Of a DNA stretch of 64,000 nt, positions 1 through 64,000 are shown one piece after another. Positions within the stretch are counted from its first letter, which is position 1. Every line of letters begins with the position of its first letter. The position numbers and the translations under genes were made by a program. The notes beneath the pieces were generated by a model, which saw only the letters and a list, made by a program, of their open reading frames with translations, had not been told where the DNA came from and did not search any database. The stretch lies in contig OX393553.1 in NCBI GenBank assembly GCA_947650365.1, positions 39,975,949 to 40,039,948 of the forward strand, given 5' to 3'. The stretch is from Chamaelirium japonicum. Its lineage: Eukaryota; Streptophyta; Magnoliopsida; Liliales; Melanthiaceae.

Positions 1-1184
1 GAGGATGTAGAGCAGACCCCAGTGCATGCCTTGGGTGCACATCTCGATGGCCGAGTCTTCAGACAAGCGGTCTCGTGAATTCAGCGCGAGGTTCCTCCAT
101 CTGTCGATGTAGTCGATCACCGGCTCGTCCTTCCTTTGCTTGACTGCAGTAAGCTCGGTCATGCTGACGGTTCGTCTGGTGCTGTAGAAGCGATTGAGGA
201 ACTCCCTCTCTATCTGATCCCAGCTGTCGATGGTCCCTGAAGGAAGATCAACGTACCAGTCGAACGCGTTGCCTTTGAGGGTGCAAATGAATTGCTTCAC
301 CATCTCGTCGCCATATGTGCCGGCATTATTGCAGGTCTCGATGAAGTGGGCGACGTGCTGTCTTGGATTTCCCTTTCCGTCGAAGTGCTGGAACTTTGGT
401 GGCTGGAATTCGACTGGGAAGCGTAGCTGCTGGATCCTCGCAGTGTAGGGCTTCGAGTATGCCGCCGTGATCGGAGAAAGGCCACTGTCGTGGGAGCGCA
501 TCATGTCGGCTATCAATGCTTGGACTTGCTGAGCATTCATCGTTGCCGTTGTCGGAGGTTGTGTGGCCACCGAGGCTGGCGCTGGGGAGACGATTTCCAA
601 TGGGACGGGAGCCGAGGAGAGCGCTGGAGTAACTGCTTGAACCGTCGGAGCAACTTCTGCAGGAGCGGGAGTTGAAGACGGAACTGGAGCGGCTACTGGA
701 GAAGCGACGGGTTGGCCAACTGCTGCAGCGTCCTTCGCGCTTAGCTTTTGGAGCAGAGTGTTGATGTGACGATCCTTCTCCTCCATTAGCCGAGTAATCT
801 GCGCCATGTGCTCGTTCATCTGCATGACTTGGAGCTGAAGAGCGGACGGAGGGTGGTGACGGAGAACGTCTCGGTGTTGCATGTTCGCATCCTCGCCATC
901 ATCATCGGAGACGTAGTTACGCCGACTTGCTTCTGGCTGATAATTGATGTTTGCCCCCTGCAGAGGAGGTGCAACGTCTGCTGGAGAACCCGAACGGGTT
1001 CGGGGTTGGGGCTGGTCCTCCCCAAACTTCTGGACATGGGCTCCAGGATCGAGGCTCGTTTCTTCAAGCACCAGGGCCTCGGCGGCGCTTTGGCGAGCAT
1101 CTTCGGTAGTAGCTTCCGGCACGAAGACGTCCGCAAGAGTCCGAGTACGCCGAGTGTATACGCGTACCATTGGAGGAGCATCAC
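1..1184 (-). pseudogene. gag fragment of the outer Tat element
   Basis: Read on the minus strand, this stretch stays open to the window edge. It encodes the gag region found again at about 14510-15700: the acidic, proline-rich N-terminal part, then the retrotransposon gag domain with FQHFDGKGNPRQH and DWYVDLP motifs. It ends near the MHWGLLYIL motif because the window ends. It is separated from its own start (17942-18035) by the inserted element, so it is a fossil whatever its coding state. Confidence 0.9.
1180..1184. repeat. Target site duplication ATCAC, left copy
   Basis: ATCAC directly before the TGTA terminus of the LTR at 1185. It is repeated at 17937-17941 directly after the TACA terminus of the other LTR. 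Five bases is the normal Ty3/gypsy duplication length. Confidence 0.95.
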
Positions 1185-3258
1185 TGTATGCGCAAAAAAG
1201 GTACGGGTCGGCTTTATTGCACAAAACGAGATTACAATTGTGGCCGGGACCCGGGTTGCTCGGGTGTAGCGAGTCCGGGTTGCGGCGAGTTTTGATCAGG
1301 GGATTGTGGGAAAGATCTTCTGGGGGATCCCTTTGATCCGCGTCTCCACGTGGTGTTCGTGCGAGAGCTCTGAAGGGGCTGCCCAGGACAGGGGTTTTAC
1401 AGGGAGAGGGTTTTGGAGAGGCTAAGGAATGTCCACCGTTGCTTGGTCCCTTCCGTGCTTCGCGCTTTCTCGGCTAGGGGGGTTTTCGGCTTCGTTCCTC
1501 GGTCTTCGTGTCTTCCTCGTTCCTTGCTTGACCTCGGTGTCCTTGATCGTCGGTTCGCGGCGTCGATCGAGCTTTTGGCGTTGGCTTTGGCTTTGGCTTT
1601 TTGGCTTTAGCTTGGCTCCGGCGTGGCTCTGGCTTTTGCTTTGCTTTGGCGCTTGCACTTGGACGTAGCTGGGAGAGACTTGCGATGCTTTCGTTCTTCC
1701 GGACTTAGCGTCGTATCGGCTAGAACGTGCGGTGCTTTTGCTCGTGGCCGGCGTAGTCGCTTGGCTTTGGCACTTGCGTTGCTTTGGCGCGGGCTTTACT
1801 GGGGCTTTGCTTTGGCTTCTTGCGTTGGCTTTAGCTTCAGCGTCAACTCGATCTTCTTCCTCGAACGACGTGGGCTACTTCTTCGGTGCTTCGATGGCTT
1901 GCGTGTTGACGGGACTTCTCTTCTTCTCCGGGCTTCTTTGGCGTGATCAGAGTCGAAGGATGCTTTCGAAGATGGTGGGGGTAGCACCGATCTCCGTGCG
2001 ACGGTTGTGGCGTCGGCTTTTGTTGATGAAGACGACGGGGTGGCGACGCTTCAGATGATCTGTTCCAGCCTTTCTTCTTCGTGGATGGTGCAGATGTTTG
2101 TCGAAGACGACGGGGTGATGACGCTTCGCTTCTCTCCTCCGGGCTTTGGGGCTTGATCGGGATCGAGGACTTGTTGGAGACGACGGGGTAGTGCCGCTCC
2201 TCTTCTTCTCTGGGCTTTTGGGCTTGATCGGAGTCGAAGCTTGTTGGAGACGACGGGGTAGTGCCGCTCCTCTTCTTCTCCGGGCTTTTGGGCTTGATCG
2301 GAGTCGAAGCTTGTTGGAGACGACGGGGTAGTGCCGCTCCTCTTCTTCTCCGGCCTTTGCTTCTGGCGTCTTCGGAGTCGAAGGGTTCTTCTTCTCCGAG
2401 CTTTCTTCTTCGTGAACGGAGTCGAAGGGGCGATCGTCGTGCGCAAGGGCCTTCACGTTGATGAGGACTTTCAGTAAGCCGATCCCTCGGGACAGGCTTG
2501 ACTGTGCCTCGTGAAGCCTTGGGTCGATGAAGAAGCGTGCTCTCTTCTGCAGAGCTCTGGCGCTTCGTCTTCAATTTTTCGACCATTTTTTCCTTCCCCC
2601 ACCCCCTCTATTTATAGGCAAAGAGGTGGGGAGAGAGATATGGAAACTTTTTAATTTTAAATCTCTTTTGTATCTCTCTCATAATTACCCGGATTTTATT
2701 CATCCATTGATGAAGGGAATAACATTTAATTGTTTTCCTTTTCTGGCGGGTGCAATTATGGCTGGACTTTGCGCACGAAATCGATGGCGATCGGGCGCTT
2801 CGTCTTGTGCGTCGGATCGAGGGATCGGCGCAGATCCGCGCGTGTGCAGACGTCATACGCTACCTCCCCCCGCGCATGGCGGTATTCTTTCCTTTTCTTT
2901 CTTTTCTTTCCTTTTCTTTTCTTTCCTTTTCTTTTCTTTCCTTTCTTTTCTTTCCTTTTTCTTTTCTTTCTTTTTCTCCCCTTTCCTTGCAGGGCCGGCC
3001 GGCCCCCCCCCATGGGGTTCGGGTCCTACTAGGGCCGGCCCCATGTGGCTCGGGTCCTAGTAGGGACCGGCCCCCATGGGGTTCGGACCCTAGTAGGGGC
3101 CGGCCCCCCTTGGCGCATGGGGTCCGGGTCCGCATCGGCGCGCGCGAGTCGGGTTTGAATCCATGTCGGTGCGCGCGAGTTGGGTCCGTGTGTCGGGTTT
3201 GCATCCGCGTTGGCACACGTGAGTCGGGTTCGGGTCCGACGAAATTCGTGTGTCTACA
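1185..3258 (-). repeat. 3' LTR of the inner Tat element
   Basis: 2074 bp with termini TGTA/TACA, the same length as the partner at 15863-17936 and differing from it at two positions. It contains a TATA box (2608-2617, minus strand), about three copies of a 70-bp unit (2151-2355), a long CTTTT/CTTTC pyrimidine tract (about 2880-2990) and short repeated GGGTCC/GGCCGGCC motifs (about 2985-3120). The part downstream of the TATA box in element orientation is about 1.4 kb, so R plus U5 is unusually long. Confidence 0.96.
2608..2617 (-). promoter_or_regulatory. LTR TATA box (CTATAAATAG)
   Basis: On the minus strand the sequence reads CTATAAATAG in a C-rich setting. The same box occurs at the matching place in the other LTRs of the group (17286-17295, 19488-19497, and on the plus strand 33186-33195 and 55448-55457). 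It is the likely core promoter for the sense transcript. Confidence 0.8.
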
Positions 3259-3271
3259 AATGCCCCCTCAA
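3259..3271 (-). other. Polypurine tract of the inner Tat element
   Basis: On the minus strand TTGAGGGGGCATT directly precedes the 3' LTR. The other two elements have TTGAGGGGGCACT (54631-54643) and TTGGAGGGGGTAAC (35456-35443) in the same place, which supports the role as plus-strand primer. Confidence 0.85.
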
Positions 3272-3365
3272 GGACGGGTGCGTCGGTGAGAGCGTGTCGG
3301 GTTTGGACACGTAGGAATCGTAGAGCGCTTGTCCTTGATTCCTTTTGTGGGCGGGGTTGGAGGTC

Positions 3366-3373
3366 TATTTAAG
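3366..3373 (+). promoter_or_regulatory. TATA-like box of the antisense gene, inner Tat element
   Basis: TATTTAAG, within AGGTCTATTTAAGGACCCC, lies about 110 bp inside the 3' LTR and points toward the antisense gene. The right Tat element has the matching AGGTCTTTAAAAGGCCCCC at the same distance from its 3' LTR and in the same antisense direction. Conservation between diverged elements supports a promoter; transcription itself is inferred. Confidence 0.65.
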
Positions 3374-3413
3374 GACCCCTACCCCTTCTTCCGTCATTGC
3401 GTTTCTCTGCGAA

Positions 3414-3728
3414 GGTTCCGCCGGCTTCTGAAGATCTGAAGAGAGCTGCCTGGGGTTGCACGAGACTTGCTCCGTCTTCCCGGTGTCGCCTTTTTCGTCG
3501 GTCTTGTGCTTCTGCGCGACGGTTCTGCCGGCTTCTGAAGATCTGAAGAGAGCTGCCTGGGGTTGCACGAGACTTGCTCCGTCTTCCCGGTGTCGCCTTT
3601 TTTCGTCGGTCTTGTGCTTCTGCGCGACGGTTCTGCCGGCTTCTGAAGACCGCCGTCGGAAGAGAGCTGCCTGGGGTTGCACGCGACTTGCTCCGTCTTC
3701 CCGGTGTCGCCTCTTTCGTCGGCGGCGA
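3414..3728 (+). repeat. Three tandem copies of a 107-108 bp unit in the antisense leader
   Basis: The unit opens with GGTTCTGCCGGCTTCTGAAG and recurs at about 3414, 3521 and 3629. It lies just after the antisense TATA-like box, so it would be in the 5' leader of the antisense transcript. Confidence 0.85.
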
Positions 3729-3839
3729 TGGTGCGCGATTTCGCGGTCGTTGCGAAGGCGGGTTCGAAGCGACGATGCGACGAGGCTCGAGGCGGGGAGG
3801 ATGGAGGAGCGCGGCTGAGGTGCGGGTCGCCTTCGCCGC

Positions 3840-4386
3840 CTCTCTCTTCCTCCTTCTTCTTCTTCTTCTTCTTTTCTTTTTCTTTTCTTTTCCTTTTTTT
3901 TTTTTTTTTTTTTTTTCTTTTTCTTTTCTTTTTCTTCCTTCTTCTTCTTCGGTTCGGTTCCGGGCTGCATGGGCAGCAGCGGCAGCGGCGGCGCGCGGGG
4001 CTGCAGCATGCGGGGCGGCGCGCGAGGCGGCGCGCGGGGCGGCGCGCGGGGCGGCGTGCGGGGCTGCAGCACGCGGGGCGGCGCGCGGGACTGCAGCACG
4101 CGGGGCCGGCCGTGTCGGGTTCAGGGCCGAGAAGGGCGGCGGCCGGGCCGGCGTGGGGGCCGGCCGTGTCGGGTTCGGGGCCGAGAAGGGCGGCGGCCGG
4201 GCCGGGTTTGAGGCCGAGAAGGGCGGCGGCCGGGTCGCAGGCAAAGAAGAAGGAGGAGAAGGGGGGTGCGGGTCCCCCCCTCCCTCTTTGCTGTTGGCCC
4301 TCAATTGGAAGGGGGCGGTGGTCCCCCCTTCCCTCTTTGCTGTTGGCCTTCAATTGGAAGGGGGCGGTGGTCCCCCCCTTTCTTCC

Positions 4387-4423
<37 letters not shown>
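3840..4423 (+). repeat. Low-complexity leader: pyrimidine tract, GC-rich GGCGCGC block, T36 run
   Basis: A CTT/T-rich tract (about 3848-3950) is followed by a very GC-rich block built of GGCGCGCGGGGC and GGGCGGCGGCCGGGCCGG units (3966-4250). Then come two copies of a 60-bp GGGGGCGGTGGTCCCCCC unit and a run of 36 T (4388-4423). Long open frames pass through this region, but their composition (runs of F, A, G, R) argues against coding. Confidence 0.8.
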
Positions 4424-4425
<2 letters not shown>

Positions 4426-4657
4426 GCTTGTCTTGACTTGCCTCCTTTCATGGTCCTCCAGGGCCCGCGTCTTCGAGAGTTTGACTTCCTTGGGCTGGAT
4501 AGACGAGGATTTCTTCGACGGGAGGAGATGCCTTTGCTTTCCTTTCACTCGTGTGCGCCGTCACCGCAGCTCAAGGCGGGAAGACCTTCTGTCGTTGCTC
4601 CGTGTCTTTGTGCACGAGCGCATCACGGAAGATGGAGTCGCGGATGCGACTTGCGGG

Positions 4658-6599
4658 ATGCTGAAATTAAGCGAGAAGATCCACACTGACGAAGGGATCT
4701 CCATGAAGCTTCTGCGGCCGAGTTTGAGTCTTCCGTTCCATCATTGCGGTGAAGAGTTCGTGCCTACGCCAGTTGTTGCCTCGAAGATATGTGCTAGGCT
4801 GACCCGATGGGGCCCCGATTCTTGGCCTCGGGGCGACGTCCAGTACCTTTGCGGCTTTCGCGAGTGGATGGACGAGCTCTACGAGGTCTTTGGCGCGGAA
4901 CCTGAGATGAACTTATTGGCCAAATTTCTAGCGCCGGCTCGTCGGGAGTACAGTCGTCCTGAGGGGATGTACCGTGCGCTTTGTGAGCTTTGGTGTCCGG
5001 AGACTAACACCTTCCTTACTGGGGCGGGGGAGATAGGCATCTCGCTTCGTGATGTCCATATCGTTTCGGGGTGCCCCGAGGTACGGAACTACTACCAAGA
5101 GGAGGTGCCTGCCTTGAAGGATCTGCTGGACAGCAGCTACGCTCCGAGTTCTTGCCTCCTTCTGTTCAAGGCATATGCTATCATTGCGGCGAGGGACCAA
5201 TCAGATCGAGTGCGTCCTTCTTCTTGGGTCGATTTTTGGTTCAGAGGCGAGTATAGAGCTCCAGCGCCCTCAGCTCACCCGATGTGGAAGATCGCTCAGA
5301 TGCAGAGACCTCCGCTTCGCTCCTTCGTGAGGCCTATCGATTCCTTGGCTCGAGAGAAGCACTCAATGGAGGGGAAGCAGTGCCCCTGGGAACTCCTTGG
5401 CCTGAAACGGGACAGCGAGGAGTGGCGATCGGTTTACCGAGCCGCCGGGCTGGTCATCTTTCTTTGCCGGTTCGTGCTTCCGTGTTCTGGGGAGGCCATT
5501 CGTCCGGGGACCTTCCTTGCTGCTTCCAGGATGGAGAGGGGCGAGCTCTTCAATCTAGCCCCAGCCATACTATGCGCCTTGTATCGGGCTCTCAGCGGGA
5601 CTTACTGGGACTTGTCTGGCTCAGATAAGGCCAAGGAGGAGCTCGGCCGGTCGGCTGCTTTCGGACCCTTGCATTATTTGTATGGTTGGATAGCTTTGCA
5701 TTTCCCGAAGGGGATCTTTGCCAGGCGCGGGCATCCAGCCGAGTTACCTTTCCTCCCAGGGGTAGGAGGGATTTTGAACGCCTTTATCAGTTGGGAGCGT
5801 CCGAAAGAGTGTGCTCGTACCCTTTTGAGGAGGATGGGGAGCGTCGATTTTGAATTTCTGTCGGAGCATTCGGTGCTGCCTTTGGAGAGGTCGACCGTGT
5901 ATGACAACGACGGGCTCCCGGACAGTCTTTACTGGAACATGGTCAGCTGCCGCCCTGGCTACTTAGTCTGGCGCAAAGGAGATGTGGTGGAGGTGGAGCA
6001 GTACTCCCCCCATCGCTTTGCCCGTCAGCAGGGTTTTCGACAGGAAGTCCCTGGCACGCCTCAGCAGCTGCAGGGGCGTTTCAGTCCGCAGGAGGGTTAC
6101 CGTCTGTGGGCTTCCCTCTACGCTCGCTTTACTGGTAGTAGTTTCTTCCCTGGGGCCAAATCCGGGCTTCGGGACGCCGCCACCCCGGAATACTGCCAGT
6201 GGGTTAAAGGGCGAGTTTCCCCTTTACTTGCGAGTTTTCCAGTCGACGTCTTGGTGAGTAGCGGGTTCAGGAATTTCTGCTTTGATCATTCTGCGGGAGT
6301 AGAGGACCGCCGCCTCCAACTGGGACTTCGGCGGGCGCAGAGGAGCGGTAGTCGTCTTTCCAGCGCTCGTTGTGTCCCCTCTTCCGTTCCGGTGCTGGAT
6401 GTCGAGCTTACTAGTGCCCCTGGGGTATTCTGTTTCCCGAAGGCCGAAGTTGAGGGTGCCCCTCCCAAGAGAAGAAAAATGTGCATTCCTCGCGGGATGG
6501 TCCCGAGAGTCCCTTGTCTGACGGAGGATGCCGAGGAGCCTGGACTTCTGAAAGATGAAGTGATTCCTCCGTCCCGGACCGCTTCGTCCGACCACACAG
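4658..6599 (+). CDS. Antisense gene of the inner Tat element, first part: plant mobile domain
   Basis: A plus-strand frame opposite to gag-pol. It carries a plant mobile domain (aminotransferase-like PMD, PF10536 type): around LCELWCPETNTF, then GEIGISLRDVHIVSG, a stretch of conserved W/F residues, LHFPKGIF and FISWERPKEC. The start is put at the ATG at 4658, the first one after the low-complexity leader, although an open frame extends upstream through a poly-T tract. The frame runs to a GTATGG splice-donor-like site at 6600; an 81-bp intron-like gap ending in TTTTGACCAG separates it from the second part. Antisense extra genes with this domain are known in Tat elements; their function is unknown. 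Expression cannot be judged from sequence. Confidence 0.75.
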
Positions 6600-6680
6600 G
6601 TATGGAGCTCTCTTCATTTATTTGCCCTCTACGTTCAGGAAGTTTTATCACGCTGAGCACCGTTTCTTTCTTTTGACCAG

Positions 6681-7711
6681 ATTCTGTTATAGTGCTAGAG
6701 CGCGGAGCGAGCTCTTCAAAGGCGCCTCTTGGGCGTTCGTCCACCGGTACCGCGCAGGTAGTGCCCGAACCCTGCGGGTTAGATATCCCTCCGGATGATC
6801 TAGATTTCCTCGGACTTTGCGGGGAGAACTTCCCTAGGGGCGACATTAACCTGGACGACATCGATGTCGATGCCTTGTCTTTTGGCGAGGAGGCTGAAGT
6901 CTCGAGCGTCGACAAGCGGCGTTCCCCGATGACTGTGCCCTCGTGTCCTTTGGTGGAGACGGTTGTTGCAGCGGTAGCGGCGGTTTCCCCAGTTCCGCCA
7001 CCCTTGTTGGCGCAGGCGGCTCCTGTTGCGGCTGCAGCGGCAGCGGAGATTCCTCCGGTTCCACCGCCCTTGTTGGCGCAGGCGGCTCCTGTGGCAGCTG
7101 CAGCGGCAGGGAGGGTCTTGCCTACCTACTCCGAGGCGCCTCGCCCGGATTTGAGGCCAAGGAGCAAAGTCTCAGAGTTTCTTCTTGCGAGCTGTCGGCA
7201 GTACATCAAGTCGACGTTGGAGCCTTTCCGTACTGCCGGCCTTGGCGCCCTCCAGGACTGGTGGTCGACGGACGGTGCAGAGTTTTGCTCGAGCCTGGCA
7301 GAGTTCAAAGTTGACAGCTCCCTTTTCGCCACTCAGATGGACCAGCTTGTGACCGAGAGCGAGGCTTATCGATCCCGGCGGGCTTTGCTGGAGGGGAGCT
7401 CCCCTTCTGAGCTGGAGGCTGCTGAGGCGAGTCTAAGTCAGTCCGGGCATCAACTTGCGGAGGCTACGTCCAGCCTGTCGAAGGCCCAGAGGAAGGTGGA
7501 ATCTGCGCGCGCCTCACTTCGGAAGGCGGAGTCCCGTTTGGAGCGGGCTGAGGCTGCGGAGAGCACTTTGAAGGCGAGTCATCTGAGGCAGCAGTCGGAC
7601 TTGGCAACCCGTCGCGAGCTTCTGGTCGCTCGTCCCGTGGAGCTTCAGAGAGTGGAGGCAACTAGGGAGGAGCTGCTGCGTCGTCTTCGAGCTCTGGACA
7701 CCTTCTTTTAG
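6681..7711 (+). CDS. Antisense gene of the inner Tat element, second part: acidic region and coiled coil
   Basis: This begins at an acceptor-like TTTTGACCAG and ends with TAG at 7709-7711. The product opens with an acidic segment (DDLDFLGLCG, DINLDDIDVDALSFGEE), passes through two similar proline/alanine-rich repeats (VPPPLLAQAAPVAAAA) and ends in a roughly 100-residue heptad-rich coiled coil ending LLRRLRALDTFF. The right Tat element has the homologous segment at 52462-53437 (AVNLDDIDVEQLSFGEEDE and a similar coiled coil), so the part is conserved between diverged elements. An AATAAT-like signal follows at about 7775. Confidence 0.75.
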
Positions 7712-7908
7712 TTATTCCTTGTTCCATTGTGGCTTCCTTTTCGGGACTCATGCCATGTACTGTCTTCGCTTTATTAATAATATCACTTTGTTTCGCCACA
7801 TCCTTTTCATGGAATTTTGTTGTCTTTTTCTTTTGGTCGGACTGAACCTGAAGTAACTTCTCAGGCTGCCTACGTACCCCCCTAGGGGGGATCAAGTCGC
7901 ACGTAGTT

Positions 7909-7945
<37 letters not shown>

Positions 7946-7966
7946 AACAAGGGGTGTGGCCTTGCT
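7712..7966. other. Conserved non-coding block between convergent genes, with A/T run
   Basis: It lies between the antisense stop (7711) and the gag-pol stop (7967). On the minus strand, after the gag-pol stop, there is an A run of about 35, then AACTACGTGCGACTTGATCC, a CCCCCCTAGGGGGG dyad, TACGTAGGCAGCCTG and GGTTCAGTCC. The same order of words is found at 52214-52315 in the right Tat element. It may serve as a terminator for both strands; this is inference. Confidence 0.7.
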
Positions 7967-10900
7967 TTAGGCATAGTACCTTTTGAGGTACTTGCCGTTG
8001 ATAGGGCCGAGTGTCAGCCCTTCTGGCGTGGTGAGGAGATAAGCGCCGTTGGAGTAGACTTCCTTGACGGAATGCGGGCCATCCCATTTGGCATCAAATT
8101 TCTTCCCTCCTCGATGCGAGAGGATGATGGGGCGTTTGACCGCCAGCACCAGTTCCCCTATCTGGAATGATCGAGGACGAATCTTCTTGTTGAAGGTGCG
8201 AGAGAGCCTGGCCTGATAACACTCCAGACGCTGTTGAGCTTCGAGGCGTCTTTCATCCAGTGCTTCCAATTCTGCTAGGCGGAGCTGGGCGTTGTCATCG
8301 CTGGTGAGGCCTTCCTGGACTGCTATCCTGAGTGACGGGATCTGGAGTTCGAGCGGAAGAACGGCTTCCACGCCATAGACGAGGGAATACGGCGTTGCTT
8401 GTGTCGGCGTGCGGAAGGATGTTCGGTAAGCCCATAGTGCTTCGCCCATGCGTTCGTGCCAATCTTTCTTTGTCTTCGAGACGGTTTTTTCCAGCAGCTT
8501 GCACAGAGTCTTGTTGAAGGCTTCTGCTAGTCCGTTGGCCGGAGCGTTGTACATTGTCGAACAATTCTGCTTAATGTTGTACAATGCGCAGAACTGGCTG
8601 ACGGCAGCATTCTTGAACTGCTTCCCGTTATCTGTTACGATGTAGCGGGGGACTCCATAGCGGAAGATGATGTCGTTCTGGATAAAGCTGATGACGGAGT
8701 ACTTTGTAACTTCCCTCAACGGTATCGCTTCAGCCCACTTGGAGAAGTAGTCCGTTGCCGCCAAGATGTAGAGATGTTGCTTGGATGACTTGGGCAGAGG
8801 ACCGACGATGTCAAGACCCCATCCGTCGAAGGGCCAAGACGCGATTGTTGGGTGTAAAGGCTCCGGAGGTTGACGAATGTAGTCCCCGTGCATTTGGCAA
8901 GCTTGACATCTTCTCGCGTACTCCAAGCTGTCTTTGATCATGGTAGGCCAGTAGTACCCCATCCTTCTGATGCGGAAGTGAAGCTTCGGACCGGACTGGT
9001 GCGATCCACAGATTCCGGCGTGTACTTCTTCGAGCGCGGCTTCTGCTTCCTCTTTCGCGAGGCACCTCAGGAGTGTGCCGTCATAGCTCCGTCGGTACAG
9101 CTCGCCGTTGAAGTGATAGAACCTCAGAGATCTTCGACGGATGTCACTTTTGCGCTTCGGATCTTCGGGGAGTTTACCATGAACAAGGTACTCCACCAAC
9201 GGTTGCCTCCAGTCTTGTTCTTTAATCTCGAGGACATGCACCGCGTGGGTTTGAACTGGTACCTCGGGCGGACCCTCTTTTTCGATGACCACGAATCTCC
9301 TGCAGACGGGGACGACGAGTGAATGCTCATCTGGGAACGGGAGTGTAGCCGCCAGATTTGCGAGTGCGTCAGCCTGCTGGTTAAGGTTTCTGGAAACGTG
9401 TTGGATGGAAACAGCCTTGAGTTTTTCGAGGAGCTTCACAGCTCGCGCATGCAACGGTACCAGGTCTTCTTTATTGACTTCGTATGCCCCCAGGACTTGC
9501 TGGATCACGAGTTGAGAGTCGCCAAAGATCTCTAGTCCTTGAAGGTTCATTTCGTCGGCTAGTTCGAGACCAATGAGTAGGGCTTGATATTCTGCCACGT
9601 TGTTGGAACATGCTTCCGAGAGCAGGAATGAGAAGGGGAGTATTTCGTTGTCCGGAGTGACAAAGATGACTCCGGCTCCCGCTATGTCTTGCCTAGCTGC
9701 GCCGTCGAAGAACATTTTCCAGGATGGGGCGATGTCAACAGAGAATACTTCTTCATCTGGGAGATCTTCTGATAACTCCCATTCTGCCGGGAGAGGATAT
9801 TCTGCGAGGAAGTCCGCGAGGGCCTGTCCTTTAACCGCTTTCTGTGGCACGAAGGTGATGTCGAATTCAAGTAGCAGCAGGGCCCACTTGGCTAGACGTC
9901 CGGAAAGCACTGGTCTCGACATGATATATTTGAGTGGGTCAGCCTTCGAGACGAGTCTGATGGTGTGAGCAAGCATGTAGTGTCGCAGCTTTTTCGTGGC
10001 GAAGATGAGCGCTAAGCAGACCTTCTCGATTGGGGAGTAATTCAGCTCTGCGCCGACGAGAGTGCGACTTAAGTAGTAGCAAGCTGTCTCTACGCCAAGT
10101 TCATTGTTCTGGGCCAGGAGTGCCCCCAAGGATTGTTCCTGGGCGGCGATGTAGAGGATGAGCGGCCTCCCTTGAACTGGTGCTGATAGGACTGGCGGCT
10201 TCAGTAGATATGCTTTGATGTTTTGGAGTGCTTCTTGGCACGCTTCGTCCCATGTGAACGGCGCTCCTTTCTTCATGAGGCGACTAAAAGGGTGGCACTT
10301 TCCAGCCAGGTTGGCGATGAATCTCCGGATATACGCCAAGTGTCCCTGGAGGCCTCTGAGGTCTCGCACTGTCTTTGGTACGGGCATATTGACGATAGCA
10401 TCAATTTTGGATTGATCTATCTCAATGCCACGATGTCGGACGACGAAGCCGAGGAATTTGCCCGAGGAGACTCCGAACGCGCACTTGAGCGGATTCATGC
10501 GGAGTTGGTACCTTCGAAGTCGTTTGAAGATTAGCTCAAGATCTTGTAGATGTGCCGATTTCTTCTTGGATTTCACCACGAGGTCGTCGACATAACACTC
10601 CACGTTTTGATGAAGAATGTCGTCAAAGATTTTCTGCATAGCTCGCTGGTAGGTGGCTCCCGCGTTCTTCAAGCCGAACGGCATTACCTTGTAGCAGTAG
10701 ATTCCTTTCGGTGTGCGGAACGCCGTGAGCTCCTCGTCCTTGGGTGCCATCCGAATCTGGTTGTAGCCCGATGATCCATCCATGAAAGTGAGCACCTCGT
10801 GACCAGTCGTCGCATCAACCATTAGCTCCGTGATTGGCAAGGGGAAGTCGTCCTTTGGACATGCGTTATTCAAGTCTCTGAAGTCCACGCACACTCGGAT

Positions 10901-13900
10901 TTGGCCGTTCTTCTTTTTGACGGGGACGATGCTAGAGATCCATGTCGGGTACTTGACCTCTCGAATGAAGCCGGCTTCGATCAATTTGTTGACTTCGCCT
11001 TCTATTTGGGGTACCAGTTCTGGCCGGTAGCGTCTTTGTCCTTGCTTGATAGCGCTGGCTCCGTGTTTGACGCTGAGCTGGTGCACTGCGATTTTTGGAT
11101 CGAGGCCCGGCATCTCCTTGTAGGACCATGCGAAGACGTCTCTGTACTCTCTAAGCAGTTTGGTGTATGCTGCTTCCTCCTCAGGGGTCAAGAGTGTGCT
11201 GACGAATGTAGGCCGAGGCTCCGTCTCCGTGCCCAAGTTGATTTCCTTCAAGTCATCAACGGTGGACTGCCCCCCTTCTTCGAGGACTGGCGGGGCGTCG
11301 GGCAACTCGTCGTCCGAAGTAGAAGTGTCACCGTTGCCGGGATCCGTAATGGAGATATGATGGACGGCAGCCATGGGTGGGTGGGTGGGTGTTGAGACGA
11401 AGTCCTCGATAGGCATTTCCAGGCGATCGAACACTGACTTCTTCTTTGAATGTTTGACTGGCCCGAGCCTCTCGAACACGGATGTGCGTTTTTGATTCGA
11501 CCAGTCTTTACCGCCTCTGGTTTGCTTCCGGAACAAGGCTTGGCATCGAGCCCGTCGTCGTCTTCTCCTGCTGTCTGGATGGCTGAGGTAGGTAGAGAGT
11601 GCATCGGAGATTGTCGATCCTTCAGCTGCTTCATCTACTATCCTCGCCTCGATGTAGTTCGAGGTGAAGGTCTTCTTTGCTGCTGTTCTGATGACCAACG
11701 GAGCTTGACTGGAGCCGATGCCTCGACGGTTCGGGGGAATTTGCTCTCCGTTTTGAAATAGCCGAGCTTGAGTTCTTGTCATCCCATGCGGAGTTGCTGC
11801 TGGTGGGAGTGTGCCCATGGCGCTTTCCTCGTTATAGCCAGCTCTAAACAGCAATTTGGCAGCATTTTGCCCCCAACTCCCTTCCGGTTTGAATCCGAGT
11901 GGCTCGAGGTCTGCCGATTCGACGGGTCTGCTTGGGTTCGGAGCTTCTGCCAGACTAGGTAGTGGCACCGTCATTTCTTGCAGAGTGATGACATTGGCCT
12001 GAGATAACGTTGGGGCCAGCTTCCTTGTCGGAGTAGAAGGCGATCGCTCGGATTTGCGGAGCCACTGAGGCGCGAGACGCAAGACAGGCGCCGTTTGGAT
12101 TGGCAACGGGGTATGTTGCATTGCTCTTGGCTCGAAGCTGATGCGCATCCTTTGCCCAGGTTTCGGCGTTCCTTGGACCTTGAGTCTTGCTTCGTCAGAA
12201 GGTGGCACTGGATTCCCGGGAAGAGGAGTCTTTTCCTTATTTACTTCTTCAATCTTTTGAGCTCGAGGGGTTTTAGCTGGCAGAACTTCCGCGACCAGGC
12301 CCTTTGCTTGGTAGAATTTAGCGTCGGCCAGGTGTGCCTCGGCCTCGTTGAATGGCTTGTCGTCCGCAACTATGCACCTCTCCACGCCTTCTTCGTAGTA
12401 CTTGAGGCATTGATGCCAGGTGGATACTATGATGCCGTTCTCGTGCAGCCATGGTCTTCCTAGCAGGAGACGATATGATGTCCGGCAGTCGATGATGTGG
12501 AAGAGGACCGTCGTATCTAGCGGGCCGATGGAAAGCTTCAGACGAATGATTCCAACGGTGGACTGTCCGCCTTGGTTGAAGCCTTGAATGACCAACTGAC
12601 TTGGTGAGAGCTGGTCGTTGGTAATGCCGAGTTGACGCATTGTCTGGATGGGCATGATATTGACGGCGGAGCCACAGTCCAATAAGATTCGGTTCACTGG
12701 CTTCTCCTTGATGTATCCCGAAACGTAAAGAGGCCGGTTGTGCAATCGCGTCCCGAGTTGCAGGTCCTCGTCTGAAAAGGTTATCGTTGCATCACACGAG
12801 GCTATAGCTCTGCCCTTCTGGTCATCCTTCCTTTTTCTCTTGTAGCTATCTGGATCGGCCAAGGCCGCCGCCATTGCCAGGCGAGCCTTCTTCGGAAGAT
12901 GCAAAGCCTCTACGAGCGGCATGTGCAAGATTGCTTCGTCGTGAGCGGCGGTGCCCCCATCGTTGGAGTCGTCCCCCTCATCGGTGGAGTCGCCTTCTTC
13001 GGAAGTTTCGCCTTCGTTCTTTCTTTCCGACACTTCATGGACTTCGATCATGCAACAAGACACCTTGACGTGTTGGTCCACCGGGAGGAAGTGATCCGGG
13101 AAGAACTCTTGCAAAGTTGTCGGCTCTGGAAGACTCTGCTGAAGGATATCGTCTCGGCTCGCTGACGGTACTTTGAACGCCTTCCTTCCTGGAGTCTTGC
13201 TTTTCTTCTTGTAGGTCTTCCGCTTGGTGAATCCCCTCATCACACGGTCTTGCTTGAGCTTCTTTTCTTGCCAAGGCTTTCGCCGCCGCGGTAGCATGAC
13301 CCATGCTTCTTCGTCGGTGGATTCCCCTTCGCTAGGATGATGGTCGTCAGCAGCAACTAGCTTCTTTGATGACACTTGTTCTTCCGGAGGCTCTACTTGC
13401 TCATCTTCCGATCCCCAGCCGGTGGGCTTGATTTCTTCGATTGGAACGGATGGAGGCCTTGAGTAGAGGACGTAATAGTCAAACTTCCCTGATGGCTGGC
13501 CTAGCAGACCGACTTCTGGGTCTCCCTGCTCGTATCTTTCTCTAAGAGTGCGTTGGGACATAGCTTGACTGGAAGGGACTTGCTCTTCTCGAGGTTCCAC
13601 TGGCTCCTCTCCCGATCCCCAGCCGGTGGGCTTGATTTCGTCGATTGGAACGGACGGAGGCCTTGAGTAGAGGACGTAATAGTCGAACTTCCCCGAAGGC
13701 TGGCCCAGCAGACCGACTTCTGGATCTCCTTGCTCATATCTCCTTTGGAGCGCCCGTTGGGATGCAGCATTGCTTGGAAGAGGTGCTGGCGTGAGCGATG
13801 ATTGCCCCCAGGGCAGCGGTGTTCCCTCCTCGGTGAGCGCAGGAGTATGTTGACGTCGCTTCGAGACTTTCGGCCGGGAAGTTGACTTAGCGATTGACGC

Positions 13901-15790
13901 TTGACGATTGAGGCGCAATTTGGGCATGCTTCGTCGAGCGGCAACGAGTACCGGCGAGAAGGAGCCGAAGGTGATGGACGTCATGTTGGCCGTAGCAACC
14001 TCCCCGGAGTCGATCTCTATCTTCCCTTGTTTAGCGAGCGCCATGATTCTTTCCTTGAAGACGAAGCACCTTTCGATGGGATGACTCACCACCCGGTGGT
14101 ATTTGCAGAAGAGAGGGTCGTCGACACGATGCATCTGCTCGGGCCTCTTTGAAGGAGGTAATTCTATCATCTTCTCTTGCAGCAGTTGGTCGAACATGGA
14201 GGAGACTTCCGAGTCTGGGAAAGGGTACTCCTTGGCTTCGAGCTCCTCGAGAGTCATCCTTTGTCTTAGCGGCGGAGGCGGTGGTATGGCGACTCCCTTC
14301 TTCTGATCTGGCTTGCCACCGATCTTGAGCGGCTTGGAGGTCGAAGCGACGTCAGCAACATTGACTTGTTTCAGTTTCGTTGCCGGTGGCTTGTCCTTCT
14401 TCTCTATCTTCAAGAAGTCCTTGTTCTTCAAGTCCCCGCGGTTTGCTAGGCTGAGTTCCATGTCATGAGCCCGAGTTGCGAGTTCTTCGAAAGACCGAGG
14501 CTTGATACCTTTGAGGATATAGAGCAGACCCCAGTGCATGCCTTGGGTGCACATCTCGATGGCCGAGTCTTCAGACAAGCGGTCTCGTGAATTCAGCGCG
14601 AGGTTCCTCCACCTGTCGATGTAGTCGATCACTGGCTCGTCTTTCCTTTGCTTGACGGCGGTGAGTTCGATCATGCTGACGGTTCGTCTGGTGCTGTAGA
14701 AGCGATTGAGGAACTCCCTCTCCATCTGATCCCAGCTGTCAATGGTTCCTGCAGGAAGATCAACGTACCAGTCGAACGCGTTGCCTTTGAGGGTGCGGAC
14801 GAATTGCTTCACCATCTCGTCGCCATATGTGCCGGCATTATTGCAGGTCTCGATGAAGTGGGCAACGTGCTGTCTCGGATTTCCCTTTCCGTCGAAGTGC
14901 TGAAACTTTGGCGGCTGGAATCCGACTGGGAAGCGTAGCTGCTGGATCCTCGTAGTGTAGGGCTTCGAGTATGCCGCCGTGATCGGAGGAAGGCCACTGC
15001 CGTGAGAGCGCATCATGTCGGCTATCAACGCTTGGACTTGCTGAGCGTTCATCGTTGCCGTTGCTGGAGGTTGAGTGGCCGCCGAGGCTGGCGCTGGGTA
15101 GACGACTTCCAATGGGACGGGAGCCGAGGAGAGCGCTGGAGTAACTGCTTGAATCGTCGGAGCAACCTCTGCAGGAGCGGGAGTTGAAGACGGAACTGGA
15201 GCGGCTACTGGAGAAGCGACGGGTTGGCCGACTGCTGCAGCGTCCTTTGCGCTTAGCTTTTGGAGCAGAGTGTTGATGTGACGATCCTTCTCCTCCATCA
15301 GCCGAGTAATTTGCGCCATATGCTCGCTCATCTGCATGACTTGGAGCTGAAGAGCGGACGGAGGGTGGTGACGGAGAACGTCTCGGTGTTGCATGTTCGC
15401 ATCCTCGCCGTCATCATCGGAGACGTAGTTACGCCGACTTGCTTCTGGTTGATGATTGATGTTTGCCCCCTGCAGAGGAGGTGTAGCGTCTGCTGGAGAA
15501 CCCGAACGGGTTCGGGGTTGGGGCTGGTCCTCCCCAAACTTCTGGACATGGGCTCCAGGATCGAGGCTCGTTTCTTCATGCACCAGGGCCTCGTCGGCGC
15601 TTTGGCGAGCATCTTCGATAGTAGCTTCTGGCACGAAGATGTCCGCAAGAGTCCGTGTACGCCGAGTGTAGACGCGCACCATTGGAGGAGCATCACCCTC
15701 CGGATTTACTGGATCACCGTGGCGGAGTAGAGGAGACTCGGCGATTGGTGAGAGGCTTGGAGCAAACGCATCGTTGTTTGTTCCGGCCAT
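7967..15790 (-). CDS. Gag-pol polyprotein, inner Tat element (2607 aa, looks whole)
   Basis: One frame holds all retrotransposon parts. Gag lies at about residues 280-455, with a CKYHRVVSHPIERC zinc-knuckle-like motif near 560. An aspartic protease (LLDCGSAVNIM) lies near 1035 and a reverse transcriptase with YVDD near 1735. A gypsy-type RNase H is followed by a second, archaeal-type RNase H (MFFDGAA, NNVAEYQALLIGLELA, GDSQLV). The integrase has an HHCC finger (HAGICGSH, CQAC) and a DDE core (GLDIVGP, TDNGKQF, NGLAEAF), then a C-terminal WDGPH segment. The double RNase H marks the Tat lineage. An internal duplication repeats LGQPSGKFDYYVLYSRPPS. The start is the ATG at 15790 (MAGTNNDAF), shared with the outer copy and with the right element; a TTG slightly upstream is not used. 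Confidence 0.97.
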   Translation of the reverse strand: MAGTNNDAFAPSLSPIAESPLLRHGDPVNPEGDAPPMVRVYTRRTRTLADIFVPEATIEDARQSADEALVHEETSLDPGAHVQKFGEDQPQPRTRSGSPADATPPLQGANINHQPEASRRNYVSDDDGEDANMQHRDVLRHHPPSALQLQVMQMSEHMAQITRLMEEKDRHINTLLQKLSAKDAAAVGQPVASPVAAPVPSSTPAPAEVAPTIQAVTPALSSAPVPLEVVYPAPASAATQPPATATMNAQQVQALIADMMRSHGSGLPPITAAYSKPYTTRIQQLRFPVGFQPPKFQHFDGKGNPRQHVAHFIETCNNAGTYGDEMVKQFVRTLKGNAFDWYVDLPAGTIDSWDQMEREFLNRFYSTRRTVSMIELTAVKQRKDEPVIDYIDRWRNLALNSRDRLSEDSAIEMCTQGMHWGLLYILKGIKPRSFEELATRAHDMELSLANRGDLKNKDFLKIEKKDKPPATKLKQVNVADVASTSKPLKIGGKPDQKKGVAIPPPPPLRQRMTLEELEAKEYPFPDSEVSSMFDQLLQEKMIELPPSKRPEQMHRVDDPLFCKYHRVVSHPIERCFVFKERIMALAKQGKIEIDSGEVATANMTSITFGSFSPVLVAARRSMPKLRLNRQASIAKSTSRPKVSKRRQHTPALTEEGTPLPWGQSSLTPAPLPSNAASQRALQRRYEQGDPEVGLLGQPSGKFDYYVLYSRPPSVPIDEIKPTGWGSGEEPVEPREEQVPSSQAMSQRTLRERYEQGDPEVGLLGQPSGKFDYYVLYSRPPSVPIEEIKPTGWGSEDEQVEPPEEQVSSKKLVAADDHHPSEGESTDEEAWVMLPRRRKPWQEKKLKQDRVMRGFTKRKTYKKKSKTPGRKAFKVPSASRDDILQQSLPEPTTLQEFFPDHFLPVDQHVKVSCCMIEVHEVSERKNEGETSEEGDSTDEGDDSNDGGTAAHDEAILHMPLVEALHLPKKARLAMAAALADPDSYKRKRKDDQKGRAIASCDATITFSDEDLQLGTRLHNRPLYVSGYIKEKPVNRILLDCGSAVNIMPIQTMRQLGITNDQLSPSQLVIQGFNQGGQSTVGIIRLKLSIGPLDTTVLFHIIDCRTSYRLLLGRPWLHENGIIVSTWHQCLKYYEEGVERCIVADDKPFNEAEAHLADAKFYQAKGLVAEVLPAKTPRAQKIEEVNKEKTPLPGNPVPPSDEARLKVQGTPKPGQRMRISFEPRAMQHTPLPIQTAPVLRLAPQWLRKSERSPSTPTRKLAPTLSQANVITLQEMTVPLPSLAEAPNPSRPVESADLEPLGFKPEGSWGQNAAKLLFRAGYNEESAMGTLPPAATPHGMTRTQARLFQNGEQIPPNRRGIGSSQAPLVIRTAAKKTFTSNYIEARIVDEAAEGSTISDALSTYLSHPDSRRRRRRARCQALFRKQTRGGKDWSNQKRTSVFERLGPVKHSKKKSVFDRLEMPIEDFVSTPTHPPMAAVHHISITDPGNGDTSTSDDELPDAPPVLEEGGQSTVDDLKEINLGTETEPRPTFVSTLLTPEEEAAYTKLLREYRDVFAWSYKEMPGLDPKIAVHQLSVKHGASAIKQGQRRYRPELVPQIEGEVNKLIEAGFIREVKYPTWISSIVPVKKKNGQIRVCVDFRDLNNACPKDDFPLPITELMVDATTGHEVLTFMDGSSGYNQIRMAPKDEELTAFRTPKGIYCYKVMPFGLKNAGATYQRAMQKIFDDILHQNVECYVDDLVVKSKKKSAHLQDLELIFKRLRRYQLRMNPLKCAFGVSSGKFLGFVVRHRGIEIDQSKIDAIVNMPVPKTVRDLRGLQGHLAYIRRFIANLAGKCHPFSRLMKKGAPFTWDEACQEALQNIKAYLLKPPVLSAPVQGRPLILYIAAQEQSLGALLAQNNELGVETACYYLSRTLVGAELNYSPIEKVCLALIFATKKLRHYMLAHTIRLVSKADPLKYIMSRPVLSGRLAKWALLLLEFDITFVPQKAVKGQALADFLAEYPLPAEWELSEDLPDEEVFSVDIAPSWKMFFDGAARQDIAGAGVIFVTPDNEILPFSFLLSEACSNNVAEYQALLIGLELADEMNLQGLEIFGDSQLVIQQVLGAYEVNKEDLVPLHARAVKLLEKLKAVSIQHVSRNLNQQADALANLAATLPFPDEHSLVVPVCRRFVVIEKEGPPEVPVQTHAVHVLEIKEQDWRQPLVEYLVHGKLPEDPKRKSDIRRRSLRFYHFNGELYRRSYDGTLLRCLAKEEAEAALEEVHAGICGSHQSGPKLHFRIRRMGYYWPTMIKDSLEYARRCQACQMHGDYIRQPPEPLHPTIASWPFDGWGLDIVGPLPKSSKQHLYILAATDYFSKWAEAIPLREVTKYSVISFIQNDIIFRYGVPRYIVTDNGKQFKNAAVSQFCALYNIKQNCSTMYNAPANGLAEAFNKTLCKLLEKTVSKTKKDWHERMGEALWAYRTSFRTPTQATPYSLVYGVEAVLPLELQIPSLRIAVQEGLTSDDNAQLRLAELEALDERRLEAQQRLECYQARLSRTFNKKIRPRSFQIGELVLAVKRPIILSHRGGKKFDAKWDGPHSVKEVYSNGAYLLTTPEGLTLGPINGKYLKRYYA

Positions 15791-15838
15791 CGCGAACTTC
15801 AAGCAGCTTCTTCAACCGTACGGGTGAAAGGAGAAGAG

Positions 15839-15856
15839 GTCCCACCGGGCGTGCCA
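15839..15856 (-). other. Primer binding site of the inner Tat element
   Basis: On the minus strand TGGCACGCCCGGTGGGAC begins six bases inside the 5' LTR. The outer element has the identical word and the right Tat element a close one (TGGCACGCCCAGGGGGAC). It is complementary to a tRNA 3' end in form (TGG...); the tRNA species was not identified. Confidence 0.8.
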
Positions 15857-15862
15857 GAAATC

Positions 15863-17936
15863 TGTATGCGCAAAAAAGGTACGGGTCGGCTTTATTGCAC
15901 AAAACGAGATTACAATTGTGGCCGGGACCCGGGTTGCTCGGGTGTAGCGAGTCCGGGTTGCGGCGAGTTTTGATCAGGGGATTGTGGGAAAGATCTTCTG
16001 GGGGATCCCTTTGATCCGCGTCTCCACGTGGTGTTCGTGCGAGAGCTCTGAAGGGGCTGCCCAGGACAGGGGTTTTACAGGGAGAGGGTTTTGGAGAGGC
16101 TAAGGAATGTCCACCGTTGCTTGGTCCCTTCCGTGCTTCGCGCTTTCTCGGCTAGGGGGGTTTTCGGCTTCGTTCCTCGGTCTTCGTGTCTTCCTCGTTC
16201 CTTGCTTGACCTCGGTGTCCTTGATCGTCGGTTCGCGGCGTCGATCGAGCTTTTGGCGTTGGCTTTGGCTTTGGCTTTTTGGCTTTAGCTTGGCTCCGGC
16301 GTGGCTCTGGCTTTTGCTTTGCTTTGGCGCTTGCACTTGGACGTAGCTGGGAGAGACTTGCGATGCTTTCGTTCTTCCGGACTTAGCATCGTATCGGCTA
16401 GAACGTGCGGTGCTTTTGCTCGTGGCCGGCGTAGTCGCTTGGCTTTGGCACTTGCGTTGCTTTGGCGCGGGCTTTACTGGGGCTTTGCTTTGGCTTCTTG
16501 CGTTGGCTTTAGCTTCAGCGTCAACTCGATCTTCTTCCTCGAACGACGTGGGCTACTTCTTCGGTGCTTCGATGGCTTGCGTGTTGACGGGACTTCTCTT
16601 CTTCTCCGGGCTTCTTTGGCGTGATCAGAGTCGAAGGATGCTTTCGAAGATGGTGGGGGTAGCACCGATCTCCGTGCGACGGTTGTGGCGTCGGCTTTTG
16701 TTGATGAAGACGACGGGGTGGCGACGCTTCAGATGATCTGTTCCAGCCTTTCTTCTTCGTGGATGGTGCAGATGTTTGTCGAAGACGACGGGGTGATGAC
16801 GCTTCGCTTCTCTCCTCCGGGCTTTGGGGCTTGATCGGGATCGAGGACTTGTTGGAGACGACGGGGTAGTGCCGCTCCTCTTCTTCTCCGGGCTTTTGGG
16901 CTTGATCGGAGTCGAAGCTTGTTGGAGACGACGGGGTAGTGCCGCTCCTCTTCTTCTCCGGGCTTTTGGGCTTGATCGGAGTCGAAGCTTGTTGGAGACG
17001 ACGGGGTAGTGCCGCTCCTCTTCTTCTCCGGCCTTTGCTTCTGGCGTCTTCGGAGTCGAAGGGTTCTTCTTCTCCGAGCTTTCTTCTTCGTGAACGGAGT
17101 CGAAGGGGCGATCGTCGTGCGCAAGGGCCTTCACGTTGATGAGGACTTTCAGTAAGCCGATCCCTCGGGACAGGCTTGACTGTGCCTCGTGAAGCCTTGG
17201 GTCGATGAAGAAGCGTGCTCTCTTCTGCAGAGCTCTGGCGCTTCGTCTTCAATTTTTCGACCATTTTTTCCTTCCCCCACCCCCTCTATTTATAGGCAAA
17301 GAGGTGGGGAGAGAGATATGGAAACTTTTTAATTTTAAATCTCTTTTGTATCTCTCTCATAATTACCCGGATTTTATTCATCCATTGATGAAGGGAATAA
17401 CATTTAATTGTTTTCCTTTTCTGGCGGGTGCAATTATGGCTGGACTTTGCGCACGAAATCGATGGCGATCGGGCGCTTCGTCTTGTGCGTCGGATCGAGG
17501 GATCGGCGCAGATCCGCGCGTGTGCAGACGTCATACGCTACCTCCCCCCGCGCATGGCGGTATTCTTTCCTTTTCTTTCTTTTCTTTCCTTTTCTTTTCT
17601 TTCCTTTTCTTTTCTTTCCTTTCTTTTCTTTCCTTTTTCTTTTCTTTCTTTTTCTCCCCTTTCCTTGCAGGGCCGGCCGGCCCCCCCCCATGGGGTTCGG
17701 GTCCTACTAGGGCCGGCCCCATGTGGCTCGGGTCCTAGTAGGGACCGGCCCCCATGGGGTTCGGACCCTAGTAGGGGCCGGCCCCCCTTGGCGCATGGGG
17801 TCCGGGTCCGCATCGGCGCGCGCGAGTCGGGTTTGAATCCATGTCGGTGCGCGCGAGTTGGGTCCGTGTGTCGGGTTTGCATCCGCGTTGGCACACGTGA
17901 GTCGGGTTCGGGTCCGACGAAATTCGTGTGTCTACA
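15863..17936 (-). repeat. 5' LTR of the inner Tat element
   Basis: 2074 bp, termini TGTA/TACA, two differences from the partner at 1185-3258. The TATA box is at 17286-17295 (minus strand). On the minus strand all three frames downstream of the TATA box are open for long stretches (247, 169 and 131 codons), which reflects arginine/serine/proline-coding repeats rather than proven genes. Confidence 0.96.
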
Positions 17937-17941
17937 ATCAC
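17937..17941. repeat. Target site duplication ATCAC, right copy
   Basis: It matches 1180-1184 exactly and closes the inner element. Confidence 0.95.
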
Positions 17942-18035
17942 CCTCCGGATTTATTGGATCACCGTGTCGGAGTAGAGGAGACTCGGCGATCGGTGAGAGG
18001 CTTGGAGCAAACGCATCGTTGTTCGTTCCGGCCAT
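17942..18035 (-). pseudogene. Start of gag of the outer Tat element
   Basis: The minus-strand ATG at 18035 opens MAGTNNDAFAPSLSPIAESP, the same N-terminus as the inner copy. The frame then meets the inner element's LTR after about 30 residues. The rest of this gag is at 1-1184. Confidence 0.9.
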
Positions 18036-18083
18036 CGCAAACTTCAAGCAGCTTCTTCAACCGTACGGATGAAAGGAGAAGAG

Positions 18084-18101
18084 GTCCCACCGGGCGTGCC
18101 A
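18084..18101 (-). other. Primer binding site of the outer Tat element
   Basis: On the minus strand TGGCACGCCCGGTGGGAC, identical to the inner element, six bases inside the LTR end at 18108. Confidence 0.8.
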
Positions 18102-18107
18102 GAAATC

Positions 18108-20150
18108 TGTGGACGCGGAAAAAAGCACGGGTCGTCTTTATTGCGCAAAATCAGATTACAAGTATGGCCGGGACCCGGGTGGCTCGGGTGTAGCGAGTCC
18201 GGGTTGCGGCGAGTTTTGATCAGGGGATTGTGGGAAAGATCTTCTGGGGGATCCCTTTGATCCGCGTCTCCACGTGGTATTCGTGCGAGAGCTCTGAAGG
18301 AGTTGCCCAGGACAGGGGTCTTTACAGGGAGAGGGTTTTGGAGAGGCTAAGGAATGTCCACCGTTGCTTTGTCCCTTCCGTGCTTCGTGCTTTCTCGGCT
18401 AGGGGGTTTTCGGCTTTGTTCCTCGGTCTTCGCGTCTTCCTCGTTCCTTTCTTGGCCTCAGTATCCTTAATCGTCGGTTCGCGGCGTCGATCGAGCTTTT
18501 GGTTTGGCTTTGGCTTTGGCTTTGTCTTGGCTCCGGCGTGGCTCTGGCTTTTGCTTTGCTTCGGCGCTTGCACTTGGACGTAGCTGGGAGAGACTTGCGA
18601 TGCTTTCGTTCTTCCGGACTTCGCGTCATATCGGCTAGAACGTGCGGTGCTTTTGCTCGTGGCCGGCGTAGTCGCTTGGCTTTGGCACTTGCGTTGCTTT
18701 GGCGCGGGCTTTACTGGGGCTTTGCTTTGGCTTCTTGCGTTGGCTTTAGCTTCAGCGTCAACTCGATCTTCTTCTTCGAACGACATGGGCTACTTCTTTG
18801 GTGCTTCGACGATTTGCGTGTCGACTGGACTTCTCTTCTTCTTCGGGCTTTTTTGGCGTGATCGGAGTCGAAGAATGCTTTCGAAGATAGTGGGGGTAGC
18901 ACCGATCTCCGTGCGACGGTTGTGGCGTCGGCTTTTGTTGATGAAGACAACGAGGGTAGCGACGGTCTCCGTGCGACGGTTGTAGCGTCGGCTTTTGTTG
19001 ATGAAGACGACGGGGTAGCGACGCTTCAGACGATCTGCTCCAGGCTTTCTTTTTCGTGGATGGCACAGGCGTTGGTCGAAGACGACGGGATGATGACGCT
19101 TCGCTTCTCTCCTCCGGGCTTTGGAGCTTGATCGGGATCGAGGATTTGTTGGAGCCGACGGGGTAGTGCCGCTCCGAGCTTCTTCTCCGGCCTTTGCTTC
19201 TGGCGTCTTCGGAGTCAAAGGGTCTTCTTCTCCGGCCTTTGGTTCTGGCGTCTTCGGAGTCGAAGGGTCTTCTTCTCCGAGCTTTCTTCTTCGTGCACGG
19301 AGTCGAAGTCTTGATCTTCGTGTGCAAGGGTCTTCACGTTAATGAGGACTTTCAGTAAGCCGATCCCTCGGGACAGGCTTGACTGTGCCTCGTGAAGCCT
19401 TGGGTCGGTGAAGAAGCGTCTCCTCTTCTGCAGAGCTCCGGCTTTTCGTCTTCGATCTTCGACCTCTTCTTCATTCCCCCACCCCCTCTATTTATAGGCA
19501 AAGGGGAGGGGAGAGAGATATGGGAACTTTTAATTTTAAATCTCTTTTCTATCTCTCTCATAATTGCCCGGGATTTATTCATCCATTGATGAGGGGAATA
19601 ACGTTTATTTGTTTTCCTTTTCTGGCGATGCAATTATGGCTGGATTTCGCACACGAAATCGATGGCGATCGGGCGCTTCTTCTTGTGCGTCGGATCGAGG
19701 GATCGGCGCAGATCCGCGTGTGTGCAGACGTCATACGCAACCTCCCCCCGTGCATGGCGGTATTTCCTTCATTTTCTTTCTTTTCTTTCCTTTTCTTTTC
19801 TTTCCTTTTCTTTTCTTTTCTTTCCTTTCTTTTCTTTCCTTTTCTTTTCTTTCTTTTCTTTTCTTTCCTTTTCTTTTCCTTCCTTGCAGGGCCGGCCGGC
19901 CCCCCATGGGGTTCGGGTCCTAGTAGGGCCGGCCCCATGTGGCTCGGGTCCTAGTAGGGGCCGGCCCCATGGGGTTCGGACCCTAGTAGGGGCCGGCCCC
20001 CCTTGAAGCATGGGGTCCGCTCCTCTTTGCTAGGTGCGATCGGGTCCGGGTCCGCATCGGTGCGCGCGAGTCGGGTCCACGTGTCGGGTTTGCATCCGCG
20101 TCGGCACACGTAAGTCGGGTTCGGGTCCGAGCGAAATTCGTGTGTCTACA
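18108..20150 (-). repeat. 5' LTR of the outer Tat element
   Basis: 2043 bp, running from TGTGGACGCG to TGTGTCTACA as printed. It is clearly the same family as the LTRs at 1185 and 15863 but differs by many substitutions and several indels. It has two copies rather than one of the GTGCGACGGTTGTGGCGTCGG unit (about 18910-19000). The TATA box is at 19488-19497 (minus strand). Confidence 0.93.
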
Positions 20151-20155
20151 ACAGT

Positions 20156-20421
20156 CATTATTTTTTAGCCTAATATCCAACAAAACCTAAATCGGGCTTC
20201 ATCTACTTATTTTGTTGCAAAGACTCCAAGACTTTTACGGCGTTAGCCCCCCTCATTAATAACTTCTCACCGCTGCATTAGACTCGCCTTTTTCAGCTGG
20301 CCTCCACATCTAACTCCTTTTTCAGTGACCGGGAATGGACCACCGATAATGATATCTTTTTCTGCAGGAAGGAGCTTGGTCATCGATTATGATGCCGAAT
20401 AAGGCATTTTCTGTTGTAGTG
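20156..20421 (-). mobile_element. Terminal piece of a CACTA DNA transposon
   Basis: On the minus strand from 20421 the sequence reads CACTACAACAGAAAATGCC, the typical CACTA terminus. Subterminal motifs of alternating direction follow (ATCGATGACC, TTATCGGTGGTCC, CAGTGAAAAAGG). The outer Tat LTR directly adjoins it, so the rest of the transposon probably lies left of the window. Its inner limit cannot be fixed. Confidence 0.5.
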
Positions 20422-21496
20422 TCTCCACTTTTGCATGACAAGATACATATGGAGCAATAAAAAGTGTTTATCAATGTCAGGTCAAGAATCTAAGGTACGC
20501 AGCAGACGGATTGAAGCACATACCAAAGTTATGGCATGCATGCAAAGTTTGATAAAAGAGTTATGTCAAATGGCTTTTTAGTAGTGATGCATACAAGTGT
20601 ATCTAATGTTGATTAATTGATATATATCAAAGATGTTACGTGTAAAGATGTTCAATGGAGATTTTGACCTCCTTCAGTGAATTTGAACCATCCATCTTTG
20701 TTGTATGAATATACCCTTTTATAATGTGAAATATTTGTAGTATCATAATTGTCAAAACTGGGTCTGACATTTGCTGATATTGTCGAATTATATGGTGAAA
20801 GTTTTAAGGTGGAAAACAAAATCCACTTAATTTGTTGGTCTTTAAACCTTCTTGTCGTTAATTTGGGAACTACGAGTTTCTATTTAGTGGTCGGGCCTCT
20901 CCCTCACGTCGAGACCTTACAAAATTTGGTACCACACCGAATCCATCTCCACCGTCCATCTCATTTCCCTTGCATCCTAGCGGTGGAAGCATTATTGTAG
21001 CTAGGAACCATCGGATGAACCCTAAATGGACGCTTGAGATCCTCCATAGAGCCATCCGAGGGTCCCAATGAATTTGGTATGCCGCACCCAAGTGGGTACC
21101 ATAGAATTTTGGGGTTATTATTAGCTATAGGCCCACTATAGCAACATGTGTTGAGTTACATTATGTCCAGCCAATAGTTTCAGTTTACATGTCGTCCACA
21201 AAGTGATTTCAAATTAAGAGACAAGCCCTGTACATGTATAACAGTTATAGTCTTAAGGGATCATTTAATTGCTAGCCATTTTTTGTTTCAAAATACAAAT
21301 TATGCCTATGAGATACTCTCCCACATAAATAACCTCACTGATTCCCGTCATTGTTGTACAATGATTTTAGACTACTATAGTATTTTTGGATTGCTACAAT
21401 GATTTTGAACTGCTACAATATTTTCGAAATGCTACAGTGATTTCGGACTGTTATAGTCCTACAGTGATTTTGAAGTAATACATTGATTTGGCTTAT
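20422..21496. other. AT-rich intergenic DNA, no gene seen
   Basis: No convincing coding frame. From about 21350 to 21490 the sequence holds degenerate iterations of GCTACAATGATTTTGAA, probably a decayed tandem repeat. Confidence 0.6.
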
Positions 21497-21660
21497 GTTT
21501 AGGGTTAGGGTTGAATGTTAGAGGTATAGCATTAGGGTTAGGGTTTATTATTTAGGGTATAGAGTTAGGGTTAGGGCTACGTTTAGGGTTAGGGTTTATT
21601 GTTAGAGATATAGAATTATGGTTTAGGGTTAGGGTTCATTATTTAGGGTATAGAATTAGG
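21497..21660 (+). repeat. Degenerate telomere-like repeats (TTTAGGG/TTAGGG)
   Basis: About ten copies of TTTAGGG or TTAGGG, often as GTTTAGGGTTAGGG, are interspersed with TATTTAGGGTATAGA words. A weaker echo is at 22785-22830. Plant telomeres use TTTAGGG, so this is interstitial telomere-like sequence or a microsatellite derived from it. Confidence 0.75.
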
Positions 21661-21661
21661 A

Positions 21662-22155
21662 TGTTGGATGTGTGTTTGAAAACCACACAAAACAACAACG
21701 GGTTTAGTCCCATATCGGTAAGGAAAAAACCCCTTTGCCACCTTAAAAAGGATCCCCCTTTCCCCCCACTAGTCATCACACTAGATGAGGGATTCTACAA
21801 GGTCACGCACGTGCGCACGTTCGTCCTGTGCCAAATAGAGCCGGGCTGGCCGGCTTGAGCTAGGCGTCACATGTGTGTGCGCCCGCGGACCCGGACACGA
21901 TAGCACCTTCGAAATGGCCTGGTCCGCACCAACCTTATTTTTATTTTTACTTTTAATCACATTTAATATTTTTCATTTTGGTTACTACCGTTGCTGCATG
22001 CTAGCCATTACGAGAAAGCTCTCTGCGAGCTTTGGGTTAATGGACTTAATTGTAGCCCATGAACGGCTCCCCTCTTTCAGCCTCCCATTACCTGCCCAAG
22101 ACCTATATAAGGCTCGATGCAGCCATAGAGAAGGTACACTCAGAATTCTGGAATT

Positions 22156-22226
<71 letters not shown>

Positions 22227-22450
22227 AATTGAGCTTGTGCTGTGGTGATGCCTCCTTGTTCCGAGAGAATCTCCTCTTCTTTCGAGTCTTGCTAGAATTT
22301 TGCGAGTTGTTCAAGATTCATAAAGTCTTCAATCTGTGCCAATAAGAAGAAGGTCGCTTGATCGGGGTCATCGTATCTCCGAGATCTGTTGTCCCGAGAC
22401 CCGGACGAGGGGGGCGGGAGGGGGGCAATAAGATTCTTGGAAAAACGCCT
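21662..22450 (+). other. LTR-like or promoter-like block with TATA box and CT-rich leader
   Basis: It begins TGTTGGATGTG, carries GGGTTTAGTCCCATATCGG, a TATA-like CTATATAAGG (about 22103-22112), a (CT)n tract directly downstream, and AATAAGA words near 22340 and 22428. This order resembles a solitary LTR (U3, TATA, leader, polyadenylation signal). No partner LTR, primer site or duplication was found, so the assignment is tentative. Confidence 0.35.
22157..22225 (+). repeat. (CT)n microsatellite
   Basis: About 34 uninterrupted CT units. Confidence 0.98.
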
Positions 22451-23663
22451 AGCACGATTTGACCACCAAGCTAGAGTTTCTAACTCTCATCTTTTCCTAT
22501 TCTTAGATCTAATCAAATCGATTTGCATCTAATATAAAACTCTAAATAATTAGAGATATTTTTGGTAGGATCTCTATCTAGCTCTTTTAGAAAAGTTTGG
22601 TAAGGTGAATGACGGTTCTATAAAACCCGCTCTGCCTTGACAAATCATTTTTAAAAGAAATTTTGTGACTTATCTTTGCTTAACAAAATAACATTTGTTA
22701 AACAAAATAACTTTTTGCCTATTAACAATTTGATCAAGTCATAAAATTGCAAGTTTAGAACAGTTAGATTTCCATCATAGAATTAGGGCTAGGTTTAGGG
22801 TTCACTATTTAGGATATAGAAGTAGGGTACGTTGGGGTTTCACAACACGACAAAAACATTATAGATCGAATTCCGAAATATTTGCCGTGTTGTAAAACCG
22901 ATTTTCACCAATTTGAGGAATAAACAACATAAATAAACGACGAGCAAAGTTCGTCTTTTAATAAACGTCGATCGATTCATTTTTTTTAGTGGTATAAAAC
23001 GATGGGCATTGAAAAACTACATATTAAAAAACGAAATATTGAAAAACTACGACCATTGTCTGTACTTTTTCAACAGCATTAATTGTATTACATGGTAACC
23101 AGACAAATATATATGTTATTTTATATTCTGCTACGCCTATTGTAGTTGCATCTTTAACGATGGATCTTTTATGATACATTAGCTATGTCGGGACCAACGT
23201 ATAGTTAATTGACTGTTATTAATTAATTTTTCTTATGTACCACCACACATGGCTAGACAAGAAGATAAAGCTGAAATGTGATTTGAGATTGTTTTGTAAA
23301 AACGAGTCACGGGTTGATCACACTGTTCGTGGTGTGGAGAACGGAGATGATCAATTTTTATCTTCTCCGTGGAATCGGTGATTGCAAGGGCCCAGAATGA
23401 TGCTGCCGCCAACATTAATGGGGCATTAATGGGAGGCGAGCATGGGGCCTGGGCGTACAAGCTCATAAATAAAAGCAAACCATGCATGACGTAAGGGATC
23501 AAACTCCCAAGCCGAACCCAGAAGATACCACACATAGATCTCAACGAGAAGGAGGCCAGCGATCTTCCCACTGCCCAGCATTCATGGTCATGATCAAATG
23601 ATACTGTTTTAGATGCACTCCACCCTCCTATACTAGCCATGAGGACCATTATTAATACTCTAT
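22451..23663. other. Intergenic DNA, no gene seen
   Basis: AT-rich with no recognisable family. A 138-codon open frame on the minus strand (23233-23649) shows no known motif and is taken as chance. Confidence 0.6.
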
Positions 23664-23726
23664 ATATAGAGAGAGAGAGAGAATGGTTTGTGTCATGAAA
23701 GAGAGAGAGAGGGAATGGTTTGTGTC

Positions 23727-23781
<55 letters not shown>

Positions 23782-23790
23782 GGGGGGGAT
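23664..23790 (+). repeat. (GA)n arrays separated by a repeated 17-bp word, then a G run
   Basis: Three (GA)n tracts are each followed by ATGGTTTGTGTCATGA or a near copy (at about 23683, 23714 and 23789). The last is preceded by a run of about 19 G. This looks like a roughly 30-bp tandem repeat expanded within its GA part. Confidence 0.9.
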
Positions 23791-24899
23791 GGCTTGTGTC
23801 GTGCCAGGGGGGAGGAGAGGGAGAGGGAGAGTAGTGGGTAGCATGCATTAATGGAGGTCTTGAAGAGTGAGAAGGCCAAGGCTTTCCTCTCTAGTGTTAA
23901 AAGGAGATGGCTCCTGACCGACCAAACTGAGGCAGCTGTCACAGAGGACACAAGTGTTGCCAAATTTTTTTTTTCCCCTTTTTAAACATGCCATTTCGTT
24001 AACTAACTACTAATATTACAACTAGAGAGATCTATACAACATGGTATGGTTGTTATTGAAAATTTGAAATATAGATGTGGAGGAAAATCAAAGAGCCAAA
24101 GTAAGGGAGCATCCAACTGTTAAAGAGAATAGATTTCTCAATACAAAAAAGCTTTCTTCTCACTAGGTGCTCTTTATAGGTGGAGATAGAGTAGGGACAT
24201 CTTAAGCATCATACAAAATTATTTGTAATGTCTCTAATGCAAATGGTTTTTAAAGGTTTAATTGCTAACCATTTAAACAATGATAATGGTTGACATGCAT
24301 TTTGTAACGATATAAAACATTAGCTAGTAAAATATTTAATAAAAATAATTAAATATTAATATTGGTTTTTAAAACACAACCAACAGGGACTTCTAGCTGA
24401 GTTGATATGAGATTAGCACTTTTACTTCGTTCGACCGAGAATCGAATTCAAATTAACGCGAATGAGTGTGGCTCTGGGTCGATCTAGCCATGTTTTGTTG
24501 CGGGTAGAGTCAAGTCAGATGGGCGCCAACTGCATGCTTTTTATTAAAATTTAAAACTTATAATCACTGTTCAGACAACTGCAAAAGCCCAATTCAATTT
24601 CCGCACCCAAGTTGGTCCCCATAAAAGCCCAAATCAATTAAGGCAGCCATGGACAAAAAAGCTTTTGCGACGGTGGCTATTGCATGTGGCCATCAAACCC
24701 AACTTTAAGTTCTCCATAGGCCATCTCATTAATCATTTTTAGAAAATTCACAATTTTTTTTAGAAATCCCTCTTGTGTGGAGGGGGGGCTTGGCATAGAC
24801 CCCTACTTGTTTATTCGATAAAAGAGAAGTTTACAAATAACTAGAAGTATAAAACCAAAAGATACAACGATTATAAAGCCTCAACTGCAAAGAGTAGAA
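23791..24899. other. Intergenic DNA, no gene seen
   Basis: No coding signal. About 24390-24480 reads like a decayed repeat tail, but I could not assign it. Confidence 0.5.
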
Positions 24900-25745
24900 A
24901 CATTCCCTCTCCATCTATCTGGCAAGGAAGTTGACCAAAGTCGCACTAGCTAGATATATAATTCGTGATCCTACTATTTCCTCCGAGCTGTTAGAATTAG
25001 ACAAGATTCTCGAGTTATGCTCCATCCAAAGGCCCCAGCACAATGCAATGCAGAAGATGTCCCAAGTACGCCTTTGATCCGTTGGCACTAGTCTCATACG
25101 CCAAGAGCTCCAAAGCTAAAGTAATCCACTTGGGTGTGAAGAGATTCCAAATCTAGATTTATCTGGCTCCCAAAGTCTCTTTGAAAAAGAACAATGTACG
25201 TAGTAGTAGGTGATTGATGGATTCCTCTTGACTATTACAGAAGGGCATTGAGTGCCTGGTAAGTTCGGTTGATTCCTCTTTCTCAGGTTTACCTTTGTGA
25301 GAATCTTATCTCTAATCGCAAGCCTCATAAAAATCCTAACTTGTTTTCAAAAGAGTTTTTAGATCACCAAAGATCCTAATTAACTGTACGTAGGGCATTT
25401 AAAAATCGAAGTCTTTATTTAGCCAATTATAAAAGAGGTGACAGTGAACTTTTTTTGAAGTGGCCGATCAATCTCCATCTGATTTGATCCGGATAATCTG
25501 TTAAGGAGAAGTTCTCGTTGATGTGCTTTAAATCATCCCATTTATGGCTCAGGCTAGCCGGTACATCCTTCATTAGATGAATTTGATCTCCACCTAGTGT
25601 GGCATCCCCTCTTGTAAGCTAAGGAACGGATGGATGCCTCCTTATTTCTCGCTATATATTATATGTAGAATTTCGGAAATAGATTGGAAAGTCTATGATC
25701 TCCCACCCAAATGTCGTTCCAGAATTTGATAGAAAATCCACTTGT
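24900..25745 (-). mobile_element. LINE 3'-part remnant (zinc-binding region of the RT protein)
   Basis: On the minus strand three conserved plant LINE pieces occur in the right order. First is KFWNDIWVGDHRLSNLFPKFY (about 25735-25670), then AIRDKILTKVNLRKRN...HCSFSKRLWEP (25328-25150, the zf-RVT region), then DIFCIALCWGLWMEHNSRIL (about 25060-25000). The pieces lie in different frames with stops between them, so the copy is old and dead. No 5' part or poly(A) tail was recognised. Confidence 0.7.
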
Positions 25746-26472
25746 AATAAATCATGCTTTAATGATGGTCTCAATTTAACTCTATGTCTCTCTCTCACAC
25801 ACACACACAAACTAAAATACAGTATTAATTTAATTTGTCAAACGCCACCAGCTATTGTTAATAATTGTATTTTTTTAATATTTATCATTAAGCAAACACT
25901 AATAGATAGAAATTTTGCTAAACTAAAAGTTGTGTTATAATCAATAGCCGCTAATTAGTGATAGCATTTTTATTACCAAATGAATATTTTTAGTGACACT
26001 TTCGACTGCTAAAAGTAAAAAATCTTGTAGATTTTGTGAGGAAATCCAAAAACGCTTTGTGAGGCCTAAGTGAATTTAGACGTGTTTACATTAGGACTGT
26101 AATGCACTTACAAACCCCCAAAGCTTTTTTTTTTTTTTACACAAAAGCTATCACACCTCCTGCCCTTTTGCTCCTTGGAATTTATCTACAAAGAAATGTG
26201 CATTGATCTCTTGGTGACATCTGAATTAGGGTTAAGAAAGCAAGATATTGTTGGTCAGATAATAACCAACAAATGAACACCAAACAAAATGAAAAGTTTC
26301 GATATCGGAATGACCCATGATTTAACTAAGCCTTATGCTAAATGATCCTAAGAAAACCCCAATTTGGCCCTCCAACAAAAATATATATGAGCTGCAGAAT
26401 GCTCAAAACTGAGGGAGCTCTCATCTAAACAAACATAATCTTCTCACTTAGATCCAAGGGAGCCCATTGGGT
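25746..26472. other. Intergenic DNA, no gene seen
   Basis: AT-rich, with a short (CA)n near 25795-25809. No recognised family or frame. Confidence 0.6.
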
Positions 26473-26874
26473 TACCGAGACAATGCTAAGTGATCACTTA
26501 GATCGAATTTGTTGCGAGCTAGGTTCACAGAGGGTATATGAAGACACGGGCCACCACTTAGCCTCCGAGCCGATGTGAGACTAAACCCAACAGTCTCCCC
26601 CTCACACATGGCTAGGGTTGGACAAACTCCGAGGACCCCCTCATGTGCGAAACGCCATGAGGCTAGGGTTGGACACACTCTGATGGCCCCGCTCTAGGGT
26701 TGAATACAGATCGAAAGAGGCACAAAACCAAGGCTGAGTAGAACCTTTCTCTAATACCACTGTTACCCTCTCGCCTCAAAACCTAGGTCGTAGGGGGAGG
26801 TACGTACACAAAGGGTATATGAAGACGTACACCCCCGCCCAGCCCCCGTAGCCAATGTGGGACTAAACCCAACA
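26473..26874 (-). mobile_element. TRIM-like miniature LTR retrotransposon
   Basis: Read on the minus strand it has a 5' LTR of 114 bp (26874-26761), TGTTGGGTTTAGTCCCACAT to GAGGGTAACA. Directly after it is GTGGTATTAGAGA, close to the initiator-Met primer site TGGTATCAGAG. About 165 bp of non-coding interior follow, with two copies of GGGTTGGACAmACTC, then the purine tract GTGTGAGGGGGAGAC, then a diverged second LTR from 26592 (TGTTGGGTTTAGTCTCACAT). The right limit of the second LTR (about 26473) is approximate and no clear target duplication is seen. LTR divergence is high, so it is old. Confidence 0.7.
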
Positions 26875-27275
26875 ACTACAAGTACATACCAAACACCCAT
26901 TTGCCCGAGGCTCGCTCGGTCAAATCATTCGGCCGTAAAGAGATTTCTCAAAAAAAAATCAAATCAAATCAATCATCAAGAGAATTCGAAACCAATAGCC
27001 AAAATATGCATATCTAAACATGCATGTTGGTGAAAGACAAGTGAGAATATAATATTGACACCATTCTTTTTAATTATCATTCTCAAGAAAATCTTTTCTT
27101 CTCCTTCGATCTTCGATCTTCGATCTTCTTTGATTCCAAAAGTGAATGGGTTCTTCTTCTTCTCCTCAACAAGTGAATGGGCCTAATGAAGCACAAAGAG
27201 AAACCCAGCATGAAATAACTGTAAAAGATATAAGTGACGAAAACACTTCAATATATATAAACATGTACATATAGC

Positions 27276-27358
<83 letters not shown>

Positions 27359-27453
27359 GAAAGGAAAGAAACATGCAGCTAGGTAGGTAGGTCTGAAGAA
27401 GTAGTGGTGCTACTGCTACGTGGCCATGAGGTCGGAGGGGATCGAGGGCAAAT
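26875..27453. other. Intergenic DNA with (TA)n, downstream of the MIR166 pair
   Basis: A (TA)n microsatellite occupies 27279-27354, and GATCTTCGATCTTCGATCTTC iterations are near 27106. The stretch next to 27454 is probably the 3' part of the primary MIR166 transcript (minus strand). No protein gene is seen. Confidence 0.6.
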
Positions 27454-27567
27454 GTTGGTTGAGGGGAATGAAGCCTGGTCCGAGATCACCTAGCTTGCGC
27501 TTGGCTTGGCGCCGGATCTCTCTAGAGAGATGACCTCGAGCCAGACAACAGACCCCTCAACCCAACC
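27454..27567 (-). ncRNA. MIR166: MIR166 precursor hairpin, downstream member of the pair
   Basis: On the minus strand the 5' arm carries the star-like strand GGTCTGTTGTCTGGCTCGAG (27554-27534). The 3' arm carries a 21-nt match to mature miR166 (27483-27463, starting TCGGACCAGG and ending CATTCCCC). The arms pair through GGTTGAGGGG against CCCCTCAACC at the base, with a loop region of about 50 nt. miR166 guides cleavage of class III HD-ZIP mRNAs, which set leaf polarity and meristem and vascular pattern. The mature strand being on the 3' arm and the TGTCTGGCTCGAGG star are family hallmarks. It lies about 50 bp downstream of a second hairpin on the same strand, so one primary transcript is likely. 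Confidence 0.93.
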
Positions 27568-27618
27568 TTAGCATCAAAACGAAGCCCATGGCGGCCGGGG
27601 GAGAGGCAGCCGAGAGAT

Positions 27619-27714
27619 GTTGAGGGGAATGAAGCCTGGTCCGAAGCCCTTCACTTCCTTTCTTCAGCTAGCGAAGTGGTCCGACGCCTCGAGCCAGCCA
27701 ACATTCCCCTCAAC
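27619..27714 (-). ncRNA. MIR166: MIR166 precursor hairpin, upstream member of the pair
   Basis: On the minus strand the 5' arm has the star GGAATGTTGGCTGGCTCGAG (27707-27687) and the 3' arm the 21-nt miR166 (27644-27624), identical to that of the neighbour. GTTGAGGGGAATG pairs with CATTCCCCTCAAC at the base; the loop is shorter than in the other hairpin. The two loops are unrelated in sequence, so this is an old tandem duplication kept for its arms. Tandem, co-transcribed MIR166 genes are known in other plants (for example the rice 166k-166h pair). Confidence 0.94.
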
Positions 27715-27739
27715 GCAGTCCGGCCTTTCTCCATGCACC

Positions 27740-27778
<39 letters not shown>

Positions 27779-28350
27779 GGGAGGTGGGGGAGGATGGAGG
27801 GCTGGTTTTGAAGAGGCGGGGAGGAGAGAGAGAGAGAGGGGGAGGAGGGAGGGTGCAGTGCTTCACTTAATTGCTGTTCAACAACACCACCCCATTTGGC
27901 ACAAACTATTCTACTGAACCGGAGGAAATAAATAAAGAAAAACCCAACCCCAACCTGTGAGCCCAGGCTGTCCGGCCTCGAGCAGCAAACAGTGGCACGT
28001 GAGCACGGTCCGTGGGCCCCACCACCTGCCCCCCACAGGAAGCCGACACGTCATCGACGGAGGCCGTGTTGCCGCTGGAGGGCCTGACATGTATAGCCCA
28101 ACCTGCTGTTCCGTCCTGTTTCGTCACGGTTCCATCACCTTCGACCCTTCATCATTTCCGAGACCCCGTCCTACCCACCTGCTGCTCCCGGTCAACCCCA
28201 CAGCTCCTTCACGGGCCTTACCTGCTACCGCCCGCTCCTTCCCCATAACCCGACAGATCCAACCCCGTTCTGACCACCCAGTCCACTCCTTCCTATCATC
28301 ATTACCTTATTATTTCCTCTCTCTCGCTCTCTCTCTCTCTCTCTCTTGAG
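27715..28350 (-). promoter_or_regulatory. Likely 5' leader and promoter region of the MIR166 transcript
   Basis: On the minus strand this is the upstream side of the hairpins. It has (CT)n tracts (27741-27774 and about 27820-27845 as GA on the plus strand; 28316-28345) and a C/T-rich composition, as seen in many plant 5' leaders. No clear TATA box was found, so the start site cannot be placed. Open frames here are composition effects. Confidence 0.4.
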
Positions 28351-29510
28351 TCTTTTCTCTCTCTATCGACAACTCCCACGCATTGTTCTTCTGTACGGAC
28401 AGCCGATCAGGGCCAAAGTCTAAAGCTACTTCAAGATCCAATAAATGGGCCGCTGTCACCGAGTCGCACAAGACCCAACTATCCGAACCATTCGGAACCA
28501 ATGCAATGGGCGCAATGAAATTGGACCCGGCAACATCCGACCCAATAAGTAGTCATACTCGGGCCTTAACGATCCGAACCTGCCCGATTATCTGATTCAC
28601 TGCAGGCGTGGTTAGGACAAGACGCAATAGAATGGTCATGATTGACATACCATGGGACATGCATTTTGCCAAAGGGAACGGGCCAAAAGGTTTGGACCGG
28701 AAGTGAAATTCAGAGATTTTGATCGCGTAAATAGTGGTGTGAATTTGTTGGCATTCGGACACATGACATGCGCATACTCCAAAGTGTTCAGCATCGTTGA
28801 AGATCCGATGGTTATGCTCCTTTCCGACAGTGGCGGAACCAAAAACTTTAAAATTTGAACTTTAGAATTTTGCCAACTTAAGGGGACTGCCCCCCCTTGG
28901 CTCTGTCCTGCTTCCAGATAATCCAGTAAGCGACAATGACTATCATGTCCCAATGCAAGCCTTCTAGCTGCATCGGCTTAGGGTCGACTCTTCGCCTCCT
29001 TCACTTCGTCCATAGAGATCGTAGTGTCATCGGTCTTCCTCTAATGGAGATCGAGTTTGTTTTTGAACATGCTAGCTCTAAATACCGGTGGAGAAGTGGC
29101 AATGGCCGCATGTGCATTTTCAACGCAGTTTGTTGACTGGTACATGCCCAATATATATACATTAGAAATATTTAACACAAATTAATGATTGGTCTCTATA
29201 AGCAATTCTGTTTAAGGTTAATTATGACTAATGTTTGTTATTAGTGCACTGAAGAATACTTTTACACAACCACGGCATGTGGAGCTCATCCATATTCTTT
29301 TTACATTCAATCGGTGTAGTATTTTCCTTGTCCAGGGACCATATCTGACCTGATGTGAAATATAATTTTCACATTTCTTATTGTAGGTTGAAACTTGTTA
29401 TAGGGACTAATTACTAAGTCCCCTCTTTATATATTGTGTTAGCATAAAAGCTTAAGTAATATTATTGTAAATTCGTTATGTATCCTGTTCAACCGATTTA
29501 GAATTTATGG
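28351..29510. other. Intergenic DNA, no gene seen
   Basis: No coding signal on either strand. It contains the short inverted-repeat remnant at 28828-28910. Confidence 0.5.
28828..28910. mobile_element. Possible hAT remnant (83 bp)
   Basis: The left end CAGTGGCGGAACCA and the complement of the right end CAGGACAGAGCCA share most positions with a one-base shift. The flanking octamers CTTTCCGA and CTTCCAGA agree at six of eight places. CAGTGGCGGA-type ends are common in plant hAT elements. Short and diverged, so uncertain. Confidence 0.35.
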
Positions 29511-30230
29511 CTGAACCGGTTTGGGCAGGTCCGGTCCAGTTTTGAAAGCCGAGATTATGGCCAAGGTCCGGAGGAGAATTTACCTTTAGCGAGATTACGA
29601 GGATTTCTCGTCCGGGGCTGACGCGTCCTTTGGTCCGCTTCCTTGATAGCTTGATATAGTGTTGCCTGCCGCGCTGCGGGGTCACCCGCGAAACACGTTT
29701 TGGATGGATCCACGATTCGGGAAACAAACGATCGAGACCGTCCAACTGCTCCAACGCGACGGTCGGGATCGCTACGTGACGGGAACCGGTCGCGTCGGGT
29801 GCCAGCGGGATCCACGGGCCGGGAAACGAGGTGGGCTCGCGCCCCGACGAGGGGACGGGGCCGATTAAATCGCCGACGTCGACGCTTCGGTCGCACTAGA
29901 TACGAGTCAACCACCGGACACGGCATCGGGAGGGGCGGAGGTACCTGGATCGACGGTCGGGATCCTTCACCGATCGTACGCCGCAGGCGACGCCACGTGC
30001 TGGCATTGAATGCTAATGGGGTACGACCCCTGTCTTTAGAAAGAGTAGGTGTCCCAAACCCCGAGGCAGGGTGGAGCCCACGTGGGCTGAACGAGGCGAC
30101 AGGCCCACGTGCCTTCCGGCTGTCGCCTACGTGTGCGAGGCCCATTGGGTGGGTGGTGGGAGCAGGGCTCACAGGGGGAGGGCAATTATAGGTTAATGAT
30201 GACGGGGGTGATTAAGCACTGAGGGGGACG
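29511..30230. other. GC-rich island of unknown nature
   Basis: Sharply more GC- and CpG-rich than its surroundings. It holds two imperfect copies of GGATCCACG..CGGGAAAC (about 29704 and 29809) and ACTATATCAAG on the minus strand near 29655. A 205-codon minus frame (29555-30172) and a 163-codon plus frame overlap it, both rich in R/P/S/G as expected from composition. It could be an unrecognised LTR, a promoter CpG island or a gene remnant. Confidence 0.4.
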
Positions 30231-30269
30231 ACGGGCGGGTTTCCCGGAGAGGTGAGCGGAACATGTCGG

Positions 30270-30406
30270 GAAAATTTTCAGCACAACCGTTGTACCATAC
30301 AACCGCGGATCCCAATTATACCAGAGCCTGTCAGCACGCTCTCGTGAGTCGCAGTGGGGGACCCGAAGCTGCATGGTACAACGGTTGTGCTGAAAATTTT
30401 CGCTAA
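30270..30406. mobile_element. Mutator-like MITE with 29-bp inverted ends
   Basis: GAAAATTTTCAGCACAACCG... at 30270-30298 is the exact complement of 30373-30401 over 29 bp. The element is flanked by the direct repeat GAACATGTCGG (30259-30269 and 30407-30417), 11 bp, which can hold the 9-bp duplication typical of Mutator elements. The 74-bp centre is non-coding. The perfect arms suggest recent activity. Confidence 0.75.
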
Positions 30407-30417
30407 GAACATGTCGG

Positions 30418-30903
30418 GGTGTGCTGTGGTTACCGTCAGCGAGAATGCCTCAAGCACTCGGGATCGAATCCTCCGGAGTGCACACTTTCTGGGAGTGTTT
30501 GGTACGAGCGTTCCGATGTGCATCAGAGTCCTTAATAACAACTAATTATGATTATAGGTGCAAAAAAAAAAAGAATGGGGAACTACTTCGTGATAGTTCG
30601 CCCACACAACAAATCCTTTAGGAAAAAAGAAACAACGAAGATATGATTTTGCATCAGGTCCTTTCCCAAAAGATGTGTTTTAGAATAAGTTCATTGCTGA
30701 CTTTTTACCCTTCAAGTAACAAACTAGTCCTAATCCTAAAATCTCACATAAGTATAATAATTCGGTGAAAAAGGGTAACAGTTCTTTGGGAACTCACGTT
30801 TCACTATAGCAACGGTACTTGTGTTTGATTGTAGTTGTTGAACGATTGGTCCCATATCAATAAGCTAAGGGAGCGAGGTGGCCTCGCATAATATACTTGT
30901 TGT
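30418..30903. other. Intergenic DNA, no gene seen
   Basis: AT-rich, no frame or repeat family recognised. Confidence 0.6.
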
Positions 30904-30911
30904 GCTCTCGT

Positions 30912-31926
30912 CAGTGGCAGATCCAGGATTTTTTCTCAGGGGGGGCATAATCATTAAAAAGTTACAATCGTTGCCTCATAGTCGAAGGCATAGGCAAGTG
31001 GCGTGACAACGTCCCTACCACTCCTTCGATCGCACAGGAAAATACCTATTAGGATTTTGCATTGAGTGGAGGAGAATTTTGATCCTCGGAGTCCTTCGAA
31101 ACTTTGGAGCTATAACTGGCCGACTCGGTCAGGGCGCACGGGTTGTAAAAAATAGACCTTTTTTTTTTTTTGTGTGTGGGTTGGGGGGGGGTAGATTTCA
31201 TACATACTCCCAAAAACCTATAAATAGACTCCGCCCCGATTCCGACTCGATTCTCATTTACTAAGGGCCATGTGATGAACTCTACGGGGATGCCATGTGC
31301 ATGGATGGTGGAAGATGGCAATGGATGTCGGTCGGACAGTAGTGGGCGTTGGTGGCCAGCAACGAGTGGTGGCCGACGGACGGCGAGGCCGACCGTGAGT
31401 CGCCAATACTAGCGGCGACGACGGGTGTTGGCTAGCGGCGACAGGTGGCCCATGTGGCGGTGGGGTGGTGGTCGGCGGCATGGTGGTGGACATTGACTGA
31501 CGGGGGGGTGGTAGCTGGTGGGGCGGTGGCTGCTGGTGGTGGCCACCTCTATGTAAAGTTGGCAACCAAAAGTTGACAAACAAGCTGGCTAGATTTTTTT
31601 TTATATATAAATTACACTTTGCTCACCCCCCTCCTGAAGTTTAGCTCAAAAACACTTTAACCCCTCTATAGTTAAAAAACAACATTTTACCCTCCTTCAA
31701 TTCAGCTTGGATTATATAAAAATTACCAAATGAGGAAATCAAGTAGTTGACAAAAGGGGTATTGTGCTAATATTTTAGATTTTAGAGAGTGATTTGGAAC
31801 AAAATAAACTATAAGGGGGTTAAGTGTTTTTGAGCTAAACTTTAAGGGGGTAAGTGTAACTTACCTTTGTAATTTTTCCAAAGTGAGGGGGGGAGCCCCC
31901 CTGGGTCCAATGTAGGTCCGCCCTTG
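30912..31926. mobile_element. Non-autonomous hAT element (Tip100-type ends)
   Basis: 1015 bp. It is flanked by a perfect 8-bp duplication GCTCTCGT (30904-30911 and 31927-31934), the hAT signature length. Ends are CAGTGGCAGATCC on the left and, complemented, CAAGGGCGGACC on the right, alike at 9 of 12 positions. Inside the ends are CAGGGGGGG and GAGGGGGGGAGCCCCCC tracts. The interior has a GT/GGC-rich stretch (31290-31560) and no transposase. It resembles the CAGGGGCGGA-type ends of plant Tip100-like hATs. Confidence 0.8.
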
Positions 31927-31934
31927 GCTCTCGT

Positions 31935-32375
31935 CCCTTCATAAGATTAGCCTTTTGGAGCACCTCGGGTGTTGTCACATGCCCTTACCGATGTGGGACT
32001 AACCATTCAATGATAGCATTTACTATAGTTGCTATAGTACTTTGCAAATTGTTGCTCTTTCCTATAATACTTTACAAATTGTTACCATTTGCTAAAGTGA
32101 AAATCATTGTAGGGTTATTGTAGTTGCTACAGTCAAATCGATCACTATAGCTACTACAACGAGCTAGATCATCATAACAATTACAGTAGCTACTATAGTG
32201 AAATTGTTGTAAAAATCTCTGTAGTGGCTATATTGAAATGTGATTTTAAAGAATTGTCATTCTTTTTTACCAAATTAAAAAAAAAAATTGCGGCCCTCAA
32301 TGACAATGTCGTTTACAGATCGAGCCCCGGTTCGTCACGTTAAGGTAGGACAATTCAAAGCCCACAACTCTAAGT
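31935..32375. other. Intergenic DNA with decayed CTATAG/GCTACTATAG iterations
   Basis: From about 32020 to 32235 short words such as TTGCTATAGT, GTTGCTACAGT and GCTACTATAG recur irregularly. CCGATGTGGGACTAACC near 31990 is a stray copy of the word seen at TRIM LTR starts. No gene. Confidence 0.5.
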
Positions 32376-32380
32376 CACAT
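32376..32380. repeat. Target site duplication CACAT, left copy
   Basis: It lies directly before the LTR at 32381 and is repeated at 56912-56916. Confidence 0.95.
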
Positions 32381-34649
32381 TGTGGGCATCGAAATTAGCC
32401 CACGGGTCGAACCCGATTTTTACACGAAAAATAGGCCCGCACCCAACGGCCTTCGGGTCAAACCCGACTCGCTCATGCAACTTGGGCCCGCACACAATGG
32501 CCCGTATGCGAAACCCGGCCCGCACACAACGGCCCGTATGCGAAACCCGGCCCGCACACAACGGCCCGCATGCGAAACCCGGCCCGCACACAACAGCCCG
32601 CATGCGAAACTCGACCCGCACACAACGGCCCGCGTGCGGACTCGGCCCACGTGCGAACTCAATTCGCGCGCCATGGCCCGACCCAAAGTAAACGGGTCCC
32701 ACCGAACCCGCAACTCGGACACAAAGAGGGGGGCCCACCGGCCCCCCCCTTCTAGAAAACCGTGCCACCCTCCTCATGGAGAGGTGGGGCCGGCCCTAAA
32801 AGAAAAGAAAAAGAAAAGAAAAAGAGAAAGAAAAAGAAAAAGAAAAGAAAAAGAAAAGAAAAGAAAAGAAAGGAAAAAGAAATCAAAACCGCCTCGATGC
32901 GGGGGGAGGTGGCGTGGACGTCTACGTAGCCGTAGATCCGCGACGATCCCTCGATCCAACGGACAAGATGACGTTGTGTCGCCATCCGATCCAAAAGTGC
33001 AACAAGAATAACAACTCAATCTTTAAAAGATCGAGTCACATCTAGCCCGTAACCACCCCAACTAAAAAGGAGGGGATCGAGTTTGTTTCCCCGAATCAGG
33101 GAACAATATCTTGATGGTTATGGGGGGAGATATTGGATGAAACAAAAAGATTTCAGCAATATCTCCCCCAACCGCCCCCCTTTGCCTATAAATAGAAGGG
33201 GTGGGGGAAGGCACAAAGGGTCGGAAAAGCTGAAGACGAAAGGGCTCTGCAAGAGAAGCTCCAACGCTTGAAGACCGAAGGCTTCACGAGGCACGGCAAG
33301 CACGTCCTACGGGAATCCTTGGCCCTTTAAGTCCTCATCAACGTGAAGACCTTGCACTCGAAGATCAAAGCTTCGACTCCTCGCACGAAGAAGAAAGCTT
33401 GGAGAAGAAGACCCGGAGTCGTCGTCATCCCGACTTCTCCAACGATCTTCATCAACTCCAAAGAAGCCATAAGCAAAGGCCGGAGAAGAAGATCGAAGCC
33501 GACAACACCCGTCGTCTTCAACAAAGGCGTCGACTCCTCGCACGAAGAAGAAAGCTTGGAGAAGAAGGCCTGAAGCCGGTGCTACCCCTGCCGTCTTCGT
33601 CAACAAAAGCCGACGCTACAACCGTCGTGCGGAGATCGGTGCTACCCCCGCCGTCTTCACCAACAAAGCTGGCGCTACAACCGTCGTGCGGAGATCGGTG
33701 CTACCCCCGCCGTCTTCACCAACAAAGACGACGCTACAACCGTCGCATAGAGATCGGTGCTACCCCCACCGTCTTCACCAACAAAGCCGACGCTACAACC
33801 GTCGTGCGGAGATCGGTGCTACCCCCGCCATCTTCATCAACAAAAGCCGACGCTACAACCGTCGCATAGAGATCGGTGCTACACCCACCATCTCCACAAG
33901 AAGCCTTCAACTCCGATCAAGCCAAATACGCCCGGAGAAGAAGCCAGCCGACGCCACAACCGTCGAGGAAGCCAGAAGAATAAAGAAGCCCTGAAAAAGT
34001 AGCCTTCGCCGTTCGAGAAGAAGATCGAGTCAAAGCCAAAGCCAAAGCCAACGCAAGAAGCCAAAGCAAACGCACCGGTAAAGCCCGCGCCAAAGCAACG
34101 CACGTGCCAAAGCCAAGCAACTACGACGGTCACGAGCAAAGCACCGCACGTTCTAGCCGATACGACGCGAAGTTCGGAAGAACTAAAGCATCGCAAGTCT
34201 CTACCCGTCTACGTTCAAGCGCAAGCGCCAAAGCAAAGCAAACGCCAGAGCCACGCCAAAGTAACGCTAAAGCCGAAAGCCAAAGCCAAAGCCGACGCAA
34301 AAAGCACGATCGACACCGCGAACCGACGATCAAGGACGCCGAGGTCGAGCAAGGATCGAGGAAGACACGAAGACCGAGGAACGAAGCCCAGAGCCTCCCT
34401 AGCCGAGAAAGCGCGAAGCACGGACGGGACAAAATCGACGGCAGAAACTCCTTAGCCTCTCAAAAACGCTCACCCTGTAAAGACCCCTGTCCTGGGCAAC
34501 CCCTTCAGAGCTCTCGCACGAATACCACGTGGAGACGCGGATCAAAGGGACCCTCCAGAGGATCTCTCCCACAATCTCCTGATCAAAGAAAATTTGTAAT
34601 CTCGTGTGATCCGCAATAAAGATGACCCGAATCTTTTTCTGCGACCACA
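32381..34649 (+). repeat. 5' LTR of the right Tat element
   Basis: 2269 bp, TGTGGGCATC to GCGACCACA. Contents in order: tandem CACAACGGCCCGCATGCGAA-type repeats of 34 bp (about 32490-32635), an AAAAG/AAAAAG purine tract (32800-32880), a TATA box (33186-33195), and five copies of a roughly 61-bp unit around GAGATCGGTGCTACCCCCGC (about 33575-33890). Many AAAGCCAAAGCC-type words follow (34035-34290). Several of these modules are shared with the LTRs of the left elements. Confidence 0.95.
33186..33195 (+). promoter_or_regulatory. LTR TATA box (CTATAAATAG)
   Basis: Identical to the box in the left Tat LTRs; the copy in the 3' LTR is at 55448-55457. Confidence 0.8.
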
Positions 34650-34651
34650 GA
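34647..34651. repeat. Target site duplication ACAGA, left copy
   Basis: It spans the last three bases of the right Tat element's 5' LTR and the first two of its interior. It is repeated at 44291-44295. Confidence 0.95.
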
Positions 34652-35442
34652 TGTGGGGGAAAATCTTCGTGCCGACCCGAAGACTCTCGCAGCACTAGTC
34701 AATTGAAGGTTCGAGTTGAAGATCGTTGATCGATCTGTCAATTGGATTTGAAGTTACCTCTTTCGATATGTAAACAGAGAGGCAATCAGAGAGAGTTTGA
34801 CACAAGAGATTGATCTCGGAGTTCAGCCGAAGCCTACGTCTCCGTGCTATAGGGAGCAACCCGAATTCACTAACACTTATGCTGGAGTGATCTCGACAGG
34901 CCGAGTATCACTGTAAACACTGATCTCTTCGAGAGAAAAAGAAGATCAAAGAGAGGTGGAAGATGGGAAGTTGGAAATCCCAGAGCTCTAGTTTTAGAAC
35001 TGAGAATTCGATCCTTTTACATTCGAAGGCTCTGCTATTTATAGGATTCTCGGGGAGGAATTCCGGGGCAAATGGCGGTTTTCTGCTGTCGTATCTGGGA
35101 TTCTCCAGGTAAAGCTAGCGGGCCCCGCTACCGTCTTCTGGGGGATTCCACAGGCTCGTGGGCCTATCGGACGGGGCCGATGGGTCCCGCGGTGGTCCTC
35201 GTGGGCCCACCAGGCAGGGCTGGTGGGTCCCGTGGTAGTCTTCGTGGTCCCACCAGGCAGGGCCGATGGGTCCCGTGGTAGTCTTCGTGGTCCCACCAGG
35301 CAGGGCCGGTGGATCCCGTGGTAGTCTTCGTGGTCCCACCAGGCAGGGCCGGTGGGTCCCGCAGTAGTCTTCGTGGTCCCACTAGGCAGGGCCGGTGGGT
35401 TCCGCGGTAGTTGGTAAACTTCTGCCAAAATTTGCACCCACA
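34652..35442 (-). repeat. 3' LTR of the gag-only element
   Basis: 791 bp, TGTGGGGGAA to GCACCCACA. It contains a TATA box (35035-35044, minus strand CTATAAATAG) and five to six tandem copies of a 43-bp unit (GTCTTCGTGGTCCCACCAGG...) from about 35190 to 35415. Confidence 0.95.
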
Positions 35443-35456
35443 GTTACCCCCTCCAA
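35443..35456 (-). other. Polypurine tract of the gag-only element
   Basis: On the minus strand TTGGAGGGGGTAAC directly precedes the 3' LTR, matching the tract of the two full-length families. Confidence 0.8.
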
Positions 35457-35565
35457 GTTAGCTAGAGTTCGTTCTGGCTGGCTTGGATTTGGTGCAAAAA
35501 ATAGCAACCCCCTGTCGCAAAAGGCATGAAGAAGCTTGTCGAGTGTTAGCACAAAAAAGGACTGA

Positions 35566-36035
35566 CCGGTCAATTTTGATTGACCGGTCAATTTTGACCG
35601 ATCGGTCAATTTTGACCGATCGGTCAAATTTTGACCGATCGGTCAAAATTCAGCCGGTCAAGAATCGGGTGATCGGTCAAAAAACAGGGTTTTTTGACCG
35701 ATCCAGTAGGAAATTTGACCGATCGGTTGAAATTTGACCGATCGGTTAATTTTTGACCGATCGGTCAAAATTCAACCGGTCAAGAAAAGGGTGATCGGTC
35801 AAAAAACATGGTTTTTTGACCGATCCAGTAGGAAATTTGATCGATCGGTTGAAATTTGACCGATCGGTTAATTTTTGACCGATCGGTCATATTTGACCGA
35901 TCGGTCAAATTTTGACCGATCGGTCAAATTTTGACCGATCGGTCAAATTTTGACCGATCGGTCAAAATTCAACCGGTCAAGAAAAGGGTGATCGGTCAAA
36001 AAACATGGTTTTTTGACCGATCCAGTAGGAAATTT
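35566..36035. repeat. Array of TTGACCGATCGGTCAA palindromes
   Basis: The perfect 16-bp palindrome TTGACCGATCGGTCAA and near copies recur about every 20 bp, mixed with longer units holding GGTCAAAAAAC-ATG-GTTTTTTGACC-type dyads (about 35665-35710, 35780-35825, 35990-36020). It lies between the purine tract and the 118-bp array. Confidence 0.9.
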
Positions 36036-37460
36036 GACCGATCGAATGATTTTTGCCGATCGGACAAGTTTGTTCGATCGGTAAAAATTATCCGATCAAG
36101 GTTCGAGTGATCGGCAAAAAACCTTGGTTTTTTGCCAGATCCAGTAGAAATTTGACCGATCAAATGATTTTTACCGATCGGACGAGTTTGTCCGATCGGT
36201 AAAAATTATCCGATCAAGGTTCGAGTGATCGGCAAAAAACCTTGGTTTTTTGCCAGATCCAGTAGAAATTTGACCGATCAAATGATTTTTACCGATCGGA
36301 CGAGTTTGTCCGATCGGTAAAAATTATCCGGTCAAGGTTCGAGTGATCGGCAAAAAACCTTGGTTTTTTGCCAGATCCAGTAGAAATTTGACCGATCAAA
36401 TGATTTTTGCCGATCGGACGAGTTTGTCCGATCGGTAAAAATTATCCGGTCAAGGTTCGAGTGATCGGCAAAAAACCTTGGTTTTTTGCCAGATCCAGTA
36501 GAAATTTGACCGATCAAATGATTTTTGCCGATCGGACAAGTTTGTCTGATCGGTAAAAAATTATCCGGTCAAGGTTCGAGTGATCGGCAAAAAACCTTGG
36601 TTTTTTGCTAGATCCAGTAGAAATTTGACCGATCAAATGATTTTTGCCGATCGGACAAGTTTGTCCGATCGGTAAAAAATTATCCGGTCAAGGTTCGAGT
36701 GATCGGCAAAAAACCTTGGTTTTTTGCCAGATCCAGTAGAAATTTGACCGATCAAATGATTTTTGCCGATCGGACAAGTTTGTCCGATCGGTAAAAAATT
36801 ATCCGGTCAAGGTTCGAGTGATCGGCAAAAAACCTTGGTTTTTTGCCAGATCCAGTAGAAATTTGACCGATCAAATGATTTTTGCCGATCGAACAAGTTT
36901 GTCCAATCGGTAAAAAATTATCCGGTCAAGGTTCGAGTGATCGGCAAAAAACCTTGGTTTTTTGCCAGATCCAGTAGAAATTTGACCGATCGAAGGATTT
37001 TTGCCGATCGGACAAGTTTGTCCGATCGGTAAAAATTATCCGGTCAAGGTTCGAGTGATCGGCAAAAAACCTTGGTTTTTTGCCAGATCCAGTAGAAATT
37101 TGACCGATCAAATGATTTTTGCCGATCGGACAAGTTTGTCCGATCGGTAAAAATTATCCGGTCAAGGTTCGAGTGATCGGCAAAAACCCTTGGTTTTTTG
37201 CCAGATCTAGTAGAAATTTGACCGATCAAATGATTTTTGCCGATCGGACAAGTTTGTTCGATCGGTAAAAATTATCCGGTCAAGGTTCGAGTGATCGGCA
37301 AAAAACCTTGGTTTTTTGCCAGATCCAGTAGAAATTTGACCGATCAAATGATTTTTGCCGATCGGACAAGTTTGTTCGATCGGTAAAAATTATCCGGTCA
37401 AGGTTCGAGTGATTGGCAAAAAACCTTGGTTTTTTGCCAGATCTAGTAGAAATTTGAAAG
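36036..37460. repeat. About twelve tandem 118-bp units, each with two perfect dyads
   Basis: The word CCAGATCCAGTAGAAATTTG recurs every 118 bp from 36135 to 37437 with little variation. Each unit contains CCGATCGGACAA-GT-TTGTCCGATCGG and GGCAAAAAACC-TT-GGTTTTTTGCC, both perfect inverted repeats. The array ends about 350 bp before the antisense gene's TATA box. Confidence 0.95.
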
Positions 37461-37805
37461 ATTAGTTGAAAGTTTTGAACCTGCCCTTAGAGAGGGTTTC
37501 ATAACTGTTCCATTCTTCGATCTTCTGGCAGAGTTTTGATCATTGATGGAGTTTGATCCTTCCTGTTTTGAGTCTTTGGTTGGCTTGAATGAGGCTTTTG
37601 ACCGGCGGTCTGGTTTTACTCAGACCGGTGGCTCGCTTGGACCGTTTGGTTCACGTGGACCGGGGGTCCGACGTTCCGTCTGGTCCGACGGTTCGCCTGA
37701 TTTTGCGCTTGCTACGGATGGATGCCACGTATTCCTACAAAAACACGCGATTTGATACGGTGAAGACACGTGTCTTCTCGATTTGCGTACCTGTTTTACC
37801 CTGGG

Positions 37806-37813
37806 TATATAAG
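37806..37813 (+). promoter_or_regulatory. TATA box of the antisense gene, gag-only element
   Basis: TATATAAG, 94 bp before the ATG at 37907 on the plus strand, opposite to gag. The spacing fits a transcription start about 60 bp before the ATG. Confidence 0.7.
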
Positions 37814-37906
37814 TTTCACTGGCTGTCATTTTTGCCTCACGCTTCCAAAATTTTTCGAAGTCCAGACTCTTTTGCTCCCGATTTCTGCTCTTGCTCGATC
37901 GATCAG

Positions 37907-40570
37907 ATGGCGTCTTCTGGAAGTTCGAAGAAGTCTGGCGGGGTCCCTTCGAAGAGGAAAGGGAAGGAGATTGTTGAGGTTCCATCCCCTCCGAAGGGTC
38001 GAGGCAAGGGCAAGGCCGCACTTACTGAACTTGGACAGCTGGGCAAAAGGCACCAAGGGGTTGGGTTTGCTTCTGCACCGTCAAGGCCAGAGCAGATTCC
38101 CAAGGCAAAGTTTGTCCTCTGCCCGCAGTTACCTCAGTCGGTGGAACCGGAATTTGGGTATAACATTGGCGGCAAACTCACTGACGTGAAGAGGGAGAAA
38201 CTGCAGAAGCTGTTAGCGTGTTTCACTGAGGGGAAGGCCCAGCCAGCGCTTCCGGGAGTTATGTCAGCTTTTGGCATTGACAGACGGACAATCTTTGTCT
38301 CGTATGCGAGCAAAGAGCAGGTGATGGGGACTATCGTCACGATCGGCCAGCTCAACTGTGGACTGCGCCTTCCACTGCCTCCCTTTGCTGCGAGGTTACT
38401 GAACCTCTCTGGTCTCTGTCCCGGGCAGGTGACTGGAAACTCCTGGAGGATCATCTACGCTCTCTGTCGCGTAGAATCGGACTTCCAGAAGGAGCTGAGG
38501 GAATGATATTCCAGTCTCCCCGAAGGTGAAGAAGCCCGGATAGAGTTTGGATATTTTTTCTATCACTACCGATGGGCCTGGAGGAAAGACAGTCCATTCT
38601 TCTATCTGACGGGTGTGTCTGCTCTTCGGCCGATCGAGGACACTATTGGTTCTGATAAGCTTTACACTGACTAGCCGCTGTCGGTGTCTGGTGCCTGGAC
38701 CCCGATGTCTGTTCCTGAGGTCCCGCGATACAATGTGCATGATGAAATAGACATGTTCAGTGTAGGAGGAGCTCTTGCGTGGTCTCCGGAGCAGGTGGGA
38801 GCTGTTGATAATCTCTTCCTGGAATTAACCTGCGGGACCCGATCTTGGAAGCAGTTCTCGAACTGCCCAGTTCGACACGGCAAGGCCAACCTTCTCCACC
38901 GATCGAAGGCCCGCTATGAAGACAATGAGGTCATCTACTCAGATTACGAGGAGGACCCTCAGTCTGGAAAAATTGTTAGGAGGCTTCGGTTCGAGAAGAA
39001 GGTTTATGGAGCCAAGCGCGCACTTCCCTCGGAGGAGAAACTGGTAACTCCGAAGGGGCCAGCGAAGAAGAAAAGGAAAGTGCTAGTTGAGGAGGAGAAG
39101 AAAAAAGAAGAAGAGGGGGAAGAAGAGGAAGGTGAAGACGATGGTGATGATGATGATTCCGACGACAGCAGCGACAGTGGTAAAGGAAATGGAGACGATG
39201 GTGAGGGCGAAGGACATGGGGGTGGCGAGGAAGAAATTCTTCCCACCCCCACTGGCGGTACCGAAGGACATGGGGGTGGTGAGGAAGAAATTCCTTCCAC
39301 CCCCATTGGTAAGGCCGACGAGGATTCGCAGCCGATCCTTATTGACCAAGTTAAAGCTCGCAAGATGGAAGCGGTCATGGATGCAACGGGCGATGGCCCT
39401 AAGGTGATTCCTACTTACGACTTCGGGGAGCTGAAAAAGAACCCGCTGCGCTTCAAGATTAGGATATCGGGGAGTGGTGGGGTTGGAAGCAACCCTGCAC
39501 CTCTCGATCAAATACCTCCCGAGGTTCCCCGTCTCGAAGGGGCGACAATAAGTGGGGGTGTGGAGGTTGAACAACCCCCACCCCCTTCGCGATCTCTGGC
39601 GGAGGAAGTTGCTGCTATGGTGGCAGGGCTTACCTCCTCGAGTGGACAAGAAGACAAAGGGGGAGCATCACCTCCTCGAGATGTTCCCTCTCCTGCTCAC
39701 TTGGAGAGAGGAAGTCGGGTGGGTGATGCTACTCCTCATCCTTTGCCAGAGCCAACCCCCACCAAGGAGAAATCGACCCCCAAGGGTAAGAGCTCCGACA
39801 GTGGAAAGGGAAAGGCTCCCCAAGTCGAGGCTTCAGGTATCTGTACTAACCTGTTTTGATTGACTTCCTTATCTTTGAAGCTCGAAAATATACTAACACT
39901 TAGAATTGCTGCATGGATTGTAGGTACACCTGCTGGCCCGGCTAAGAAGAAGATAAGGAGTTTGGGTGATGTTGACATCAATCATCCCACTAACATGATC
40001 CGGAAGCTTTGCAATCTTCCGGATGCTACTTTTGAAGAAGCCTTCGATCGGCTTGAAATAGTGGTATGTGCATATGCTTGACCGATCATTTGAATTGTAT
40101 CTTCAGAATAATTCTAACTCTTTGTCCATTTGCAGAACTCAGCCTGTTTGAGAATCGCAAGCAAGCTTTCCAGGAAGGCAGGAGAACGGGAGGCCGCATC
40201 CGAGGTAACCCGTTTGACGGCCGAACTGAAGGCTGTGAGCGAGGAGAGAGATAGGCTGAGGGAAATCCTGTCTTCGAAGAAAACCTCTCTCAAGGCCAAG
40301 ATTGAGGATCTTCGCAAGGGGAAGTTGGAGATCAAGGGGCTGCAGGATCGTTGTGAGGCGCAGAGTCACGAGCTTGAATCCTTGAAGAATCGACTCTCCA
40401 AGGTTGAGGACGTGTCCTGCGGTCGCACCAACGAGATCAAGGAGCTGAAAGAACGACTTGCTACTCAACATGCTGCTTTTACTGCCAGGGAAGAGACTTC
40501 CAAGAAGGCACTGGAGCATGCATTGTCTGAATGCAAGAGTTACAAAGAAACGGCCGAGAAAGCGGCATAG
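37907..40570 (+). pseudogene. Antisense gene of the gag-only element: Transposase_28-like domain, acidic region, coiled coil (broken)
   Basis: It opens at an ATG with a basic, nuclear-signal-like stretch (KKSGGVPSKRKGKE). A globular domain with GLRLPLPPFAARLLNLSGL...VTGNSWRIIYALC and FGYFFYHYRW follows, resembling the Pfam 'putative gypsy type transposon' domain (Transposase_28, PF04195). Next come a KKKRK motif, a long Glu/Asp run, two copies of GHGGGEEEI, and at the end a roughly 140-residue coiled coil closing at TAG 40568-40570. Two short gaps with GT...AG ends in the last third look like introns. The copy is a fossil with about two breaks. It is unlike the antisense gene of the two full-length families except for its place, direction and coiled-coil end. 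Confidence 0.7.
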
Positions 40571-41619
40571 GCACTCAGGGCACATGTCAGCAGTATCCGA
40601 TCCTCGAAAGCTTCGGTTGCGAGCAAGGCTCGTGGCGAATCTGAAGGGAAGAAGTCACGCGCTCCAAGCGTAGCCAAGCCCTGATGTGTTTTTGTCTTTT
40701 TCTTTGTTGTTTACACTTGTAAACTTTTGATATGTAGCAGCTCGACATTGTACTTGACCAATTTTTGATAATAGAAGATATCTTTCTGGTGCTTGAAATT
40801 GAATGTCTTGAGTTGAATGTCATTGAATGTCCTGTTCTGGATAGCATTGAAATATTTGAATACATATACGCACTTGAATGCAAAGGGATGAGTCGCAACT
40901 CGATCACCCAAACTGTTGAATAACTTGAAAATTGAACTTTGTTGGAGCACGACTTGAAATCGTTAACATTTGTACGTGAGGGGTTGAGTCGCAACTCAAG
41001 CACCCAAACTTGTTAGACGATATTGAAATTGAAGGTTGTGTTGTAGCACAACTTGAAATCGTTAACATTTGTATGTGAGGGGTTGAGTCGCAACTCAAGC
41101 ACCCAAACTTGTTAGACGATATTTGAAATTGAAAGTCATTTAACGTTTGCACGTAAGGGGTAGTGTCGCAACACGAACTCCCAAACTCGTTAAATGACCA
41201 GTGACTTGAAGGTTGTGTTGTAGCACAACCCAAAACCGTTTAACATTTGCGTGTAAGGGGTTGAGTCGCAACTCAATCACCCAAACTTGTTAAACGACCT
41301 GGTAATTTGAATGCTGATAACTTTGAGCTTGAATGTAGATAGCTTGAAACTGCTCCAGAATTTGAATCGATAAGATGAACATTTGAAAGCAATCTTTATC
41401 CAGCTTGGAATTTACATCGAGGATAGAGCATTTTGAAATGTCTAGCTTTCCAAGTTCGTGACAATTGATAGGATCCTTTGCTTTCTCCTGATTTCGATCA
41501 TGTCTGGACTTTCCCAGTTGGGAGCTAGTTTCCTGCTGCTGTGTTTTCTGGCAATACGAATAGTTGCTTGAAAGTTGATCATCTCTAACCCCTAGATCTT
41601 TCAATCTCAAGGGAGATCT
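40571..41619. repeat. Hairpin-forming repeats between convergent antisense gene and gag
   Basis: Between 40880 and 41300 a unit of about 80-100 bp recurs five times. Each has GTTTAACATTTG, AAGGGGTTGAGTCGCAACTC, CCAAACTTGTTA and, in several, TTGTGTTGTAGCACAA. Two stem-loops per unit are visible, with GAGT-CGCA-ACTC as one. Flanking parts (40680-40880, 41300-41619) are AT-rich and show no frame. Confidence 0.8.
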
Positions 41620-43344
41620 TCACTGTCGATGCTTGACGGAATGATCTTGCCCGCCTTTGACAAATTCTTGGAGATGTCCTATACGTAGCAGATCTTCCAA
41701 ATGATAGTTTAGCCAGTGGCATTGATCGGTAGAATGCCCATGACTGCGATGGAAATCACAGTAGACTGTTTTATCTGCAGTGAACTTGGTGTCGGGCTGC
41801 AGTGGATTAGGCCATCGGAGGAACTCTTCGTGCTGAATGCGATCGAGGATTTGCTCGATTGGTAAATTCCACTCGGTGAAAGTGGTCTTGTTTGGAGGAG
41901 ATCGACGTCCATCATTTCTTGACCACTTATTGGCTGGAGGGGCTGCTGCCTCAGCATTGTGGGCTTTTGTAGCATACTTTGGAGTTTCTCTTTCAGCAGG
42001 CTTTCGCTTCGTCTCTCGCCCTTTCCGAGTGACTTGATCGTCTTCGACCTCGATCTCTCTCTGGATTCGATCGAACATTGCACCCAGAGAAGGAGGGGGA
42101 TTGCGGATGAAGTCATTGTAAATGTGTAGATCGAATCGGAGAGCGTTCTGGAAAGCCAACATGATGGCTTCATCATCCAGATGTCTTCCAGAGAGGGCAG
42201 CGTGCTCATTGCGAAATCTCCTAGTGAAACTTCGGAGAGTCTCGTCAGCACCCATCCTCAGCCGATAGAGAGAGTCCAACTTCTTCTCGGGCTTCAGATT
42301 AAGCTGATAATGCTGCGCAAAGAGTTTAGCCAAAACATTGAACTGGGTGATGGACCCAGCTCGAAGATTATGATACCAGTCGAGCGACGGTTCATCGAGA
42401 CTTCCTGCGAAGGTGCGGCAGAGCACATTGTTTTCTTCTTCGTGCGGCGTTAAGGCTTGCTTGAAGGCAAGGATGTGGAGAGTAGGATCTCCTCTGATGC
42501 AGTTGAATTTGGGGAGGATTGGAGTCCTCCATCCCCTTAGAAATGTTGTCTCAAAGAGACTTCGATGTAGAGGCCCGGCAGAAGAATAGCCACCCCTGCG
42601 ACCATGTCCTCGACCTAGAGGTGGGTCAAGAGGCAAGATCGCAAGGTCTTGCTCAGCCATTGTAGTATTTGCCAGTTGAAGTCGATATCGGAGGTCCGAT
42701 CCAAGTCCACGCTGAAGTGGAATGGAAGGGGAAACTCGACTCTTTGAAGGAGCGCCTTTCATTTGGTGCCTCCTTGGTATGTTGAGTTTTGAAGGTGTCC
42801 TCTTGTCGCAGTTGCGGCCAGAAGACGATTGGGAAGACTCGTCTTCGAGGCGATCCCAAACACTTTGCTTCCAGGGGGTAGCAGAGGGAGTTGGATCACG
42901 TCGAATCCTCTCGAGGGCAGTAGTACCCATTGACCTCCGTTGTTCGGAGTGGATGGAATGTCGAGGAAGATCGACTCTCTCACTTGTGGAGGGGATTGGA
43001 AGAGCGATTCCAGCCTCGGAGGCTGCCTTCTTCAGAGCATCCCTCTCAGCAGTGAGGGTGGCATTCTGCTTTGCCAATTGAAGCAGCTGGAAGTCGACTG
43101 CAGAGATTTGGTAGGTCGATGGAGGGTCTTCAGCAGGAGCGGGTGTTGTTTGCCCAATCGACTGTCGCGCGGGGTGGGCGATAGGTCGATCGACAGCTTT
43201 GCCACTCCCTAAACGAACCCCCATCTCGGGGACAGCAAGGGGCTGTCCGAAGTTGAGCCTTTGACTCATTGAACGAGTCTCAGGACGAGGTTGTTGTTGA
43301 GTGTTACTTCCTTCTGGTTGACCTTGATGTTTTGTCCTCGCCAT
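41620..43344 (-). CDS. Gag protein of the gag-only element (574 aa, looks whole)
   Basis: The minus-strand ATG at 43344 opens MARTKHQGQPEG. The N-terminal third is proline/arginine/serine-rich with a short coiled segment (LQLAKQNATLTAERDALKKA). A retrotransposon gag domain follows at about residues 265-430 (LPKFNCIRGDPTLHILAFKQ, LDWYHNLRAGSITQF, LAKLFAQHYQLN, FRNEHAALSG). A CDFHRSHGHSTDQC zinc-knuckle-like motif lies near 540. The frame stops soon after the knuckle and no pol frame follows. It is distantly related to the gag of the other two elements, with the same knuckle spacing as their CKYHR motif. Confidence 0.9.
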   Translation of the reverse strand: MARTKHQGQPEGSNTQQQPRPETRSMSQRLNFGQPLAVPEMGVRLGSGKAVDRPIAHPARQSIGQTTPAPAEDPPSTYQISAVDFQLLQLAKQNATLTAERDALKKAASEAGIALPIPSTSERVDLPRHSIHSEQRRSMGTTALERIRRDPTPSATPWKQSVWDRLEDESSQSSSGRNCDKRTPSKLNIPRRHQMKGAPSKSRVSPSIPLQRGLGSDLRYRLQLANTTMAEQDLAILPLDPPLGRGHGRRGGYSSAGPLHRSLFETTFLRGWRTPILPKFNCIRGDPTLHILAFKQALTPHEEENNVLCRTFAGSLDEPSLDWYHNLRAGSITQFNVLAKLFAQHYQLNLKPEKKLDSLYRLRMGADETLRSFTRRFRNEHAALSGRHLDDEAIMLAFQNALRFDLHIYNDFIRNPPPSLGAMFDRIQREIEVEDDQVTRKGRETKRKPAERETPKYATKAHNAEAAAPPANKWSRNDGRRSPPNKTTFTEWNLPIEQILDRIQHEEFLRWPNPLQPDTKFTADKTVYCDFHRSHGHSTDQCHWLNYHLEDLLRIGHLQEFVKGGQDHSVKHRQ

Positions 43345-43475
43345 TCAGAGAGCGAAAGGTGCAACGAGAGTGCCGTTCAGTTGTCTGATCAACCGAGAGG
43401 GCGAGGAAGTTTGACTATCAAGATCAGTTGTAGGTTCAACCGATCAAGTAGTAACGGAGAGTTGGACTTTTTGTT

Positions 43476-43496
43476 CGAATCCCACAGACGGCGCCA
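43476..43496 (-). other. Primer binding site of the gag-only element
   Basis: On the minus strand TGGCGCCGTCTGTGGGATTC starts a few bases inside the 5' LTR. TGGCGCCGT is the common start of Tat/Athila primer sites. It differs from the TGGCACGCCC site of the two full-length elements. Confidence 0.8.
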
Positions 43497-43499
43497 AAC

Positions 43500-44290
43500 T
43501 GTGGGGGAAAATCTTCGTGCCGACCCGAAGACTCTCGCAGCACTAGTCAATTGAAGGTTCGAGTTGAAGATCGTTGATCGATCTGTCAATTGGATTTGAA
43601 GTTACCTCTTTCGATATGTAAACAGAGAGGCAATCAGAGAGAGTTTGACACAAGAGATTGATCTCGGAGTTCAGCCGAAGCCTACGTCTCCGTGCTATAG
43701 GGAGCAACCCGAATTCACTAACACTTATGCTGGAGTGATCTCGACAGGCCGAGTATCACTGTAAACACTGATCTCTTCGAGAGAAAAATAAGATCAAAGA
43801 GAGGTGGAAGATGGGAAGTTGGAAATCCCAGAGCTCTGGTTTTAGAACTGAGAATTCGATCCTTTTACATTCGAAGGCTCTGTTATTTATAGGATTCCCG
43901 GGGAGGAATTCCGGGGCAAATGGCGGTTTTCTGCTGTCGTATCTGGGATTCTCCAGGTAAAGCTAGCGGGCCCCGCTACCGTCTTCTGGGGGATTCCACA
44001 GGCTCGTGGGCCTATCGGACGGGGCCGATGGGTCCCGCGGTGGTCCTCGTGGGCCCACCAGGCAGGGCTGGTGGGTCCCGTGGTAGTCTTCGTGGTCCCA
44101 CCAGGCAGGGCCGATGGGTCCCGTGGTAGTCTTCGTGGTCCCACCAGGCAGGGCCGGTGGATCCCGTGGTAGTCTTCGTGGTCCCACCAAGCAGGGCCGG
44201 TGGGTCCCGCGGTAGTCTTCGTGGTCCCACCAGGCAGGGCCGGTGGGTTCCGCGGTAGTTGGTAAACTTCTGCCAAAATTTGCACCCACA
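43500..44290 (-). repeat. 5' LTR of the gag-only element
   Basis: 791 bp, the same length as the partner at 34652-35442, seven differences by eye. TATA-like box at 43883-43892 (minus strand). Confidence 0.95.
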
Positions 44291-44295
44291 ACAGA
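44291..44295. repeat. Target site duplication ACAGA, right copy
   Basis: It matches 34647-34651. Confidence 0.95.
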
Positions 44296-44299
44296 TTTC

Positions 44300-44317
44300 T
44301 GGCACGCCCAGGGGGAC
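44300..44317 (+). other. Primer binding site of the right Tat element
   Basis: TGGCACGCCCAGGGGGAC, near-identical to the site of the left Tat elements. It is parted from its own LTR by the nested element. Confidence 0.8.
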
Positions 44318-44365
44318 TTCCTCTCCTTTCATCCGTACGTTTGAAGAAGTTGCTTCAAGTTCGCC

Positions 44366-47300
44366 ATGGCCGGAACGAATGATGATACGTTTGCTCCAAC
44401 AAGCCTCTCACCTATCGCCGAGTCTCCACTACTCCAACACGGTGATCCAGAAAACCCGGAGGATGTCATTCCCCCGGTAGTACGCGTCTACACTCGGCGT
44501 ACTCAAACTCTTGCGGACTTCTTCACGCCAGAAACTGCTGCCGAAGATGCCCGCCAAGGCGCCAATGAGGCCTTGGTGCATGAAGAAACAAGCCTCAATC
44601 CTGGAACATCTGTCCAGAAATTTGGGGAGGACCAGCCCCAACCCCGAACCCGTTCGGGTTCTCCAGCGGACTTTGCACCTCCCTTGCCGGGGGCAAACAT
44701 CCGTCATCAAGCAGAAGCAAGTCAGCGTAACTACGTCTCCGACGACGATGGCGAGGGTGCGGGCGTGCAACATCGAGACGTCCTGCGACATCATCCTCCG
44801 TCCGCTCTCCAGCTCCAAGTCATGCAAATGGGTGAACACATGGCTCAACTCACCCGACTAATGGATGAGAAAGATCATCACATCAACACCTTGCTTCAGA
44901 GACTGAGTGCCAGGGATGTCGCAACATTCGGTCAACCTCCTGCTTCTCCAGTAGCTGCTCCAGCCCCGTCTCCAACTCCTGCTCTTGCAGAAGTCGGCCC
45001 GGCAACACTAGCAACTACTCCTGCACTTTCCTCGGCTCCCGTGCCGGTCTCGGTGGCCGCGCAACCTTCAGTGGCAGCAACGATGAATGCCCAGCAAATA
45101 CAAGCACTAGTGGCTGACATGATGCGTTCCCACGGCGGCAGCCTACCTCCGATTACGACGGCATATTCAAAGCCTTACACCATAAGGATCCAACAGCTGC
45201 GCTTCCCTACCGGGTTCCAGCCACCAAAGTTCCAACACTTCGACGGAAAGGGGAACCCAAGGCAACACATTGCTCACTTCATCGAAACTTGCAACAACGC
45301 CGGCACATACGGCGACGAGATGGTGAAGCAGTTCGTTCGCACCCTCAAAGGTAATGCTTTTGACTGGTATGTTGATCTTCCTCCAGGATCCCTTGACAGC
45401 TGGGATCAAATAGAGAGGGAGTTCCTCAACCGCTTCTACAGCACTCGGCGCATCGTCAGCATGACCGAGCTTACAGCCACCAAGCAAAGGAAGGATGAGC
45501 CGGTGATCGACTACATCGATCGCTGGAGAAACCTTGCGTTAAACTCGCGAGATCGCTTGTCTGAAGACTCGGCTATCGAGTTGTGCACCCAAGGCATGCA
45601 CTGGGGCTTGCTCTACATCCTCAAAGGGATCAAGCCTCGGTCTTTCGAAGAACTGGCGACTCGGGCTCATGACATGGAGCTCAGCTTAGCAAATCACGGG
45701 GACTCAAAGGCCATAGCCTTCTAGAAGGTGGAAGAGGAGGACGAACCGGCGGCATCAAAGCAAGTCAATGTCACCGACCTCGCTTCGACTTCCAAACCAC
45801 TCAAGATCGGTGGCAAGCTGGACAAAGGCAAAGGAGCCGCCATACCACCTCCTCAGCCTCAACGGCCACCAAGGATGACTCTCGAGGAGCTTGAAGCTAA
45901 GGAGTATCCCTTCCCAGACTCGGAAGTTTCCTCCATGTTTGATCAGTTAATGCAAGAAAAGATGATCGAACTTCCGCCACCAAAAAGGCCAGAACAAGCA
46001 CATCGAGTCAACGATCCGCTCTTCTGCAAGTACCACCGGATGGTCAGCCATCCCATCGAGAAGTGCTTTGTCTTCAAAGATAAGATCATCGCACTCGCCA
46101 AGCAAGGGATGATCGAGATCGACTCTGGTGATATCGTCGAGTCAAATATGACGTCAATCACCTTCGATTCATTTCCACCAGCACTGACTGCTCCACAACG
46201 CACTTCAGCAAGGCTGCGCATCGTCTGTCAAAGATCGATGGCGAAACCAGCTCCAAGAAGACGACGACGGTATGTTCCTGCAGTGCCCAGGGCCAAATCC
46301 TCACTGCCTTGGGGGCAACCGCCTCTCGCGCAAACACTCCCTCTTCCAAACAAAGCTACATCCCAGCATGTGCTCAAAGCAAGAGACAAGCAAAGAGACC
46401 CTGAAATCAGCCTGCTAGGCCAGCCTTCAGGTAAATTCGACTACTACATCCTCTATTCCAGACCTTCGCCTGTCTCAATAGAAGAAATCAAGCCCACCGG
46501 CTGGGAGTCAGAAGGCGAACCGCCAAGGTCCCCAGAGGAGCAAGGCTCCCTGACTCATGGAGAACCCACAAATCTCCAGACAAGGTACGAGCAAGGAGAC
46601 CCGGAGGTCGGTCTGTTAGGCCAGCCTTCAGGTAAATTCGACTACTACGTCCTCTATTCCAAACCTTCGCCTGTCTCAATAGAAGAAATCAAGCCCACCG
46701 GCTGGGAGTCAGAAGGCGAACCACCAAGGTCCCCAGAGGAGCAGGTCTCCCCGACCTATGAAGGACCTACCGCTCCCACTCCAGAGCTTCACCTTGGTAA
46801 CGAAGAATCCACTGATGAAGATGCATGGGTCATGATTCCTCGCAGACGAAGGCCATGGATGCCAAGAAGTCGCAAGATCGATCGGGTAACAAGAAAGCTT
46901 CCGGAACGAAGAACTTACAAAAAGAAAAACAAAGCTCCAGGAAGAAAAGCATTCAAAGTACCGCCAGCAGATCCTGATGATCTCCTCTTGCAAAACCCTC
47001 CAGAACCGACAACGTTGCAAGAGTTCTTCCCCGATTACTTCCTCCCAGCTAATCAGCAGCACGAAGCCTCCTGCTGCATGGTTGAGATTCACGTAGCGCC
47101 GGAAGAAGAAGATAGGATCAAGCCTTCCAAAGAAAGCAACACCGACAACGAGGAGGATAATTCCGACAAAGACAGTACTGCTGCTTACGATGAGGCAATC
47201 CTGCACTTGCCACTCATAGAAGCACTACACCTCCCAGAGAAAGCTCGCGTAGCAATGGCCGAGGCTTTGACAGACCCAGACAGCTACAAAAGAAAGAAGA

Positions 47301-50300
47301 AAAACGCCGAGAAGGACAAAACTATTGTCTCATGTAACGCAGCAATAACTTTCTCGGACGAAGATCTGCAACTCGGAGCACGACTGCACAATCGACCTGT
47401 CTACGTCTCGGGATACATCAACGAGAAGCCGGTAAATCGAATCCTGTTGGACTGTGGCTCCGCTGTCAACATCATGCCTATCCAGACAATGCGCCAGCTC
47501 GGCATCACCACCGACCAGCTCTCACAAAGCCAGCTGGTCATTCAAGGGTTCAACCAAGGAGGACAGTCCACCATAGGGATCATTCGTCTAAAACTCTCCA
47601 TCAGTCAACTTGACACGACGGTTCTTTTCCACGTCATTGACTGTCAAACATCATATCACCTCTTGCTGGGAAGACCGTGGCTGCACGAAAACGATGTCGT
47701 AGTGTCTACCTGGCACCAATGCCTCAAGTACTACGAGGAAGGTCTGGAGAAGTGCATTGTTGCAGACGACAAACCATTCAATGAGGCTGAAGCGCACCTC
47801 GCCGATGCCAAGTTTTACCAAGCAAAGGACCTTGTCGCAGAAGTCCTTCCAGCTAAAGCTCCTCGAACTCATAAAGCTAAAAGGATGGAGCAGGAAGAAG
47901 CTCTGCCAACTCCAGATCCAGTACCACTATCTAAGGCGATACGCGAAGTCAAAGAAGTGCTAGCGCCGAGACAAAGAATGCGCATCAGCTCCAAGCCAAG
48001 ATCCATAAAGCACACTCCATTACCTGCCCAAGCTACGACAATCTTACGCCTCACGCCTCAGTGGCTTCGCAAAGATGAACCACCACCTTTTGCCTCGCCA
48101 AAAGGGATGGTCCAGCCGCTATCAGAAGCTAATGTCATCACTCTGCAAGAGATGACACTGCCACTACCCAGCTTGGGGCAAGCTTCAAGTTCGCCAAAAC
48201 CCATCAATCCCTTCGAATCCAGCCAACTCACAATCAAGCCAAAAGGAAGCTGGGGGCAAAATGCCACCAAGCTGCTGTTCAAAGCTGGCTACGACAAAGA
48301 CAGTGCTGCACATATGAGTACGCTCCTGCCAGCTCCAATACCACACGGGATGACTAAGACTCAAGCCCATTTACTCCAGGGTGGCGAGCAGATCCCACCA
48401 AATCGGCGAGGCATCGGCTCTCGTCAAACCCCGATGGTCATCAAAATAACAGGAGAAAAGACCTTCACCTCTAACTACATTGAGGTGAAGTTGGTAGATA
48501 AAGCGAAAGAAGGATCGTCAGCCTCCGATGCACGCTCCACCAATATCATTCATCCCGCTACAAAGGGCGCCAAAAGAAGGCGATATCAAGCTCGGCGTCG
48601 GACCATACCTCAAAAGCAAAGGAAGAGCGTCAAAAACCAGGCAAGTCAAAACCCAATATCAGTATTCAAAAGACTTGGGCCAATCGGGCAAGCAAAGCAA
48701 AGGTCAGTATTCGACCGTTTGGGAAAGCCACCCACTGAGGTGAGAAAAATCATTCCCACCCACCCACCCAAATTTTTTCAAACTGCCGATGTTCCCAATA
48801 TCATTCTGGTCTCTCTTAATCATATCACAATTGCCGACTCCTCGGTCGACGTCACTTCTACTTCGGACGACGAGTTGCCTGATGCACCGCCAGTCCTCGA
48901 AGAAGGGGGGCAATCTACCGTCGACGATCTGAAAGAAATCAACTTGGGGACACAGGAGGATCCTCGACCCACATTCGTAAGTGCACTCCTGACTCCCGAA
49001 GAGGAGGTCGCGTACATCAAGCTACTCCAAGAATATAGAGATATCTTCGCATGGTCCTATAAGGAAATGCCGAGACTTGACCCCAAGATTGCAGTACACC
49101 AGCTTGCTGTCAAACATGGAGCTAGCGTCATCAAGCAAGGACAAAGACGTTACCGGCCGGAACTGGTACCGCAAATAGAGGGCGAAGTCAACAAGCTCAT
49201 TGAAGCCGGCTTTATCCGAGAAGTTAAGTATCCAGCGTGGATCTCCAGCGTGGTCCCAGTCAAGAAGAAGAACGGCCAGATCAGAGTATGCGTGGACTTC
49301 AGGGACTTAAACAATGCATGCCCCAAAGATGACTTCCCACTGCCAATCACAGAACTAATGGTGGATGCGACAACAGGCCATGAAGCACTAACCTTCATGG
49401 ATGGGTCCTCGGGCTACAACCAGATCCGGATGGCGCCCAAAGACGAAGAGCTTACGGCATTCCGCACGCCAAAAGGGATCTACTGCTACAAAGTCATGCC
49501 TTTCGGCCTGAAAAATGCAGGAGCCACTTACCAACGAGCCATGCAAAAAATTTTCGACGATATCCTTCATCAGAATGTAGAATGCTACGTCGACGACCTC
49601 GTGGTAAAATCAAGACAAAAGTCAACACATCTTCAAGACCTCGAGCTAATCTTCAAGCGACTTCGAAGGTACCAGCTTTGCATGAACCCGCTTAAATGCG
49701 CATTTGGGGTCTCCTCGGGAAAGTTTCTCGGCTTTGTCGTACGCCATCGAGGCATCGAGATAGATCAATCCAAAATAGATGCTATCCTCAATATGCCAAT
49801 CCCGAAAACCGTGCAAGACCTCCGAGGTCTCCAGGGCCATCTAGCATATATCAGAAGGTTCATCGCCAACTTAGCTGGAAAATGCAGGCCCTTCAGTCGC
49901 CTCATGAAGAAAGGAGCAGCATTCAAGTGGGATGAAGCTTGTCAGGAAGCCCTCCAAAACATCAGGGATTACTTACTCAAGCCCCCGGTTCTGACAGCAC
50001 CAGTTCAAGGAAAGCCATTGGTCCTTTACATCAGCGCCCAGGAGCAGTCCTTGGGGGCACTCCTGGCTCAAGACAACGAGCTAGGCAAGGAAACAACATG
50101 CTACTATTTGAGCCGCACTCTCATCGGCGCGGAGCTAAACTACTCCCCGATTGAGAAGGTCTGTCTGGCGCTTATCTTCGCTACAAAAAAGCTGCGACAC
50201 TATATATTAGCTCACACCATCAGGCTCATCTCAAAAGCCGATCCGCTCAAATACATCATGTCGAGACCAGTGCTCTCCGGACGTCTGGCCAAGTGGGCTT

Positions 50301-52213
50301 TGCTCCTCCTTGAGTTTGACATCACCTTTGTCCCTTGTAAAGCGGTCAAAGGTCAAGCTCTCGCAGACTTCTTAGCAGAATATCCCCTTCCAGCAGAATG
50401 GGAACTATCGGAAGATCTCCCAGACGAAGAAGTATTCTGCATCGACATCGCCCCTTCTTGGAAAATGTTCTTCGACGGTGCGGCCAGGCAAGATGTAGCA
50501 GGAGCAGGAGTTATCTTCGTCACACCAAACGACGAAGTACTTCCCTTCTCATTTCTACTATCAGAGCCATGCTCCAACAACAGGGCGGAATATCAAGCTC
50601 TGATCATTGGCCTCGAACTCGCCAATGATATGAAACTTCAAGGGCTCACAATTTTCGGCGACTCTCAACTCGTCATTCAGCAAATATTGGGGGCATACGA
50701 GGTCAACAAAGAAGATCTAGTGCCATTGCACCTACGAGCCCTGAAACTCCTTGGTACACTCAAAGATGCTTCAATCCAGCATGTTCCCAGAAACCTCAAT
50801 CAGCAGGCTGATGCGCTTGCAAATTTGGCGGCTACACTTCCGTTCCCAGAAAAAAGCCAACTCGTCATCCCTATCTGTAAGAGAATGGTGATCACCGAGG
50901 AGGACCTCCCTATGGGAATCCCGGACCAAGTCAATACAGTACACATTTTCGTGACCGACGAGCTAGACTGGAGACAACCATTCATAGACTTTCTTGTCCA
51001 CAGGAAGCTCCCTGAAGATCCGAAGCGTAAGGTCGACATTCGCCGACGGTCTCTGAAATTCTTCCACTTCAACAACGAGTTGTACCGTCGAAGCTACGAT
51101 GGTGCGCTCCTGAGGTGTCTTGCAAAAGAAGAAGCGGAAACAGCACTAGAAGAAGTCCATGCCGGGATCTGTGGCTCACATCAGTCCGGTCCAAAGCTGC
51201 ACTTCCGCATCAGGCGGATGGGGTACTACTGGCCCACTATGATCAAGGACTCCCTCGAGTTTGCAAAAAGATGCCACACTTGCCAGCTGCATGGCGACTA
51301 CATCCGTCAGCCTCCGGAACCTTTGCATCCAACCATCGCATCATGGCCCTTCGATGGATGGGGACTCGATAATGTCGGTCCGCTACCCAAGTCATCCAAG
51401 CAGCATCTTTATATCCTGGCGGCAACAGATTACTTCTCCAAGTGGGCTGAGGCAGTACCATTGCGAGAAGTTACCAGGCACTCTGTCATCAACTTCATCC
51501 AGAACGACATCATCTTCCGGTACGGCATCCCTCGCTATATCGTTACGGATAACGGGAAGCAATTCAAGAACGCCGCTGTCAGCCAATTTTGCGCTAAGTT
51601 CGATATCAAGCAAACGTGTTCAACCATGTACAACGCCTCTGCCAACGGCCTAGCTGAAGCTTTCAACAAAACACTCTGCAAACTTTTGGAGAAAGTCGTC
51701 TCAAAGTCGAAGAAAGACTGGCATGAACGCATGGGTGAAGCGCTATGGGCATATCGTACCTCTTTTCGCACGCCAACACAGGCAACTCCGTACTCGCTGG
51801 TATACGGAGTAGAAGCTGTCCTCCCACTTGAACTCCAGATCCCGTCACTCAGGATAGCCGTCCAGGAAGGCCTCGTCAATGGCGACAACGCTCAACTTCG
51901 CCTAGCAGAATTGGAAGCCCTGGATGAAAAGCGCCTCGAAGCCTAGCAACGCCTGGAATGCTACCAAGCCAGGCTGACCCGAGCCTTCAACAAAAGGATT
52001 CGCCCTCGATCCTTCCAAAAAGGAGAATTGGTGCTCGCAGTCAAACGCCCCATCATCCTTTCACATCGAGGAGGAAAAAAGTTCGACGCCAAGTGGGATG
52101 GACCTCACGTTGTCAAAGAAGTCTACTCCAACGGCGCATATCTTCTCACCACGCCAGAAGGGCTTACACTCGGCCCCATCAATGGCAAGTACCTCAAAAG
52201 GTACTATGTCTAA
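44366..52213 (+). pseudogene. Gag-pol polyprotein of the right Tat element (broken)
   Basis: It starts with MAGTNDDTFAPTSLSPIAES, homologous to the left elements. The same parts follow in order: gag (FQHFDGKGNPRQH), knuckle CKYHRMVSHPIEKC, protease LLDCGSAVNIM, reverse transcriptase YVDD, gypsy RNase H, archaeal-type RNase H (MFFDGAA, NNRAEYQALIIGLELA), and integrase with HHCC finger and DDE core, to the C-terminal WDGPH segment. The duplicated LGQPSGKFDYY segment is present here too. There are about two breaks in nearly 8 kb, so it died recently or after only slight decay. Confidence 0.93.
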
Positions 52214-52315
52214 AAGCGGGGCTGCTTTCCTTCCAAAAAAAAAAAAGGAACTACGTGTGACTTGATCCCTCTCAGTAGGGTACGTAGGCAGCCTGTAAAG
52301 GTTCAGTCCAAACAA
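52214..52315. other. Conserved non-coding block after gag-pol, right Tat element
   Basis: An A12 run, then GAACTACGTGTGACTTGATC, CTCTCAGTAGGG, TACGTAGGCAGCCTG and GGTTCAGTCC, in the same order as at 7840-7944 in the left element. It sits between the convergent gag-pol and antisense genes. Confidence 0.7.
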
Positions 52316-52461
52316 AAGAAAAACACAACCAAACTCTGCCATTCCAGAAGACAAGTCCAAAAAAATAGATGCATGATATTAAGTTATTACCAGATAAAGA
52401 AAAACAGAACTACAAGTCTGTTCAGCAAACATGACAAGAAAGAAAAGGAAATGCGACATTG

Positions 52462-53565
52462 CTAGTAAAGCGAATTAAGTTCTTTGAGACGATGGAGCAG
52501 CTCGCCGTCAGTAACCTCCATGCGCTGCAACTCTGAAGACCGAGAAGCTACCCGCTCCCGATGCGTCGCCAGCTCGATGCGCTGCTTTGCCAAGTCTGCT
52601 CCAGAAGACTTCTCGATCGTCTCAGCTTTCTCGAAAGATGCACGAGCAGCCTCTAGCTTCTTCCGCGCCCGAACAAGGCTCGCAGTGGCAAGTGCATGCT
52701 GCGCCTCCAGTCGACGCTCCTCGTCCTCGGCCTTTGCCAGTATCAGGGGGAGGTCATCTTCCATCGAAGCCCGTTTCAAGCAATGAGCTTCATTATCCGC
52801 CAAGAGAACACGCATCTTTGCCTCAAACAAAGAGCCATCTACCTGGAAGGCCGCCAGGTTCTTGCAAAACTCAGGCCCCTCAAGAACCCACCAGCTGCTC
52901 AAAGCGTCAAAGCCCTCTTCCTGGAAGGGTGCGAGCGTCGTCTGGATATACTTCCGACAGCTCTCCAAAAGAAGCACAGAGAGAAGGTCTCGCGAACTGC
53001 ACTTTCTCCTGTCAGCCTCTGAGTGCACAGGCAAGGTGGGCTCCGGTCCTGAAGACTCAAGTGTAGGAACCGCCTCCTGGACCATCGCCGTGATAACAGT
53101 CAGCGGAACCACCGGAGCCGAAGGAGGAGGCACAGGCAAACCTTTCGACAAAACGACTGCGGGAGTAGCCTCTGCCGGAGTACCAGACCTAGCTGGAGGA
53201 GTCTGTTCTCTCCCTACACTGGAGACCTCATCCTCCTCCCCAAAGCTTAACTGCTCCACGTCAATATCATCCAGATTGACAGCACTGCAGGCAAAATCTG
53301 CTCCACACGCTCCCAAAAGCTCCAAGTTATCCCAGGGAACATCCAGCCCGCCACCTTCAATCAACGTTGCTCTGAGGGGAGAGCACTCCTGCCTAACTCC
53401 CTTCGGGGCAGACTCGCAGTCCGGTCCAGCAGACCCTGCCAAAATAAGAGCTGGACAACTCAGCCAACGAAGTAAGAGTACAAGCACAAAAATTCATGAA
53501 ACACTAAAAACAAGGTATACCTGCAGCATCCGAAGAAGATACCCCAGAAGGAGGGATTACCTCAT
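52462..53565 (-). pseudogene. Antisense gene remnant of the right Tat element (coiled-coil part)
   Basis: The minus-strand frame closes at TAG 52464-52462. It carries the acidic NLDDIDVEQLSFGEEDE segment and a C-terminal coiled coil homologous to the second part of the left element's antisense gene. An intron-like gap lies in the equivalent place, with GGTATACC and TTTTGGCAG at its ends, and a short tail of the first part (DEVIPPSG) is kept. The plant mobile domain is not recognisable, so the gene is a fossil. Confidence 0.75.
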
Positions 53566-53567
53566 CG

Positions 53568-53855
53568 GCAAAAAGCCACGACCCTCTCCTCCTCTCTCCT
53601 GTTAAAACTAGCAGGGGGGGCCTTGAGCAAATAAAGAAAAATAGAGGGGGGTCACAGCAAAAAAAGCCACGACTCTCTCTCCTCTCTCCTGTTAAAACTA
53701 GCAGGGGGGGCCCTTAAGCAAATAAAAAGAAGAGAGGGGGGTCACAGTAAAAAGCCGTGACCCTCTCCTTCTCTCCTGTTAAATTAGCAGGGGGGGCCTT
53801 GAGCGAATAAACAAAGTAGAGGGGGGTCATGGCAAAAAGCCACGACCCCCTCTCT
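53568..53855 (-). repeat. Tandem repeat, about 88 bp, 3.3 copies
   Basis: Units start at GCAAAAAGCCACGACCCTCT (about 53568, 53657, 53746, 53831) and hold CTCTCCTGTTAAAACTAGCA and a G7 run. They differ at several positions. The array occupies the place where the mobile-domain part would be expected from the left element. Confidence 0.85.
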
Positions 53856-53879
53856 CTATCTCTTCTATTTAACATGCAG

Positions 53880-54490
53880 GGGGAGGGTGCGTCGTCCCCG
53901 ACCAAACACCGGCCGCGCCGCACCCCGCCGGCCCCCGCAGCCCCGGCCGCCTACGCCGCCGGCCTCTGCGCGCCCGCCCGCGCCCTCCTCCGCGCCCGCA
54001 GCCCCGGCCGCGCCGCACCCCGCCTCCAGCCCACGCGCCCGCCCACGCCCGCCCGTGCCGCTGTTGCACCGACCGGCTCCGGCCCCCGCGCCCTGCCGCC
54101 CTGCGCCCGCGCCTCCGGCCGAGCCCGGCTCCGGCCCCCGCGCCCCGCCGCCCGCTGCGCCCACGCCTCCGGCCCCCGCGTGCTGCGCCCGCGCCCCGCG
54201 CCTCCAGCCCGCGCGCCGGCCGCCACAGCAGCCCCCGGCCGCGCCCGCGCAGCCCGCCGCTGCACCCGCCCGCTGCGCCCACGCCCGCACGCCGGCCGCA
54301 CCATGCAGCCCCCGGCCTGCGCCCTCCCACAACCCACCATGCGAAGAAGAAGAAGAAGGAGGAGGAGGAGGAGGATCACCTCGCCGGCAGCCCTCCGCCC
54401 TCCACGGACCGGCGGTCTCCTCTCCTCCGTGAACCCCATGGCGTCACCATCTTCATCCTCCGCGGCATCGTCGCGAAGCAAGAAACCCTA
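53880..54490 (-). repeat. GC-rich low-complexity block in the antisense leader
   Basis: About 450 bp of CGCGCCCGC/CCCCGGCCGCG words, then GAAGAAGAAG/GAGGAGGAGG. It matches in position and style the GGCGCGC block of the left element (3966-4250). Alanine/proline/arginine-rich open frames on both strands follow from composition. Confidence 0.7.
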
Positions 54491-54553
54491 GTAGAGCTCT
54501 CAACTCCAAGCCGCCGGGAATTGCCAATAATGAAGAGAAACAAAAACGGGGGG

Positions 54554-54563
54554 CCTTTTAAAG
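54554..54563 (-). promoter_or_regulatory. TATA-like box of the antisense gene, right Tat element
   Basis: Minus strand CTTTAAAAGG within AGGTCTTTAAAAGGCCCCCC, about 80-90 bp inside the 3' LTR and pointing into the element. It is the counterpart of 3366-3373. Confidence 0.65.
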
Positions 54564-54630
54564 ACCTAATCCCACACGAATACGCGACTCAAGTCCAAGC
54601 GCTACGCGTTTCCCGCGAGCGCACTCGAAC

Positions 54631-54643
54631 TTGAGGGGGCACT
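54631..54643 (+). other. Polypurine tract of the right Tat element
   Basis: TTGAGGGGGCACT directly before the 3' LTR. Confidence 0.85.
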
Positions 54644-56911
54644 TGTGGGCATCGAAATTAGCCCACGGGTCGAACCCGATTTTTACACGAAAAATAGGCC
54701 CGCACTCAACGGCCTTCGGGTCAAACCCGACTCGCTCATGCAACTTGGGCCCGCACACAATGGCCCGTATGCGAAACCCGGCCCGCACACAACGGCCCGT
54801 ATGCGAAACCCGGCCCGCACACAACGGTCCGCATGCGAAACCCGGCCCGCACACAACGGCCCGCATGCGAAACTTGGCCCGCACACAACGGCCCGCGTGC
54901 GGACTCGGCCCACGTGCGAACTCAATTCGCGCGCCATGGCCCGACCCAAAGTAAACGGGTCCCACCGGACCCGCAACTCGGACACAAAGAGGGGGGCCCA
55001 CCGGCCCCCCCTTCTAGAAAACCGTGCCCCCCTCCTCATGGAGAGGTGGGGCCGGCCCTAAAAGAAAAGAAAAAGAAAAGAAAAAGAGAAAGAAAAAGAA
55101 AAAGAAAAGAAAAAGAAAAGAAAAGAAAAGAAAGGAAAAAGAAATCAAAACCGCCTCGATGCGGGGGGAGGTGGCGTGGACGTCTACATAGCCGTAGATC
55201 CGCGACGATCCCTCGATCCAACGGACAAGATGACGTTGTGTCGCCATCCGATCCAAAAGTGCAACAAGAATAACAACTCAATCTTTAAAAGATCGAGTCA
55301 CATCTAGCCCGTAACCACCCCAACTAAAAAGGAGGGGATCGAGTTTGTTTCCCCGAATCAGGGAACAATATCTTGATGGTTATGGGGGGAGATATTGGAT
55401 GAAACAAAAAGATTTCAGCAATATCTCCCCCAACCGCCCCCCTTTGCCTATAAATAGAAGGGGTGGGGGAAGGCACAAAGGGTCGGAAAAGCTGAAGACG
55501 AAAGGGCTCTGCAAGAGAAGCTCCAACGCTTGAAGACCGAAGGCTTCACGAGGCACGACAAGCACGTCCTACGGGAATCCTTGGCCCTTTAAGTCCTCAT
55601 CAACGTGAAGACCTTGCACTCGAAGATCAAAGCTTCGACTCCTCGCACGAAGAAGAAAGCTTGGAGAAGAAGACCCGGAGTCGTCGTCATCCCGACTTCT
55701 CCAACGATCTTCATCAACTCCGAAGAAGCCATAAGCAAAGGCCGGAGAAGAAGATCGAAGCCGACAACACCCGTCGTCTTCAACAAAGGCGTCGACTCCT
55801 CGCACGAAGAAGAAAGCTTGGAGAAGAAGGCCTGAAGCCGGTGCTACCCCTGCCGTCTTCGTCAACAAAAGCCGACGCTACAACCGTCGTGCGGAGATCG
55901 GTGCTACCCCCGCCGTCTTCACCAACAAAGCCGGCGCTACAACCGTCGTGCGAAGATCGGTGCTACCCCCGCCGTCTTCACCAACAAAGACGACGCTACA
56001 ACCGTCGCATAGAGATCGGTGCTACCCCCACCGTCTTCACCAACAAAGCCGACGCTACAACCGTCGTGCGGAGATCGGTGCTACCCCCGCCATCTTCATC
56101 AACAAAAGCCGACGCTACAACCGTCGCATAGAGATCGGTGCTACACTCACCATCTCCACAAGAAGCCTTCAACTCCGATCAAGCCAAATACGCCCGGAGA
56201 AGAAGCCAGCCGACGCCACAACCGTCGAGGAAGCCAGAAGAATAAAGAAGCCCTGAAAAAGTAGCCTTCGCCGTTCGAGAAGAAGATCAAGTCAAAGCCA
56301 AAGCCAAAGCCAACGCAAGAAGCCAAAGCAAACGCACCGGTAAAGCCCGCGCCAAAGCAACGCACGTGCCAAAGCCAAGCAACTACGACGGTCACGAGCA
56401 AAGCACCGCACGTTCTAGCCGATACGACGCGAAGTTCGGAAGAACTAAAGCATCGCAAGTCTCTACCCGTCTACGTTCAAGCGCAAGCGCCAAAGCAAAG
56501 CAAACGCCAGAGCCACGCCAAAGCAACGCTAAAGCCGAAAGCCAAAGCCAAAGCCGGCGCAAAAAGCACGATCGACGCCGCGAACCGACGATCAAGGACG
56601 CCGAGGTCGAGCAAGGATCGAGGAAGACACGAAGACCGAGGAACGAAGCCCAGAGCCTCCCTAGCCGAGAGAGCGCGAAGCACGGACGGGACAAAATCGA
56701 CGGCAGAAACTCCTTAGCCTCTCAAAAACCCTCACCCTGTAAAGACCCCTGTCCTGGGCAACCCCTTCAGAGCTCTCGCACGAATACCACGTGGAGACGC
56801 GGATCAAAGGGACCCTCCAGAGGATCTCTCCCACAATCTCCTGATCAAAGAAAATTTGTAATCTCGTGTGATCCGCAATAAAGACGACCCGAATCTTTTT
56901 CAGCGACCACA
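54644..56911 (+). repeat. 3' LTR of the right Tat element
   Basis: 2268 bp, TGTGGGCATC to GCGACCACA, about 21 substitutions and one single-base indel against 32381-34649 by eye. TATA box at 55448-55457. Confidence 0.95.
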
Positions 56912-56916
56912 CACAT
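56912..56916. repeat. Target site duplication CACAT, right copy
   Basis: It matches 32376-32380. Confidence 0.95.
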
Positions 56917-57088
56917 CAACCCTTGGCGTGTTAAGGCTATATACCATCTTTCTTTTGCATTTTATAGTGTGTTGCAGTATGCAACTTAGAGCTTGTCCGG
57001 GGAACCCTACCCTAAAGGCAATCCATGGTTTTTCTAAGGGAAACTCCTTTTAAAAATGGCACATCAAACTTTCTCCTCTCCCTTCATC

Positions 57089-57644
57089 TAGGGCTGCAAC
57101 TTGGGTTGGGCTAACCTCAACCCAACTCGACCCAACCCGAGCTTTAGCATGGTAGGGATGGGCTTTTTAATGTCTCGGGTTGAGTAAGGGTTGAGATTTC
57201 CCAACCCGATCTTGGATTGGGTTGGGATAGGGTTAATCCCTCGGGTTCTGCTTGAACCCGATCTAGTCCGAACCCGAGAAGGTTAAGTATTAAGTAAAGA
57301 GGTTGCGGGTTTTACATTAGGTTAAGTATGTATATGTTTAGAATTTTTTTTTTTTTTAGAATGGGACCCACAACCACCGTTGGGCACATATGCTAATCTC
57401 TCTCCTACATGGCTAATGAAAATTATCGTTAGTTTTGTTTTAGAGAATCATATCCATAGTAAAATGCTAGGATAATACTACACAACTTCTTCTAAAAATA
57501 GTATCATAAGGTAATCTTCGAAAACTGAAAATAAATTGTGATACCCAACCTGATCTTGGATTTTCTCAATCTGACCCAAGATTGGATTGGGTTAGGGTTG
57601 GATTAGGATTGACCACAACCAAACCCAACCCAAGTTGCCGCCCT
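57089..57644. mobile_element. Small inverted-repeat DNA element (hAT/Ac-like ends)
   Basis: The left end TAGGGCTGCAACTTGGGTTG and the complement of the right end AGGGCGGCAACTTGGGTTGG pair over about 22 bp with one mismatch. Subterminal GGATTGGGTTGGG/CCCAACCCAA words repeat. TAGGG-type ends recall the Ac/Ds branch of hAT, but no clean 8-bp duplication is visible. Non-coding. Confidence 0.55.
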
Positions 57645-58099
57645 CCATCCCTGCAAATCGATGCCCAATCAAGCCAATGCATGACTTCAGCAGCATTGCC
57701 GGATCCATCCAGGCCACCATCCGCCAGCTTCTGCTGGCCCCATCCAACCCACCACTGCCGCCTCCTTCCTCCTCTTCCTCCCATTTTTCTTCCTCTTTCG
57801 GCGGAGGAGGCTGAGTGCATCTGCAGGCAGTTCATCCATCGGAGGTCGTGTGATCAACGGGGGCTACGGTGCACTGCATCTCTATCGACCGAATCAGTTG
57901 TAAGTTGGTTGGGCAGTGTAAGAGGAAAAAGTGGAGTAAGGTAGGGAGCGCAAGAATGGAGGAGGCCGCAGTGGATTGCACGGGACCAAATGACGTAGCT
58001 AGCGGGGGGGCAAACCGCACAGTTCTGACAACAGTGGCAGTGGGCATGGGTTGCCGCAGCCCCAAATAATCTGGCTACCACACAGATTCATCAATGACA
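57645..58099. other. Intergenic DNA beyond the eRF1 3' end, no gene seen
   Basis: Mixed composition with a CTCCTCTTCCTCC stretch near 57765. Overlapping short frames on both strands, none with recognisable motifs. Confidence 0.5.
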
Positions 58100-58409
58100 G
58101 GCTCACAAATAATTCAAATAAATACCAAGCATGAAACCAGAGCAAACCAAGTGCCAAACAAACTTGTGCACCAACAGTACAGCAGCACACACACTCAACA
58201 TAGTTAGTTATACTCACACCGCACAACAAAGAGTTGCGAGACTGTCGGTGCTATTATCGACTCTTTCACCTTAACAAAACAATGATATATCGGCCGCAGA
58301 TCTTAGCACCAGTATCGGGGAGGAACACCCGGATCTTCTATGATTCATCATCAAACTCTTCCACCAATTGATCTCTCACCCCCAAACTGCTGGATTCTGT
58401 TCTGTGTTC
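58100..58409 (-). other. Probable second 3'UTR exon of eRF1
   Basis: On the minus strand an acceptor-like TTGAAATCAG precedes 58409. The sequence that follows is exon-like in composition, without long T runs, and reaches a TATTTATTTGAATTATTTGT stretch near 58105-58125 that could hold the polyadenylation signal. The end point is approximate. Confidence 0.5.
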
Positions 58410-58811
58410 CTGATTTCAAGGTTAAGCCCACAAGTTAGAAAACAGACAGCGCAGTTTCATCAAACTTGTTTGTAAATTATGCCACCAGATTTCATATTCG
58501 TCCCTCATTTTTTTTTTTTTGAATAATTTGACACCTGAACTATGATCCCGCTCAATTTTTATCCCAAAAATACCCTTATCGATTTCCAATAAGACCAACG
58601 CATTTTGAAATAATTAACTTATGCTTACTGGGACAAGGGTATTTTTGGAATAGAAGCTGACGGAGGGGGCTAAATGCAGGTGGAGCATAGTAGAGGATTC
58701 AGATTGTTCGAAAAAAGAGTTGAGAGGCTGATATGAAATGAGGTGTATAGTTCAAGGGAGGTTTTTGTAATCAGCCCTTAATTCTTATAGTATTAGAAAG
58801 AAACTACAGAC
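58410..58811 (-). other. Probable 3'UTR intron of eRF1 (402 bp)
   Basis: Minus strand: donor AAG/GTCTGT at 58812/58811, acceptor TTGAAATCAG/GAACAC at 58410/58409. The interior is T-rich on the minus strand near the acceptor side (CTGTTTTCTAAC) and holds an A/T run. The donor is about 112 nt downstream of the stop codon, beyond the 50-55 nt rule for NMD. Confidence 0.6.
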
Positions 58812-58812
58812 C

Positions 58813-58926
58813 TTAATATCTTTTGGACTCCTCGTGCGTCCCCCAAGGAGCATCTCCAGGGACAGCTGGCAAAGCAAGCGCTGGAGTCTCCTGGATCAAC
58901 TCCGGTAAATGGTTGGCTGATTGCTA
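58813..58926 (-). promoter_or_regulatory. Leaky stop context and read-through extension of eRF1
   Basis: On the minus strand the stop TAG is followed by CAATCA, which fits the CARYYA read-through consensus. Reading on in frame gives 36 sense codons (QSANHLPELIQ... ending ESKRY) and then TAA at 58815-58813. That TAA lies one base before the intron donor. A read-through ribosome would thus clear the exon junction complex region. Confidence 0.75.
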
Positions 58927-60237
58927 ATCGGAATCTTCGTAAGTATCTCCGTCATCCGACAGCTCATCGAACGACCTTATATCAAGCTGGTAGCGCAAGA
59001 TCCCGCCGATGCCGCCAAACCCTCGGCAGAACTGCGAGCCCTCCTGAGATTTGTTGGTAACGAACTCGAGGGTGCAGCCGAAACGCTTGTACTCGTTCGC
59101 AAACCACTCCAGCAGAGATGCCTTGTCTTGCACCTCCAACTCAGCATTCACAGCTGGATCACGGAAGTTGCTCTGGTCGGCTTCTTGGTCTTTGTTGAAG
59201 TGCTTCACAATAATTTCCCCGGTAACACCATGCTTCAGCACAAATCGGTTGATATCCAGATTCTCCCAGACGATCAGAGTCTCCACGGCACCCATTTCAA
59301 GGGCTTTCAGTGTGTCGTCCACACCAAATACATACTTTCCAGTGTCCTGGCTTATTTCCTCAAAATACTTCCCGATCAGTCGTTTCTCCTGGATGAACTT
59401 CACATTTGATAAAATCTCTGACGAAAGCTCGATTGCCTGATTGAAACCATTCTCTCCACCATAAGAAACATCAACGACGTTCAGAATTTTAGCCTGCAGA
59501 CGGGGATCGAACATGTCCGACTGGCTTAGTTCTGTTTTGAAATCAGCAGAACCAGCCAAAATTAGCCCAGCTACGTTCGGCTGACTTGTAGCAGGATTTA
59601 TGAAGAACTGGGTGGCAAGCTCAGCTGTTTTCCGCACATAGTTATGACGCTTTTCCATCCGAAGCCTAGCAAATCGCAACGCCGACTGCCCTCCTCTCCC
59701 GTGCTTCTTCGGGAGATCAACAGTGAACTTGTGGAGCACCTCCCGTGTATTACCACTTAACGTGCCAAAAAGGGTTCCATTTCCGTCCATAATTATGAAT
59801 CCGAACTTATCATCAGATTCCAAGAGTTCATTCAGCGCCTCGGTATGAAATTTGTTGTCACAAAGATAGAGCGATGCATTAATGGGCTTGAAAGGCTCGA
59901 AATCTATCGTGACCTTCTTCTCTTTTCCATCGTCGGTGACGATGGTTCCAGTGTACAAAACCAGCCCATTCGGCGGAACCTTGTTGTAAAGTTTCAGCCT
60001 CTGCTGAGCAGAGGTAATGGCACCCAACACGGACTGACGATTTACTCTGCTCTTGATATTCGAAGCAGTCCCATATTCATCACCCAACATCTTAGCGACT
60101 CGAGAGATTTGATCACGTGGCGGCATGATAAGAGAGATCATGCTTGTGCCGTTACCCCTTGCAGATTCCAGTGCCTTGATTAGTTTCTTAATCTTCCATA
60201 TCTCAATGTTCTTATCAGTTTCATGACCATCTGCCAT
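58924..60237 (-). CDS. eRF1: Eukaryotic peptide chain release factor subunit 1 (eRF1), 437 aa
   Basis: It recognises all three stop codons in the ribosomal A site and triggers peptide release together with eRF3. The frame is unbroken and intronless, as usual for plant eRF1 coding regions. Domain N has GTS (about 30-32), TASNIKS (57-63) and YLCDNKF (124-130, the YxCxxxF motif) for stop-codon reading. Domain M has [14 protein letters not shown], with GGQ at 182-184 for peptidyl-tRNA hydrolysis. Domain C (from about 275) binds eRF3 and ends in the acidic [11 protein letters not shown] tail. The start is the ATG at 60237 ([10 protein letters not shown]), the plant-conserved N-terminus; an in-frame TTG two codons upstream is not needed. 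All key residues are present, so the gene is judged functional. The UAG stop and its context suggest feedback control. Confidence 0.97.
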
Positions 60238-60282
60238 TTTCAAAAAGCCTCTAGCACACCCAAGAGGTAGATTGATCTACCT
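60238..60282 (-). other. 5'UTR piece of eRF1 with an acceptor-like site
   Basis: On the minus strand GTCTTGTGCAG ends at 60281, 44 bases before the ATG. This fits the 3' splice site of a 5'UTR intron. The upstream exon and promoter could not be placed. Confidence 0.45.
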
Positions 60283-61599
60283 GCACAAGACACTATTAAT
60301 CACAGATATAAATGCTAGTTGAGTGAAATTGGATTTTTTTTTAAGCGTTAACATAAACATAAATAGATGATAAGAGATCACTTTAATATTGCAAAATCGG
60401 TAAACATTAGATATCAAAAGGATAAAAGTATAAAAGAATCGAATGCTCCGCTTTCTACTTGTCATAAAAGCAGAGGTAGTTGGTGATGGCAATTTACCAA
60501 AAGTAAACCAACTATCAATATCAAGGGGGAAATCCAGAGATACAAAAACAAGATTGGCATCTATTTATTAGTAGCTATATAGTTGGAGGTGGAAAAGTAT
60601 GAAATCTCCTCTCGTTTGGAAACCCAGAGGCGCAAAACTGATGTTTATAACAGTGGACATGCATACCTTAGCAGCCTTACCAAGACAGTTGACTAACTTG
60701 TTACAGGCAATAAGAGAAGGCATATACGACTACCACTAGCTTCCTCAGATATAGTACAGGGAATTCATACCGCTGACTTGATAAAATAAGCCTACCACTG
60801 CCTACATCCTTTGCAATTCCTTATGGAGCAGTTTATGGTATACAAAGTTACAACCTATAGTATGTAGCTTCTTATGGAACTACTACTTTGGAACGAATAA
60901 CGATGTTAATGAGTTGGCCGACTTTCCAACTCATCAACAGTGACACAATTACTACTCAAAAGCATAGTTACCAAATTGGAAGTCGGGAAAAATGGCTAGG
61001 GGAGAAGACGGCAAAATCGGGAAAAAGTCAAGAAAGACTGAAAGAGTTGGGAAACAAATGAAAATTTTAAAAATATATTTATATATAGATGTTCCATTAG
61101 GTTTTTTGAGCAGTAATGACAGGGTTATATGCAATTAATCGGGATTAAAACATGTAAATCGGGATTAAAACATATAAATCGTTATTTTATTTTATAAAAT
61201 CAAGACTTTTAAAAAAAAATCGGAAAAGAGTCGTGTCGTAAGCGTTGAATGAACAAGTCATATTTGAATCACGACTTAGTAAAAAATTAGAGTTTTCGGT
61301 AACATAACTCAAAAGCACGATTCCATTGATGCCCACATACAAAGATGTAGATCTGTGGAAACTGGTACTAGTACTACAATATTTAAGGATAGGAAATAAT
61401 CGCCAAGACGGAGCGCATTTGTTGGATCCAAGGAATGGATTGGTCATGTTTAGTTTCGGGAAATAGGTAAAACACCAACTTTACAAGTCATGCAGTGGGA
61501 TTCCCAAATAGCATGATACATGTGAGATAAAATCTGATCATGATTCATTGCTACTGGGTATTAGAAGGTGAGAAGTTCCTAAAATGCAAATTTTAAATG
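60283..61599. other. AT-rich DNA upstream of the eRF1 start: likely 5'UTR intron and/or promoter
   Basis: No protein frame. GGGATTAAAACATGTAAATC and near copies recur at about 61140-61180. The first exon of eRF1 may lie here, but I see no decisive TATA box or donor. Confidence 0.4.
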
Positions 61600-61607
61600 G
61601 TCGCAGA

Positions 61608-61688
61608 CTAAGAAGCACGGACACGGACAAGACACGGACACGATATTTTTCAAAAAACCAGGACACGGACACGTTAGGGGACACGCTG

Positions 61689-61762
<74 letters not shown>

Positions 61763-62177
61763 AGTCTTATATTATGATTTATAATCAAACATAATACTAA
61801 TAATTAACTAAAAAAGTCTCCAACAAACATCATAAATGATTCAAGTGTATAGTTTCAAACTTTCAAAACACAAAAAAACATATAGAACACGCATAAAATT
61901 ATCATCCATCAAGGCCAACGTCAAGTGTTACCACATCATCACCATCGACGTAAAGACCAGGACCTCCATATCTGGCTCATTGATGGAAAGATTTACAATC
62001 TCAAGAACCCCAACATCTTCAAATGAGAAAAAAACATCTCCGGTAATATCCGACATGCTCCAACACGCATCCGACACGCTCCGACACATGTCGAACAACC
62101 TTTCTTCATAGAAGACTAGTTTTCTGGTGTGTCCAACACGTGTCGGAAAGTGTCGGACGAGTGTCGGTGCTTCATAG
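61608..62177. mobile_element. Non-autonomous hAT element with (TA)n inside
   Basis: 570 bp. Ends are CTAAGAAGCACGGACAC on the left and, complemented, CTATGAAGCACCGACAC on the right (15 of 17 alike). The flanking octamers GTCGCAGA (61600-61607) and GTCGCAAA (62178-62185) agree at seven places. The GACACGGACACG and GTGTCGGA subterminal words repeat in opposite directions. A (TA)n tract of about 60 bp fills 61697-61757. No transposase. Confidence 0.65.
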
Positions 62178-62379
62178 GTCGCAAAACGAAGATGGAAATA
62201 TAAAGCTTTGAACACATTTGCTACCAGATGAAAGTTAAAGGGATTGAAGGCCCAGAGATAAATGGGCAGTGGTCCAAAAAATGATTCAGGTTAAATAGGT
62301 GGCAGTCTCCTTTATGTTGTTTTCTATAGAATCTGAATCTCAACCTCAACTTTTGGGCCTCTTCACTTGTGGTGGAGAA

Positions 62380-63010
62380 GGAACATTCTTCCTTGAACAA
62401 CAAATTCCTTGGGCCAGATGGCCTAGCAATATCGTTGTTAATAGATTTGAGATACTTCTTGAGAGAAGGAGATCACGGAGGTTTACAATGACCTACATAT
62501 GATATCGGCATTCTCATTTGCAAAAAAATCCATCAACTTTCCTTGCTCTTCTTCCAATAAACCTTTACGAATCTCTTACGAAGTACAGACCCATCATAGT
62601 GGTGGACACCAACTATATTTGAGAGTTCTAGCTTTTAGGCTAAGGAAGGTGCTGGAAGATGTGGCAGGAAACTCCCAAAGTGCATTATAAAGAGTAAACT
62701 GATTCTAGAAGGGGCATTCATGAGCTTGTTCAATGTGGTCATTCATTTAACTTGCATGGGGTGGTTTACAAATTTGACTTCGAGAACACCTATGATAGAG
62801 TTGATAAGGACAACCCTCTTAATCATCCGTTGTCTTAGTTTTGATGGGAAAAGGTCAAAGTGAATCAAGGATCTCATGAGATTAGCCTTACCACTTCTTG
62901 TTAACGGTGAACTTGCAGCATCTTCGAATATAGTAGGTGGATGAGACAGGGTGATCCTTTTGTCTCCATCGCCTTCGAGAACACCTAAGAAAAACTCTTG
63001 TAAAGGCAGC
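62380..63010 (+). mobile_element. Degraded LINE reverse transcriptase remnant
   Basis: On the plus strand YDRVDKDN (about 62791), LLVNGELAASS (about 62893-62925) and RQGDP (62944-62958) occur in the order of a plant LINE reverse transcriptase. The match is to the VNG...GLRQGDPLSP region, but the words lie in shifting frames with stops between them. The upstream limit is unclear. Confidence 0.5.
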
Positions 63011-63154
63011 AGGAATTTGGTGTTCAAAGGTTTCTTCTCGAGAATGTAAACCTCAAAGGAATTTGGTGCTCAAAGGGTTCTCCTCGAGCATGACAACCTC
63101 TCAATTTGAGTTTATATTAGTGCATATTGTGTATGCATGCACTTTTTATTTATT

Positions 63155-63158
<4 letters not shown>

Positions 63159-63200
<42 letters not shown>

Positions 63201-63244
63201 GTGGTGTTGGTGGTGGGTGGGTTTGTTGGTGGTGTGGGTGGGTG

Positions 63245-63301
<57 letters not shown>

Positions 63302-63323
63302 GGGGGGGGGGGGGGGGGGGGGG
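63159..63323 (+). repeat. Compound microsatellite: (TA)n, (GGT)-rich, (TG)n, G run
   Basis: (AT)n at 63159-63198, GGTGGT-rich 63199-63252, (TG)n 63253-63291 and a run of 22 G at 63302-63323. Confidence 0.97.
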
Positions 63324-64000
63324 TTCTACTCTGTTCTAAATCAAATGCAACAAAGTCCTCGGTTACTGCAAATTATCTCATCTTTCACTATCGATTGATG
63401 GCAAGAATCTTGGATTATGGGACCGAGGCTCCCTTTTTCCTCAAGAAATATTCTGGTGACGAACTAGAATTCAACTTTAAAGAAAAATAGGAGGCTAAGG
63501 CTGGACAAGAAGTGATGTGGTTCACATAAGGAGGAAGAGGAAATAAACATGGGAGCTTTTCTAAAAATTTTAGGATTCCTATTTCGTAAAATACTCCTAG
63601 TTCAAGAAGAATTCCTAGGTAATCCTACTCAAAATAGAATCCTGCTTGAAATATTTCTTTGATGAGTTAGGATATATATAGTCAGTATAGGATTCCATTA
63701 TAAGCTAGGGATCCTACTCAATTAGGATTTTTACATGAGATAGGACTCCTAGATACTGAAAATTTCATGATGAAGTCTTTTGGTCCTAGTTGAGTGAAAT
63801 TGGAGGTCCTAGTTTGAGTTGTTTTTTTTTTTCTTATTTTTGTTGTAGTTTTCAACTATATTTCCGAACAATATTTAGAATCTTAAAGTGGGTTTTGGAG
63901 TCTTGTTTTAGTAGGAAAGTATTTATAGTAGTTTAGCAATATTGTTGGTTAGGGAATTTCAAGCTAATTAGGATAGGGTTTTGGGTTAGCTTGAGAATCC
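63324..64000. other. AT-rich intergenic DNA, no gene seen
   Basis: TAGGATTCCTA-type words (GGATTCC, AGGAATCC, AGGATT) recur from about 63570 to 63750, perhaps a decayed repeat. No coding signal. Confidence 0.5.

Follow-up and report, generated by a model that had tools for sequence, protein, structure and literature searches.

The closest described system is the feedback circuit of Arabidopsis eRF1-1 (Nyiko et al. 2017, 10.1093/nar/gkw1303). As described in PMC6755094, a CARYYA context lies next to the stop codon of this gene, an intron follows at a distance of more than 50 nt, and a second stop is located near the poly(A) signal. The same source reports that eRF1-1 mRNA was raised in upf1-1, that a UPF1-dependent fragment starts 22 nt after the first stop, and that the readthrough element rescued the mRNA from NMD only partially. 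A review of the circuit (PMC11062462) summarizes that much eRF1 leads to NMD, and little eRF1 to readthrough and escape. In the Arabidopsis ribosome profiling described in PMC9293766 no footprints were found in the eRF1-1 extension, and in the same paper eRF1-1 readthrough is called demonstrated, citing Nyiko 2017.

The distance dependence of intron-based NMD is described for N. benthamiana reporters carrying one potato intron (PMC3711448): no NMD was found with the intron 30 or 40 nt after the stop, NMD was found at 50 nt or more, and the effect grew up to a stop–intron distance of 80–95 nt. In Aethionema the eRF1 intron is given as 124 bp after the stop (PMC8641386). UAG-CARYYA is known as the type I readthrough context (PMC5382211). 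The same stop and six-base consensus are used by tobamoviruses and other viruses, but by that account they stand in replicase genes and do not serve for sensing release factor. In the fungus Neurospora crassa, autoregulation of eRF1 by readthrough and 3'UTR-intron NMD is named in the title of Kurilla et al. (2020, FEBS Lett), so a spread of the circuit beyond plants is not new. The output of the class-I release factor of Mimivirus and Megavirus also depends on recoding at a stop, but there readthrough is combined with a frameshift within the coding region, and the description in PMC3521657 includes no NMD or splice junction.

The window analysed here is a stretch of 64,000 nt of Chamaelirium japonicum contig OX393553.1, and all window coordinates are relative to this stretch (Table 1). 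It was found that a 437-aa minus-strand ORF matched all of the Pfam domains eRF1_1, eRF1_2 and eRF1_3. Its top PDB match was 8ip8, 'eukaryotic release factor 1', with 437 of 437 residues covered, and the NIKS, GGQ and YxCxxxF motifs were all present. The domains, the PDB match, the key motifs and a Ka/Ks of 0.022 against a paralogue (see below) all indicate that the gene encodes an intact, functional eRF1. Elsewhere in the window, a long frame at 3677-6676 on the plus strand matched Plant mobile domain (PMD); stretches of low complexity occur in the first part of this frame.

When the host genome (∼1.52 Gb) was searched for the eRF1 protein, four matches were obtained: the copy in the window, two further full-length copies (C156 and C3) and a fragment (C12). 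The C156 copy differed from the window copy at 1 position of the CDS, at 1 position between UAG and the junction, and, over 6.1 kb, by 24 mismatches and 5 gap openings. It probably represents an allele or else an alternative contig. The C3 protein was 97% identical to the window eRF1. Because Ks between the two genes was ∼0.83 and Ka/Ks 0.022 (Nei-Gojobori, Jukes-Cantor), they must have diverged long ago, with the protein under strong constraint. The C12 match (38661557-38661790) was a degenerate eRF1-like fragment with 49% identity to residues 333-415 and two internal stops, perhaps a relic or a further family member. Upstream of the ATG, TTGTGCAG/GTAGA was observed at a distance of 43 nt in the window (span 60238-60290, minus strand) and 49 nt in C3, and it resembles the acceptor of a 5'UTR intron common to both genes. 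An eRF1 of another plant species was not found in the genome-contig, viral-contig and plasmid collections. The genome-contig collection held one related locus, which was archaeal; no related locus was confirmed in the viral contigs; and every one of the 13 plasmid records came from haloarchaea, with a release-factor annotation on 11 and none on the other 2.

Table 1. Features of the window and the basis of their assignment
Feature	Position	Strand	Basis or remark
Retrotransposon, one 2611-aa frame: gag, reverse transcriptase, RNase H, integrase	7967-15802	-	
Second retrotransposon coding region, gag 44366-45724 then pol 45728-51946, adjacent frames	44366-51946	+	
Last 3'UTR exon	58100-58409	-	C3 similarity; the 3' end at 58100 is a guess
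Predicted 3'UTR intron, 402 nt, AAG/GTCTGT ... AATCAG/GAA	58410-58811	-	Splice scoring and C3 alignment
Fold-back repeat (MITE-like), most of the intron	58448-58778	.	Self-complementary alignment
Second stop UAA (TC2), ending 1 nt before the junction	58813-58815	-	
36-codon extension, QSANHLPELIQETPALALPAVPGDAPWGTHEESKRY	58816-58923	-	Open frame; codon score unlike that of the eRF1 CDS
CAATCA, type I readthrough context (CARYYA)	58918-58923	-	Exact match; identical in C156 and C3
First stop UAG (TC1)	58924-58926	-	Identical in the window, C156 and C3 copies
eRF1 CDS, 437 codons and UAG	58924-60237	-	Pfam, PDB, genome paralogues, Ka/Ks

An earlier note on this DNA had proposed that the eRF1 stop is a UAG followed by CAATCA in the leaky CARYYA context, about 112 nt from a splice junction, and that 36 open codons lead from it to a UAA one nucleotide before a likely donor. 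The context was confirmed without a mismatch (UAG at 58926-58924, CAATCA at 58923-58918), the open frame and the UAA were located exactly to the base, and the distance was counted as 112 nt, with 113 nt in C3. When the 112-nt segment between UAG and junction was shuffled 5000 times with dinucleotides preserved, CARYYA appeared at the segment start in only 43 shuffles. Of the 1266 TAGs counted over the two strands of the window, 6 were followed by CARYYA; a local scan expected 2.12 such sites, and at least 6 were reached in 2 of 100 shuffles. The motif alone is thus not unique in the window, and it is informative because of its location at the eRF1 stop. The remaining five sites were preceded by open frames of 1–27 codons, compared with 450 at the eRF1 site, and the eRF1 TAG was the only one among the 1266 with both CARYYA and at least 36 open codons after it. 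A readthrough-stimulating RNA fold 3' of the UAG was also considered and rejected, as no unusual fold was detected there against shuffles (z of –0.69).

Downstream of the extension, the UAA (58815-58813) was followed by a single G (58812) and the donor GT (58811-58810). The length of the open frame carries no significance of its own: at least 36 open codons occurred in 1161 of 5000 shuffles and after 324 of the 1266 window TAGs, so that chance gives as much in about a quarter of cases. The tight spacing of UAA and donor needs no special cause either, because stops ending 0–2 nt before AG/GT were common (114 of 1134 site-by-frame cases); TAAGGT made up 19 of 378 AGGT sites. The earlier note had ascribed the arrangement to the published loop of plant eRF1 and had seen fine tuning in the 1-nt spacing. 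The former is supported, in that the named circuit is described in the sources above and those of its cis parts that can be read from sequence are present both here and in the paralogue with Ks of ∼0.83. The fine tuning was not borne out: the C3 stop lies 11 nt before the junction, such coincidences are common, and by the reporter data described in PMC3711448 any stop within less than ∼50 nt of the junction on its upstream side should be sufficient.

The predicted 3'UTR intron was examined by splice scoring with general plant weights. With these weights, donor 58811 ranked 2 of 148 GT and acceptor 58410 ranked 3 of 163 AG, and a branch-point-like CTAAC was found with its A 24 nt upstream of the acceptor. 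The intron cannot be fixed by such scores alone, because acceptor 58270 scored higher (4.0 compared with 3.47 for 58410) and acceptor 58728, within the repeat, nearly as high (2.73); for 58270, no branch-point match was found in the scanned range. The borders were set by comparison rather than by consensus alone, since the C3 junction and last exon could be aligned: the C3 donor reads AAG/GTCAGT, and its last exon aligned from window position 58409 onward. The exon alignment on both sides, with differing intron bodies between, supports splicing at 58811/58410. In both copies the predicted intron begins more than 50 nt past the first stop (112 nt in the window, 113 nt in C3). The self-complementary alignment of the fold-back repeat scored 130, whereas the highest score among 200 shuffles was 58. 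A genome search with it gave 2549 candidates, 40 of which were scored, with at least 79 matches listed; given these many matches, it belongs to a common, high-copy repeat family. The C3 intron, of 109 nt, is too short to hold this repeat, which could change splicing efficiency and hence NMD strength in the window copy.

Similarity to C3 continued into the last exon. For its first 300 nt, none of 300 shuffles aligned with C3 as well, and the same held for the 120 nt directly past the junction and for the 120–300 nt region taken as a whole (0 of 300 shuffles each). In 100-nt slices, no similarity to C3 was detected from 200 nt on (slices 200–300, 300–400, 400–500 and 500–600 were equalled by 166, 115, 96 and 279 of 300 shuffles), in a test of equal offsets that is weakened by indels. 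Because the last exons are similar to ∼200 nt, the mRNA probably reaches at least ∼200 nt beyond the second stop, which is therefore unlikely to lie close to the mRNA 3' end.

The strongest support for the observation is the C3 paralogue, in which motif and intron position are kept. TAGCAATCA was kept in all three copies. Between UAG and the junction, the window and C3 were identical at 80 of 110 ungapped positions (0.727), a value inflated by gapped alignment (shuffle mean of 0.615, maximum of 0.788, above the observed one); the alignment score of the same segment was reached by 0 of 300 shuffles. At the 4-fold sites of the CDS, 97 of 174 were identical. The C3 extension consisted of 33 codons and was closed by a UGA 11 nt before the junction, so that in both genes an in-frame second stop would bring a readthrough ribosome up to the junction. 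In C3 a further in-frame stop was observed three codons on, starting 9 nt after the start of the UGA and ending 2 nt before the junction, whereas the window has the single UAA. The frame of the extension was the same at only 28 of 110 aligned positions and shifted at 82, counts that depend on the gap placement of the aligner. A 17-nt block in the extension, GTCCCTGGAGATGCTCC, was identical in both copies and stood at frame position 0 in the window and 1 in C3, which hints that it is the RNA or DNA that is constrained, more than the peptide. With 82 of 110 extension positions frame-shifted, context and geometry are better kept than the peptide, and from the alignments it can fairly be said that stop context, intron position and near-junction stop have been retained, but the peptide to a much smaller degree. 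A shared reading phase of the Aethionema distance (124) and that of the window (112) had been considered and was dropped, as the 113 nt of the paralogue break the pattern.

The locus thus shares with Arabidopsis eRF1-1, as that gene is described, an eRF1 gene with CARYYA after its stop, a 3'UTR intron more than 50 nt on and an in-frame second stop. The second stop differs: in Arabidopsis it is described near the poly(A) signal, whereas the window UAA lies 1 nt before the junction and the C3 stop likewise just before it. Judging from the sequence comparisons, we consider it highly likely that the readthrough/NMD autoregulatory circuit of plant eRF1 operates at this gene. The exon junction complex sits ∼20–24 nt upstream of a junction. 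By the 50-nt rule of the N. benthamiana reporters, as described, NMD is to be expected from termination at UAG (112 nt) but not at UAA (1 nt). With eRF1 in good supply, ribosomes would terminate at the UAG, which lies 112 nt ahead of the spliced junction; the junction complex would then stay on the mRNA after termination and lead to NMD. With eRF1 in short supply, a fraction of the ribosomes would read through UAG-CAAUCA and translate the 36 extra codons, and such a ribosome would sweep off the complex and stop at the UAA adjoining the junction, by which the mRNA would be spared. Splicing, readthrough, complex removal, NMD and the resulting feedback are what we infer for this gene.

Part of these data could also be accommodated without readthrough. 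The 3'UTR intron would then make eRF1 an NMD target in which readthrough plays no real part, CAATCA would be an ancestral remnant, and it would be accidental that the second stop lies near the junction. Such an account gains from the open frame and the near-junction stop, both of which are common by chance, and from the Arabidopsis extension described without footprints (PMC9293766). Nevertheless, CAATCA was unchanged in a paralogue whose 4-fold sites match at only 97 of 174, and the source that describes the missing footprints also calls eRF1-1 readthrough demonstrated, citing Nyiko 2017; we therefore regard a circuit devoid of readthrough as quite unlikely. A narrower version of the favoured circuit would have it work in this lineage only through the exon junction complex. 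Each of the two genes would hold its second stop directly ahead of the junction, although the triplets differ and stand in shifted frames (UAA in the window; UGA and a close in-frame stop in C3). This is a tentative and rather doubtful proposal. The near-junction stops could each be chance, because 518 of 1266 TAGs were open for at least 21 codons, the length needed for such a stop. If the proposal were true, the target of selection would be the halting position of the ribosome with respect to the junction, not the peptide, and the sweep would be self-limited, one junction complex being cleared and the rest of the 3'UTR left untranslated.

It might also be supposed that readthrough exists to make an eRF1 isoform with a functional C-terminal extension, for which a frame of 36 codons is open. 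The codon score of the extension was –0.18, compared with 0.42 ± 0.13 (SD) for eRF1 stretches of the same length, and was reached by 1092 of 5000 shuffles. A coding-like extension was rejected on this score, which lies within the shuffles, and on the 82 of 110 positions frame-shifted in C3. The two extension peptides scored above all but 3 of 1000 shuffles, so calling them unrelated is disfavoured, though they are encoded by homologous DNA and share a leading QS. With only 28 of 110 positions in the same frame in the paralogue, and 33 codons against 36, a functional isoform appears extremely improbable. The remaining alternative concerns the intron itself, which may be unspliced or only sometimes used, with the fold-back repeat of ∼330 nt hindering splicing or offering another acceptor, so that intron-based NMD would be lost or weakened in this copy. 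The position of the repeat within the intron fits this idea, as do the scores of acceptors 58728 (2.73) and 58270 (4.0) against 3.47. Yet donor and acceptor match positions in the repeat-free paralogue, and acceptor 58270 was without a branch-point match in the scanned range, which makes lost or weakened splicing very unlikely.

Under the favoured reading, in which readthrough of the UAG protects the mRNA from intron-based NMD, the gene can probably sense its own eRF1 supply, and the same probably holds for both eRF1 genes of the genome. The published feedback circuit would thereby be extended to another plant genome, one with two old eRF1 copies. Comparison of these copies sets the retained features, namely the leaky stop, the intron position and the near-junction stop, apart from those not retained, namely the frame of the extension and the body of the intron, which opens the model to tests by reporter swaps. 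The two genes would also form a pair provided by nature, in which only one of the regulating introns carries a repeat.
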